Part shown: piece after piece, positions 1 through 64,000 of the stretch
How the letters are laid out: each line of letters starts with the position of its first letter
Position numbering within the stretch: the stretch's first letter is position 1
DNA from: Mayamaea pseudoterrestris
Lineage: Eukaryota; Bacillariophyta; Bacillariophyceae; Sellaphorales; Sellaphoraceae
Direction of reading: 5' to 3'
DNA length: 64,000 nt
NCBI GenBank assembly: GCA_027923505.1
Contig: BROI01000031.1
Location: 165,001 to 229,000 of the forward strand
The notes under the pieces: model-generated
Databases searched by the model: none
Told to the model about the DNA's origin: nothing
What the model saw: only the letters and a program-made list of their open reading frames with translations
Program-made: the position numbers and the translations under genes

Positions 1-1594
1 CTGATTGTGATTGTTGGCTTTATGAAGCAAATGAATCCGACTTGCAGCAGCTTTGGAGCGTAACGAATGGACGAGACGCAAGCTGCAACTTTGACCGACG
101 ACTGACGGCGACGCGCTTGCACATGCGCAAGCGTCAACGTAGCAGCAGCAGCAACGCTTTCGATTATTGGCACGCATAATTTGGCAGTGAAAGGTTGACG
201 CGCGCATCGGGCATCACATGTATTTCGTTCGTTGCAGCAGTCGTGGGAAAAGCATCGATGTAGCGCTCAAGCGACGACGTCAACGGTGTCTGAGTCGCTT
301 CTGCCATTTGGTTCTTGGTTTGCATTGTCAACATTGGCGTTTCATCAATTTCGAACTTGCTGTCATTGTCTCTCCTGCACAGGCTGCGTGACCGTGTGAC
401 GATGGATCTCGAAACAGTTGTTGCCGTGCATGATGACTACTGAAGCGGCTCGTCATGTCGGTGACTGCTGCTGTCATATTTATACCTACCGCTATTTTAA
501 GATCAAGGGGCGGCGCCTTTTGCGACGACTACAGCATTCTCGTCGTTACGTTCGGAAACGCACAAAGGAAAATGTCGACAAGGCTGCCTTGCTTGCTACA
601 GTACAGGGATTGTCGGTGTTTGGCTGTACAGTACACGCCGCCATGTAATGTCGCAACCATAGTTCTCGCTGGTTTTGAACGAACGCGATTCGATTCGAGC
701 TGCCGGCAATTGAACGGGTTGTATACGTACATCCTTTGGAAATGGTCGTTGACCTTTGTATCTGCAACGAGTGCATTGCCAAACGGTCAACAGCCTTGGC
801 GCGCTAAAGTCGCTAGTCACAAGTCACTGATGGATTGTGCCATGGATCAATCTGGCCTTTCTAATAAACAAGCTTTGCGGCTCATTGTCGACGCCTTGAT
901 GGCGATAATCTTGGTTTTGTGAGCGAATATCAACGTGGCGCGAGGCATCAGTCGCAACGTGGATTTCTTGCCTTGCAATTAGTCGATACTCAAAATGGCT
1001 CGTTGTTTGCTCCTGCACCGCTGCAACTATTGCCGCATGTGCGTGAGGTGCGTTGGACCTGTTGATGGGTTGGCGGATGGAAATCACTTTGTTTGATGCA
1101 TGCGTGTGCCACCGAACGGAGTCATAGCATGGACGCACTACTGTTCATTCAACGTGACGAAGTTGATTCCTGCATCCCGAGCAACACGCAGTCGTCAAGC
1201 AACATCGAGAGCCAAGTCTTGTCGTCGTCACTGCTTATTCGAGACGAATGGCTTGTGAAATGATCGGCAGTTGCAATACGTTTTGGCGATTGGCTGGCTC
1301 GAAGAAATTGGCTCGCGGATGGATACGTACGTTATAACTTGATCAATAGCCAATGTATTGCTCTCTCGTTGAATAGGCGCCGTGTCGCTATAGTATGCTC
1401 GTTGTGTAGAAGAAACTATAAGTAGTGTGTAATCCGATAGCGAAACAATAGTTTGTGAGCGCGTTCAAGCATAGCGTGCAGCATGTAAACGACAACCGAA
1501 CGAACGCCTGCGAGTGCCTTGTCGCGTAAATTTTGGCGCGCCATGGCAGTCACATCTTTGACAGCCATTCTCCGTCCTTTCCATCCATCGAAGC
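1..1594. other. No recognisable gene
   Basis: Frames on both strands give only short stretches (up to about 155 codons, 455-922 plus) with no family resemblance, no signal peptide and no splice signals linking them into something longer. The last few hundred bases presumably include the promoter and 5' untranslated region of the Clp gene starting at 1595. I see no tRNA, repeat array or element end here. Confidence 0.5.
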
Positions 1595-4500
1595 ATGAGT
1601 TCGCGACCAAGTCCATGCTCTCTAGTTGGCAGCGTTACTCTCCTCTTGACGCTAGTTCCATTATTGGTACTGGCGTTTGCTCCCAGACGACAGTCAAGTA
1701 GATTCTTTCAATCACATGAACAATATTTGTCTGACTCATTCGCAACAAGATCGTCGTTGCTGCAGCTTCCCTTCAACCAACGACAACCATGCCGCACTTC
1801 ACTGTTCGTCTTTGACCGCATGTCGGAAGACTGCATCGCCGGATTGGTGACGGCCCAGGAGCTGGCGACCAAGTTTGACGCGACAACGGTTGGCACCGAC
1901 TGCTTGCTGGCCGGCTGCTTGGACCATCCCACGCCCAGCTTGCGGCGCACGCTGCAGCAGTACAAGTTGAATTATCGATCGTGTCAGCAAAGTATGCAAA
2001 TATTGTACAATCAAGACAAGAATAACAATCAGCAGCAGCAGGAAGGCTTCCTCATGGGTTTTTCGTTGCGCAAGTCCAACGAGGATCGACCCTTTTCCAA
2101 GTCGGCCAAGGTTTGCTTGCAGCGCGCCGCCAAGTTGAGCAGCAATAAGGATGCAGCAGCGTCGACGATTGAAACGCATCACTTGTTTCTCAGTCTGCTC
2201 GAGTATGATGCTACAACAAGTAATAATGACGCTGCGGCTATACGCAATCCGGAGAGCGACGCCTGGGCCGTGCTGCAGCACATGATGGGCCAAGACGCTC
2301 CATCTGCCGCCACCATTTGCGACTCGCTCGTCCAGCACATGCAAGACCATTCACACAACAACCAGCGCGAGCTAGTCACTGGCGCTAGTGGCAGCAATAA
2401 GACACCGACACTGGCGGAGTGCGGCGTCGACTTGACCGAGCAGGCGCGCGACGGCTTGCTGGATCCGGTGCACGGACGATCAACGGAGATTCGAGCCTGT
2501 CTCCGAACGTTGCTGCGGCGGCGCAAAAACAACGCCGTGCTGCTGGGTGATCCGGGAGTGGGGAGTGAGTATATTAATGTAATAGTAGTGTGTGAGAGTG
2601 TGTGTGAACCGATGTCGTGGGTTGGACTTGGATGGCAAGTTTCGCAACGACAATGAATGCTTGGGAGCAAGCAAAATGTGTTGCTTTGTTCTCTTTCTTG
2701 ACTGGCTCGAGTACTTGTCAACATTGCACACATTGTTGCTGTTGCCATGCTGGACTCATTTTTGCTCGCTTGTCATATATTCGCTACACAGAAACGGCCA
2801 TTGTCGAAGGAATTGCGCAAATACTCGTCGACGAGGATTCTTCGGCTTGTCCAGCCAAACTGCGAGGATATCGACTAATTAGCTTGGAGCTTTCGCAACT
2901 GGTGGCGGGTACAAAGTATAGGGGCGAGTTTGAGGAGCGCCTGCAAGCCATATTGCAGGAGTTGAGTGACCCAAAGGCTCCGCCGACGATTCTGTTCATT
3001 GATGAGGTATGAAAAGTCAAGCGCGTATAGTGTTTGTCAAAGTTTCTAATTCTTACAACATGTCTCCTCGCTTGCTCAAATCAGATTCACAACTTGGTTG
3101 GAGCGGGAGCCGCCGAAGGAGGAATGGATGGAGCAAACATGCTCAAGCCCGCACTGGCACGAGGCCAGCTGCAACTCATTGGCGCAACCACCATTAGCGA
3201 ATATCGCAAGTACATTGAAAAGGATGCAGCTTTGGAACGCCGACTGCAGCCAGTCATGGTCAAGGAGACGACGATTGAACAAACAATTCGCATTTTATAA
3301 GCGGTGCAAAAGAACTACGCGCAGCATCACAAGGTCAAGTTCACGCCGGCTGCCTTGGAAGCTGCGGCAGTGCTGTCGGAACGATACGTCACTGATCGGT
3401 TTCTGCCAGACAAGGCATTGGATTTGCTTGACGAGGCAGGTGCGATTGCGCAGTTGGAAAATGTTGACGACGAGGAAACGCCAGTTGTGACGGAACATAC
3501 CATTGCCGAACTCATCAGTGAAATGTCGGGAGTCCCTATTGGCAAGCTTGAGTCGACGGAGATGACCCGCTTGAGGTCACTGGAGGGTGAGTTGGAAGCG
3601 CGGGTCAAGGGTCAGTCAAAGGCATGCTCCGCCGTTGCTCGAGCGGTTCGTCGTGCTCGATCCGGACTGCGTGACCCCAAGCGACCAGTGGCATCATTCT
3701 TGTTCTGCGGACCCACCGGAACTGGCAAGACGGAACTGTGCAAAACGTTGGCAGCAACGTATTATGGATCGGAAAAGGACATGATTCGAATCGACATGAG
3801 CGAGTACATGGAAAAACACACCGTTAGTCGATTGACTGGGCCACCACCTGGATATATTGGTTTCGACGATGGAGGACAGCTGACCGAAGCAGTCCGCCGA
3901 GCGCCTCACTCTGTAGTTCTTCTGGTAAGATCATTTGGATGTATTGATAAATGTTTGTTCTGTCATCCGCCCCGCTGATACATTGCTTATGCCATTGTTG
4001 CACCAGGATGAGATTGAAAAGGCACATCAAGACGTGCTGAACATTCTGCTTCAAATCATGGAAGACGGCATATTAACGGATGGCAAGGGCCGGACTGTCT
4101 CTTTCAAGCAGACAATACTCGTAATGACAAGCAACGTCGGAAGTGGGCGAATATTGGAAGAGACCAAGAAGTTTCAAGGAGCGGCTGCAGCCATGTCAGT
4201 GTCCGCTCAAGCTCTGCTGTCCTCTGCGCCACTGAAAACGCCGTCTACAACAAAAGCACCCGCCTCGCCAATGTCACCTGAAGATGCCCTCAAGAGACTG
4301 CAAAACAATCCAAAGGCATCCTCCATGCTGTTAGAGGCAGCATCCGATCCCGAGATTATGAATGCGGTGCGGACCGCCATGAACGGGTCTCCAGCGGACC
4401 TGATGGAAGCAAGTCGCAGCAGTCCTACTGTTTCAAAGTTTTTGCAGCGACTATGGGCCGTCATGGAGGAAGATGAGCAAGTTAATCCTACTTCCGACTC

Positions 4501-5152
4501 TGCCGACTCGTCTAATTCAGGTCTGAATGCCATTCGAGCAAGCATTCAAGCGGCTGGCATTGTCAATGGAGCGGCAACCACCAGCACGTCGAAAAACGCC
4601 GGCGTTGGTGCTGGCGCACTCTACTCGCAACTATCTCAAGTCGTCAAGGAGGAACTCGAAACGAAAATGAAACCCGAGCTATTGAATCGCATTGACGAAA
4701 TTATCGTCTTTGCGCCACTCTCCGCATCTGATTTAAACGCCATTGCAAGTCTCATTATTGAAAAGACACTTGCACGCGCACGCACCGAGCAAGACATGAT
4801 TCTGCAGGTGGACCAATGCATTATACGAGAAATTGTGCGCCAAGGAAGCGCCAAGGCGGACCAGTTTGGCGCGCGGCCCATGCGACGCGCCGTGCAACGA
4901 TACGTGGAGGATTCGCTCAGCGATGCCATTATACAAGGTTTCTTGATTAGAAATGACGCGGCGACACTGACACTAGCTGGATTGAACCAAGTGCAAGTGA
5001 AGCGAGACCGTGATGGCGAAGTTTTAGTGGTCAAGGTGGAGGAGTCGAGTGGTATTGACAGTGCTTCCATGACGAGTGCAGCAGCGCCAGTGAATGGCGA
5101 GTCTACTTCGACGACGAGTCAAGTGGAACCAGTTCCAGAGCCGCAGATATAG
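1595..5152 (+). CDS. clpC: Plastid-targeted ClpC-type AAA+ unfoldase with one in-frame stop
   Basis: Hsp100 ATPase that would unfold proteins for Clp protease or plastid import. Four exons: 1595-2564, 2792-3006, 3085-3924, 4007-5152; introns of 227, 78 and 82 nt are all GT-AG, and the first splits the Walker A lysine codon (GDPGVGK). Total 1057 codons with stop. Residues 1-27 are a signal peptide followed by AFAP, the diatom plastid bipartite targeting motif. A Clp-N domain starts near residue 73; AAA+ module 1 has Walker A and FIDE; module 2 has [22 protein letters not shown] and ELLNRIDE. The linker between modules is very short, so the long ClpB coiled coil is absent. A roughly 130-residue insert (about 745-875) in module 2 carries a STI1-like helical segment. 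One in-frame TAA (3298-3300, codon 467) replaces a residue in an otherwise normal alignment; everything after it remains conserved, so it is a very recent loss, an allele or a sequence error. Confidence 0.88.
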
Positions 5153-5326
5153 AGCAGCTTGCGGCAGGCGGTCCATGGAAATCAAGCCACATCCGCTCCT
5201 CTCGCTACCTTTTAGATTAAACGCACATCATAAATACATGCACATAATACTGTTGCACTCGTGTCTGACCTTATAACTTGCATTACTTTCTTTCATTAAC
5301 CCATTTATAGCGCTATTTGTTACCAT

Positions 5327-6009
5327 TTACATTAATGGAGCTGCTTCATGGTTGCTCCAGTCCTTGTCGACGCTGCGAGAGCGAAACAGAAGGTGCAAGT
5401 GTCAGCATGCAATGCAGTCATCGTGTACGGACCATGCGCAGAGAAGGTCAAGCTCGCATTCAATAACATATTATAATTACTCACCAATCACTCGCATGAC
5501 TCAACGCCGGATTATCGTCTCCACTACTCACCAAGCAAAGAACGCCATACAAGCCGGCAAAGGCTCCAAACGCCAACATCCACGTTTGCAGCGCCTCGCC
5601 CGAACTCACGCTCGGCATGTCAAAGTCGAGCGCCAGCTCCGGGGCAACGCCATCGTCCCACAAGGCGTCGTAGTTTTCAATGAGCTGTGTGAATAGTTGT
5701 GAAAGGAATGGTGAGGAAATGAATTCAATACACGAGAGTCAATTTTGTTCGCTCCATTTTGCAAAATCAGTATTAAACTAGCAAAACCAGTTTCTTCCAT
5801 TGTTCATAAATTTCGCGACATACCGACGATTGCTTGGGCGGACTTCGCTTAAAGGCTGGAAGGGGCGGCGTCATGTTTCCCTTGGTCATGCTGGAAGCGT
5901 GAAAGGATCGAAGTGTTGTCAAGGAGTTGCCTGTCGTTTTTGACGACTTTGCAGCAGCGACAAGAGCTAGTCGCTGACCGCGCAGTGCCAATGACGTAGA
6001 GAGTGACAT
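5327..6009 (-). CDS. NDUFB8: Mitochondrial complex I subunit NDUFB8 (ASHI)
   Basis: Accessory single-span subunit of the membrane arm of NADH:ubiquinone oxidoreductase. Three exons on the minus strand: 5824-6009, 5485-5684 and 5327-5372, with introns of 139 and 112 nt (GT-AG); total 432 nt, 143 residues. Residues 1-40 are a Ser/Ala/Arg-rich mitochondrial presequence ending near RSFHAS. The core around YDALWDDGVAPE resembles the plant NDUFB8 core (MWDNGT..PEP), followed by a glutamate-containing EAL motif and one transmembrane helix. The start at 6009 is preferred because it begins the presequence; an in-frame ATG at 6084 would add 25 residues. The last exon is short and rests on splice signals and frame only. 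It is divergently transcribed from the myotubularin gene. Confidence 0.72.
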
Positions 6010-6121
6010 GCTGGATGATGAATGGGAAAAGAAGGCAAGCTGCTGCAGTGATAAAGGCCGCGTGGCTTCAAACCGCACGTCCAATCCTCCATGGTGGAAC
6101 GAGCAGATCGAAGCCTCTGGA

Positions 6122-6161
6122 TGACGTCATTCATGCCGTAGTTAAGGTTCAAGTGACGTCA
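6122..6161. promoter_or_regulatory. Paired CRE palindromes in a divergent promoter
   Basis: Two perfect TGACGTCA palindromes lie at 6122-6129 and 6154-6161, 32 nt apart (about three helical turns), in the 425-nt space (6010-6434) between the divergent NDUFB8 and myotubularin starts. TGACGT is the core bound by bZIP factors and is the known CO2/cAMP-responsive element of diatom promoters. That either gene responds to CO2 or cAMP is inference. Nothing else recognisable occurs in 6010-6434. Confidence 0.5.
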
Positions 6162-6434
6162 TCTTTTCACAGTTAGGGTTCGCGATAGGTGTGACTCGCG
6201 GTTTCCGTGCAACGGTCATCCCACCATGGGGCATTCGAACGGCAGTCGAAAGAAGAATCGTTCGTCGCCGTACCTTTACACTTGATAACCTTGCCGCAGA
6301 TTGACAAGTTAAAAACGAGTTCCTTTCTGCATTGATTCATTCATTCTCCGTGTCACATTATCTGGATTCGTTTCAAGAGTCACAACTCACAACTCACAAC
6401 ACTCCAAACGTACGCTGCCAGCAATTTCAAAGAA

Positions 6435-9407
6435 ATGGCGACTACATCCAACGACGACAACGCCTTTCAATCGGCCCTGGACGAGGCGCAGCAGCTCATG
6501 GACGACATTGACATTCACACGGATGGTGGCGTCGCCGCAAGCTTCACCATTGACGACGATGACGACTATGAAGTGGATGACGACGACGACATGGCGGCAG
6601 CAGATTCAAGCACTACCGGCATTCATCCATTGGCGGCGGCGGCTGCTGCTACTACTGCTACTGAAACTACTATGCACGACAATGGCAGCAATGGCCAGAA
6701 GTTACCCGACGATCCGCTCTCCCTGCTTGCTTCCCAGCCACCGCTCCGCGTTGACACGACATCAGCAAACCTTTACTACACTCCCGCTGCACCAAGTACG
6801 TCTCCCTACTCGTCATCATCATTTAGCAACACCATGGAACTGCAGCAGCAACCACCAGCCTCCCAGCTGCTCAAGCAGCAGGCGCAAAAGTTTGGCAGCG
6901 ACGCCCAGCGCATGGCAGCTTCAATGTTTCACTTGGCGCAGCAGGCGGCGAGCAACATGGCATCGTCACAGGATAATGTTATGATGCATAATAACATGCA
7001 GATGAATACGCAAATGCAAATGCAGCAGCAAATGCAGTTGCAGCAGCAGCAATCATCAAATATAAACACATCTGCTTCCTCCACGCCACCCGAACTGGAC
7101 AAGGAGCAAAAGCTCGAGTTGTTGAAACATGTCGTCGACTTGCTCGAGGGTGAGCAGGTCATTATGTTTCTGAACCATTTGCTGCACGTGAGCGACTCGA
7201 GCGGTCAGTCGTACTACTATCATCCGCATCCGAGTGCAATGGGAATGCAGCAGCAGGTGATTGGCTGCGCCATGACATTTTATCGCGTCATTATATTTGG
7301 TTACGATGAGCAGCAGCAGCTACCAACGAACTCAAGCAGTGGCGCAAGTGACTCTGTTAAAGGCGACGCGACTAGCAACAGTAGTGCCACAATCGTTCCA
7401 TTATTGACTCGACAAGAGCCAGCATTACCACCAGCCGACTGGAATTTCTCGTGCTGGCCCAAGGCTCCCACCAAACTCTTGATGCAGATTCCGCTCTCGA
7501 GCTTGGAGCGCGTGGAAAGAAGTGTCTTTTCGACGAGCAGCAACACAAACATGGGCTCGCCGTCGTCTGGCAATAATAGTAGTAGCAACAGCCATCTACC
7601 ACCCAGCAGCAGCAGCATGATGGGACACGTCTTGACCGGCAAGGACAATCAGCGCGTGCTTCGCATCACCACGGCAAGTTACCAAGACACAACACGGGCG
7701 CACCAGGCGCTGCAAACCTATGCCTTTCCGGGACGACGCAACTTGGGCTACTTGTTTGCCTTTGAGAGTCGACGACTGGAAGTCATGAAGAGTCTGCAGC
7801 AGCAGCCGGCGGCAGTGACGGATCCAACGACACCAACTGGTCAGCAGCAACAGCCACTGGCTCAGTCACCGAGTCCATCCACTACTCCAATTGTGACATG
7901 CGAGCCGACGCGAGCTAGATTCACCATGTCCGAGTTCCAGCGACAACTAGCTCCCGGCAAGCATCCCTGGATGGTGTATCCCACGCTGAACCACCAGTAC
8001 CAGCTGTGCGCATCATATCCTGGCTTGCTACTGGCGGGTCCAGCGTCACTCAATCCGGAAACCAATCTGCAGGCGCGCAATCTACTGATGCAGTGCGCCG
8101 CCTTTCGGAGTGAGCATCGCTTGCCCGTGCTAACGTGGAGCAGCGGCATTGACGGTGCCAGTTTGTGGCGCGCCTCGCAGCCAAAGGTTGGTTTCCAGGG
8201 CAATCGCAGTCCGGCCGATGAGTTGCTGCTGAAGCATGTGCTGGAGGCAGCCGCGAGTGCCAATGCGCTGCAGCATGCGCCTGGATCCATTCCGTTGCTG
8301 AATGTTGCGCAAATGCAGGCACTGACCGGCAATAACATTTCGTTGGAAACAGGGTCTGGTCAACCCTGCCTCAAGATTATGGATTTGCGGCCAAAAAGTG
8401 CGGCCATGGCGAATCGCACCGGCGGATATGGATACGAGAGTGTTTCCAATTATCCTGGAGCGACGATTCAGTTTTGTGGCATTGACAATATTCACAAGGT
8501 GCGCGACGCGTATCACAAGCTGAGCGCCGTGTGCACAAGTCCAACGACGACAGACTTGAACTGGAACTCTCTCGTCGAAGATACCAAGTGGCCGTCCATG
8601 GTGCGACTCTTGCTAGCGGCGGCCTGGGAGTCTGCTTTTTGGATCCAGGTGTATCGGTATCCAGTCTTGTTGCACTGCTCGCATGGATGGGATCGGACAA
8701 GCCAGGTGGCAGCGCTTGCGCAGTTGATGCTGGATCCATTCTATCGAACGCGCGAAGGCTTTTCGACGTTGGTGGAGAAGGATTTTATGAGTTTCGGTCA
8801 TCCGTTTCATACGCGATGCGCTCATGGCGAAGGGCGTGGCGACTCGGGCGGACCGAATGGCACGAGCGTACCGGCGGTTGATGAAGGTCAAATTTCGCCC
8901 ATTTTCATTCAATTTTTGGATTGTGTCTTTCAACTAGTAAATCAGTATCCGGAATGCTTCGAATTCAACACCAAGTATCTGCTGGTCATGAGTGAGCATG
9001 TCTACTCGTGCCGCTTTGGAACGTTTCTGTGCGATACGGAGCGCGAGCGCGAGCTGGTCGCTGGCATTCGACAGAGAACGCACTCGCTTTGGGACTATCT
9101 TGATGGTCGACAGGACGTTGTGAACCATAGATTCAACGCAAAGCAAGCTGGAGGTGTCATGCTCATGCCACTACCTACGCTGCTTCGCAACGTGACGATT
9201 TGGGCGGATCGCCACTGCATGCATGGACCAAAGGCTACAACTCGATGGCTTCCTTTGGGCATTGCGCCTCCAATTGCAAACGTTGCGACGGATCAGCATG
9301 GGTCTCTTGTCACTGCTCACGAGATTCAAGCGCTGATACTTGGTTCTGTCGTAGACTGTCAATCATCTCCAAGCAGCAAGGAAGACGGAGATGCTGATTC
9401 ACCATAA
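6435..9407 (+). CDS. Myotubularin-family phosphoinositide 3-phosphatase
   Basis: Single-exon, 990 residues. Residues 1-220 are low complexity (acidic, then Gln/Ser-rich). A PH-GRAM-like region follows (about 230-430), interrupted by Ser/Asn-rich inserts, then the phosphatase domain (about 480-960) with the TRARF and KHPWMVYPT-type segments, the conserved DLRPK strand and the CX5R loop LLHCSHGWDRTSQ with catalytic Cys748. Myotubularins remove the 3-phosphate of PI3P and PI(3,5)P2 on endosomal membranes. The usual loop is CSDGWDRT; here the first Asp is His, while the second Asp and the Arg are kept, so activity is likely but specificity may differ. No FYVE or C-terminal PH domain follows. The first ATG after the CRE promoter was chosen as start. 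Confidence 0.9.
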   Translation: MATTSNDDNAFQSALDEAQQLMDDIDIHTDGGVAASFTIDDDDDYEVDDDDDMAAADSSTTGIHPLAAAAAATTATETTMHDNGSNGQKLPDDPLSLLASQPPLRVDTTSANLYYTPAAPSTSPYSSSSFSNTMELQQQPPASQLLKQQAQKFGSDAQRMAASMFHLAQQAASNMASSQDNVMMHNNMQMNTQMQMQQQMQLQQQQSSNINTSASSTPPELDKEQKLELLKHVVDLLEGEQVIMFLNHLLHVSDSSGQSYYYHPHPSAMGMQQQVIGCAMTFYRVIIFGYDEQQQLPTNSSSGASDSVKGDATSNSSATIVPLLTRQEPALPPADWNFSCWPKAPTKLLMQIPLSSLERVERSVFSTSSNTNMGSPSSGNNSSSNSHLPPSSSSMMGHVLTGKDNQRVLRITTASYQDTTRAHQALQTYAFPGRRNLGYLFAFESRRLEVMKSLQQQPAAVTDPTTPTGQQQQPLAQSPSPSTTPIVTCEPTRARFTMSEFQRQLAPGKHPWMVYPTLNHQYQLCASYPGLLLAGPASLNPETNLQARNLLMQCAAFRSEHRLPVLTWSSGIDGASLWRASQPKVGFQGNRSPADELLLKHVLEAAASANALQHAPGSIPLLNVAQMQALTGNNISLETGSGQPCLKIMDLRPKSAAMANRTGGYGYESVSNYPGATIQFCGIDNIHKVRDAYHKLSAVCTSPTTTDLNWNSLVEDTKWPSMVRLLLAAAWESAFWIQVYRYPVLLHCSHGWDRTSQVAALAQLMLDPFYRTREGFSTLVEKDFMSFGHPFHTRCAHGEGRGDSGGPNGTSVPAVDEGQISPIFIQFLDCVFQLVNQYPECFEFNTKYLLVMSEHVYSCRFGTFLCDTERERELVAGIRQRTHSLWDYLDGRQDVVNHRFNAKQAGGVMLMPLPTLLRNVTIWADRHCMHGPKATTRWLPLGIAPPIANVATDQHGSLVTAHEIQALILGSVVDCQSSPSSKEDGDADSP

Positions 9408-9809
9408 AAGCATGATAGATAGAAATGCATTGCTTTAGACGAATGACAACTTGGTTGACTGATATTATGTAGATAGTATGGCTCCTGCTCAAGGCGAAAT
9501 AAAGACCTGCACCGTCGCTGGTGCCAGTAAGTTTCGCTGATGCATCCTTGCAAAATAAGCTTGTATGCGAACACATTGTATTGTAAATAGGACGGTGCCA
9601 CTGCCTTCAGGAATGTAGTTTTGTTTATTACAGCCAACTGTTGCTGCGCGATAGCTGACGTCGTACTGGTACTTTTGCGACACGATGCGAGGATGCTCCT
9701 CCACAGATCGAAACGGATGAGATGACAGCGACATTCGTCACAACCTTTCTTTCTAAGATTGATGACATTTTGATACCAATTTACACAACTATCTATCAAC
9801 CATTGCATC
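9408..9809. other. Intergenic, no feature seen
   Basis: 402 nt between two plus-strand genes. A minus-strand frame runs through much of it but extends back over the myotubularin 3' end and has no family resemblance. No repeat, RNA gene or clear motif was found. Confidence 0.4.
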
Positions 9810-11647
9810 ATGAGCGATGCTGCTCAAATCCAGCTTCAGCGTGGAGACTATGTCTTGCTGACGGCTGGAGAGCACGACGGAAAATATGGGTACATGTTGG
9901 ATTGGGCTTGTGATTATGATTCTCAGCAAACGGCACGGCATCGCGTCGTCATTGACGAGATATTTTCCTATAGTAGCTCGCCGATACGAAAGAGGAAGCC
10001 TCTTGTTGTTAAGAAGCAGGGTAAAGACTTAGAGTTGATTCGCACGATGATGACTTCTATTCGCCTGAGCATTTGCGATTTTGTTGCTACAAAATTTCCC
10101 TGTCATGGATTTGCTACATCGAAAAAACCTCTTAAACTGGATTTGGAAACGCCGTACGGCAAGATGAATCGTCCTTCCATTAAAGAGCTTCCAGGAATAC
10201 AAAGGGAAGATTCTGTCTTCATAGATACAGCAAGTGAATCGCTGTACAGAGACATATTCCATGGTACCAATCTAGTGGTTGAATGGATGCATGTCTTCCC
10301 CGACGATCTTACTCTCGAAGCATGCTCGCCCTTGTTTGTCGCGACACTGTTTGAGAAGCAAGCGGACGGTAATCTTGTAGAAGTGGGACTCGTCACCTTT
10401 TGTCCAGAGGTCGATAAGAGAAGCAAAGCACTAAGTCACGAAATCAGCGACGATCTTTCGGACCCCCGTTTTCAAAAGCTCACACCAAGTCAAAATCGTG
10501 CTCTGGTTGCGCGAGTGTTTCACATGATCTGTCGACTGAGCGGCCACGAGCTTGGAATCAGCACTTTTCGCTATGTGACCAGCTATCTGAACGAACTTTA
10601 CTTGGGACGAGAATGTATGGAGGAGTCGCTGGATCTTGCAGTCATCTTGGCAGACATGGATTCACAAACTAGATCGAAACGATGCTTGGCCATACAGCTG
10701 ACAAGAGTCGCTACGTGCATGGAGGCGTGCTCCATGTTCCATGAGGCTGCTTTACTGTATGGGCAAGTTGCTGACTTTTACAAGGCCGAGAAACGCAAAG
10801 ATGATCCCGTTAGTCTCAAGTTTGAAAAGTCTCTTCTTCCAGAAATTTTGGACCGCGAGGTTTGCGAGCGCTGCGCTCAGGGTCGGGCGTATACGAGCGG
10901 CCGTGCTTGGGCAAACGGTGAAGGTGCGTTCGTTGCGGCATTCTCACGAATCTTTAAAAGCTTACCTTTGAATGATGCTATTAATGAACCAATGCTGTGG
11001 ATAGGGATTGATTGTCTCTTAAAACTGTACCAAGGTTGGGTGAGTGATTTACCTGACGGAGCAGCTGCCGAGATTGTTAATGACGTTTGGCACCTCTTCG
11101 CTGCCGCAGTCAATATTTTTATTACCGCTGACGACAGCGAGGGGACAGCCCATAGAATTCACGAGCACTTGAATGATAGAAGGCGGATGACTAAAACTCT
11201 TCAAAAAGCTTTCATGGCAGGTTCGGTCTCGTCCTTTCGCGCCGCCGTTTGTGCGTGGAAACGACCTAATTTGGTGATTCCTATCCGCCGGATCGCATGT
11301 GACTCTGACAAGGCAATGCAAGAGGCGCGCAATACTATGTTTGATGGCTGTGACCCTCGAAAACTGGCGCTTAGCTGTGGCAATGAAAATTGTGAATCTG
11401 CTGAGCAATATGTTGAGCAACATAAGCTGTTGAAATGCACGCAGTGTCGCAGCATCCAATATTGGTGAGTACTAAATGGCGCAATAAAAATATCATGGTG
11501 GGCGACGTATAACATCTCAAATTCGCATTCACACTTATTACCAGTTCGAGGACATGCCAGAAGGCCGATTGGAAGATGCACAAGGCTTATTGCAAGCGGA
11601 TCGCTGCCAAGTTGGCCGAAACCAAATCTACTATCGGTGAAAAATAG
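9810..11647 (+). CDS. MYND zinc-finger protein of unknown role
   Basis: Two exons, 9810-11464 and 11545-11647, separated by an 80-nt GT-AG intron; 585 residues. Most of the protein is alpha-helical sequence I do not recognise. The C-terminus is a MYND zinc finger: CGNENC, then CTQC, WCSRTCQ and HKAYC, the Cys/His spacing of the family. The intron lies inside the finger, right after the Trp of IQYW, and splicing restores YWCSRTCQKADWKMHK, which is good support for the exon pair. MYND fingers bind proline-rich partners, often in transcription factors, SET methyltransferases and assembly factors. No SET domain is visible, so the enzymatic role, if any, is open. Confidence 0.82.
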
Positions 11648-12031
11648 TTATTCTTCTTTTTTGTCTCGTGCCTGCCCCTTTTCGCCACATAAAAATGCCA
11701 CAAATTGCTACTGCACCTCTTGCCAATTTTTCTGCTGACAGTACGTTGTCCTACTCATTGCCGTTCCACTGACAGCTTTGCGACGCCCATGCGAAGTCGC
11801 CCTGAATAGGTTACTAATTTACAACTAATGTGTAGATTTAACGCCGATCGCATAATTCACTTGTGTGTATGGATTCAAGCTTATTTAGGCCAAGCTTAGC
11901 CATAAAGATGCGTCAGATAACGTTGCATCATATGCTGTCGGCCAAATGCGTATCAAGCGTATCAGACGACAATAACAATCCATAAAATGTTTGAAAATAC
12001 TATGAAAAATAGAATACTGAGTCAATCCGCG
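11648..12031. other. Intergenic between convergent genes
   Basis: 384 nt between the ends of the MYND gene (plus) and the VTC gene (minus), AT-richer than its surroundings. It should hold both polyadenylation regions. No repeat or RNA gene is visible. Confidence 0.4.
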
Positions 12032-14393
12032 CTAAAGAATGCCAGGCGCATCTTGCTTGGCAATCTCCACTAGCTTTGTGAGAAAATTCACTGCCAGCAC
12101 AACGCAGAGGCACCAGCCAAGCACCATGGGGCCAAATACATCATCCCATCTCGTAGGAATTCTGTTTTTGATGCGCTCACTTCTCCATAAAAATGTATTG
12201 AGAGCATAAATGCAAAAAGCTAGCGAGATGGGCAATAAGCAAAGAGCGTACCACTCGCCCCAAGTGCTTCCGGACTCGTCGCTGAATGCCAGGACCCCAG
12301 CCGCAATCGTTGAGAGGACAACCGCGTGGTGCAACCAATGTAGAAAGGTACGCTCGTTTGCAAAGAATACTTTTGGTTCAATCTTCTGTACCCCTGTGGG
12401 AGCAAGCAAGGTCTCGTTGTGGGAGCTACAAAAAGGGAAGCACCAACTGCTGCAAACACCATCTTCCTCTTCCTCGTCTCCCAAAAAGTCGTCCTCATCA
12501 TCGTAAAATTTGGCACCGTTTTGGTTGTCATGCAGCAAAGGAGCCCGTTCGCCGACCAAACCCGAAGCCGATGCCCTATCGGCAGCCGTGCGACCAACGG
12601 CAATAAGACTTCGATCATTGACCGTCGAACCGAACGGCAACAAGTGACTGTAGACTTCATTGGCACCAGCTCCGACGCCGACACTTTCATCCGCCAAAAT
12701 GCGCTGTCCCTCCGAGTCAATGATGGACTGGCGCAAACTCACATCATCCACCCAGTATGGCACTGCCTGCACATCCTCCGGCAGCAAAACGGCGCAGCCA
12801 TGAACATACTTGGAATACTTGTGACACTCGTAAAGGAGTCCCGAATTTTGCAGATCCGTCACCCACTTGGGAGGCACCATCGTATCACCCTTGAGCTCCA
12901 GCTTGATCTCCAAAACGGCATGCGGAAAGCGATGAATCTCATTCTTCTCCAGTACCCATTCTGGATCGCGATGCCAAACCTTCATGTCCTGCAAGTCATA
13001 GCCTCGTTCCGAAATCATGCAAAGGTTCGTATCCAGCGAGACGCGCACGGTAGCATCGAACGGAATCTGAAACGCCGTGCGCATGCACTGCGTCCGCATG
13101 GTGGGAACCAGTTGCTTGGAGACGCAGACTTGGGTAATTTCGCGAACAAGCGTCTCCCACTCGTCAGCTTCCTTTTGCGACTTGCCCTTGGCAAGCATTT
13201 CCTTCTTCTTTTGTGCAATCGGATATGTGTTTGTCAAGACTTGGTGGACTTCCGATTCCTTGATCTGCGCGAAACGACGACGGAACGAATGGTCGAATTG
13301 TTAGCGCCCATACTCAAGCTTCCACAATATAACTCATAAGAATAATGATCTTGCACTCACCATGAAGCGCTCCTTGACCGAAACCTCACCCGTCCAACTA
13401 TCATTATGCGTCTTGCGCTCAACAAAAACGACGTCCGGATCACCCGGTCCATACCAACGCAACCTCAAAGCAATCGCTCCCGGCAACTTTTCCAATCGCC
13501 CATGATACAACTCCAACTGATCATTATCAACATAAACACTATTCGTAAACTGACTATCCGACTCCCCCGTCGACGTTTTCTGCAAAAACACTGGCAAGTG
13601 CCTTAGCACGGCGTACTTGACGCGCGAAACGTCCTCCGTCTTGACCCAGTACTTGCTCGTGCTGCGGCTAAAGGACTGCGTCGCTTGGTCGGCTTCCTGC
13701 GCCACATGATCCTCGCGGCAGGTGGCGTAAATGTTGGACAGTCGCACGACAATGTCCGAGTAGTCGCCCCGCACCCAGGCTTGCGCGTGCAAGCGATTGA
13801 CGTAGAAAGCCTTGCAGGCCAAGTTGGGAAGGTTCTTGTCGTGCTTTTTGAGAATTTTGTGAAAGCCCATGAAATTGATATTGACATACATTTCGAGCCG
13901 CAAAAAGTCATTGGCAATTTCATCCGCCGCCACTAAAACCTGCGCCGGCTGGAATCGCTTGGCATCGTTGATTTTGAGTTCCGTTTCGGAAATCTTGTTC
14001 CGCAGCTCCGTGACCTTTTCCAAAGTAAACGTTTCCACCTTGATCATTTCCGACTCTAATAGGCGCAGAAAGTGTTCCTCCGTCACGTCCACGTGCGACG
14101 TGTCGAGGCCCTGCGCGTTGGTTTGCGGAGGCGCCGTCATGCTCACGACGCGATTGTTCTCAATGGCGCTAAATGATAATGATGAAAAGGGAGAGAACAG
14201 GAGGAGAATGAATTAGACATTAATATCATCCACTCATTTAATGCATTAACCGTACCACATCAAACGAAACATACCTCGACGGCTTGACCTTTGCCAGTTG
14301 CGAAATGGTTTGATCGAGCGTCTCGTACTGCAAGTAAACATCGGGTCCGTACTCGGGCGCAATGTTCGCCTTTAAATGTTCTCCGTACTTCAT
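12032..14393 (-). CDS. VTC4: SPX-VTC polyphosphate polymerase (VTC4-like)
   Basis: Makes inorganic polyphosphate from ATP and moves it into vacuole or acidocalcisome. Exons on the minus strand: 14275-14393, 13361-14168 and 12032-13264, with introns of 106 and 96 nt (GT-AG); 719 residues. The N-terminal SPX domain begins MKYGEHL, the typical SPX start and the reason for choosing 14393 over an upstream ATG at 14438; it senses inositol pyrophosphates. The central VTC tunnel domain shows LRLRWYG, VFVERKTH, RVSLDTN and AVLEIKL, strands that carry the nucleotide- and phosphate-binding basic residues and the metal-binding Glu. The C-terminus has three transmembrane helices of the DUF202 type. All three modules in one chain match yeast Vtc4 and Vtc2/3; the conserved basic residues favour a catalytic Vtc4-like protein. 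Confidence 0.9.
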
Positions 14394-15053
14394 CTCTTTT
14401 GCAATTAGTTGGAAAGAATGTACTGTTTCAATTTGCAAAAAGAAGCTGCCTTTTGATCCTGCGGCAGAAACAGCTCGATCAAGATTCTCGTGGTGCGCTG
14501 CCTCCGCACTTCCAAAAGCGCGCGCCAGCGCGGTCGAATCTCGCCGAATCTTATTTTGAACGAGAGAGTTAGAGATCGAGATATCACTAGCTTGAACCCT
14601 AAAACTAACACCATTGCTACGAAACGTGACTGCTGTTCACGAATGCGGCCCAAGACGCTTCCCGTGAGCCGTGGCTGTTTTCCCAAACCTATGTTTACTC
14701 ACAACAATGACCCAAGATACTGCATCATTAACACTGCGGCGAACAACATCCAGCATAATCCCGCTAGCTGTTGAAGCCATGAGACATTCTACGATCACGC
14801 AAAGCCTACTTCAGGATTATTTGGGTAGACTTTCGACTCACAAACCGCGCGGAATTGCTCAGGCCCAGACACATTGCGGGACCGCTTGCGGCAAGTCATT
14901 CTTAGTAGCACTATTTTTTGTTGGTGTCATTCAACCACAAACGCAATTCATGCGAAGCGACAGCCCGCTGTGATCAACCTTCACGCCATACAAGCAAGTC
15001 AAGCTTCCACCATCATTTTCAGCGTGACCACACTGGACCACGACAAGGCTAGA
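14394..15053. other. Divergent intergenic region
   Basis: 660 nt between the VTC start (minus) and the G8 protein start (plus). It must contain both promoters. The G8 frame stays open upstream to 14874 but the extra 60 codons have no signal-peptide character. I searched for a phosphate-starvation GNATATNC element and saw no convincing copy. Confidence 0.4.
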
Positions 15054-18000
15054 ATGACACACCAGCATACACTCATCCTCATTTGTTTATCAATCATCTT
15101 TCACTCAACGCAAGCATGCGGCAATAGTCCAAACCAGCGAGTCCTCATTCAAGTCGACGCGACGAAACAGTCCCTCCGCTGCCGCAAAGTTCAACAAAAT
15201 CCCAGGCAGCTTTGCTCACTTTTCGATTTAAGATCCGGTAAACGCCTCCGCCAGATTTGTCGAGACCAATGTCGACGCAAGTGTCAAGCGAGTATTGATA
15301 CTACTGCAGATATTGTTGGCCAAGCGCGCGCGTTGCTGCCACCCATTCCGCCAGGTCCTTATATTACGACAACGAGCAACTCTAAGGTTGTTTCACTGCC
15401 CGATCCACCGACGCCAAGACTCGTGCAAAACACGGCGCGCACCAACTGCCCGCATTTGCAGACTGGCTTAAAGAGTTGGCATGATGCCAGCATTTGGCCA
15501 AACGCCACCATCCCCAAGGCGGGGGCGTACGTGACGCTGCCAATCAACACCAAGGTGGTCGTTTTGCAAAAGGTGGTTGAGAAACTGGGCATTATTACGG
15601 TTCCTGCCTCGAGTGAGTTGATCATTGGAGAGAATCTTAACGGAATTAGCTTGATGGCCAAGGGCATGACTGTCAAGGGCAAGCTTACCATTGGTAGCGA
15701 AACCTGTCGGATTGAAACACCAGTAACAATTACACTTTGGGGCAAGCGACCAACTAACGCGGTGCAAGTAGTGCCGAGTCCTTCCGTCAAGGGCATTTAC
15801 GTGACTGGCACGCTCAGTTTGCATGGCAAGCGCTACTTTTCCACCTGGTCGCGTCTCGCCAAGACGATTCAAGCGGGCGAAAGCGTTTTGCTGTTGCAGC
15901 GGCCCGTCAACTGGGAGCGAAATCAAAAGGTAATTTTGACAACGAGTATCATTTACGACTCTCGCTCCTACCATCAGAATGAAATTGTGACGGTGGATCG
16001 ACTTGCAACAACTCCTCCGACTGGCGTTGGCGCAGTGGTGTATCTGCAGCGGCCAGTCCAATACAAGCATACCGCCAATCGGTATTACCAAGTCGAAGCA
16101 GGTTTGATTACGCGCACCATAAAGATTCAAGGTGCTTCGACCGACTCGGAGCCGACCGATTTGGACCCGCTCAATTGCCGTACAAGCGGCTACGACCCGT
16201 GGAGCTTTTACTACAACATGACTGCGCCATGCATGGGTCGGCAACAAACTGGCTACGGTGGGCATGTCATGGTGACCGGCACTGGCACTGCGCAAGTTGA
16301 AGGCATTCAATTGTATCGCATGGGACAAACCAACGTTTTGGGCCGTTATCCGATGCATTTCCATTTGCTCGGCGACTGCCCGTCCTGCTATTTTCGCGAC
16401 TCTTCCATCCAGCGATCCTTTTACCGCTGCATTTCCGTGCATGGTACCAACAAGGCGACAGTCTCGGAAAATGTAGCCTTTGACGTTACCGGATATTGCT
16501 ATTATTTGGAAGATGGCGTGGAAGAGGACAACACCCTTTCCTTCAACCTCGCGGCGCACATTCACACCATTGGTCCGGACCTTCCGACGGGTCCCAGTCA
16601 GCGCACAAGTGACTATGACCAGACGGCAGCAGTTGGTGTAGAGCTGACAAACCCAGCAGACGTGGCGGCATCTGGCTTTTACATACCCAACGTGCACAAC
16701 AACATTATCGGCAACGCAGCTTCGGGTGGTTGGGCTGGATTCGCCTTTCCCGTACTTGACACGCCGCTTGGTCTGCACAAAAAGGTCATGCTGCGTCCAG
16801 GAAGCGCCAACGGACTAACCATTGACGGCAACACGGCACATTCGACTGGCTTCTGGTGGAAACATGCCGCAGGATTTTATTTGGGCGGTACATTTTACTA
16901 TAAGTCTGATGGCAATCTGCGTTATTCCGCAGGCCGTGTCGACTTTGGCCGCGGCGCTCGAATGCCTTGTGCCATTTACAACGACTGCGTTGGAGGCAGC
17001 TGCAAGTGCAGGGAAGAGAATGATCGACCAATCAACATTACAAACACCAAGACGTTTCTCACTGCTGGTGTTGGCCTCAACTCATGGAGCGGCATGCTAA
17101 ACGTCAAAGGCTTTGAAGCGCATGACCAGCGGCTGGCGATTGAAGCACTCTCCAAGGGTTTCTGGCTTGACAACTTTTACGCAGCGTGCCGCACTGGCCA
17201 AGATCTTGGCATTCCATCGCCAGGATCCGCAGGTAACTTGGAAGGAAGTGGCTTCAACTGGTACGACACCACCCAGAGTCACATTATCTCCAACGCCGTC
17301 TTTGAGAATTGTGGATATCGATCCACCGACTACGACCAATATGACACTTCATCCACGCGTGGCTGCGGCGACAGCTCCGACATTGCCAAGGGATGCAGCG
17401 ACACATCCACCACCTTTGGCTTTGTCACTCACTCGGATAGCAACATTCCAGAAGTGATGCAGGCAACCAAGGGGCTCACGTTCACCGACTGCGGTCGGCG
17501 GTTTCGATACACGGTCAATGATCACGACACGGTCAGCGGTCGCTGCCAAAATTGGATTGACGTTGATGGATCAGCGTCGGGCTTGAATGAGCCAGCGTTC
17601 ATTGCGTCGGGTCTTGACAGTGTCAAGGATTGGTGGGGCGTTGATGATGATGTTGTGTTTGACGAGCAAGGTCCAGTCAGCTTTATCAAAAAGAACAATG
17701 GACCGGATCGAGGTTTAGCCAGTGTTCGATTCTCGTGGGACGAAGCGTTGCATGCTGGGACTGACGTTGACTACTGCTTCAATGGCGATCCTGGACCTTG
17801 TCCTATACAAGGATACCTTCGCCATTTGGGATACAAGTTTAGTCCATCTCAATCGGGCGCTGGTCCAGGCATGCCGGTCACGGCCAATCCGGATACAACC
17901 GGCATGGTCGGAGGCTACGGCTGGGTCTTGAAACTGAACGGCGGAGCCCCTCGCGACTTGAACATGACAGAAATTGAGGTTGCTCCAAACAACATGCTGT

Positions 18001-18509
18001 TGCTGAGCATTGCCTATCCAGTCGGCACAGTATTCACAGTGACAGCCAACGCCGAGAGCTGGTGCAAACCTCGCGACGGCTCCATCTCCTGCCGCGAAGT
18101 CATGTCGGCCGTCAACTCGGTCGACCTTGTCCGCAACGGTGACGGCAATACGTACTACGTTGACGCGAACGGCGTCTTGACGATGCGACTCTTCGTCACT
18201 CGCACCTGGACGGGAGATCCAAACTGGCTGGGCGTGCCGTCGTGGAACACGCTGACGCGCGACAATATCAACTACGCCGTTCCTCGCTTCGATCGCGCCA
18301 ACATTAAGCTTCTCAACTTTGGCTACGCATCCTTTCGCATTCAAGCGTCTCAATGCGGCGGAGGAAGCGGCACCTTTTGCAGTGGTTCCGTTTCCGATTA
18401 CGATCCAAACGTTTGTCCGTCGGGTTACAGGCAGGTTGCCTATGATTCATGTTGCAGTCAATCGAATCCTTCCCAGTGTGTCTTTGCCGACGGAACCACA
18501 ACGAATTGA
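15054..18509 (+). CDS. Secreted G8-domain / parallel beta-helix protein (CEMIP/PKHD1L1-like)
   Basis: Single exon, 1151 residues from the ATG at 15054, which opens a signal peptide (hydrophobic core LILICLSIIF, then a likely cleavage near TQACG). A G8 domain spans about residues 131-240 (SWHDASIWPN onward), followed by a right-handed parallel beta-helix region containing GRYPMHFHLLGDC and EDGVEEDN, segments shared with animal CEMIP/TMEM2 hyaluronidases and fibrocystin-like proteins. The C-terminus is Cys-rich (CGGGSGTFC, CCSQSNPSQC). No transmembrane helix follows, so the protein is probably secreted or wall-bound. Family members act on or bind extracellular polysaccharide; a hyaluronan substrate is unlikely in an alga, so the substrate is unknown. 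Confidence 0.8.
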   Translation: MTHQHTLILICLSIIFHSTQACGNSPNQRVLIQVDATKQSLRCRKVQQNPRQLCSLFDLRSGKRLRQICRDQCRRKCQASIDTTADIVGQARALLPPIPPGPYITTTSNSKVVSLPDPPTPRLVQNTARTNCPHLQTGLKSWHDASIWPNATIPKAGAYVTLPINTKVVVLQKVVEKLGIITVPASSELIIGENLNGISLMAKGMTVKGKLTIGSETCRIETPVTITLWGKRPTNAVQVVPSPSVKGIYVTGTLSLHGKRYFSTWSRLAKTIQAGESVLLLQRPVNWERNQKVILTTSIIYDSRSYHQNEIVTVDRLATTPPTGVGAVVYLQRPVQYKHTANRYYQVEAGLITRTIKIQGASTDSEPTDLDPLNCRTSGYDPWSFYYNMTAPCMGRQQTGYGGHVMVTGTGTAQVEGIQLYRMGQTNVLGRYPMHFHLLGDCPSCYFRDSSIQRSFYRCISVHGTNKATVSENVAFDVTGYCYYLEDGVEEDNTLSFNLAAHIHTIGPDLPTGPSQRTSDYDQTAAVGVELTNPADVAASGFYIPNVHNNIIGNAASGGWAGFAFPVLDTPLGLHKKVMLRPGSANGLTIDGNTAHSTGFWWKHAAGFYLGGTFYYKSDGNLRYSAGRVDFGRGARMPCAIYNDCVGGSCKCREENDRPINITNTKTFLTAGVGLNSWSGMLNVKGFEAHDQRLAIEALSKGFWLDNFYAACRTGQDLGIPSPGSAGNLEGSGFNWYDTTQSHIISNAVFENCGYRSTDYDQYDTSSTRGCGDSSDIAKGCSDTSTTFGFVTHSDSNIPEVMQATKGLTFTDCGRRFRYTVNDHDTVSGRCQNWIDVDGSASGLNEPAFIASGLDSVKDWWGVDDDVVFDEQGPVSFIKKNNGPDRGLASVRFSWDEALHAGTDVDYCFNGDPGPCPIQGYLRHLGYKFSPSQSGAGPGMPVTANPDTTGMVGGYGWVLKLNGGAPRDLNMTEIEVAPNNMLLLSIAYPVGTVFTVTANAESWCKPRDGSISCREVMSAVNSVDLVRNGDGNTYYVDANGVLTMRLFVTRTWTGDPNWLGVPSWNTLTRDNINYAVPRFDRANIKLLNFGYASFRIQASQCGGGSGTFCSGSVSDYDPNVCPSGYRQVAYDSCCSQSNPSQCVFADGTTTN

Positions 18510-19026
18510 TGAAAATGTTGAGAACTGCTATATTTTATATGAGCCGACGAGATGCTATATTTTGAATGAGCCGATGAGATGCTCCAAAGCTCCCTTGTGT
18601 AAAATAGTCTTTTGTATATTAATAGCCTCTATAGTAAACCAGCTACCGCTTCGTATAAGAGTGACGATTTGAAGTAGTAGGAAGTCTGGCTGGCGTCACG
18701 AATCCAACAAGGACTGGTCGTCGGAATCGAAGGGCATGCTACGAGTCGTCGAGCTCAAATGAGCAAGCACGCTCATTGAGACTTGATGCTGGTAGAGAAA
18801 CAAAAAAGATACAATGCAACAAGTGAAGAATGGAATAGCATATAGGGCAGTTCATACTCCTGTTAAGTGCTCGCTTTACACTCGTGCAGATTGGCGCGGA
18901 CTCTCGACCGCTTCGCTTTCCGTCACGCTCGTTTGTCAAGCAAGGAATCAAGTACAATATAAAAGAGCAAGACGCGACAAGAAAGTTACAAGACTCTGCA
19001 ATTTACATATATTCGATTATCAAATC
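18510..19026. other. Intergenic with a short tandem repeat
   Basis: 517 nt between plus-strand genes. The PCCA frame is open upstream to 18814 but the added residues do not resemble a targeting peptide. Apart from the 27-bp repeat just after the G8 stop, nothing is recognised. Confidence 0.4.
18526..18579. repeat. 27-bp imperfect tandem duplication
   Basis: Two adjacent copies of a 27-bp unit beginning TGCTATATTTT and ending with a GAGCCGA.GAGA stretch, at 18526-18552 and 18553-18579, differing at a few bases; a fragment of a third follows. It sits in the 3' untranslated region of the G8 gene. Confidence 0.7.
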
Positions 19027-21363
19027 ATGCTGCGCCATTGCAGTCGTCGCATGTCCAGTCGCCTCCTGCTTCCTCGCTTGCTGACACGCTTCCACCAGTC
19101 GTCCGCAGCATCAACTGCACTAGACACATCATCAAACACAGTAAACAACAACAATCAACCCCCATTCGACTGCATTCTCATTGCGAATCGCGGCGAGATT
19201 GTCCAGCGCGTCATTCGCTCCTGCGACAGCCTTGGCGTTGACACGGTGGCCGTCTACAGCACGGCCGACGCGCAAGCCCCCTACGTCAACATGGCAACTA
19301 ACAGCGTTTGCATTGGAGCGCCACCGGCGAGTGAAAGCTATCTAATGACGGAAACCATACTGCAAGCGGCGCGTGATACTGGCGCGCAGGCCATTCATCC
19401 GGGCTTTGGGTTTTTGTCGGAGAATGCAACGTTTGCGCAGGACGTGATCGACGCCAATTTAGTGTGGCTGGGGCCAAGCCCCCGCGCCGTGGAACTAATG
19501 GGCGACAAGCTAACATCCAAGAAATTAGCACTGGAAGCGGGCGTGAACTGCATTCCGGGTCATGGTGATCCCATTCAGTCGCTCGAGCAAGCTCTTAGTA
19601 TCATAAACGACGCCAGCAACGACTTGCACTATCCGGTGCTGTTAAAGGCGGCGGCCGGCGGCGGCGGCAAGGGCATGCGCACCTGCTACAACGATCAAGA
19701 GCTCAGGGAAGCCTATGGAATTGCAAAGGCGGAGAGTCTGCAATTCTTCAAGGATGATCGGTTGCTGCTCGAGCAGTATGTGGAAGGTATGTGTAAGAAT
19801 GTGAATGTGAAGGTGAATGTATTGCGAGCGAGCAAGCGAGACGTATCAATGACTTGCTCATTCCTCTTTCATTCCATTCCATTCTATTTTATACACATAG
19901 AACCACATCACATTGAGTTTCAAGTACTCTGCAGCGAAAACGACTTTTGCATATTTCCGGAGCGCGAGTGCAGCATTCAGCGGCGCAACCAAAAGGTGAT
20001 TGAGGAAAGTCCCAGCGTCTTTTTGCAGCCATCGACGCGCGCCGCCATGGCAGTTCAAGTGGAGCAGCTGTGCCGCAACGTGAGCTATACGAGTGCTGGA
20101 ACGGTGGAATTTTTGGTGGACAAGCATCAGCAGTTTTACTTTTTGGAAATGAATACGCGACTGCAAGTGGAGCATCCTGTGAGTGAAGCCATTACCGGAG
20201 TCGACTTGGTCAAGGGAATGCTGTGGGTGGGAGCTGGATGGGGCGTGCCGGAGGAATTCAAGAGACTAAAGGAGATTCAGCTGGCGCGGGGCGAACCAGT
20301 GCTTCCGCATTCGGGTCATGCGATTGAGGCTCGCATTTACGCCGAGGATCCATTGCGAGGGTTTCTTCCATCGACGGGCCCGCTATCCATGTACAGTGAG
20401 CCAAGTACGATGCGGAACACTGCTGAATCATACGTTCGCGTCGATACAGGAGTGATTGCTGGTCAAAACATTAGTCCTTTCTACGATCCCATGTTGAGCA
20501 AAGTGGTTTACAAGGCACCGACGCGCAAGGAAGCCATTGCTGGCTTGTGCCAGGCGTTGGATGAGTATGTGATTCAAGGCGTTCAGCATAATACAAAGTT
20601 GGTGCAGAGTGTTTTGCGTCATCCAGTCTTTCAACAAGGAATCACGCCAACATCCTTTTTGCCGACGCACTATCCGGATGGTTTTCATGGCGTCGAGCTA
20701 AACAAGGATGAGCAACTGGAATATGTGGCTGCCGTCGCTGTCATTGAAAAAATGCGGCGCAAGATGATGCAGCGACCGCCGTTGGCTGGCGCGAATGATG
20801 CGACTACAGTCATTGTCAAAATTGGAGGGTTGTTTGGAACGCCATTTCGCGTCGAACTGAGTGAGTCAAACGCCATTGTCACTCCGTTGAGCGACGAAGG
20901 ACAAGCAACTTCGACGACTGTGCGCCTCGACAGCCGCTTTCCTTCCTACTGCGAGACAGAGAAACACTTGGCGCATGTATCAATCAATGGCAAGAACCGA
21001 ACGGCACAAGTGTTGGGCGAGGATGCTACAGGCGAAATGTACATACAAATGTTTGGAGCCGACAAAAATGTCTTGGTACAAAGCGTTCGAGAGCACGAAC
21101 TGTCGCAGCACATGCATGTCCCGGTGGCGCTTGATACATCAGATCTCATTATGAGCCCAATGCCTGGAACATTAATCAGTTACGCAGTTCAAGCTGGCGA
21201 TCACGTTGAGGCTGGCCAGGAGCTCTGCATAGTGGAAGCCATGAAGATGCAAAACATCATTCGCAGTCCCAAGACGGGAAAGATTGCCTTGTGCAAAGCG
21301 GATGTTGGTTCCTCGTTGAAACGCGACGAGGTTATTCTGGAATTTGACAAAGAAGTAAAGTAG
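19027..21363 (+). CDS. PCCA: Propionyl-CoA carboxylase alpha subunit, mitochondrial
   Basis: Biotin carboxylase plus biotin carrier subunit converting propionyl-CoA to methylmalonyl-CoA with the beta subunit. Exons 19027-19786 and 19901-21363; 740 residues, close to the roughly 730 of animal PCCA. The 114-nt intron (GTATGT...CATAG) is a multiple of three and has no stop, but splicing restores EQYVEEPHHIEFQV, the expected ATP-grasp sequence. Residues 1-40 are a basic, Ser-rich presequence. Biotin carboxylase motifs: IANRGEI, HPGFGFLSEN, the GGGGKGMR glycine loop, ERECSIQRRNQK and EMNTRLQVEHPV. The carrier motif is VEAMKMQN with biotin-accepting Lys702. The region between them resembles the PCCA BT domain, which favours propionyl-CoA carboxylase over methylcrotonyl-CoA carboxylase. 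Confidence 0.9.
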   Translation: MLRHCSRRMSSRLLLPRLLTRFHQSSAASTALDTSSNTVNNNNQPPFDCILIANRGEIVQRVIRSCDSLGVDTVAVYSTADAQAPYVNMATNSVCIGAPPASESYLMTETILQAARDTGAQAIHPGFGFLSENATFAQDVIDANLVWLGPSPRAVELMGDKLTSKKLALEAGVNCIPGHGDPIQSLEQALSIINDASNDLHYPVLLKAAAGGGGKGMRTCYNDQELREAYGIAKAESLQFFKDDRLLLEQYVEGMCKNVNVKVNVLRASKRDVSMTCSFLFHSIPFYFIHIEPHHIEFQVLCSENDFCIFPERECSIQRRNQKVIEESPSVFLQPSTRAAMAVQVEQLCRNVSYTSAGTVEFLVDKHQQFYFLEMNTRLQVEHPVSEAITGVDLVKGMLWVGAGWGVPEEFKRLKEIQLARGEPVLPHSGHAIEARIYAEDPLRGFLPSTGPLSMYSEPSTMRNTAESYVRVDTGVIAGQNISPFYDPMLSKVVYKAPTRKEAIAGLCQALDEYVIQGVQHNTKLVQSVLRHPVFQQGITPTSFLPTHYPDGFHGVELNKDEQLEYVAAVAVIEKMRRKMMQRPPLAGANDATTVIVKIGGLFGTPFRVELSESNAIVTPLSDEGQATSTTVRLDSRFPSYCETEKHLAHVSINGKNRTAQVLGEDATGEMYIQMFGADKNVLVQSVREHELSQHMHVPVALDTSDLIMSPMPGTLISYAVQAGDHVEAGQELCIVEAMKMQNIIRSPKTGKIALCKADVGSSLKRDEVILEFDKEVK

Positions 21364-21616
21364 GTATGTAACAAGACGATAGACATGATGCACTGTAGAT
21401 CTTAAAGTTATGTAGCTTTGAAGTCGGCGGATACCCTCCTTCCGTCGCAGCAGCTTTCGCACAGCTCGCTCGCCCACGATCCAAAGTCAGTCGTCGCCAA
21501 TCTCCCACGGTCCACCGGCGTGGATGACGAAGTAAACAACAACACTCTCATTGCGCATACGACGTTCATATATTTTAATAGCATATATTGCGTATACAGC
21601 GTTGGGAATCCAGAAA

Positions 21617-22618
21617 ATGGTCAACCAGATATTTAATATGGAAGCAAGTTTGGAGGCACTCTTGCATTCAGTTTTCATTCGAATTAAACACGAATCATTC
21701 GCCTCCCACGCTGTGAAGATGGTCCTCTACTTTACAAACTTTCCCATCGCTGTCTATGGTTTATTCGCATTCGACCTATTTGCTTGGTTTCACCACAGCC
21801 GCTGCTTTCGTCGCATGAAACGCAATTTGCGCAATTACCTTCTACGCCGAAACGGTCTCATCGCAGAAAGCGAGCCGCACCAAAGCCCAATGTGCCACGA
21901 CGCAATCAACATTTTACAACAAGTTTACACCACTTGGCTTTGCTGCAACCGTGTGCTGCAGACAGGAGGCGTTTCTCATTCTATTCTGAGCTACTGTGAC
22001 TTACGGGATGGTGTTCTGCACCGTTTGAATGCACTTGATTATGACTGGGAGCTCGATGATCCTCCATTCCCTGAGAGCCGACTTCAGGAAATGGTATACT
22101 ATATGTCGCGCTACCTTGGCGACAAGGAACTTTACCAAAGAGCCCTTGGCATCTTGATCAAAGATGCGTTGACATTGAGCACAAGCAGTCGTTTATGTGC
22201 CTTCTTTGACGCGACCATTGATGTGATCATGACCGGGAGCCTGTTACACCGAGACAAAGATACGCGTGCCGCTGTTCTATTCTTCCTGTCGGTTAGTTCG
22301 CTGGTTCTGGATTTGGACGTGCACGTTGATACTGCCAATAGACATTCAACAATCAGCGTCTAGTTTACGACTGTCGTTGATCGGATACTTACACTTCGTG
22401 GTGACGATGTGCTCATCGATGATGCACCACCTTCACGCAATTTCACTTTAGTTGAAGTGTTAGGAGTGACGGATGTACAAGCCCGGGAAGACATTATGGA
22501 AATATATCTTCAGACATTCGTGATCCGTCTTATGCTTTCCAATTTGCAGGAGCGGCGAATGCGTAACGACGTCATTGATAGACTTTCCGCCATCACGTTC
22601 ACCTTAACACTTGAGTGA
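21617..22618 (+). CDS. Unknown membrane protein, copy 1 of a tandem pair
   Basis: Not recognised. Two exons, 21617-22291 and 22364-22618, with a 72-nt GT-AG intron whose acceptor TAG is the only stop interrupting the frame; total 309 residues. There is a hydrophobic segment near the N-terminus (VLYFTNFPIAVYGLFAF) and then a helical domain with LCCNRVLQ, FDATIDVIMTGSLL and AREDIMEIY. The next gene has the same segments in the same order (LCCHRTLQ, FDATIDTIVKGGLL, WREAIGYR), so the two are tandem duplicates, well diverged. The frame is open further upstream but without ATG, so 21617 is the first possible start. Confidence 0.62.
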
Positions 22619-22889
22619 GCATTATATAATGTTATAGTGTGGTCGGACAATACAGTGGTTTTTTACATTATTTTAGCTAACTGTAAACATGTTTACAAAT
22701 CAGTGCCCTATCGTTAATTATGCAAGTGTTTTCAATAACGCTTTGTAATTGAGAAACGGATCGCCGAAAAACGTCCACGACCGGCGAACGAAACAGTCGT
22801 CGAACCTTACTATGAACACCATTCTCTGGGGTCAAATGGCAATTCTTGCATTGTGTGTGTCATAGACGGTTTTCACCGACAAGCTGGAA

Positions 22890-23785
22890 ATGCTCTCTTT
22901 ATTTGGCGTGAGACGAATGACCTGGATGAAGTACACGACTGGGTGTGACCGATCCAGCGTGAGCTCATGCTCCTCTTTCAGCCATCCACTCGGCTCCTGG
23001 ACGATTGCAACTGCTTGCGTGCTCCTTGGCGCAGTCGCTGTGGATTACATTGGCAGCAGTGCCATTCATCGCAAGATTCATACCGTTTGCAGGCACGTTT
23101 TTCGTCGATTCACGACGGCGCCCCAGCGGGTCCAAATGCGGGATCACCTTCGATTGACCTTACTTTGCTGCCACCGCACTTTGCAGGTGGACGATGTGTC
23201 TCGCGTGATTGCCAGCTTCCACAAGGATTTGCTGCGAAACAATGTGCTGCAGCGATTGGAGACACTGCGTCATGACCTACTTGACGAAGCGGATGACGAT
23301 GAACATTCATCGTCGCTGCACTATTGCACAAGCGAGCTCGTGCACTACATGACTTTCTACGCGCGCGACGAACAAGTCTATATAGTTTGCCTGGCCATGC
23401 TAGTTTCCGTTGCGAAAAAAACTGCCGGGAGTCATCTTACAGAACTCTTTGACGCAACGATTGACACCATTGTCAAGGGTGGCTTGCTGCAACCAACCAT
23501 GGTTAATCGCAGACTCTTTGGGCAGTTTCTGTTTTATATATTGGAGAAGGAGGCTTGCACGCCGACGCACGTGTTGGATCGCTACGATCCTGCCATTGGA
23601 CTTTACAGGCGGATTGGCGCGAGGCAATTGGCTATCGCATCATGGCGCTTGGCGGAGCAAAACTCTTGTTTGGACAAATGAAACGTCTTCTCATGAAAAA
23701 ACAATGCGTTGATGCTCGCACGACAGTCTTTCGTGCGCGAGCGAAGATCATGGCGGAACTTGATTTGCGCGAGGAGTATGATTGA
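22890..23785 (+). CDS. Unknown membrane protein, copy 2 of a tandem pair
   Basis: Paralogue of the preceding gene: one predicted transmembrane segment (TACVLLGAVAVDYIG), then LCCHRTLQ, ELVHYMTFYARDEQVY and FDATIDTIVKGGLL align with copy 1. The similarity continues past the first frame's end into another frame (DWREAIGYR to LREEYD, stop at 23785), the change of frame falling near 23570-23608. A CAG acceptor at 23606-23608 fits an intron, but the donor that keeps most of the conserved sequence gives only about 38 nt, unusually short. Either an atypical intron or a frameshift; copy 1 places its intron slightly upstream. The function is unknown. Confidence 0.5.
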
Positions 23786-24213
23786 CAGCACTCGGCTACT
23801 CTCTCCCGCGTTTGGACCAAGAATCGACATTTTACTGATGGGGATACAGCAAGGTGTTGCGAACATTAGTATCTAACTCATAGGTCAACCACTAGCGGTC
23901 AGCTTGCTATCGAAGGTATGTATGATTGATATAATATAGCGGCAATGCTCGATGGCGTGCCGCGTTGCCGCCTTGCCAAACAAACACGACTGCCAAGTTT
24001 GACAAGCCATGCTTGCGCGCGCGCCGAGCGTGACAACATGGCGCGGTCGGAAACGACACGACGACGTCGGCCAATGCGATGCATGCACCTTGCGCATTTG
24101 AATCCACTGCTGTCAAGCGACAAAAAGTCTCCAAGCACAAGTGAGTGAGGCGAGTGCAGCTAATCATCAATCAATCAAGCTTTCTCTATATAACATTATT
24201 ATAATAAACAGGC
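23786..24213. other. Intergenic, no feature seen
   Basis: 428 nt before the LRR gene. Several short overlapping frames occur on both strands but none has family resemblance. The last 40 nt are AT-rich (TATATAACATTATTATAATAAA), fitting a promoter or leader. Confidence 0.35.
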
Positions 24214-26826
24214 ATGAAACGAGGACGAAGCAGAAGCCGCAGCAAGGCTCGTCGTCGGGCCGCCGATGTGCAACAGCTTTTCGACAGCCATGTTCAAACT
24301 AAGAGCAGCAGCGGCAGCATGTACGATCCTCCAACGACTACTACTGCTGCTTTTCATGCTTCATTGGAGACTACTCCTGCTGTCGCTGCGACTCCAGTGA
24401 CTCCAGATCAGCAGCAGCAGCAGCAGGATTCAAGCCGCTCCATGAGCCTCTACACGTCGACTCCTTCGTCAAGGTCGGTCGACGAAAACGAGCAGCAATA
24501 TATAGACTTGGGAGTCTCGTCGTCCAACGATAATAGCAGCAATAGCAGCAATAGCAGCAACGACGACAATGACTCTAGTACCGACGCATCAAACGAGGCT
24601 CGCTACTTGGCACTGCTGCAGGCGGCGGAGCGTCCGCACGGTCCCCACTATCCAGCCTACTTGGCGCGGCAGCAACGAGACGCGGAATGTACGCTGAACG
24701 TTTCGCGCGACTATTCCTTGCCGAGTGCGGCTCCCTTTGACGAGTTGGAGCATTTGCAGTTGCGGAGTAGTAATAATGATAACCATGGCCGCTGCAGTGA
24801 GCAGCAGCAAACGCAGCAATCGCGCAAGGTGCGTTCACTCAGTCGCGCCTTTTTTGACAATGACGAACCAAATTATGTCAATAACGACAATTACAACAAT
24901 AACAATTATAGCGATGACGACGAAGAACCCTTTGACATGCTGGCGCAGGAGCAACTGTCGCTCGACCTGCATCGCCGCTTGGAGCGCAACTCGTCCGGCT
25001 CGAACCAGTCATCGCCACACAGTCACAACAATTCTCATGACAGCAGCCATAAAGAGGACGAAACAGAAACTTTACCGCAAACTCCTCTCGTGGACTTGAA
25101 CGAAACGACAGCGTCAAACGCCATTCTAAACCTATCGCCCATTCTGCGAACGCAGCAGCAGCAAGTGGTTGACTTGACGCACATGCTGGCGCTTCCGTCG
25201 CTACATCGAGTCCATGCAGGTCGCGAGAGTCTCAGTGATCATGACGACCATCAGCAATATGACAATCAGCGAAACCATTCGCCCGCTCGCTCCAATACAT
25301 CGTCGCTTTCCAATGATGCCACGTTTCATTGGCATGCTGCGGCTGAAGCAGAACTTGATGTTAAAGACATGAATGCACCGCCAGCCATTTTTACCAAGCG
25401 CTCGTCGAAAAGCAACAACACGTTTGCGACAGCCAATACGCCTAGTACGCAAGCGGATGGACCATCATTGTACGATGGATCGCCGCGATGTATCAATGAC
25501 AATGACGTGGAAGCCAATATAAACAGCGGAAGCAAGCAGCATGCACCGCCAAATGACGCATCTTGCTGCTGCAACGCAAGCCACTCGCGCGGCGTGTGGA
25601 TCATGTTTGGCATTGGCGTTTTGTTGCTGCTGACGGCCATTGCCATGGCGATTGGTTTCGTCGTGGTGGATGGACGCGACAACAACTTGCGACAAAATGA
25701 TGCAGCAGCCATGACGAGTAGCAGCAGCATGAATCATGAGGAGCTGGAAGGCGCTTCCATTGACATGCCTACCGCTAGTCCGAGTTATCTCAATCCCACT
25801 GCCTTGATGACATCCTTTCCGGCGGCTGCGCCAAGTGTTGCGGCGGCTGAGGAATTGCCTCCGGCGCCGCACGACCATGCGTTTCATTCGTCACCGCCTC
25901 TGTTAAAACCGCACCAACCAGCATCACCAGAGGCCAAGCCATTGATTATTATTGAGCCGCCGCCGGAGAACGCATCGCAGTCGCCATTTGCAATGATGCA
26001 GCGGTATGCGAGCGCGCTCCGTCCGTATACGTTTGACAATGGCACGTTGATGCAACAGCCTGGATCTGCGCAGCACCAAGCCCTCCAGTGGCTTGCATCC
26101 AATCCAGAAAATGATACTAGTTTTAACGTGGAAGCTCTGGTGCAAAAGTATGCCATGGCAACCATTTACTTTGGTACAAACAGAAACGAGTCCTGGACGA
26201 ATACGCGGGGCTGGCTGTCGAACGAGAGTGAGTGCACTTGGTGGGCACGCACGATGAACCATACCAATGACGACGACGACATACTGTCAAGTTCCGTTGT
26301 AAACTCGTGCAACAGCGACGGCCGAATTACAAAACTAAGCTTGTCGGGTAACAGTTTGCAAGGTTCACTGCCGCCAGAGATTGGCATGCTTACGTCACTC
26401 GAGCTATTGGACTTGTCGTTCAATGAGCTTGCTGGGACGCTGCCTTTACAGATCGGATACTTGACGAATCTTGAGTATGTCTTGCTGCACTCCAACAAAT
26501 TTATTGGTGATATTCCAGATTCGTGGGCCAATTTGACAAAGATGCAGTTGCTGCGAGTGGATGATAACGACTTGAGCGGCTTGCTGATTCGGCCAGCTGT
26601 TTGTAGTTCCATGTTTGGCGACAAGCCAAATTTGTATGCCGACTGCGGTGGGTCCAATCCGGAGGTGACTTGCCCCGATGGCGCTTGTTGCACGTATTGC
26701 TGCACTGATACAGATGCGCCGCAAGATGGGACCGGGCAGTCAACGACCACTGGCGAAGGGCTATTTGCGCGAGGGACATGCCAGTGCGCCTTTCGCAACA
26801 CTTCCTCGGAGAAGAACTACTGTTAG
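24214..26826 (+). CDS. Diatom-type LRR membrane protein
   Basis: Single exon, 870 residues. The N-terminal 460 residues are cytosolic-looking low complexity (an Arg/Ser start, then Ser, Asn, Gln and Asp runs). One transmembrane helix follows (WIMFGIGVLLLLTAIAMAI, about residue 466-490), then a Pro-rich stalk, then an extracellular domain: QALQWL, a segment with WTNTRGWLSNESECTWW like the LRRNT cap of plant LRR proteins, about four leucine-rich repeats (LSLSGNSLQGSLPPEIG and following), and a Cys-rich end (CPDGACCTYCC). Type II orientation with ALQWL before the LRR cap is the common layout of the large diatom LRR families, thought to be surface recognition or adhesion proteins. No kinase domain is present, and the ligand is unknown. 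Confidence 0.85.
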   Translation: MKRGRSRSRSKARRRAADVQQLFDSHVQTKSSSGSMYDPPTTTTAAFHASLETTPAVAATPVTPDQQQQQQDSSRSMSLYTSTPSSRSVDENEQQYIDLGVSSSNDNSSNSSNSSNDDNDSSTDASNEARYLALLQAAERPHGPHYPAYLARQQRDAECTLNVSRDYSLPSAAPFDELEHLQLRSSNNDNHGRCSEQQQTQQSRKVRSLSRAFFDNDEPNYVNNDNYNNNNYSDDDEEPFDMLAQEQLSLDLHRRLERNSSGSNQSSPHSHNNSHDSSHKEDETETLPQTPLVDLNETTASNAILNLSPILRTQQQQVVDLTHMLALPSLHRVHAGRESLSDHDDHQQYDNQRNHSPARSNTSSLSNDATFHWHAAAEAELDVKDMNAPPAIFTKRSSKSNNTFATANTPSTQADGPSLYDGSPRCINDNDVEANINSGSKQHAPPNDASCCCNASHSRGVWIMFGIGVLLLLTAIAMAIGFVVVDGRDNNLRQNDAAAMTSSSSMNHEELEGASIDMPTASPSYLNPTALMTSFPAAAPSVAAAEELPPAPHDHAFHSSPPLLKPHQPASPEAKPLIIIEPPPENASQSPFAMMQRYASALRPYTFDNGTLMQQPGSAQHQALQWLASNPENDTSFNVEALVQKYAMATIYFGTNRNESWTNTRGWLSNESECTWWARTMNHTNDDDDILSSSVVNSCNSDGRITKLSLSGNSLQGSLPPEIGMLTSLELLDLSFNELAGTLPLQIGYLTNLEYVLLHSNKFIGDIPDSWANLTKMQLLRVDDNDLSGLLIRPAVCSSMFGDKPNLYADCGGSNPEVTCPDGACCTYCCTDTDAPQDGTGQSTTTGEGLFARGTCQCAFRNTSSEKNYC

Positions 26827-27026
26827 GCAAGCTTAGAGCGGTATACTTGAAGCACTAGCAAGCAAAGAAGTCCCCAATTTCTATACGAACGTCTAGCATA
26901 TACAATTAAGACTACAAATTTGCATACATCATTGTTTTGTACATAGCATCTTACGCGTCACCGACATCATTCTTTAGGAACACGGAACAATCTCCTGCCA
27001 GTGCACCACCACCTGGACTGGAGCGC

Positions 27027-28531
27027 TCATTGGATGGCTTTGACGCGTACTGAATCGTCACATGGATCCATCTCCCACTTCTTTACTATGGCTTCAAAGT
27101 GCTTGCGGTTGCTGACAAACGCCTGTGGACTTGATAAAAAGTATTTTCGAATCCAGGTGCTAGCTCGCTTGCCAATCTCCAGCAGCTCCGCCCGCAACGG
27201 AGTGTATCGAACCTCGCAGATATCCATCTTGCGCTTCTTCTTGACAGTGTGCGTCTTTTTAGCCACTTCGGAGTCGTCGGGAAGTGGTGTCTTGAGGCCC
27301 ATGAAAGCCTGCAAGTCTGCTTTGAATAACGACAAGTTTGCTGGGTCTTTGTCATACAGCTGCTCCATGTCATATAAAAAGACGGGAGTCTTGATGATAC
27401 GCATGCCGTAGTACTTTTCAGGGAGCTGTACTAGGTTCTGTTCATCGGGGTCACTCAGATTAGTCTTTCCAAACATGGCCAAGTGTGCATGAAAGTTGGC
27501 ATGCTCCAGGCATACGCCCTGCATGTCTTTGGAGCATGCTCGTCCCACCATGCTTGCCGCATCTGGCAAGTCACCGTAGCCAGCCTTGTTGTGGCGCCAT
27601 CGGAAGTTGTAGTACGACTCGAACCATCTCACTACGAGTAAGGCAAACAAATGAAAAAACCGAGGTGAGATGCCAGCGAATCCAGGTCGTTCGAACCCAT
27701 CGCATCATTTTGAATGTAATTACCTGGATGTCTCACTCCAACAATGACTTTGGCATTCGAAAAATAGTCTCGAAAGTAGCGTAAACTTGTCCTGGACAGT
27801 CGCCCTGGACATTTGAATCCACGCTGGTACGTCACGTTGGCCGCATTGGGAGGCAGCTCCGTGTGCAGCTTTCTCACCAAGTCGGCCGGTCTAAGTTCCA
27901 CAAGGTCACACACCTCATCGTTCCATATTTGCATTTCTGGATGTGTATGGAACCATTTTGCAAGGTATGAGGTTGCCGTCTTGGCATGTCCAAGTATGGC
28001 AAAGTCAAGCATTTGCCGAACGTCGCCAATAATGAGGTGCTCATCCGATGCGAATGGCGTCGGCTTGCGAGGGAATTTGTCGCTAGTAGCATTGACTGGT
28101 AAGACCAAGGATTCTAGCGGTGGAAACTCGTAGTCTCGGGTGTATGCTAGCGCATCTGCCGCCGCTGAATCTTTTGGTACAGCTCTTGTACTGCGCGACA
28201 ATGCATCAGAAGGTATCGAATGGCTACTACCAGGATTTCGCAAAGAAAAAGGTCTTTCAACTCCTGTTTTCCGTTTCTGCTTCTTGTCTTTGGACATTAC
28301 TCTGTCATCGGCAACATGAATATTAATTTTTGGATTTGTAAAGGTATCCGACGTTTTGGATGTAGTGGCAATTTCTCGCTGAATCCGTGTCGTTTGTTCA
28401 AGTCGAAAGGCTGACTGACAAAGCAAGCAAAAGCTCATGAGCGCCACCGTCAAGAGCCCATAGAATCTTTGCTGTTGCTGCAGCAAGTGTTGCGGTTGCA
28501 CCGTTGGTGACGCTGATTGCTGTGGCTTCAT
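27027..28531 (-). CDS. Golgi-type sulfotransferase-like protein
   Basis: Two exons on the minus strand, 27724-28531 and 27027-27631, with a 92-nt GT-AG intron; 470 residues. An N-terminal signal anchor (residues about 23-42) suggests a type II Golgi protein. The catalytic fold shows the 5'-phosphosulfate loop LGHAKTATSYLAKWF and the 3'-phosphate motif VGVRHPVRWFESYYNFR; the intron falls exactly between P and V of that motif and splicing restores it, which supports the model. Such enzymes move sulfate from PAPS to carbohydrates, as in the sulfated polysaccharides of algae. The acceptor is unknown. The C-terminal part is basic (KKTHTVKKKRK) and poorly conserved. Confidence 0.78.
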
Positions 28532-29012
28532 TCTATGGCGTTGAAGGGAAACTTAAAGGAACGATTGAATGTTTCGCTCGACAGCTCGCTGTGCGCAGTG
28601 GATTCTTGACTCAAATGTTATGCTGCAACACTCGAACGCATTCAGATTGAATTGGAAGTCGACATGTGTTTCATTCGTCTGCGCGAATCTGTCGCAATGT
28701 TCCGCCATAGCTCGTTGCGGTGTCCTTGTCGAGCTACGGTAGGGAAGCTTCATGCATCGCTTCGCTGTCACGCTTTCGTCGAAGAAGATTCGCGCAAAGT
28801 ACAGCCGCCTATTTCAACCTCGTTCAAATTTTTGTGTGACCGCCGCGCGCGCCGAGCTCATTTTCTCACGAATTAGCCGTTCATCAATCGTGTCTAACCA
28901 CTGAGTGTCACACTCTTTAGATCGCTGTCGACCGCAAAATCGAGTGCAAGTCATGCGACCCAAAGTCACTCATCTAAGCTTTCCTTCATGTGAACATACA
29001 TGCGAAAGATCC
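28532..29012. other. Divergent intergenic region
   Basis: 481 nt between the sulfotransferase-like gene (minus) and the oxygenase gene (plus). The oxygenase frame is open back to an ATG at 28905. No motif or RNA gene was recognised. Confidence 0.4.
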
Positions 29013-30581
29013 ATGGCAAGATCGTTGTCGAGATCGCAGCAGCTTGTTATTCTGCTTCCGTTTGCGTGTTTTGGTTTTGTGCTCCATAATGATCTCAATT
29101 ACGCGACACTTGATCAGCGACGCCATTCTCGAGTTATTTCCTGCAGCAAACAGCTGCAGCTGTATAGTCAACGCGAAGATGATCTCAGAATGGTGGACGA
29201 GCTTATAGCAAAACATTGTATTGAAGTCGGGAAAGGAGTCGCTGACAGGAATGCCGACTACCTTCGCCGCGTTGATTCCCTTCACGCGTCTGATGTTTCT
29301 ACTGCCAGACAATCAATCCTCGCAATGGAAACGTTACAAACCGTCCCCTCATTAACAGCTACCAACAATTACTGTTTTGAATGGATGGATGATTCATCTA
29401 TTGCAATTCAATCGCTTGAGCCTGTACTGTCGAACGCTGCCATTCACAAGATTCGCACGGCCGCCAACACCTTGTTCCAGCTGTCGCAGTCGACCACGTC
29501 GCGGTTCACGTACCAGTTCAATACCAATGCCGAAGCCCACGTTGCGGACTTGCTGGATGCATTAGCCATTGCAGCAATCAATGACGCGCTTGCAACGAAA
29601 ATATATCCAATGGTTCGAGCAGCATTCATGAGCGAATCACCAAGGAACGATACGTCGAATGAATCGAACACTGACAACCCACTCTTCGTTTACGATGCGC
29701 TCTTTATTCGTTACAATGCAACTAGTGGCGCCACGGCTGGTCAACCGTTTCATCGTGACTTGGGACTAGTGTCGGTGAACATCATGCTGAACGAAGAGTT
29801 TGACGGCGGCGGCACTTACTTTGAGAATCAAATGCAGGAAACACCACTACAACCAAGTGGAGGCGTTGGCCATTGCATTGCCCACTACTCCAACGAGCGC
29901 CATGCTGGTGCATCCACAGTCGCGGGTATCCGCGACATTTTAGTCCTGTTTCTTTCGACGGTCAAGCCCGAGCCCGTGATTCGCAACGCCCGCTTGAAGC
30001 AGTGTCGGAGCTACTGCGAAACAACAAATAAACGCGCAGCGCTGTGGTGCCGCATTGTTCACCAGCGACTCGCCATTAGCATGTCGCCAAGCGATGGAGA
30101 AGCCTATCAGTATCTTGGCACGGCGCTCATGGAGCTGGCGAGACTTGATTGTTCTGGCTCAAGTCCAAATGACAAAGAGAGTCGTAGAATCGCTGACGGC
30201 CAAAATTATCTTCATGCCGCCATCGTGTGCTTGCAGATTGCTCGAACGCTGACGCCGAATGATGCGCGCGTGTACAATAATCTTGGCCTCGCCACAGGGC
30301 GGGCGCTAGCAGGTGAAGCATCTGCAACGCAACATGCAGTTGCCAATGTCGACGAGATTTACGAAAAATGCCTGCAATTGCTACTGCAACAATCAGAATG
30401 CGGCTGCAACGTTCAACATGACTTGTTTTCTCTTTCTCTCAACTACGGATTGCACTTGGCCAACCAGGATCGTTTCAGCGAAGCTGCCAAAGTGTTACGG
30501 CACGCTGCTTATACTTCAATCGATAGCCGCACCCGGGATGACGCCAATCGACTGCTTCAGTTCTGTTTGCGGCAGTGTTGA
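29013..30581 (+). CDS. 2-oxoglutarate/Fe(II) oxygenase (prolyl hydroxylase-like) with helical repeats
   Basis: Single exon, 522 residues from the ATG at 29013, chosen because it opens a signal-like hydrophobic segment (QQLVILLPFACFGFVL); an ATG at 28905 would add 36 residues. The oxygenase fold is in the middle: the HxD motif FHRDLGL (His247, Asp249), the strand FDGGGTYF, the distal iron ligand in ERHAGAS (His297) and the 2-oxoglutarate-binding Arg in GIRDILVLF (Arg307). These are the prolyl 4-hydroxylase-type residues, all present. After it (about 360-520) come TPR-like pairs of helices (AYQYLGTALMELA, VYNNLGLATG, EAAKVLRHAA). The substrate is unknown; the layout suggests a secretory-pathway hydroxylase with a protein-binding tail. 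Confidence 0.8.
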   Translation: MARSLSRSQQLVILLPFACFGFVLHNDLNYATLDQRRHSRVISCSKQLQLYSQREDDLRMVDELIAKHCIEVGKGVADRNADYLRRVDSLHASDVSTARQSILAMETLQTVPSLTATNNYCFEWMDDSSIAIQSLEPVLSNAAIHKIRTAANTLFQLSQSTTSRFTYQFNTNAEAHVADLLDALAIAAINDALATKIYPMVRAAFMSESPRNDTSNESNTDNPLFVYDALFIRYNATSGATAGQPFHRDLGLVSVNIMLNEEFDGGGTYFENQMQETPLQPSGGVGHCIAHYSNERHAGASTVAGIRDILVLFLSTVKPEPVIRNARLKQCRSYCETTNKRAALWCRIVHQRLAISMSPSDGEAYQYLGTALMELARLDCSGSSPNDKESRRIADGQNYLHAAIVCLQIARTLTPNDARVYNNLGLATGRALAGEASATQHAVANVDEIYEKCLQLLLQQSECGCNVQHDLFSLSLNYGLHLANQDRFSEAAKVLRHAAYTSIDSRTRDDANRLLQFCLRQC

Positions 30582-30637
30582 ATGGCAACTGACTCGGCTA
30601 TGCAGCAGTGTTGAATGGCAACTGACTTGGCTGATGT
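30572..30637. repeat. 33-bp tandem duplication across a stop codon
   Basis: The stretch starting GCAGTGTTGAATGGCAACTG at 30572 recurs at 30605, a period of 33 bp with few differences. It begins in the last codons of the oxygenase gene and includes its TGA stop. Confidence 0.75.
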
Positions 30638-31099
30638 GAGACCATAATCGTTTCGCGGACGAATCGATGATATCCGCGGCGTTCTTTAGACTGTCAAAAT
30701 CAATGCCCCTTTGAAAGATATTAACAACACGCCCCAGACGTTTTTTGTTAGAAAGCAGGATTCCGACGGCAGGAGCATTGTTGTGGATCACCTACCACGA
30801 CGAAATCACCTTTCAGCGTCCGAATCATCCATGAGTAGGATGAACGTCCGTTTCTCCCAGGAATCTTTGAGAGAGAAAGCGGACAACCAAATATTTGCAT
30901 ATACATTACCACTAGAACACGGATAGGCTTGAGAGCTGTGCAGAATCTAATACTGGTACGGTAGGCAGCTACTATTTGCAAATCTTTCCCGCTCTCAACC
31001 AGTCGAGTACCGAAGCGATGAGATCGAAAAGTGCTGCGACACTCGCGTCCAACGTGTTCCATCGTCCACTTTCACCATGGCGCAGTTTCGTGTTGCACC
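30582..31099. other. Intergenic
   Basis: 518 nt between plus-strand genes; apart from the second copy of the 33-bp repeat nothing is recognised. The hydrolase frame is open back to an ATG at 31031. Confidence 0.4.
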
Positions 31100-32164
31100 A
31101 TGACGAAGACAAGAATACTACTACATTTCCTCTTTCTGACACTTTCACAATCAGTCACTTTGACTCATGGGTTCTCCATTGCAGGACTCGTTTCGTCTTG
31201 GACAGCAGCAACCGCAACAACGAGAGACTCAAATACCATTACACCTCCATCCAACGTTCGTCTCCTCATTCTTCCCGGATTCGGCAACGACTCCAACGAC
31301 TATTATCTTCCAGAACAATTGAACGGATCACTAATACATAGTTTGAAGAAGCGTGGCTGGACCGACGAGCAACTATGCGTCCTGCCGGTCCAACGAGTCG
31401 ACTGGTTGCAAGTCTTTTACAAGGGCATCTTGGATGTTAAATTTTGGCGAGGAACCATGCCTCCGACGCGACCGTCTTTTGCTTGGTACTTGGAGCGCAT
31501 TGCGCAACAAATTGAAGACTTGTGTTATAATGATAACGTCAAGGTCGTCTTACTATGCCATTCTGCTGGAGGCTGGCTTGCAAGAGCAGCCTTGGGCTTT
31601 GGCAATCCATGCTCGAACAACGAATCGGCCGAGCTGCAACGACAGCAGTCAACCACCTTTACCATCAACCTCGAAAACGTCTTGGGCATGGTCACGCTGG
31701 GCAGTCCGCATCTAGCGCCGCCGGAACACGTCATGGACATGACGAGGGGCGCCCTTGCCACGACGGACGCCAACTTTCCCGGTGCCTATCATTCCGACTT
31801 GTTCTACCTGTCCGTCATTGGCGCCGCCGTCCAAGGCGTCCAGAGGGAGCGACGTCTATTGTTGTCAACGAAGTCGACCGTTTCCAACTTTGCCTACGAC
31901 TCGTACTTCGCCGTGTGCGGCAACGGCGCCACCATGGGCGACGGCGTGGTGCCAGTGTGTGCGGCGCATTTGAATGGCGCCGCCAAGCGACTCACGCTAC
32001 CAAGCGTGTACCACAGCATCAATGCACCAAATCAGTGGTATGGGAGTGATGCGATTATTGACTTTTGGCATGCGGACATGCTTCAAGAGATTGGCAAGAA
32101 AATGAGAACGAAAAACAGTGTAGCGCAACCAGAAAATGCGCTACAACAATTGTTTAACAGGTGA
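31100..32164 (+). CDS. Alpha/beta hydrolase (lipase-like), probably plastid-targeted
   Basis: Single exon, 354 residues from the ATG at 31100, which opens a signal peptide (ILLHFLFLTLSQSVTL) followed by THGFSIAG; Phe right after the predicted cleavage site is the diatom plastid-import hallmark, here in a variant form. Fold motifs: the strand VRLLILPGFGNDSNDYY, the nucleophile elbow LLCHSAGGWLAR (Ser155), the strand VTLGSPHLAPP, the acid in MGDGVVP (Asp281) and the base in VYHSINAPNQWYG (His305), a full catalytic triad. It resembles the plastid lipase-like hydrolases of plants and cyanobacteria with PGFG, so a galactolipid or other acyl ester substrate is likely but not shown. Confidence 0.8.
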   Translation: MTKTRILLHFLFLTLSQSVTLTHGFSIAGLVSSWTAATATTRDSNTITPPSNVRLLILPGFGNDSNDYYLPEQLNGSLIHSLKKRGWTDEQLCVLPVQRVDWLQVFYKGILDVKFWRGTMPPTRPSFAWYLERIAQQIEDLCYNDNVKVVLLCHSAGGWLARAALGFGNPCSNNESAELQRQQSTTFTINLENVLGMVTLGSPHLAPPEHVMDMTRGALATTDANFPGAYHSDLFYLSVIGAAVQGVQRERRLLLSTKSTVSNFAYDSYFAVCGNGATMGDGVVPVCAAHLNGAAKRLTLPSVYHSINAPNQWYGSDAIIDFWHADMLQEIGKKMRTKNSVAQPENALQQLFNR

Positions 32165-32295
32165 TTGGAAGAATTCTATATGTTATCATTAGTGTAAACG
32201 CATCTGTGCTTGTTGTGGTTTGTCATTATAGGCGTTCGTGGTTGACTGTCATTCGTCGGTTGCCAGAGCAAGTAGCTGTTCGTAAATGATTGCTC

Positions 32296-34267
32296 TCATA
32301 ACCGGGTGACATCTCGCCCAAAGACGTAGCTCTTGATCCAGTCAAAGGTTACAAGCACGCGGTTTCTGGTCGCAACCTGCTTTACTAGATAGACACTCCG
32401 CCAAAGAAGGAATGAAATGCTTCCCGCATAGCTCAAAATTGGAACGTCACCAATTTCAATCTGACTCAATGCTTCGCTGCCTCCGACATAGGCAAGGAGC
32501 CCAAGATTCAAAAAGTCAAACTCTGCAGCTTGTTCGAGACCCCGAAGTCGCAACCAGTTTGCCATTATAGTTGTATCATTCTTGGGAATGGTCGGCGGTG
32601 TCGTCGTCATGTCGTAACCACGATCGAGCAAGCGAGCCGCAAAGGCACCCTGTTGACCAGCGACTTGAGCCGTTTGTGGCAAGTATTTTCCGTTGTCGTC
32701 AGCGTCAAACGCGGCAGCATCGCCCAAAACTAGTACACTACCAGTCTCGGCAGTCGGTGGGACGGGGCAGCGCATCCACTTGTCGACAAAGACTCTGCCG
32801 TTTGGTCCGCGAGCTTCATCGGGCAGCATGTCGAGCAGCTTGGCCACGAACGGACTCGGCCCGACACCAGCGGCCCAAACAGTCAGACCATTCAGCAATA
32901 GTTCCTGCTTTCCAGTATACTTGTCCTTGAGCTTAATGTAGCCGTCGCCACATTCCTCAACGTAAGTATCAAGCCTCACGTCAACCCCTTGTTTACGCAA
33001 GGACTTTAACGCATGCGTTCGCAGGTTTGGGTCAAACTGCTGCACCAGCTCGTTTCCACCGTGTATCAACACAATGCGAATGTCGTCGCGTAGCTTGGAA
33101 AAGACTCCAACCCTTGGTTTCGTCGTATCACGAAAAAAGTCCGACAACTCGCCGGCCAATTCACAACCCGTTGGTCCTCCTCCAACAATGCAAAAGGTCA
33201 CTCGACGCCTTCGCTCCTGCTGTCGCTCACGTCGCTCCGTTTCACTGAAACGCCGCCCCGTCAGCGAATCCTCGTCGCAACATACATCCGGCCGACTGGC
33301 ATACTCCAACGACTCGCCAATGGCGTTGCGCAGCTTCTTGGCGTCGTCGCACGTTTTGAGGCGCAAACAGTATTGAGCGGCGCCCTTGACGACGGCGTCA
33401 TTCACCCTGCTGCCCACCGCCACGACGAGCTTGTCGTAGCGAATCGATATTGGCAACGGTGCACCATTCCGCGTCGACGTTAGTAGCGACTGCAGCTGCA
33501 CTGTCACAGTTTGCTGCTCCAAATTGACGCCAACGGCCGTGCCTTCGATATATTGATGCAGCAGCGGATTCGCGGCACGAATGGCTTCCGTCATGCTGCG
33601 GTACTCCACCGTGCCGACGCAGGCGGAACTGAGCATGGGCGTAAAGACAAAGTGGTTGGTCGGCGATACGACAATGATGCGCAGCTTGGTCGTGTCGGCC
33701 ACCTTCAAGAGTGCGTGCGCCGCCCAGCCACTGCCGAGAATCAACACGGTTGGTCGAGTGTCGGATGATAACGTTTCGTTACCAGAGAGCAAGTTCTCTG
33801 GAACCCATCCGAAATTGTATGGCAGTCGCTTCAAATGAGCCACGGCATCTGTCAAGATTGAAAGGCGAAGGATGAAATTCAAAATATGATTGTCGATTCA
33901 ATATCTTTGGCTTTGGCTCCAGCATTGATTTGAAACGGCATCAAATCAAGCAATACATACCTTCCGCTGTATCAATGACTCTTCCTGAAATGGTTGCCAG
34001 AGGAAGTTTTGGTTTGATAGCTGGTGGTATTGGCTCGTCGTGATGATTGGCGCCTTGCGTCGAATTCTTCATTGCAATATCGTTTTTGGTCGTTTTCTCC
34101 GTCGTGGACGAGCTCATTGACAAGCCAGTCTCCTTGGCAAACGACAAGAAACGCTTTCGAAACGCTGGTAGCGCGGTTGCGGCTCCGTTTCGTCCTTGAC
34201 GAAGGAATGAAGATGACGGAATGGATGTCACGCTCCATGCGCGAGCCAAGGGAAGCAAGGCGATGCT
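32296..34267 (-). CDS. Type II NADH dehydrogenase (NDH-2), 5' end split by a Copia element
   Basis: Non-pumping flavoprotein oxidising NAD(P)H and reducing quinone. Exon 2 is 32296-33848 and the retained part of exon 1 is 33961-34267, with a 112-nt GT-AG intron. Two Rossmann motifs, VLILGSGWAAHALL for FAD and FCIVGGGPTGCELAGEL for NADH, then VWAAGVGPSPF, VLVLGDAAAF and LPQTAQVAGQQG, typical of NDH-2, and a C-terminal amphipathic end. The sequence before the intron (RFLSFAKE and the basic region preceding it) looks like an organellar presequence. At 34267 the frame meets the terminal repeat of Copia element A; the rest of the host exon lies beyond it at 39394-39476. No ATG lies between the repeat edge and the presequence in this frame; the repeat offers only a GTG in frame (34307-34309). 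Confidence 0.85.
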
Positions 34268-34478
34268 TGTTGGATCTAGAATATATCTTGCGCGCCCTTG
34301 AAGCGACACTAATGATTAAGCAGAACAGAGTCAATAAAACCACTTTACTTATTTTCTCCAAGAAGTGATCGTCCTCGATCCACTCCTTCGGTTGCCGCTT
34401 ACCGCGCTTACTTAAATGTGACCGTCTTCGTGACGTCACCGCTGCCGCTTCGGTTTGGGTTCTCATCCATGCTCAACA
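34268..34478 (-). repeat. Terminal repeat (3' LTR) of Copia A
   Basis: 211 bp, TGTTGGATCT...TGCTCAACA, identical in layout to 60579-60789. It contains a TGACGTCA palindrome (34431-34438) about 40 nt from its transcription-upstream edge. It reads in the same direction as the NDH-2 gene immediately downstream. Confidence 0.9.
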
Positions 34479-37400
34479 CACTCCTTTGGGCCGAGTAGTA
34501 CTTACTGCTCGAGGCCAGATTCATAACCAGGTTGCGGAGCTTGCCAAACTGGGCTCCCTGCAATGGTTTCGTGAAGAAATCCGCGACCATGTCTCCGGTC
34601 GGACAATGCTCAATGTTGACTTCACCAGCTGCCACGCGATCTTTCACAAAGAAGTACCGAACATTCATGTGTCGCGTGCGCTTTGTACTTGAGCTTCTGC
34701 CATTCTTTTCCAACAGCATTGAACTCATATTGTCTTGATACAATTTCGTGTCTTTGACCCCGAAACCTTGCGCCTTCAGAAAATATCCTGTCCACAGCAA
34801 CTGCGGTAGCACATCATGAACTCCCACAACTTCGCTCTCCGTCGAGCTTCTTGTTACCAACTTCTGTTTAGCCGACGTACTGTACACTGATCCTTGGCCA
34901 AGTGTCATTGTTCCACCAGTGTGACCCTTCATGTCTGGGTGCACCGCGTACGACGCATCCACCCACCACTGGACTATCCCGGACTGGTCCGCCTTCAGCG
35001 TCAACACCATGTCCACGCTTCCGCGTAAATATTTAATCACTCTTGCAGCCTTCTTATAGTCGTCTTCGTCAGGCTGCTGCAGCCTCGTGCTCAAGAAAGA
35101 AATCGCTGTGCGAATATCCGGTCGCGCTCGCTGACTCAGATACAGACACTGCATCACAATCGTCACAAAAATCTGCTTCTTCGCTTCGCTCAACATGACA
35201 GGATTTTCCGATATCTGAAACAAGTGACTGGCTGCCGGAGTAGCTGCCGTTCCATCCATGTCGTCTGGCGCATGATGCAGGATGTTCTTCACATAGTCAA
35301 CCATGTTGATTGCTACTTCTCCAGGCTTAGTATAGTCCAATACCATGCCGAGGTAGTCGTGCACTTTTCCGCGTGACTTATTCATTGGAGTCTCCTTGCC
35401 AAACTCCTCATCCATCTGCGCGATGAACTCATCCACTACGCTCACGTCGACGTGCGAAATCTTCAAATCGTCCACGTGCCATCCCACGGTGATTTGCTTC
35501 CCATTGACAATCTTGTTGCACACACACGGATCGTACGGGTTCTTCTCGAAGCCCCACTCAAGCAATTTTGCGGACAACTTCTCCCAGAATAGTCGCGCTG
35601 CTCGAAGCGTACCATAAAGCGCCATGAGTAATTCAACATACATGACTTTCTCGCCATTCTCCATTGTGACGCAAGGCTCGTACATCTCGCGATCAATTTC
35701 CAACAGTAGCTCCACCATCTTCCCAGTGAAACGAACGTGCACCAACTCATCCATTTCCGCTTGCATGAAAGCACCCGGTACATCAACCACAGCAACCTCG
35801 CGCCCTTCCATAGCGTCAATGATAGCTGTCAGAAAGATGGCCTCTGTCGCTATCGTTGGAGATGCTGCGTCTTCCTTTGCAGTGTATGCTCGTTGCTTGC
35901 GTCCATCCGCGCATCCGCGTCCCTTCACAGTCCCGCATCTCTTGCGCTTGAGAAACATCAAATACGCCAGAGCGTCCTTGCGCTGCTGCGGAGTCAGAGT
36001 GCATTGGGGGACTGCCTTCATGACGTGCCTGTCGTGTAGCTGCTGCATTTCCTTGCGCACTGCCTCCACTCCAGCATCGCCAAAAGCCTTTAAACCTTGT
36101 CGCATATTCATCTGTGCCGTGACGAGTGGCTCCGACACTTCCTCTGCAGCGTCGAGCGTGAACAAATGAGCGAACGAGCGAGGTTTGCGCGCACGCAGGC
36201 CATACCGACCAGTGCGTGGGCCATAGCGCGCATCGAAATCCTCTTCGTCTGCAGCAGCTGGCACTCCTTCAATTTCGCCTTCATCGGGCACTCCTTCAAT
36301 TTCGCCATCATCCACGGCTGGCGCGTCGTCAAGTTCGCCGTCAATGGCCTCACCATCCTCGTCGTTCGGCACTCCTTCGATTGCGCCGTCAGCACCATCG
36401 TCGTCGTCGTCGTCGTCATCGGTCGCATTCACTCCTTCGCTTCCGCCGGCAGAGTCGTCGTCACCGCGAGAAGCGTCGTCATCATAATCAGAGTCATCAT
36501 CATCCTCGGCGTCATCTTCGTGCCACATGACTGGCTCAGCAGCCTCCGCAACACGGTGGCGGTCCATGAACACGATGCCCGGATTGGCCTTCTGTTGACG
36601 AGCGAGACGATGCACGCGCTCAATGACATCATCAGGCATGGGCAAAGGCGTAGCGTGCCCACGATTCAGAACTTTGCCCGAAGACAAACTGAGGAAATAA
36701 AACCCACCCTGCACATTACCAGTCGGGCGCAGAGCCAGCGCACCGATCGTGCGCGCCTGCATGTCATTGCTGTGCGACTCATGCGTTTGCACATACTGAC
36801 CAAATTCATACTTGCAATGCCGATTAAAGTCAACTGTCTGACCAGTCACAATAGTGCGTGGACTGAGATCCTTCGAAATGCCACGCTCGTTCGAAACGCA
36901 TTCAACCAAAACACGGCAGACTTCGTCATTTCGATAACCAAGCGTGCCGGCACGTGCTTAAATGGCAACGTGTTGTATGTCGCGCGCACCCGTTCTTTCA
37001 CGACACGGATAAAACGTTCAATTTCGCCAACGTGTTCATCCTCAGATGTCGCATTGAGCGCCACTCCGAGATCAGCCAACGCGCCAAGCATTGGAGCGAA
37101 CTCCCCATCCATCAGAGCCGCGACGACACGGAACCCACCGCGTGCGTAAATCTTCAACACAGACTCGATTGCCTTCAACATAACCGGAAGCGTACGGTTT
37201 TGAATCACCTCAACCGTAGCAAAACGAATGCTGCGGGAGAACGTCACCAACATAGGGACTTTGTTGATATACATGATGTCAGCACAAAGAGTAACGTCTC
37301 GATAGCGACTCATGATAGCCGGTGGAAGCTGCTCAACAATCGCAGGCTTCACCAGATGCGACGCGCGACGCGTCGTCTTTCCTTTTAACGAGCCAACATC

Positions 37401-39207
37401 TGGTCCAAAGATGTGCTCAGCAGCCAGGATGTCGGCCTTCGTCACAGGACAGTTCGGCAACTGATTGCTAGTAACGATGCGCAGGTAATCCTTGAGGCTT
37501 GGCCGTCCAATTTTGATTTGCAGTTCCCTAGCTCTAACAGCGCGTAAATAGTCATCATTGGTGTAGTTAGTACGGTTATCGCCTCTACCGTAGTCAACAT
37601 CGCCACTCCATCCTTGACATCGCTGCGCTTGCCCTTCGAAAAGCTCTCGCAAACATACAGCCCAGAGTCAGTCTCGACAAACTCTCGCTGCTTACCATCC
37701 GGCTTCTCCACAACGAACATTGGACGATCCACGCCGTGCATGAGATACTCCACGGTAAACTTCTTGCGGACTTGCGCCAAACTCAAAATGTTCGCCAGTC
37801 CCTGCGGATACCACCACACCGGACCATAGCCCTCCAGGTCGCCCATCATGTTCGTCCTTACTGTACCAGCGTTGCACTTGATCACCATCCACGTTGGCAC
37901 CGGGCGAATGTTCGTCAGCATCTTGGCGTTGCAGAACAGATCCACTGTCGACTGATTGTCCAAGAGCACAGCCTTCTTCGAGATGTTCACCTTCGGCGGC
38001 TGCGCGAACATGTATCCGACCTCATCGTCGTCATCGCTTTCTTCCTCGCTACCCAGCGTGAAGTGCTGCGCCCCACTAGCCTCTGCAGCCGGCGCACTCT
38101 CCGTAGACTCCGTTCTCGTAGGACAGTCTCGCTGCACATGACCAACCTGTTGACAGGTCCAGCATCTGGGAGGGTCACGCGCTGTACCAGTCGTGTGAAA
38201 CGCCACGCCCTCGTTCGTTGGCAACGTGGCTTCTCCATCCGCATGCTCACGACGCTGCATGATGTTGTATGCATCGTGGATCGTCAACGGGAAGTTGTCG
38301 TGCCCGTCGAGGTAGCAGTTGCGCAAGTGCTTGCAATACCCAGCGTATTCGCCCGTTGCGCCACGCACGAAAAGCATCGCAAGCTCGAGCTCTTCGGCGG
38401 CCTTGATATCCTCCTTGTTCGCCTTGTTACGATTGTCATCCTTGGCAATGTTCAACGCCACAATCTCGTTGTGCATCGTGACGCCAACCGCCTTCGCCAC
38501 GTCTGCCAGCGTGACCATGCTTTCGTAATATTTCTGCAGGCTTTCGCGCGCTCCTTGAGTACGTCCGAACAACTCAGCTTGAATGTCCACGACTTGATCC
38601 ACAAGTTTGCAGCGCCCTTCGTACGTATGCGAGATCTCCTTGATAATCGCCAGCAACTTAATTCCGTCCGTGTCCTCCTCGGCGTCTCGGAACTTGGCGT
38701 GCGACTTGACACGATCCTTCATACGCTCCGTGCATTGTCCATGCAACACGGCGTAGAGACCAGCGAGGAAGTCGGAGTATACACGCACGCGCTCGACATG
38801 CTCTTTCTTGTCGGCCTTGTATTCCTCGAGCATTATGGACCAGTCCGAGTCCGTCGTGTCGGCATCCTTCGTTGGACGTGCAGGCTCGTCAGGAATCTCC
38901 AGTTCCACGTTGCGCATGCCCTTGAGCAGCTCCTTGGTATATTTCTTGTAGGAGCGCCCGACGAAAGTGATGATCTCGTTCGTCGTACGGATGAATCCAT
39001 CGGGATCGCGCGAACCGTTATAGTCGTAGATGAATCCAGCGAGCGTCGGCTCGCTTCCTTGGAAATTTCCACTCGGCGCACGACTCGGTCCGTTGAGTCT
39101 GTTACCATTGCCTTGATTCCCGGAACGATTCCCAGCACGATTCCCACGACGATAATGACGGTTGCGTCGGTTTCCTTCGCTTGCTGGCGGAGCGGGAGGT
39201 GCACTCT

Positions 39208-39393
39208 GTTCTGCTTAATCATTAGTGTCGCTTCAAGGGCGCGCAAGATATATTCTAGATCCAACATTTTCTCCAAGAAGTGATCGTCCTCGATCCACTC
39301 CTTCGGTTGCCGCTTACCGCGCTTACTTAAATGTGACCGTCTTCGTGACGTCACCGCTGCCGCTTCGGTTTGGGTTCTCATCCATGCTCAACA
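39208..39393 (-). repeat. Terminal repeat (5' LTR) of Copia A with an inverted block
   Basis: The outer part (from ATTTTCTCCAAG to CTCAACA) matches the other repeats in direct orientation, including TGACGTCA at 39346-39353. The inner roughly 62 bp (39208-39270) are the reverse complement of the matching part of the left repeat. The ends of one element should match, so a local rearrangement has occurred. Confidence 0.8.
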
Positions 39394-39476
39394 ATGCTGC
39401 TGATGCTGCTGTCACGGAAGCAGTCAAGCGTCGCCGTCAACAAGACAAGGCAACATACTCGAATCTGGTACTGCAT
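39394..39476 (-). CDS. Separated 5' fragment of the NDH-2 first exon
   Basis: On the minus strand an ATG at 39474-39476 opens a frame that runs to the edge of the Copia target site and is in register with the NDH-2 exon resuming at 34267. It encodes about 27 residues with a hydrophobic core (VCCLVLLTATL), which suggests a signal or targeting sequence. The host gene is thus split by 5.1 kb of inserted DNA. That this ATG is the native start is inference. Confidence 0.5.
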
Positions 39477-39980
39477 GATAGAATGGTTCCAATAGTTCAT
39501 TCAAGTGTTGTGCTTTGCAAATTCGTCGAAGGCAAATCTTTCGTTTTTAGCAGCGCGGCGGAAAAGCGAAGAACTCCATCAGTCGCGGATCGGTTAGTCA
39601 CGTGACGGTTGTCGTAGCACGACTCACACGTGACGCAAAATCTATCTACAAACCGCGACGATCCTTCGTTGACTGCATAAAACGACGATGCGATACTCAT
39701 GCAGACGCAATGTGAAACTTACCCTTGGAGCCTGCATTAGACGTCTCATGGATTCGTTCACTTCATGATTCCACACTATTAAACAAAATATAGTAACTTT
39801 ATCATGAACATCATTGGTCCGCACCTTCTCGGTAGTCGTGGCGGCAATCGGTTTCAGCGATGTTGCGTGATTGAAACGGACAACGACCGGTCGGCAATCG
39901 AAACGACACGATTGCCATCAATGCTGATCACACTCTTGCTGCCGCTGCTTTATTCATTCACTTTATACGGCGACTACAAC
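39477..39980. other. Divergent intergenic region
   Basis: 504 nt between the native NDH-2 5' end (minus) and the secreted-protein gene (plus). The plus gene's frame is open back to an ATG at 39804, but the signal peptide starts at 39981. No other feature was recognised. Confidence 0.4.
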
Positions 39981-42485
39981 ATGTTTACGAGACGCAGACG
40001 CAGCGTCATGCTGCTGCTCATTGCCGTGATTGCTTCGCTGGCAGTTTCCATGGCGGCGGCATCGGCTCGTTTTGATTCGACGCCAGCGGCGTTTGAAGTG
40101 AATTGCTCGAGCAGCAGCAGCAACGAGCAGTGCGCTCCAGTCGCACGTTTGAACAATGGCGCGGCTGCTGCATCGTTTGCCGGCAAGTACGAGTCATGCT
40201 GCGAAACAGTTCATCACGACTCTTCCTCTTCCGCTAGCCATTGCCGCGACCAAGTCGACCAGCCGTCTACGATCACGCTGCAAGCAACCAAAACCAAGAA
40301 GCAGCGCCGCCCCAAGACGACGAGCTTGTTTCGTCGCCTCGTTGCGTTCATTGGCAAGCTTTTCAAGGCATTACTCAAGCGCGTCGTTTTGATGCAGCTG
40401 CTTCAAATGATCATGACGAAAGTCAAGTCTTTCTTGCTTGCGCTCACTAATCTGACGCGCGGCGTGTATAATCGCGTCAAGCGCGCGACACGCACCATGT
40501 TACGCGACTGGCGCATGCACCAGGAGCATGGCTCGTTTCCGCCCAGTCCCGAGCGACTCGAGGAGATTTCAAACAACTGGATCGAGTTGCGCCACCATGG
40601 TTACCAAGTGCGGAGCAAGGGAAAGGTTTCGTACGTGGCAAACGGTCGCGTCAATGCGCATGGCAACGTGTTTCAAATGCAAAAGCAGCAGCAGTCGCTA
40701 TGGCGACGATTACTGATCAAGTTGAATGCACGTTTATCACGAACGCCGCTCGAGGAAACGAACAACTCTACGCCACCAGCTGAAGACCCAGTGCAGCCGC
40801 CAACCTTGGTACCAACGACCCGCAACGAACCAAACGACAGTGTGTCTGATATTGACGACTCATTGCCAATGACAATCTTGCCGCTCGAGGAAAGTGACGA
40901 AACGTCAGACAATGCGTCGTTGCCGACGATGGTTGATGCGACGCCTGAAATAGTGCCAGTGATGGACATGCTCTTGACTTGCGATCTGCACGAGCCAATG
41001 GCGACACCGAGTGTGGAGCAGGTGGAGCAAACCATGACAGACGCTAATTTGATACAGGACGAGCCCTTGTCGGATAGGTTCGTTGAAACAAGCTCAACTT
41101 TCAAAGACGAGGCATTTCATGAATTTCAGATCATGTCAATAAACGAGTCATTGCCGAAAGCTGCGCTCGAGCGCGAGGAAACGCGAGTGACTGACAGTGA
41201 ATCACCATTGCCGATGGCGCGTGACGCATCAAGCATCATGGTCACAGCAGTGGAGCATGTCATGGCGAAAACAATGGACGCGGAACCTATTCACATGCCA
41301 GCGGCGAAAAACTTGTCGCGCAAGTTACCGATTGAGTCAAGTATCAACTTGAGCAGCGAGTCATCGTCGTTGAACCGTATATTGGCATCAACTTTGGCGG
41401 AGGAGGCAAGCCGCTTGTTGCCGACGATTTGTTGTGAGGAACCGAGCCTTTTGCTAGTCGCTCCGCGCATGGAGTCGACAATGTTGATGGAGCCTACTAG
41501 GAACAGAAGTGTGGCGTCATTGCCGGTAATCCAGCCGTTTGATATCGAACGCACGTCTGTGACAGAGTCATCACTACTACGTCATGAGACATTACCAACA
41601 ATCCGCACGGAGGAACCAGAAGGTTTGCCCGACGTTTGGTGGGCGAAGCTAAAGCGTCCATACCGCGTCAAGCCACAATCTTTGACATCGCTCCAGCTGG
41701 CTGAAGTAAAGGATCGAATCAGTTGTATACTCATGTCCAAGCTGACAATGATCGAGACTGGCCAGATCGGTCACATCCAATTAAAAGCATCAATTGAAAG
41801 TAAACCGATTGTTTTGTCCGAAAGCGACGTACCGACCGAGCTAATGACGGAGAGTGAAGCCGACAATGACGATGAAGAGTTTTTGTCAGAGTTTTACAAG
41901 ACCACGAAAAGGCGCCGTCGCAGGCGCAAGAGTGCAACGCAGCAGATTGGATATGCTACCCGCGTTGTTATTGGAGAGTGTCATGCTTCCAAGGATCATA
42001 CTTCTATAACAAGTATCGAGCCGCTGCCGTTGCAAGAAAACATTCCAGTTCCTTTTCGCGACGATGAGCTTTCTCGTGAGATCTTCGAAAGTGATTGGCA
42101 ATGCATCGTCCAAGAAGAGTGCGTTTTGGTACCATCAGCTGCAAAAGAAACTATGGCTTTGCCGGTCGACTTGCCGACGATAACAACAACTACCCGCCCT
42201 TGCAGTGCCAGGCCCGAGTATTTGTCGTCGCGCACGTGGTCTTTCGTGGATCCGTGGCTCAACAATACATGTGCCGGTACAGCCGATGGCACGGAAACTC
42301 AGCATGGATCTCCACTGCCTTTCGCCAACCAATGGCTTGATTTTGAGCTTACAGTTTTATCAGTCGTTGCGTCTGTGCTTACTGACGACTGCACATCGGT
42401 GGACAAGGCATTGCTGCTCACTCGACCAAAGCGTCGTCGTGGCCGCCGAGGACGTAGGTGTAATTCAAGTGCACAACGGCGCTAG
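39981..42485 (+). CDS. Secreted protein of unknown function, Ser/Thr/Glu-rich
   Basis: Not recognised. 834 residues in one exon from the ATG at 39981, which starts a signal peptide (MLLLIAVIASLAVSMAAA). A basic, hydrophobic helical region follows (LFRRLVAFIGKLFKALLKR), then a short possible domain (SNNWIELRHHGYQV with GKVSYVANGRVNAHGN), then about 500 residues of acidic, Ser/Thr/Glu/Met-rich sequence with loosely repeated phrases such as SLPTMVD, SLPMTI and SPLPMAR, and a basic C-terminus (RPKRRRGRRGRRC). Secretion plus charged low-complexity sequence is compatible with a cell-wall or extracellular-matrix protein, but no known silica-protein motif is visible. Confidence 0.6.
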   Translation: MFTRRRRSVMLLLIAVIASLAVSMAAASARFDSTPAAFEVNCSSSSSNEQCAPVARLNNGAAAASFAGKYESCCETVHHDSSSSASHCRDQVDQPSTITLQATKTKKQRRPKTTSLFRRLVAFIGKLFKALLKRVVLMQLLQMIMTKVKSFLLALTNLTRGVYNRVKRATRTMLRDWRMHQEHGSFPPSPERLEEISNNWIELRHHGYQVRSKGKVSYVANGRVNAHGNVFQMQKQQQSLWRRLLIKLNARLSRTPLEETNNSTPPAEDPVQPPTLVPTTRNEPNDSVSDIDDSLPMTILPLEESDETSDNASLPTMVDATPEIVPVMDMLLTCDLHEPMATPSVEQVEQTMTDANLIQDEPLSDRFVETSSTFKDEAFHEFQIMSINESLPKAALEREETRVTDSESPLPMARDASSIMVTAVEHVMAKTMDAEPIHMPAAKNLSRKLPIESSINLSSESSSLNRILASTLAEEASRLLPTICCEEPSLLLVAPRMESTMLMEPTRNRSVASLPVIQPFDIERTSVTESSLLRHETLPTIRTEEPEGLPDVWWAKLKRPYRVKPQSLTSLQLAEVKDRISCILMSKLTMIETGQIGHIQLKASIESKPIVLSESDVPTELMTESEADNDDEEFLSEFYKTTKRRRRRRKSATQQIGYATRVVIGECHASKDHTSITSIEPLPLQENIPVPFRDDELSREIFESDWQCIVQEECVLVPSAAKETMALPVDLPTITTTTRPCSARPEYLSSRTWSFVDPWLNNTCAGTADGTETQHGSPLPFANQWLDFELTVLSVVASVLTDDCTSVDKALLLTRPKRRRGRRGRRCNSSAQRR

Positions 42486-42807
42486 CTTACGAATCTGAGC
42501 TCTAAAGCAAACTTCAAAAATAATTTACACTTGTAAAGAGACTTGTGCTACGACGTACAATACCTTACTCGTCCAAGTAGCTATACGGTACGTGTACTCG
42601 TACGCGCACTTCCATCGCGCCATTCCGGTTCAGTACTACATTCTACGTACTACGACGTGTACGTCGAACGGTACATCGTTCACGAGGAATGCAAGTGCCG
42701 GTCAGTCGTGGCAATTTGATTGACAGTGATCGAATAAAATTCGATGTGGTCGTCGACAAACGACGAGCGAACACTTGCCTCGTATATTTGAGAAACGAAA
42801 TCGTACA
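42486..42807. other. Intergenic, rich in GTAC
   Basis: 322 nt. Between about 42550 and 42675 the tetramer GTAC occurs about eight times, often in overlapping TACGTAC-like palindromes. No known binding site is recognised. The remainder is featureless. Confidence 0.4.
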
Positions 42808-43897
42808 ATGACTGGCTTCATACGTTATATTGTCGCAGTGCTTGCTGTTTCGCTGGCCTCGCCCTTCATGAAAGCTGCTGATGGCTTCGTACTGCAGCCT
42901 CTTTCCGACGCGAAACTTCGATCTGATTTGTCGTTCACAAAAGCAACAGCATCCGTCCATTCGAGCGGCAGCGCGCTTAGCAGCACAGGAAGCAACAGCC
43001 TCGTAGTCCAATTGACGGAAGAAATTTCTCAGGCAGCTTCGGTTTTTAATGAGATGCCAATGGAGGCCAAGAGCGAAGTATTCGTGGGTATTTGCGACTC
43101 CTTGATATCCGGGCGCGCTTGGAGCGTGCCAAAACCCATGCTTCCTTTACTGGATGCACGGCCAGGGACTAGGGACGATTATCTCGCTGAATACATTATG
43201 GATACCGTTTGTACTGGAGCAAGTCCTGCGCGAAATGCAGTTGGAGCCGGGCAGCTGGTTGGATGACGCGAAGAACGGCATGCTAACCTTACTGGAACGC
43301 CTTGGTGAGCCGGTGGTAAAGGGTGAGGACCCGAAGACTGGATGCGACACTTTGTTGGGTATAATACTCATGGCAAGAGGCGTGGCTGGTTTGCCGGATG
43401 ATTTGTTCTTGTCGGGCCTCTTGGGGAGGCCTTCAGATTTGCCACACGTCAAACTGAATCCTTTTTTGTCAAATGAGACGTCGCTGAACTTTAAAGTATG
43501 GAGTGATTTGGAGAATGACTTGGATCTTGGGTCGGAAACGACATTCTCGCTTCTGTGCCCTCCAAGCCACGGGCCTAAGTTACTTGGTGTGTATGATCTC
43601 ATCGTCATTCTTTCTAAAAATGGCAAAAGTATCGCTCGTCGTGGATTTCATGTTACGCTTGATGCAGAGGTTCAACTCAAGCCGGCATTTATACCTAATG
43701 GAACAATGCCTTATACTCATAACTTTTTGCTCAGTGCTGTTCCTCCAGATACATTTATTGAAGACTTGGATGGGTGGATTGTTGCAGGCGGACAAGATAT
43801 TGATGCTTTTTATGGACCTGCATCGGGAGCCAGGTGGACGCCGCAGAAATGGAAGCTCTTAGTTGAATCAATGCCACAACCAAACGCGGAATTGTGA
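42808..43897 (+). CDS. Plastid-targeted protein of unknown function
   Basis: Two exons, 42808-43087 and 43173-43897, joined over an 85-nt intron (GTATTT...GACTAG); 334 residues. Without this intron the frame breaks, and the splice restores one continuous frame. The N-terminus is a signal peptide (YIVAVLAVSLASPFMKAA) followed by DGFVLQP, a GF-type variant of the diatom plastid motif with Phe at the expected place. The mature part (EEISQAASVFNEMP, FVLEQVLREMQLEPGSWL, LLCPPSHGPKLLGVYDL) is helical then beta-rich and is not a family I know. Its stop lies 11 nt from the end of the minus-strand NTPase gene. Confidence 0.6.
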
Positions 43898-43908
43898 TGT
43901 TTGGCATT

Positions 43909-45208
43909 TCAACAGTTTGCGGGCAAATTAGGGAAACGATCAAACTTTAAGGTAACGTCTTTTGCTTCTGGCACCTCTGAGCCTTCTTTCAACTGAAACT
44001 CATGCGCTTCCTTTATCTCTCCATCTTCGCAATATGAAGTAAAGTGAAAGCGTCGAGTGGATTGCCCAACAGCTGCTCGTCCTATGCAGCCATTGCCTCT
44101 TATTTTCTTGCAAATTAAGATCCTTGTCTCCTGATTAACTATTCTTATACAGCAGTCCAGGAAGCTGGCCAAAACGGACAATCTGGCGTGGAGTTCCTAG
44201 ATTGCGATCAAGCTTGCGGATCGCCAGATTTAGGCTGTAGACGTATGGCAGCAGCTGCAACTTGACAGTCTGTGTCATGCATCCTTCATAAGTAGTAACC
44301 TTCGAAATGGTGCGCAGGGAAAATATCAAGAATCGATTTTGCAGCGTGACGAATGTGGTTTTCAAAAACTCGCCATATTTTGCAACTTGTGAATAATCTG
44401 TCTTCTGGTCCATCAACATATCCGCATCATCTATATTAAGTATAACCGAGCTGTTGCCAAGCCACTCCTTGATCTCCCATGGATCAAAGATGTAACCTTG
44501 CTCATAAAAGGTTTCAAAAGCTTGTTGCCGGTTGTTGCATTGGCCCGGATCAATGCTTGCTTCAAATGCAATTCGCCGGCAAAGTGCTTGCAATGGATTA
44601 GACTTTTCTTCGTCTCGCACAAACGAGTGCTCACTATAACTGATATAGAGTACAGAGACCGGCATATGTGGAAGGTTGATGCCACGATTAATTTTGTTCG
44701 CAATTTCTTTCAAACTTCTTGACTTTCCACCGCCTGTGCATCGTACAACTGCCATTGTGCGTGCTTCATCATAATATTTTGTTAGTTCCTTCCTTATCGT
44801 CGCAGTGATGTTGCTCATCCAATCAGGCTCACAAACGAAGTTGGCAGGTTCGGTTTCGTTTATAACGGGCGGAAGTATAAGCTCCACATTTTGTAGTGAG
44901 CTGTAGTCAAATGTTTTGCCTTGTTCAGCTGTTGCATGATTCGTCGTCTCTGGATGCTCGTCAATCATTGAGTAAACATGTCTGCTCGTCAGCCTGCGAA
45001 AGTTATTTATGCCGACAACATCTTTGGTGTCTTTGTCACGCAAACAAGCCAGCGCATTTATTGCTAAGAACCTCTGTAATGATTTGGTGCTTGTCATGTT
45101 CACATCGACAATTGTTCCATTGCTGGCTTGGCATGTTATCGATTTGGTTTCGAAACTGCTTTGAACGTTGTTCCAAATTGCGAGAGGGAATAACAAAGCC
45201 TCGCGCAT
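43909..45208 (-). CDS. P-loop NTPase, stramenopile crinkler-associated type (tentative)
   Basis: Two exons on the minus strand, 44151-45208 and 43909-44098, with a 52-nt GT-AG intron; 415 residues in one frame. ATG 45206-45208 follows an in-frame TAG. Walker A-like AVVRCTGGGKSRSLKEIA (near residue 155-172; Arg replaces the usual first Gly/Ala), Walker B-like SVILNIDDADML, and the pattern VLYISYSEHS...NPLQALCRRIAFEA. These resemble the ATPase module found in stramenopile crinkler-like proteins and related mobile-gene families, as I remember them; no database was searched. No nuclease domain is seen after it. A miniature terminal-repeat element sits 23 nt upstream of the ATG and displaces the promoter by 13.8 kb. 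The C-terminal exon is less certain. Confidence 0.55.
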
Positions 45209-45231
45209 ATTCAGCACAAACTAAGAGTGTA

Positions 45232-45415
45232 TGTCGTAAGTCAAATATACTGTGCTCCACACTGTAGGTAAAATATGGAATGCCACGGAATCGAACCATG
45301 GATAACCGGTTATACTACTCCTAATCATCCCACCCTACCTAGGATGCACCCCGTATATGACTACTGACCACAGACACTTGAGACGTTGAGTACCACGGGA
45401 TATCATATTCCGACA
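45232..45415 (-). repeat. Left terminal repeat of the TRIM-like element
   Basis: 184 bp; nearly identical to 58891-59074 (one difference noticed near position 60 of the repeat). It contains, on the minus strand, GGTTCGATTCC, a perfect tRNA T-loop / box B consensus. Confidence 0.85.
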
Positions 45416-45511
45416 CCCTCCTTACTCCACGATCTCACAGTGAAATGACTTCTGTAGCTACCCGCTACTCACAAGTCAAAGTTCGGCGCTGCCTGCGACT
45501 CGAACCCTGGC

Positions 45512-45708
45512 TGATCGATCCAGTAATGGAGATGCTATTATGCTTATTGTGACTATGATATTACAGCCGAGAAAGATCCATTCTCGGGATTGCGGGATCT
45601 CAAGAGTCTCTTGGAGGATTCGCATAGGTAGATCCGGGATCAGCTATCCCTTCTCATTGCGCTTCTTGTTGAAGTCGCAGTCGTGTCGCATAGAGTCTCG
45701 ATACGACA
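45512..45708 (-). repeat. Left terminal repeat (3' LTR) of the Gypsy element
   Basis: 197 bp; by eye the same sequence as 58664-58860. Confidence 0.85.
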
Positions 45709-48700
45709 CTCTCCCCAACTGGTGGAGACGTTTACGTCTCTTCTTGACAATCTTTGTTGTTGCTTCTACAATATAACATCGCGACAGCCATCGTCTTGAG
45801 AGGGCCTTATTTAAATGACTCTTCAATGCGCGAGCCTTAGGGAAATTTGCTCAAACCCGTTGCTTCTTGCAATTTTGCTCGTCAAGCTCGATATGGTTTC
45901 AATTTCCGTATGTTTACTCGGTTGGTTACCATCGGCGTCAACTGAAGGGTAACTGTGCCATTGGTATGGACTTGTGTAATGGTGTAAGGGCCGATCCATC
46001 GCTCTTTAAGCTTGTCGGGATCGGGAATCTTCATCAAGACTTGGTCTCCTTGCTTGTAATCGTACGTCAAACGTCGTCGATTTGCTTTAATCAATGCTTC
46101 ATTGATCGCTGCTTCTCGCTTGTTTGTTATGGCCATTATATCCGCTATCAACGGAATGTCGAGATACATGTCTCTTTGGAATACGACAGCGCCTGGTGAT
46201 AGATTGTTGAGCGCCTTGCTCGCTGCTGCTCGAGTCGCATGCATCGCAGTTGCAAACGCTTGTTCCACAAGCTCTGTTACGTCCATTATCGCCTGCGGCG
46301 GGTGAGCGTGCATTAAGGTACGTATCACGTTGGCAATGGTTTGGTGTACTCGCTCGCAAATTGCGTTTGCTGTTGGATTCTTTACAGAAGTTGGACGCGC
46401 AACGATTCCATTGGCGTCAAGTAAACGACGAAACTCGCCGCGAAACTCGTTCCCTCTATCATGGATGACTCGCATTGGCCGTGGATAGCGTGCAAGCCAA
46501 TTGTTTTCAAAGAGCTGCGCTATTCTAGCAGCAGTGCGTCGATCGTAACGTACAATCTCAACGAGGTTGGTTACGGGGTCAATCATGGTCAACGCTTGGA
46601 AGGAATACTTGATTCCTTGTAACTTAATTTTCCACGGTCCTATTAGATCTATTTGTACTTCGTACCATGGTGCTTCTCGCACATCTCTTTGTGGTAGTTT
46701 TGTCCGTAATGCTGTCCTCCAGCTTTGTACCTTTGGCATGCGTCGCATTTGCCGACGATCGCCTCAATCGTTCGCCTCAATTGAGGATGATGAAAGTGTT
46801 GATTTATTGTAGCATCGAGCCTTGTCATCCCTGTGTGCGACAGAGACGTATGATACCATTGTATCAAAGGTTCAAGCATATTGGTTGGTATACAGATGCG
46901 CCAGGCAACTGGATTGTCGGGTGGTTCATATACAATCAATTGAACGTCATCAAACGCTCGCCATTTGACTGCCACAATTTGCTCATTCTGAACAGCTTCT
47001 CTAAGCTCCAAGTCTTCGTCTTGGTACGCGCGTATTGTGTTATATGATAATGGATGATTTCCTTCGTCGTCAAACGATGGATGGAGCAAAAAGCAATCTG
47101 CAAGCTCGTCGTCTTCAAGTAGACTCGTAGCGGCATCGTCGCTCGTTGTTGTTGTTCCATTAAGCTCTAATGGATTAAGACTCGTGCTTGTATTCTCCCC
47201 AACTGGAGAGGATGTACGGTTCGTTGGTGTTCTAGACAAAGCGTCGGCGACGGTATTGTCTTCTCCTTTACAATAGAAGAATTGCGGACCGTATTCCTCC
47301 AAATACAGTCTCCATCGCAGGACGCGCTGCGTTTGGTAAGTGGTTAACTCGTGAGTTAAGTTTTTATGGTCTGTATGTATCTGTATTACTGCTCCGAGGA
47401 GCATCGACCGGAACGTTTTCAACGTTTCAACAATGGAGAGGATCTCCTTTTCAATCGTTGTATAATTGCGTTGCGCAGTCGTCAACTTGCGCGAGTAGTA
47501 AGCAACTGGCACGCCGCCTTGCTTTATTACCGCTCCCAGCTGGTAATCAGAGGCATCTGTCTCTATTACAAAGGGTAAATTGTGTCGCTTGCCACCATCG
47601 CTTTCATTTGCTCAAACGCCTGTTGATGCTCGTCGTTCCAAACGAACGTTTTCGCTCCAGTTAAATTCGTTAACGGAGCAAGTATATGCGAGCGCTTCGG
47701 CCACATTGTTCTGTAGTAAGTTACCAGTCCGATAAAGGATCGCAGCTGCGATATGTTCTTTGGTGCGTCCATATCAAGGATCGCTTGAATCTTCTTGCGC
47801 CATGGTTTCAATCCAACTGGAGTGAGCCAATAACCCAACCAGTCGGTCTCCTTGACCGCCCATTCACACTTGAGTGGATTGATTGTAAAACCAGCCTCCT
47901 CGAGGCGAGTTAACACTTGCTCAAGCAGGGCAAGATGGTCGTTCCAATTGTCGCTAAAGCAACCGACGTCGTCAAGGTACTTTTCAACAGCTTCAATTCC
48001 TTTCAATACTCGTTCCATTATCTCTTGCGATACGTCAGTCGCTTGTTTAACGCCCATCGGCATTCGTTTATAACGATACAAGCCAAACGGCGTTGCAATC
48101 GTGCAGAGCTTGCTGCTCTCTTCGTCCAGCTCGAACGTGTAGTATTGCATGCTTATATCAAGCTTCGTGAAGAACTCATATCCTTTGCGCTTCGCTAGGA
48201 TATCTTGTATCCTCGGCAGAGGATATACCTTGCGCTTGATTACTTTATTAAGCGCTCGAAAGTCGGAAACAAAACGTACGGTACCGTCCTTCTTGGGGAT
48301 TATAAATGTGGGCGCCGCCCACTCGCTGCGTCCGCATGGTTCAAGGACTCCAATCTTTACGAGTCGATCCAGTTCAGCTTTAAACGTTTTCTCATGTACC
48401 TTCGGCACCGGATAGTGTCGTTTGTGTACAGGGACGGCGTCCTTGTCAACTTCCAAATGAACTTGTTCGTTGGGGTAATGGCCAAGCTTGCCAGAAAATA
48501 GATCAGGAAACTTATTGAGTAGCTCCAACAAGTCTTGTCGTTGCTCGTCAGTCAAGTGAGTAGCCTTGGCGACAACTTCATCGATATTCGCCTTGTCGTA
48601 CTTGGCTGCTTGTATTTCTGTTGCAAACGCCTCTTCGTCTGCATCCTCGCTCAAGCCGAGCAAGTATCTATTGAGCAGCGCATCGCGCACTTGTTTAGGG

Positions 48701-49272
48701 CGTCGACCCATTTGATTGAGCTCTTCGGCTCGCATCATTGGAGCGACATCGTCGTCCCACTTGATAACGTTGTCATTAAAGTCAATGATGAATTTCAATT
48801 CCTGTAATAAACCTCGACCGATGATCATGTCGTATGAGACATCCTTTTCAAACACGTGTGCTTTAAAGTCGCCAATCCGTTTCGATTGCGATAAATCGGG
48901 CATCGCCGCACTTGTTATGGTAACGATTCGAGAGCTTTCTAGCCTTCCTGCCAGTGTGTCGGATATCGTACGTCCTGTACTGGTCGTGCTCACTGCCGGC
49001 GGGAGAAGTCGCTGATTGATCCAAGAAGAAGTGGAACCTGAATCAAGGAGCGCAGTTAAATGTCGTTTAACTGGATGCCCGTTAACCTTGCCTACAACGA
49101 GTAGTACAACAGGCACGTAGTCATCAACGTTCTCGTTATTGTTATTATTGCTATCCTCAGCGTTCATCTGGTCGTCGCCAGTGCTATTAGACGCGATCTC
49201 GTCATCCTCAATACCGAAATCACCGATATAATGGTTGTCGTCCTCCTTCTTCTCCTCCTCGTGCTCGCCGAC

Positions 49273-49661
49273 AGTGAAGAATGCTTGATGCAATCTACTT
49301 GAGTACGATGAAAGGAGATGCTTTGTGAAATGCAACTGTTGCTTTATAGTGTTATGGACCAACCAGACTATCAGATTGTGAGCGAGATTTGAGCGAACAA
49401 GTTGCAAAACCATCGCCCGAGGCGTTGGGCGAAAACTACAGTTATGCATGCCAAACGGATTGCCTCAACTGATTCCCTATGTAATAATAGACCGTTTGAC
49501 AGTGTAACCATGCTTGCGAGAGGTTGGGGCATGCCTTTACTAGCAAGGCGTTGCCATGGTGAAGCAAGCAACATGAAGAACATTCCGACCACACATGATG
49601 GGTGTCGAAACGGACCCGGAGTACCGGAGAGATATGAACCCGATCCGAAGATACCTTAACT
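49273..49661 (-). repeat. Left terminal repeat of the innermost Copia
   Basis: 389 bp, identical by eye to 57200-57588. Confidence 0.9.
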
Positions 49662-49757
49662 CGCCCTTGCGCTTGAATGCAGGCAAATAGGAACGGGAAT
49701 GTAAAATGTAGTTATTTGAATGTAGAGGTGTAGTGATGTAGAAGAAGCAGCAGGAGC

Positions 49758-52700
49758 TTAATTGTGTTGGACGCTTCTGCGGTTCTTGAGGAACACATCC
49801 TTGGAGAGACCCTTGGTGAGGTAGTCTGCCAGCTGATCGGCTGACTTAACCATGCAGATAGAGAATTCGCCTTGCTCATGGTGGCGCCAAAACCAATGGA
49901 ACTTGACCAACATGTGCTTGGTGCGGTTGGTGAGGCGCTTATTGACGGCAAGGTAGAAGGCGCCTTGGTTATCCTGGTAGGCACGAGCGCTCACGCAAGT
50001 TGCTGTAGGACTGGGAAGGCGGAGGGTCTGAAGGACTTCCATAAGGATGCGCTTGAGAGGGAGAAGGGCTTTAAGACCAAGGGAGAGTGCACAGTACTCG
50101 GCTTCCAGAGTTGAAAGGGCAATCTCGGTCTGTAGCTGGGATTTCCAAACAAGCGGGCAGCTACCGAGAAGAATGATGTAGCCTGTACGAGAGCGGACTG
50201 CTGTTGCAGAATGGTCGGGTTCCTGTTTATACAAACCAGCATAGTCGGCATCTGTATATAGATCAAGATTGAAGGAACCATTTGGCTTCATGACGGTGCC
50301 AATGGTGCGGGATCCCTTGAGGTAACGGACAATCGTTTTAACAGCTCTCGCATGAGTCTGCTTGGGACCGTGGTTGAAACGTGCCACTTGACTGACGGCG
50401 TAGGCAATGTCCGGGCGGGTATTGATGGCAAGATAGAGGAGCATGCCAACAACAGAAGGGTAGGACCAGCTTTCTTGCATGTAGGCTCCGTCGGGGTCGG
50501 TGCCAAGGGCAAGCTGGGTAGCAGGGACACTGTTGGGGTTGGACTCGGCAAGGCCAGTGGCAGTGATAATCTTGTCAATCAATCCTTGTTGGGTGAGAGT
50601 GTAGGTCCCTTTAGCATCATCACGTACAAGCTTGATGCCAAGGTACTCGCAAAGGGAGTCTTCCTGAGTGAGTTCAAGACCAAGGGACCGGAGCTTTGCA
50701 ACAAAGTCGTTGACAACCTTAGGAGTCTTGCCAATGATAGCTAAATCGTCCACATAGCACCCACACACTAGACCAAGGCCAAAGAACAAGCATTGGTCAA
50801 AGGAGCTTTGTATGAGACCAAGGCTTTTCAAGGCGCTGCACAGGTGTTGAAACCAGAGTCGGGGTGCAACGGACAAGCCGTAGAGGCTCTTCTTGAGGCG
50901 CAGGCAGTGGTTGGGGCCTTTGGTTGAGTTGAAACCTCGAGGAATGTGAATCCAAACTGGCTTATCCAACTCAGCTTGGACAAAGGCACTTGCAAAGTCG
51001 ACGGTGCAGGCATGCCAGTCAAGGGTCAGGGCAAACACTAGGAGGAGGCGAATGGTAGACCAGGCCACAACCGGGGCAAAGGTGTCAAATGAGCCTTCCT
51101 CAAGGTCACCACGGACACAGAAGCGAGCTTTGTATTTCTTGATTGTGCCATCGGGTGAACGCTTGCGGCGGAAGACCCAGGTGCCGGGGATGATCCTGCT
51201 CTTGGCCTCAGACTTGGGGACTTCAATCCATGTGCCTTTTGACTGTAGGGATGTGATTTCTCCTTCTGCAGCCTTGAGCCAGTGATCTCGGTGAGATACA
51301 TCGCACATTGCCTCATCCCAGGAAAGGGTATCAGGGTCAGAGGCAGCAGCTTTGTAAATGGCTGGCGCTGGGATGCGGAAGGCGGAATACAGGGAGGCAA
51401 AATGGGCATACTCAGCCACTTTTTCAGTGTAGGCGAACATGGCTGGAAGGCCAAGGCGCGGGTAGGTAAGTCGATCGGGTTGAACGCCAAAATTGGAGCG
51501 ACTAGAGCGTCTTGGTTCATGCTGTGTAGCTGGAGCCGGCGGAGGTGCAGGTGACGACGGAGGTGCGGATTCGTTCGCCCTTGGGTCGTGCAAAATGGGA
51601 GAGGGCGCCCTTGTTGGAGGCGGACTAGGCGCCCTTGCAGGAGGAGGACTAGGCGCCCTTGGAGGAGGCGAACTTGGCGCCCTTGTAGGAGGAGGACTGG
51701 GCGCTCTTGGTACCGCTAGCGTAGCTGGCGCCGGTGCTGGCGGGAGCTGTGCCCAGGTTGGCTCAGGAGGAGGAGGAATGGGAAGGACGCGAGGGGGACT
51801 GTTGCGTTCGAAGGCATTCTGTACCCTGTCGATCCTTTGACTTGCAGCTTCAGTAATGGGAGGTGTAGCATCATCCGGTGTTGCAGGCAGAGACTCGGGT
51901 TCGTCGGTTGGAATGTACTGGTAGGCGCTTTCGCCAAACATCTTGTCCCAGGCTGGGGTGTTGAAGTCAGGCAAACTGGACGGTTCCGAGGTAACTGTAG
52001 CAAACCAGTCATCAAAGACAACATGGAACTGTGGCGTAATAGCTCCTGTTGCAGGATTTAGGACCAAAGGGACAGAGCTGGCGTGACTGTCGCTCATACC
52101 CATGAAGATGCAGCGCTTGGAGCGGGGTGACCACCTTGGAAGCTTCTGGCCATCAGAAAGGCGCTTTTCAAGGACATACACTGGGCATCCCCATACATGG
52201 AGGTCATGGAACTTGGCTTGAGGCCAGCGAGTCCTGGTAAAGAGGTCATGGGGACTCACACCGCTTTGCAGGTCTGGCATCTTGTTCCAAAGGAAGACGG
52301 CGTAGCTGCAGGCCATGGGCCACAGATTAGGATCAGAGACTTCACTCCAGTGGATGGAGGCATGCAGCATCATAGCACGCGAGATGCTCATGATTGTTTG
52401 GATACTGCGCTCTGCAATGCCATTGTGATGGTGGGCTCCAGTGCCAGCAAACCTGCTAACTTGAGCAAAGGTGGACAAATGCTGCGCAAATGCTTGGGAG
52501 GTAAAGGCTCTTCCATTGTCTGAAAGATACTCTTGAGGAAGGACTCCAAAGTCACGGCATTTGAGCTCAAAGGCCTCCTTGGCTGCAAGCGTTTCGTCAG
52601 AATTGAGGTGCTTCTGGAACTCAATGTGGACAAAGCCAGTAGCATGATCCACAAAGATGCAACCACCACTGAAGAGCTCAGTTTCTTGAGACTTGCCTCT

Positions 52701-55700
52701 AGAGTTGAATAGGCGGCCTTTTGTAGAGCAAATGAAGTGGTCCACACTGACGCGCTGCCCTGGAAACAGATTGTCGCGCCGTAGGACACCCGCTCGGTCT
52801 TTAACTGCTTGAGACTGAATGCCTGGGGTTGCGCGGACCTTTTGCTTGGCATATTGACAGGCAGCACACATTGGAGGGTGAATGATGCGGGAGCTAAGGG
52901 CATGGAGCCTGCGCTGGGCCTCTGAATGGGAGAGGGTGCCACTGCGCATCAGGAACTGGATCCGGTTGAAGGCGAGATGGCCAAGGCGGAAATGCCATCT
53001 AAGGAGCTCCTTTTCAGACTCACTGAGGTTCTTGTTGATGTTTGAAAGGACGGAAGGAGCTGGGGTGACTGCAAGGCAATATGGAGAGCCTGGGGCACTT
53101 GGCGCGCCAGATGGTGGAGAAGAAGGCGGATCATGGTCTCGAGGGCCTTGTGGAGAACCAGGAGATGAGCCACTTGAGCCTCCTTCGCCTTGTGATTGGT
53201 CAGAAGGTGAGCTTGGCGCTGGACCAGGTGGAGGGCCAGGTGTTCCAGGATCGATGTAAAAGGCATTTGGGCCAGAATCATTGTCAATGGCGTAGGCAGT
53301 GGGCAAGTTTGAATCAGGATCCACCAAGACTTCAATCCCATTGTTGGTAATGGATCCATCCTCATGCGTGGTAGACTTGGTTCCACTTAGGTAGATAGCA
53401 TGCTCATCTCCATATATGAATTCCTCTGGGTATTGCTGCAGCAAGTTGGAGGTACTGAGCAACCGAACCTTTCCAGTAGGAACGTAATATGCAGGGAGTT
53501 TGAGGGTGCGCCGCATGCCTCCATTGTCAAGGAAGGTCCAGGCAACACATCCCCTGCCTGCAATGCGACCAGGTTGAAACAATCCATTGATAAATGCTCC
53601 CTCAGGAGGCGTTTCAATTGGACCAACAAAGTCAGAGCGGCATGGAGAAAGGGAGATGCTGGCGCCTGAATCCCAAATCACTTTGAACTGCTCTTCTTTA
53701 GCCTTGGGCTTAGAGTCAATGAAGTTAGGATTGCGGCGGATGGCTGCCAATGTCTGACGGATCCAGTCGGGCAATGCCTCTCGCTCAGAGGAGGAAAGGC
53801 TCAAGACGTAGGCAGAAGCAAGATAGCTAATGGGAGGGACGTGAACGGCGTCTGGTGATGGACTTGGCAGATGGCTTGGTCTCGTGCTGGGTTGACAAGT
53901 ATTCCCCCGTTTAGGATCACGGGAGGGGCTGCGAGACTGGTCTCTTCCAAGGGACTTGCCTTTACGGGAACGGCCTCGGCCTCGGCCTCGGCGGCCTCGA
54001 CGGCGGGATTTAGGGACTTGAGGGACTGGAAGAGGCGGCGGAGGAGGAGGAGCCACAGCAACACAGCGGTCGCACTTGTTGCGGCGCTGGCGGCGGCGGC
54101 GCTTGTTGCGGGGAGAGGCAGGTACATACCGAGGATATTGAGGATCCACATGGCCAATCATTGCATTTGGATCCAGGAGTGCCCGTTGAAGGTGTAAAGG
54201 GACAGTCGCAGGCCTCGCATGGCATCTTCCCCCGTTGGCAGGCCAGTAGGAGAGCCAGTAGGCAAAGTGCCGAGCAAACCACCGTGTGAGGCGCCGGTCA
54301 AAATGATCCATCAAAAGGAAGGCTTCCCACCAGACAGACCTTTGAATACCTCGCCAGGCAGTGCGACTCAAGGCGCGGTAGGCACGGTAAGGCAGGAGGA
54401 GGCGCCGCAAGTATGGGGCAGGTTGGCATCCAAGTAGGCCTCGACGAAGGCGGCGGTAGGCGGCGCGGTACCAGCAGCCGAGGAGAACCAATCCAGCAAG
54501 GAGGAACCACAAAATGAAAGGTTCAATGAGCTCCCAGTGCATCCAGTAGAAGAAGAGGGTGGCATGCACAAGGGAGAGGCTGGAGCTGGCGAGCTCAAGG
54601 AGCGAGGAGGCCAGAAGGGTGACGGCAGGCACAGGCACACCAATGGCTTCCTTAAACCGAGAGGCAGTCTCCTGAAGGTGAATGGTGGCGGTAGGCAAGG
54701 CAGGCTCAGGAACTGGGGTGAACACGGGCGGAAACCACTCATAAACTTGGCTGAGTGTAGGGCTTGGAGCTGGGGTCACAGCAGGGCGGAGAGCGACAAA
54801 CGGGGCAAATGCATCAGCCTTGGGAGCACACAGGCTCAAAAGGAGCAAGGTACCAACAGCAATCTTGGCAGACTTGGGGAACCGAGAGGGACTGCTGTGG
54901 GACCGAGCAGGGCGCTTTGCCTTGTTGGTGCTGGGAACGGTGGAGGCACTGTGAGTGGAGGCACTGTGACCGGATTCACTGTCAGATCCCCCGTCAAGGG
55001 TCAAATCCACAACCGTTTCAGTTAAATCAATGACAGTAGGAGCTGCAGCCACGGGAGGAGGAACTGTAGGAGGGCCATCAGGAATGATGCGAGGAGGCGC
55101 CACCCAACGGTTCACAAGTGGGGCAGCAACTGGGACAGTGGCAGGATCAGGCGACGGGGCAGACCAGCGCTTTTGGAACTCAACTTGCGCCAGGTTAACA
55201 TAAGGGACCACCCACTCATTGGGATCATGCACATTTGCAAGGTTTGCCTGATGAGTAGGAGGCTCCTTGGGTGGGTTCTTCATGGTGCGCGTGTCCTTGT
55301 GCTCCTTGGTGCAATGGGTGCCATACCGAGTGCAATAGCCACACCAGAGCTTGGAGTCCTGGTTGGAGGAGGAACGGCCCTTTTTGCCGTTGGAGGAGCG
55401 GTTGTTGTTGCCTTTGTTGCCCTTGCCATTATTGTTCTGACGGGAGGAGTTGCCTTTGCCTTGGTTGCCTTGATTGCCTCGACCAGAACCAGAATGGGAG
55501 GGCTTGCTGGGTCCACCGGAGCCACCACCGTTGGAACCACCATCCTTCTTCGGGTTGAAATGCTCATCCTTTTTGGGGCAGTCGGCAATTTGGTGCGCCA
55601 TGGAACCGCATACAAAACAGCCGCGCTGGGCAAGGGTGGAGCGGGAGGAGCTCTGGGACTTGGTATTGAGCTCGAGGAGATTGGCTTGGGGAACCCGCGA

Positions 55701-57068
55701 ATCCGTGCGGTTGCGGGCAGGCTGCCACAATTGCTTGGAGCAGAGGACGTCATAGGAGGCAATGGCATCAGCAAACAGGTCTTCAGGCAGGCACCGCTGT
55801 TCCGCCATGTAGAAATGCCGTTCACTTTCACGCATGGGGCGGAGCTCTAGGCGGGCCTTATAGTAACGCTTTTTGAAGGGGTAAAGCGCCTCACGGAAGG
55901 CCAGCTCACCAGGGTTTTCCTTCAAACACTCGCCTCCTGCGGTGTTTAGGGCCATGATGAGCTCCTCGGTGGTATCATGATTGTAGGTGCAGGCATTGAA
56001 GAGAGGCTTGAGCTTGTCCAGTACAGCGGTCGCATAAGCAGTGATGTTTTGGCCTGCAAAAGCTTGGGGACGGATGGCCACCGCCTCCCGTTCAATGCGG
56101 TGGTGAACCTCGCGGTTGTGCTGGCGCATCATTGACATGACACGGGAAAAGGTGATGACAAAGGGCTCCTTCTTGCCACCGGGCGTCTGGTACATGAGGC
56201 GCTTGAGCAACTCGGAATCAATGGAATTGCGAAGGAATGTGGTGGCTTCATCATCATTGGCCTCATCATAAGGGTCCCAGGTCTTCTTGGGTCCCTCGAG
56301 ATGACGGATGACCTCGTCGGTGGTCAAGAAAAGCCCACTGTGCTTGATAATGGAGACGGTTTGCTTGTCATCCAAAGGGTGATCAAGGTGCACAATGGTG
56401 TCCATTCCATGGGTGACGAGATGCTCCTCAACCTGCATTTCCCAAGCGAGCAGGTCGCCCTTTAAGGACAGCTTTTGCGACAGTCCTTTGGTACGGGCAT
56501 TCCAACCGGTGAGCTTGGCATCATCAAACCGGAGGCGAGCCAATGGAGACGGACGGATGGTGTAGGCCGGCTGAGGGAACTCGGCAAAGTCACGGGCCGG
56601 CTCACCGCCAGTGTAGGGGATGTACTTCTTTTCCAATTTGCAAAGTGCACCGTGCACTGGTTTAGGGGGGCGATCCGCATCCACGGCTGCCGCCAAGGCG
56701 CCTGGATCTTCAGGCGGCTCGTCTGCCGGCGGGGCAGGAGGAGCAGGCGGGGCAGGAGGCGCTGGAGCTGGAGGAGCTGGAGGCGCCGGAGGGGCTGGAG
56801 GAGCAGGAGCAGGCGGCGGGACGGGCGCCGGAGCTGGAGCGGGAGCGGGAGCAGGAGCTGGAGCGGGAGCGGGAGCGCGGGGAGGTGTAGGCCATGGCTT
56901 GCCTCCAACCTTTGGAGACGGCGTCGGGGGTTCCTCTCCATCCTTTGGAGCAGGGACTGGACCCTCTCCATCCTTTGGAGCAGGGTTGCGCTTTTTCTTG
57001 GGGAGGACGGGCTGAAACGGATCCTCGGCCGGTTCAGTGTCTTGGGGAGCAGTAGTAGGTGTCGACAT
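49758..57068 (-). CDS. Copia gag-pol polyprotein, uninterrupted
   Basis: 2436 residues, longer than usual for copia. In order: a Pro/Ala-rich N-terminus with a long PA repeat (about 56690-56910), gag, a zinc knuckle CFVCGSMAHQIADCP, a Gly/Asn/Lys-rich stretch, then an unusual roughly 350-residue region with a signal-like hydrophobic segment followed by AFAP, a second strongly hydrophobic segment (FILWFLLAGLVLLGCWY) and Arg-rich runs; then protease (IWDSGASISLS), the GAG-pre-integrase HFRLGHL...CAACQ, the integrase core, a second Pro-rich spacer (APSPPPTRAPS repeats), reverse transcriptase (CYVDDLAI) and RNase H (YTDADYAG, TLEAEYCAL). One frame throughout; it looks whole. Confidence 0.92.
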   Translation of the reverse strand: MSTPTTAPQDTEPAEDPFQPVLPKKKRNPAPKDGEGPVPAPKDGEEPPTPSPKVGGKPWPTPPRAPAPAPAPAPAPAPAPAPVPPPAPAPPAPPAPPAPPAPAPPAPPAPPAPPADEPPEDPGALAAAVDADRPPKPVHGALCKLEKKYIPYTGGEPARDFAEFPQPAYTIRPSPLARLRFDDAKLTGWNARTKGLSQKLSLKGDLLAWEMQVEEHLVTHGMDTIVHLDHPLDDKQTVSIIKHSGLFLTTDEVIRHLEGPKKTWDPYDEANDDEATTFLRNSIDSELLKRLMYQTPGGKKEPFVITFSRVMSMMRQHNREVHHRIEREAVAIRPQAFAGQNITAYATAVLDKLKPLFNACTYNHDTTEELIMALNTAGGECLKENPGELAFREALYPFKKRYYKARLELRPMRESERHFYMAEQRCLPEDLFADAIASYDVLCSKQLWQPARNRTDSRVPQANLLELNTKSQSSSRSTLAQRGCFVCGSMAHQIADCPKKDEHFNPKKDGGSNGGGSGGPSKPSHSGSGRGNQGNQGKGNSSRQNNNGKGNKGNNNRSSNGKKGRSSSNQDSKLWCGYCTRYGTHCTKEHKDTRTMKNPPKEPPTHQANLANVHDPNEWVVPYVNLAQVEFQKRWSAPSPDPATVPVAAPLVNRWVAPPRIIPDGPPTVPPPVAAAPTVIDLTETVVDLTLDGGSDSESGHSASTHSASTVPSTNKAKRPARSHSSPSRFPKSAKIAVGTLLLLSLCAPKADAFAPFVALRPAVTPAPSPTLSQVYEWFPPVFTPVPEPALPTATIHLQETASRFKEAIGVPVPAVTLLASSLLELASSSLSLVHATLFFYWMHWELIEPFILWFLLAGLVLLGCWYRAAYRRLRRGLLGCQPAPYLRRLLLPYRAYRALSRTAWRGIQRSVWWEAFLLMDHFDRRLTRWFARHFAYWLSYWPANGGRCHARPATVPLHLQRALLDPNAMIGHVDPQYPRYVPASPRNKRRRRQRRNKCDRCVAVAPPPPPPLPVPQVPKSRRRGRRGRGRGRSRKGKSLGRDQSRSPSRDPKRGNTCQPSTRPSHLPSPSPDAVHVPPISYLASAYVLSLSSSEREALPDWIRQTLAAIRRNPNFIDSKPKAKEEQFKVIWDSGASISLSPCRSDFVGPIETPPEGAFINGLFQPGRIAGRGCVAWTFLDNGGMRRTLKLPAYYVPTGKVRLLSTSNLLQQYPEEFIYGDEHAIYLSGTKSTTHEDGSITNNGIEVLVDPDSNLPTAYAIDNDSGPNAFYIDPGTPGPPPGPAPSSPSDQSQGEGGSSGSSPGSPQGPRDHDPPSSPPSGAPSAPGSPYCLAVTPAPSVLSNINKNLSESEKELLRWHFRLGHLAFNRIQFLMRSGTLSHSEAQRRLHALSSRIIHPPMCAACQYAKQKVRATPGIQSQAVKDRAGVLRRDNLFPGQRVSVDHFICSTKGRLFNSRGKSQETELFSGGCIFVDHATGFVHIEFQKHLNSDETLAAKEAFELKCRDFGVLPQEYLSDNGRAFTSQAFAQHLSTFAQVSRFAGTGAHHHNGIAERSIQTIMSISRAMMLHASIHWSEVSDPNLWPMACSYAVFLWNKMPDLQSGVSPHDLFTRTRWPQAKFHDLHVWGCPVYVLEKRLSDGQKLPRWSPRSKRCIFMGMSDSHASSVPLVLNPATGAITPQFHVVFDDWFATVTSEPSSLPDFNTPAWDKMFGESAYQYIPTDEPESLPATPDDATPPITEAASQRIDRVQNAFERNSPPRVLPIPPPPEPTWAQLPPAPAPATLAVPRAPSPPPTRAPSSPPPRAPSPPPARAPSPPPTRAPSPILHDPRANESAPPSSPAPPPAPATQHEPRRSSRSNFGVQPDRLTYPRLGLPAMFAYTEKVAEYAHFASLYSAFRIPAPAIYKAAASDPDTLSWDEAMCDVSHRDHWLKAAEGEITSLQSKGTWIEVPKSEAKSRIIPGTWVFRRKRSPDGTIKKYKARFCVRGDLEEGSFDTFAPVVAWSTIRLLLVFALTLDWHACTVDFASAFVQAELDKPVWIHIPRGFNSTKGPNHCLRLKKSLYGLSVAPRLWFQHLCSALKSLGLIQSSFDQCLFFGLGLVCGCYVDDLAIIGKTPKVVNDFVAKLRSLGLELTQEDSLCEYLGIKLVRDDAKGTYTLTQQGLIDKIITATGLAESNPNSVPATQLALGTDPDGAYMQESWSYPSVVGMLLYLAINTRPDIAYAVSQVARFNHGPKQTHARAVKTIVRYLKGSRTIGTVMKPNGSFNLDLYTDADYAGLYKQEPDHSATAVRSRTGYIILLGSCPLVWKSQLQTEIALSTLEAEYCALSLGLKALLPLKRILMEVLQTLRLPSPTATCVSARAYQDNQGAFYLAVNKRLTNRTKHMLVKFHWFWRHHEQGEFSICMVKSADQLADYLTKGLSKDVFLKNRRSVQHN

Positions 57069-57199
57069 GCTTCTTGCAGGGTATGGAGCTTGATATCAAA
57101 GGCTTGTTGGCTTGTTTAAACGGCGGCGTCCCGACGTAAAAGGAATCGTTTGCTTGAGGGAAACGTTGGCGTGTAAGGCTTTAACTTGGGCTCGTAACC

Positions 57200-57588
57200 A
57201 GTGAAGAATGCTTGATGCAATCTACTTGAGTACGATGAAAGGAGATGCTTTGTGAAATGCAACTGTTGCTTTATAGTGTTATGGACCAACCAGACTATCA
57301 GATTGTGAGCGAGATTTGAGCGAACAAGTTGCAAAACCATCGCCCGAGGCGTTGGGCGAAAACTACAGTTATGCATGCCAAACGGATTGCCTCAACTGAT
57401 TCCCTATGTAATAATAGACCGTTTGACAGTGTAACCATGCTTGCGAGAGGTTGGGGCATGCCTTTACTAGCAAGGCGTTGCCATGGTGAAGCAAGCAACA
57501 TGAAGAACATTCCGACCACACATGATGGGTGTCGAAACGGACCCGGAGTACCGGAGAGATATGAACCCGATCCGAAGATACCTTAACT
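57200..57588 (-). repeat. Right terminal repeat of the innermost Copia
   Basis: 389 bp partner of 49273-49661. Confidence 0.9.
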
Positions 57589-58663
57589 CCGACAAGGATT
57601 TCTTCGAGCTCTTCAAGCTCATCAATCATGTTTTGGTCTTGACGATTGTTTCCACCGCCTCGCGGCGTCCAACGGCTCTTCTTTTGCTGCTGCTGCGGCT
57701 GCTGTTGCGGCTGTCCGACGGAGCTCTTGCGTTTAAATGGATTGTCATCGCAATCCTTCCACAAATGCGCTTGGACGCCTGGTCCGTGGTCTCTATTACA
57801 CCAGTTGTTATTGCCTCGGCCGCCGCCTCGGCCTCCCAAGCGACCACGTCCTCGTCCTCCTCTTCCGCCGCCACGGAATCCATTGTTGTTGCGAGTTGCT
57901 TCCTTCGTTGCTGTAGTAGCCGTCGTCGACGGGCGTTTCTTTCCTTGTTCTTTTGCCTCTTCTACTCGAAGGCGATTGAAGTATTCGCACAACTGTGACG
58001 TCGTCATCTCGGTATACACTTTGCCAGCATCGCTGAGCTTCTTTTGAAATGCCTCGGGTTGCTTCTTGTACAACATGAAACGAATCTCGTCCGTTGTGAA
58101 GACTGATTTATTCTGTCGATCCTCGACAGGAGGCTCGCGAGGAAACCATCCAAGCAGTTTGCTGATAATCATCAGCCTCATATACAACCACGTTGTATCC
58201 TTTCCAAAGGGTTTCTTTACCGTCAAAATGTACTCTTTCTCTCGTTCGTAACCCGTATTGACTGGGATGAACAGAGCAAGCCACATTCGCTGGGCAAGTT
58301 TGATTGCTGCGACACTCGTCACATTGATCTCGTGCTCTACAATCACGTTGTCAAAGCTGTCGCGCAGCTCCTCGTTCAACATTTCTCTGAACGTTTGCAA
58401 CTGCTCGGTTGCTTTGTCTTTCATATCCAATGAATCCACCAACGCCTCGTGGTGAGTAATCGTTTTGATGAGAAGCTCCACTTCAGGAGAGTTGCATTCT
58501 CGCGCCTCGCGCTTGCGATTACGACCCTGCGAGTCGGTTACATTCAATGTTACCTTCGGCAACGTATCGTACTCGATCCTGGGGATCAGAGGAATGGGGA
58601 CGTCTGTCAACGTTGAATTTGTTGCCATCAATACTTACAGATCTTCGTCTTCTGAATTCAGAG

Positions 58664-58860
58664 TGATCGATCCAGTAATGGAGATGCTATTATGCTTATT
58701 GTGACTATGATATTACAGCCGAGAAAGATCCATTCTCGGGATTGCGGGATCTCAAGAGTCTCTTGGAGGATTCGCATAGGTAGATCCGGGATCAGCTATC
58801 CCTTCTCATTGCGCTTCTTGTTGAAGTCGCAGTCGTGTCGCATAGAGTCTCGATACGACA
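58664..58860 (-). repeat. Right terminal repeat (5' LTR) of the Gypsy element
   Basis: 197 bp partner of 45512-45708, followed by CTGGC. Confidence 0.85.
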
Positions 58861-58890
58861 CTGGCCCTCCTTCCCGTAGGCTTTCCACCA

Positions 58891-59074
58891 TGTCGTAAGT
58901 CAAATATACTGTGCTCCACACTGTAGGTAAAATATGGAATGCCACGGAATTGAACCATGGATAACCGGTTATACTACTCCTAATCATCCCACCCTACCTA
59001 GGATGCACCCCGTATATGACTACTGACCACAGACACTTGAGACGTTGAGTACCACGGGATATCATATTCCGACA
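58891..59074 (-). repeat. Right terminal repeat of the TRIM-like element
   Basis: 184 bp partner of 45232-45415, followed directly by the AGTGTA target duplication. Confidence 0.85.
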
Positions 59075-59953
59075 AGTGTAATTAAACAGTGCTGGATCAT
59101 TGCAATCACTTGCTTAATGAGTCCTTTGATCATTTAATGCTTTAGCGACAGATTCGTTGTTGCTTCCATGGATGAGCACCATCTTCGATCGTCGCTCGTC
59201 GCTCGTCGCTCACGATGCCTCGCCGATCATTACCTATGCGACGTCAAGGGGACTGACGCGCCGCACGGCGTCGCAAGACTACTACAACCTGCAAATTGTC
59301 GACCCGCTGTTCCATGCAAGCTTCATTCCTCTTGTTCACACTCATTGACTATGTGCAATGAACAATGTGCTATCAAATGATGTTGTCTCCTTTCTCCTTC
59401 CCCTATGCCTACATGCATTTCCACTAGCATACTACGGCTCAACAATGTCCCACTAACCAATTTTGTACACTCCATGATTCACGGCCAATGGAGCTTGACG
59501 GACTCTTCAATGGAGTAACTCACAGTAGCCCAGCAATCCAGTGGACCCACAAGTTGAGGGCCCTCTCAGCCACCTATTAACATGGCTTCCGGAATGGTGA
59601 CTTGTTTGTGTGAAGCACTTGGAACAAGCTGCGTTTGACGAGCTGAAAATCATGGTGACGAACGTAGCGAGCCTCAGCGAAAAGGGAACGATGACACGAT
59701 CATGATTATTATTTGGCACGAATTAAATTGTGCCTCCCGGTATGTCATTGATATTTAATTTACTATTGCCTTGACGCTAGGCGCGCACCGCGACCTCACA
59801 GTCAACAAGATAACAATGTCGTATCGGTTGTCGCTTGAAACCGGAACGACATTCTTCGTGTCCTCCAATGATGATGATGAGTCGAATCGCTTGGTTGACC
59901 ATGGCTTCCACATCTTCCTCATCAGATTCGCATACATTTACTAGAAATAGACA
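59075..59953. other. Intergenic; displaced upstream region of the NTPase gene
   Basis: 879 nt starting with the AGTGTA target duplication. Before the nest formed, the first part lay directly upstream of the minus-strand NTPase gene, so its promoter is probably here. Around 59185-59210 the 7-bp unit TCGTCGC is repeated about three times. No gene is recognised. Confidence 0.5.
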
Positions 59954-60578
59954 ATGAAGGAAGACTTGATGGAAATGTCTCGCCGCGAGCGCGTCATGCA
60001 GCTGCATGAGAGTCCCTTGTTCATGTCGAATGAATGGGCTATTCAAACAGTCCTTGCAGGAGTCGCCATCACCATCATTGGTTTGCTCATCCTCTACTCG
60101 ACCTTTTCGGCTCTGGTAGAACGCACGACTGTATCAAGCACTCCAGTATTGACCAAGCGTCGATTGGCTTATCAAGCGACGAATCTACTGGTGAATTGCT
60201 TCCTCGGCTTGTCGGGAATATACTGCGAGTTCTTTGTCAAGCCAAGCGACACGCAGCTCCAAGTCGAGCAAGTCATTACAAACTACAATCACTTTCAATT
60301 CTTTGGAAACTTTCAACTCGGATATCAACTTTGGGCCATTCCAGTCGGAATTTGGTGGGTCTCAGAGTCTACTCCCATGCTCATTCATCATTGTGCTACC
60401 ATTCTAGTGGCCACCATGAGCTCCTTCTGCACCAATGGCTTTCGCTACCATGCATCGTTCTTCTACGGACTCATTGAGATTACCAGCGTTCCACTTTCAG
60501 TCATGAACACTTTCAAGGACCATCCGACTTGGATTGAGAAACATCCGCTGGTATACTTGGCTGTGCGATTGGTATTTG
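59954..60578 (+). pseudogene. TLC-domain membrane protein, 3' end cut off by Copia B
   Basis: About 208 codons of host sequence from the ATG at 59954. Several transmembrane helices (TVLAGVAITIIGLLILY, NLLVNCFLGLSGIYCEFF, LWAIPVGIWWV) and the TLC signature STPMLIHHCATILVATMSSF; TLC (TRAM-LAG1-CLN8) proteins include ceramide synthases and lipid-handling TLCD proteins. The Lag1 motif is not complete enough to call a ceramide synthase. At 60579 the frame runs into the terminal repeat of a Copia element and would add 33 foreign residues before a stop. The rest of the gene must lie beyond the window, so this allele is probably non-functional. Confidence 0.75.
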
Positions 60579-60789
60579 TGTTGGATCTAGAATATATCTT
60601 GCGCGCCCTTGAAGCGACACTAATGATTAAGCAGAACAGAGTCAATAAAACCACTTTACTTATTTTCTCCAAGAAGTGATCGTCCTCGATCCACTCCTTC
60701 GGTTGCCGCTTACCGCGCTTACTTAAATGTGACCGTCTTCGTGACGTCACCGCTGCCGCTTCGGTTTGGGTTCTCATCCATGCTCAACA
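60579..60789 (-). repeat. Terminal repeat (3' LTR) of Copia B
   Basis: 211 bp, matching 34268-34478 closely, with TGACGTCA at 60742-60749. Confidence 0.9.
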
Positions 60790-63700
60790 CACTCCTTTGG
60801 GCCGAGTAGTACTTACTGCTCGAGGCCAGATTCATAACCAGGTTGCGGAGCTTGCCAAACTGGGCTCCCTGCAATGGTTTCGTGAAGAAATCCGCGACCA
60901 TGTCTCCGGTCGGACAATGCTCAATGTTGACTTCACCAGCTGCCACGCGATCTTTCACAAAGAAGTACCGAACATTCATGTGTCGCGTGCGCTTTGTACT
61001 TGAGCTTCTGCCATTCTTTTCCAACAGCATTGAACTCATATTGTCTTGATACAATTTCGTGTCTTTGACCCCGAAACCTTGCGCCTTCAGAAAATATCCT
61101 GTCCACAGCAACTGCGGTAGCCATCACGAACTCCACAACTTCGCTCTCCGTCGAGCTTCTTGTTACCAACTTCTGTTTAGCCGACGTACTGTACACTGAT
61201 CCTTGGCCAAGTGTCATTGTTCCACCAGTGTGACCCTTCATGTCTGGGTGCACCGCGTACGACGCATCCACCCACCACTGGACTATCCCGGACTGGTCCG
61301 CCTTCAGCGTCAACACCATGTCCACGCTTCCGCGTAAATATTTAATCACTCTTGCAGCCTTCTTATAGTCGTCTTCGTCAGGCTGCTGCAGCCTCGTGCT
61401 CAAGAAAGAAATCGCTGTGCGAATATCCGGTCGCGCTCGCTGACTCAGATACAGACACTGCATCACAATCGTCACAAAAATCTGCTTCTTCGCTTCGCTC
61501 AACATGACAGGATTTTCCGATATCTGAAACAAGTGACTGGCTGCCGGGTAGCTGCCGTTCCATCCATGTCGTCTGGCGCATGATGCAGGATGTTCTTCAC
61601 ATAGTCAACCATGTTGATTGCTACTTCTCCAGGCTTAGTATGGTCAATACCATGCCGAGGTAGTCGTGCACTTTTCCGCGTGACTTATTCATTGGAGTCT
61701 CCTTGCCAAACTCCTCATCCATCTGCGCGATGAACTCATCCACTACGCTCACGTCGACGTGCGAAATCTTCAAATCGTCCACGTGCCATCCCACGGTGAT
61801 TTGCTTCCCATTGACAATCTTGTTGCACACACACGGATCGTACGGGTTCTTCTCGAAGCCCCACTCAAGCAATTTTGCGGACAACTTCTCCCAGAATAGT
61901 CGCGCTGCTCGAAGCGTACCATAAAGCGCCATGAGTAATTCAACATACATGACTTTCTCGCCATTCTCCATTGTGACGCAAGGCTCGTACATCTCGCGAT
62001 CAATTTCCAACAGTAGCTCCACCATCTTCCCAGTGAAACGAACGTGCACCAACTCATCCATTTCCGCTTGCATGAAAGCACCCGGTACATCAACCACAGC
62101 AACCTCGCGCCCTTCCATAGCGTCAATGATGGCTGTCAGAAAGATGGCCTCTGTCGCTATCGTTGGAGATGCTGCGTCTTCCTTTGCAGTGTATGCTCGT
62201 TGCTTGCGTCCATCCGCGCATCCGCGTCCCTTCACAGTCCCGCATCTCTTGCGCTTGAGAAACATCAAATACGCCAGAGCGTCCTTGCGCTGCTGCGGAG
62301 TCAGAGTGCATTGGGGGACTGCCTTCATGACGTGCCTGTCGTGTAGCTGCTGCATTTCCTTGCGCACTGCCTCCACTCCAGCATCGCCAAAAGCCTTTAA
62401 ACCTTGTCGCATATTCATCTGTGCCGTGACGAGTGGCTCCGACACTTCCTCTGCAGCGTCGAGCGTGAACAAATGAGCGAACGAGCGAGGTTTGCGCGCA
62501 CGCAGGCCATACCGACCAGTGCGTGGGCCATAGCGCGCATCGAAATCCTCTTCGTCTGCAGCAGCTGGCACTCCTTCAATTTCGCCTTCATCGGGCACTC
62601 CTTCAATTTCGCCATCATCCACGGCTGGCGCGTCGTCAAGTTCGCCGTCAATGGCCTCACCATCCTCGTCGTTCGGCACTCCTTCGATTGCGCCGTCAGC
62701 ACCATCGTCGTCGTCGTCGTCGTCATCGGTCGCATTCACTCCTTCGCTTCCGCCGGCAGAGTCGTCGTCACCGCGAGAAGCGTCGTCATCATAATCAGAG
62801 TCATCATCATCCTCGGCGTCATCTTCGTGCCACATGACTGGCTCAGCAGCCTCCGCAACACGGTGGCGGTCCACGACCACGATGCCCCGATTGGCCTTCT
62901 GTTGACGAGCGAGACGATGCACGCGCTCAATGACATCATCAGGCATGGGCAAAGGCGTCGCGTGCCCACGATTCAGAACTTTGCCCGAAGACAAACTGAG
63001 AAATAAAACCCACCCTGCACATTACCAGTCGGGCGCAGAGCCAGCGCACCGATCGTGCGCGCCTGCATGTCATTGCTGTGCGACTCATGCGTTTGCACAT
63101 ACTGACCAAATTCATACTTGCAATGCCGATTAAAGTCAACTGTCTGACCAGTCACAATAGTGCGTGGACTGAGATCCTTCGAAATGCCACGCTCGTTCGG
63201 AAACGCATTCAGCAAAACACGGCAGACTTCGTCATTTCGATAACCAAGCGTGCCGGCACGTGCTTAAATGGCAACGTGTTGTATGTCGCGCGCACCCGTT
63301 CTTTCACGACACGGATAAAACGTTCAATTTCGCCAACGTGTTCATCCTCAGATGTCGCATTGAGCGCCACTCCGAGATCAGCCAACGCGCCAAGCATTGG
63401 AGCGAACTCCCCATCCATCAGAGCCGCGACGACACGGAACCCACCGCGTGCGTAAATCTTCAACACAGACTCGATTGCCTTCAACATAACCGGAAGCGTA
63501 CGGTTTTGAATCACCTCAACCGTAGCAAAACGAATGCTGCGGGAGAACGTCACCAACATAGGGACTTTGTTGATATACATGATGTCAGCACAAAGAGTAA
63601 CGTCTCGATAGCGACTCATGATAGCCGGTGGAAGCTGCTCAACAATCGCAGGCTTCACCAGATGCGACGCGCGACGCGTCGTCTTTCCTTTTAACGAGCC

Positions 63701-64000
63701 AACATCTGGTCCAAAGATGTGCTCAGCAGCCAGGATGTCGGCCTTCGTCACAGGACAGTTCGGCAACTGATTGCTAGTAACGATGCGCAGGTAATCCTTG
63801 AGGCTTGGCCGTCAACTCTTCACTTGCAGTTCCCTAGCTCTAACAGCGCGTAAATAGTCATCATTGGTGTAGTTAGTACGGTTATCGTCTACCGTAGTCA
63901 ACATCGCCACTCCATCCTTGACATCGCTGCGCTTGCCCTTCGAAAAGCTCTCGCAAACATACAGCCCAGAGTCAGTCTCGACAAACTCTCGCTGCTTACC
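60579..64000 (-). mobile_element. Ty1/copia retroelement B (fossil), same family as A, runs off the window
   Basis: Second copy of the 34268-39393 family, minus strand. It starts with a 211-bp terminal repeat (60579-60789) and contains RNase H, reverse transcriptase, an acidic spacer (EGVPDEGEIEGVP), integrase and the start of the protease/gag region; its right end and target duplication are outside the window. It is nearly identical to copy A with scattered differences and looks broken in a few places. The left flank is ATTTG. Confidence 0.9.

Follow-up and report, generated by a model that had tools for sequence, protein, structure and literature searches.

The window, a 64,000-nucleotide stretch of contig C31 of the diatom Mayamaea pseudoterrestris, whose genome encodes silicon transporters in keeping with a diatom, carries near its beginning a four-exon Hsp100 gene on the forward strand (1595-5152), with a reading frame of 1056 codons. 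The splice sites were chosen by visual inspection so that GT-AG borders are obeyed and the motifs of the family restored, and the three introns recognised in this way measure 227, 78 and 82 bp. Exon 1 (1595..2564, +) encodes a signal-peptide-like stretch with VLAFAPRR, a divergent N-domain and the first AAA+ module (D1) up to Walker A, and exon 2 (2792..3006, +) continues D1 with the remaining part of Walker A, the pore motif KYRG and Walker B. Exon 3 (3085..3924, +) comprises the end of D1, a D1-D2 junction without M-domain, and Walker A and the pore motif GYIG of the second module (D2). The end of the D2 Walker B, sensor 1, a large insert, the Arg finger, sensor 2, the D2-small domain and the C-terminal tail follow in exon 4 (4007..5152, +).

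A second copy of the gene lies about 29 kb away on the opposite strand (C31:137963-134407, -), within an 18-kb inverted segmental duplication (window 932-18897 versus C31:138633-120657, 90.9% identity). This paralogue is open over 1061 codons (1061 aa) and carries the same insert; a search of the 30.6-Mb genome found the insert core at these two copies only. The copy in the window is interrupted by an in-frame TAA (codon 467; 3298..3300, +) upstream of the insert, at a position where the intact paralogue has GAA. The two copies differ here by two adjacent bases, one of which is the last base of the preceding codon. As the gene model contains this single in-frame TAA and the paralogue reads GAA, a reassigned stop code was rejected. 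Downstream of the TAA, 29 of 122 changes between the copies are nonsynonymous (expected fraction 0.72, P 2e-28), and dS and dN between the two copies amount to 0.21 and 0.026, respectively. The TAA may mark the window copy as a young pseudogene, or it may be due to a polymorphism or to an error in the assembly. In the first 5 kb of the duplication, over which the two arms were compared, four runs of 72-226 bp are free of differences, which suggests gene conversion. The duplicated segment also harbors a 990-aa myotubularin-like phosphatase ORF (6435-9407; PF06602, E 9.5e-106). Elsewhere in the window, the stretches 34265-35259 and 60579-61567 are each about 99% identical to C31:120524-119533 and represent a repeat of roughly 1 kb.

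When the insert was removed from the query, the best solved match was B. subtilis ClpC with 616 bits, compared to 602 bits for the best ClpB chain. A midpoint-rooted tree contained an 84-tip node (support 0.97) that joins the diatom pair with 80 of 80 bacterial ClpC-type loci and excludes the three ClpB-type genes of the diatom genome; this tree leaves out cyanobacterial and plastid ClpC, and its bacterial set, the best 80 of at least 584 relatives, was picked by similarity to the query. The NCBIfam models speak against an assignment to ClpC: ClpB was the top match of the paralogue with 749 bits (cut-off 1232), and ClpA reached 653 bits (cut-off 993), both thus remaining below cut-off, while a ClpC model was absent among the 25 of 26 matches listed. 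A Foldseek search with a model of exon 4, which omits the exon-3 half of D2 and was aligned with 40 of 79 prepared bacterial segments, had Clp and Skd3 chains among the 50 matches listed.

In both copies, the Walker A, Walker B and pore motifs of both modules, sensor 1, the Arg-finger region and GAR are kept, and the ATPase and pore motifs are intact. The region between the modules spans 22 residues, compared to 70-79 residues in 77 of the 80 bacterial loci, so the M-domain (UVR) is missing, and this is the case in both diatom copies. The bacterial ClpC-type loci L103, L129 and L132 have 19-23 residues at this position and are also without M-domain; their docking motif is kept. A Clp_N domain was not recognised either, as no Pfam family matched the first 269 residues of the paralogue at E<=0.01.

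From MTSN at sensor 1 to NRIDE, both copies comprise 192 residues, compared to 41-58 (median 53) in the 80 bacterial loci. This leaves an insert by which the usual loop is exceeded by about 140 residues (aa 738-879; 4193..4618, +) and which lies entirely within exon 4. The original prediction had placed it at 4200-4630, correct to within a few codons, and had estimated about 130 extra residues; the insert itself is real, but by the length comparison this figure is somewhat too low. In the comparison of the two copies, 15 of 36 changes within the insert are nonsynonymous (0.71 expected, P 1.9e-4), and the same holds for 5 of 15 changes within its STI1-like core (0.74 expected, P 0.0012). For the linkers and for a short helix behind the core, each taken alone, the constraint is not significant. 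The insert is coding and under purifying selection, which argues against an intron. Among viral contigs, exon 4 as query gave 35 loci with relatives, whose matched spans of 72-540 bp are too short for the insert, and a part of exon 3 gave 16 loci with 41-44% identity. The core as query against the genome contigs of a prokaryote collection returned 215 pattern matches and zero relatives; the collections scanned for the insert were of viruses and prokaryotes only and say nothing on other diatoms.

In ClpA and ClpC, the site of the insert is occupied by the ClpP-docking loop. A ClpP-docking motif of the form [VILMAF]G[FL] is present there in 79 of the 80 bacterial relatives, the exception being L148, and a motif count did not find it anywhere in the stretch from sensor 1 to NRIDE in either diatom copy. 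In the alignment with ClpC chains (query minus insert), and judged also from the loop sequences and the motif count, FQGA (4172..4183, +) is the segment that aligns with the hydrophobic-G-F docking motif of ClpC. Three further triplets of the stretch, SGL, AGI and AGV, have G in the middle and end on a hydrophobic residue, and ClpP docking could proceed through another segment of this kind. A review describes ClpC and ClpD as requiring their IGF motif for binding to the Clp core, and ClpB3 as devoid of it (PMC7966870). As the docking motif is present in 79 of 80 relatives and gone from both copies of the diatom gene, the insert has replaced the ClpP-docking loop on the exit side of the second ring. 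The site had initially been regarded as that of a short loop, which holds true for the relatives but leaves out that the docking motif sits there; neither this nor the TAA upstream of the insert was part of the original prediction. Its expectation that the segment would be found at the pore or peptide side was not borne out, since the alignment puts the STI1-like segment at the ClpP-docking face. This placement shifts the likely role from that of a co-chaperone of the ATPase to exit-side client handling or docking.

Because M-domain and docking motif are missing and Pfam recognises no Clp_N domain, the results support a ClpC-derived AAA+ protein of plastid type rather than an ordinary ClpC. 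With ClpC/Hsp93, the class-1 Hsp100 of bacteria and plastids, it shares two AAA+ modules with their motifs as well as the sequence match to, and the grouping with, bacterial ClpC; it differs from them in the three missing elements and in the insert of about 140 residues. The notion of a plastid ClpC with an insert, from which the analysis started, is supported as to plastid type and ClpC descent, but the protein is not an ordinary ClpC, and a stop breaks the reading frame of the window copy. Plant ClpD is likewise a plastid ClpC relative without UVR motif; however, it keeps the IGF motif, and the account of ClpD in that review mentions no STI1 segment (PMC7966870). The diatom protein also resembles ClpB, in which ClpP docking is lacking (ClpB3, PMC7966870) and whose NCBIfam model is its top, albeit sub-threshold, match. 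In contrast, the three ClpB-type genes of the genome have a long M-region (155-163 residues versus 30 in the insert protein, by the motif measure of our script), and their loops from TSN to NR comprise 39-42 residues.

Within the insert, Pfam, profile scores and AlphaFold2 delimit an STI1/DP-like core with five predicted helices (aa 766-834; 4277..4483, +). The original prediction had recognised an STI1 pattern by eye and had proposed a profile search. In this search, the core had STI1/DP (PF17830) as the best of the Pfam families listed, with E 0.003 and 0.0035, but the scores of 17.9 and 17.7 bits missed the gathering cut-off of 29.1 bits. A whole-genome search with PF17830 at E<=1 did not recover the insert core, and single- and two-sequence searches against the PDB sequences found no STI1 chain at E<=10. 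The scores obtained with STI1 profiles, on the other hand, lay beyond those of shuffled sequences. The score of the insert was reached by 0 of 3000 shuffles with a profile of four STI1 domains and by 0 of 5000 with a profile of five, likewise when the prolines were fixed, and at 10.5-25.5 it falls in a range similar to that of true STI1 members that had been left out of the profiles (9.9-21.3). A comparison by hhalign gave E 6e-5 with a probability of 65%; when the columns were shuffled 200 times, the probability never exceeded 9.6%. The STI1 domain of the genome that is nearest to the core belongs to a protein encoded on contig C12, and the pairwise score of 62 between the two was reached by 0 of 5000 shuffles. 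When this closest domain was removed, the profiles still scored 10.4-13.0 bits, which 2-3 of 5000 shuffles reached; a profile of the C12 domain and Tic40 scored 12.7 bits (0 of 5000 shuffles, or 2 of 5000 with prolines fixed). The direct pairwise similarity to Tic40 is weak, its score being reached by 79 of 5000 shuffles. Much of the profile support thus comes from the C12 domain, which belongs to this very genome, but not all of it. As judged from the sequence, the resemblance to STI1 domains exceeds chance, and the core very likely represents a divergent STI1-like domain, albeit not a formally accepted member of the family.

Of the structure prediction that had likewise been proposed, for the whole chain, the insert and exon 4 were covered. 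From the two insert sequences, AlphaFold2 predicted helices at residues 41-49, 52-62, 65-76, 79-88 and 90-109 of the model, each started by a proline and lying in blocks of moderate confidence (pLDDT 75-86), and the model of exon 4 shows the five helices again. Foldseek gave no match to an STI1 fold: with the whole 165-aa model of the insert, nothing was returned at E<=0.001, and an STI1 chain was absent among the 50 of 223 matches listed. Five short helices with prolines at their starts are also described for the STI1 domains of Hop/Sti1 (DP1 and DP2), Hip, Sgt2 and ubiquilin (PMC8010706); most STI1 domains described there come after TPR domains, whereas the diatom segment is located in a loop of an AAA+ module. 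STI1 domains are portrayed as a helical hand whose groove takes up hydrophobic or amphipathic helices (PMC8010706, PMC13083955), and internal placeholder sequences can occupy this groove (PMC13083928). The short helix predicted behind the core (aa 847-857; 4520..4552, +; block pLDDT about 69) might, speculatively, be such a groove-filling placeholder segment.

Plastid-targeted proteins of diatoms are described as starting with a signal peptide and an ASAFAP-type site with Phe at position +1 (PMC4329603). Read by eye against such a site, the hydrophobic stretch at the N-terminus is followed by VLAFAPRR in the window copy and by TLAFAPRR in the paralogue, from which we infer that the protein may be located in the plastid. 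The genome encodes ClpP at five loci, with a weak sixth match, as well as ClpS and Tic110; ordinary parts of the Clp and import machineries therefore exist beside the insert protein. Red-lineage algae also encode clpC in their plastids (PMC4226036). A search of the assembly for a psbA-type match found none, and as far as this search shows, the plastid genome appears to lie outside the assembly. The C12 protein that contributes the nearest STI1 domain (L064, from about 522; G000:C12 near 582000-583200) has two SAP/ARMET-like stretches and the STI1 domain at its C-terminus, and the best solved match of this domain is Tic40 (2LNM, E 2.4e-5). The protein is a candidate for a soluble counterpart of Tic40. 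It carries a FIVQP-type site and ranks as the diatom's second STI1 protein of plastid type. The insert core shares with Tic40 the pattern of helices spaced by prolines, and its closest relative in the genome is of the Tic40 type; however, Tic40 is a separate, membrane-anchored protein of the inner envelope, whereas the diatom segment resides in cis within an AAA+ module.

We favor a reading to which we would give about an even chance, namely that the gene pair encodes a nuclear, ClpC-derived, plastid-type double-ring threading ATPase that is uncoupled from ClpP, with the M-domain missing and, in place of the ClpP-docking loop, a tethered STI1/DP-like domain that is most similar to domains of the Tic40 type. 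The ring would pull a polypeptide through its pore by means of the intact pore loops and ATPase sites, and the threaded polypeptide would not be delivered to ClpP. Six STI1-like hands, held by flexible linkers rich in Ala, Ser, Thr and Pro, would encircle the second ring's exit, where hydrophobic or amphipathic segments would be caught as they emerge. These segments would then be held for folding, for membrane insertion or for a hand-over to Hsp70/Hsp90 or Tic110. The loss of ClpP binding, the hexamer and the capture of clients at the exit are inferred from sequence and would each be part of this working. Six hands at the exit together with the lack of a ClpP-docking motif suggest that a threaded protein may be held or handed on, and not degraded.

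Other roles of the segment are conceivable. As initially proposed, it might act as a Tic40-like co-chaperone in cis and stimulate the ATPase of its own ring, in the manner assumed for Tic40 and Hsp93. Tic40 as the best solved match of the C12 domain fits this view, as does the coordination of Hsp93 activity by Tic40 described in a review (PMC5296341); however, the segment aligns to the docking face and not to the entry side, STI1 domains are assigned the binding of client helices (PMC8010706, PMC13083955), and the direct similarity to Tic40 is weak, so that we regard this role as unlikely. We are similarly doubtful about the insert being a new docking platform, which would bind another partner, such as an altered ClpP/ClpR ring, Tic110 or Hsp70/90, in place of the IGF pocket of ClpP. 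Such a platform would agree with the position of the insert at the docking site, with the binding of amphipathic helices in STI1 grooves (PMC13083955) and with the presence of ClpP genes and Tic110 in the genome. A neutral expansion, in which the insert would be helical filler without function, situated in a surface loop of two redundant genes, could account for the low-complexity linkers without significant constraint of their own, for the sub-threshold STI1 match and for the stop in one copy; but the purifying selection on the core, a profile score beyond 5000 shuffles and the loss of the docking motif from both copies make it improbable. An unrecognised intron or a plain pseudogene, for which the in-frame TAA of the window copy might speak, is rejected as highly improbable, as the paralogue is open and codon-level constraint acts on the insert as well as downstream of the stop; the three recognised introns, of 227, 78 and 82 bp, also speak against an intron.

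Among the matches listed in our literature searches, none joined ClpC, an STI1 domain and a diatom, and none dealt with an STI1 domain inserted into an AAA+ protein or ClpB, which is no proof of absence. The ClpP-uncoupled threading ATPase that we favor allows a broader, and rather tentative, proposal: by exchanging the docking loop of ClpC for a Tic40-type STI1 domain, diatoms might have made a dedicated non-proteolytic plastid motor that unites the motor and an exit-side co-chaperone in one chain. This would be a natural split of the pulling function from the protease function, in import or membrane insertion. It is disputed whether Hsp93/ClpC powers import into plastids or serves mainly to supply the Clp protease; a review presents both models and describes the use of ClpP-uncoupled Hsp93 to test them (PMC5296341). 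For the heterokont Nannochloropsis oceanica, one study did not find Tic40 (PMC3499364), and another reported it in a haptophyte (PMC4226036). A natural ClpC derivative in which an STI1-like domain replaces the docking loop would be a ready test case for the dispute on import versus proteolysis, and it could bear on how algae of the red lineage work without a canonical Tic40.
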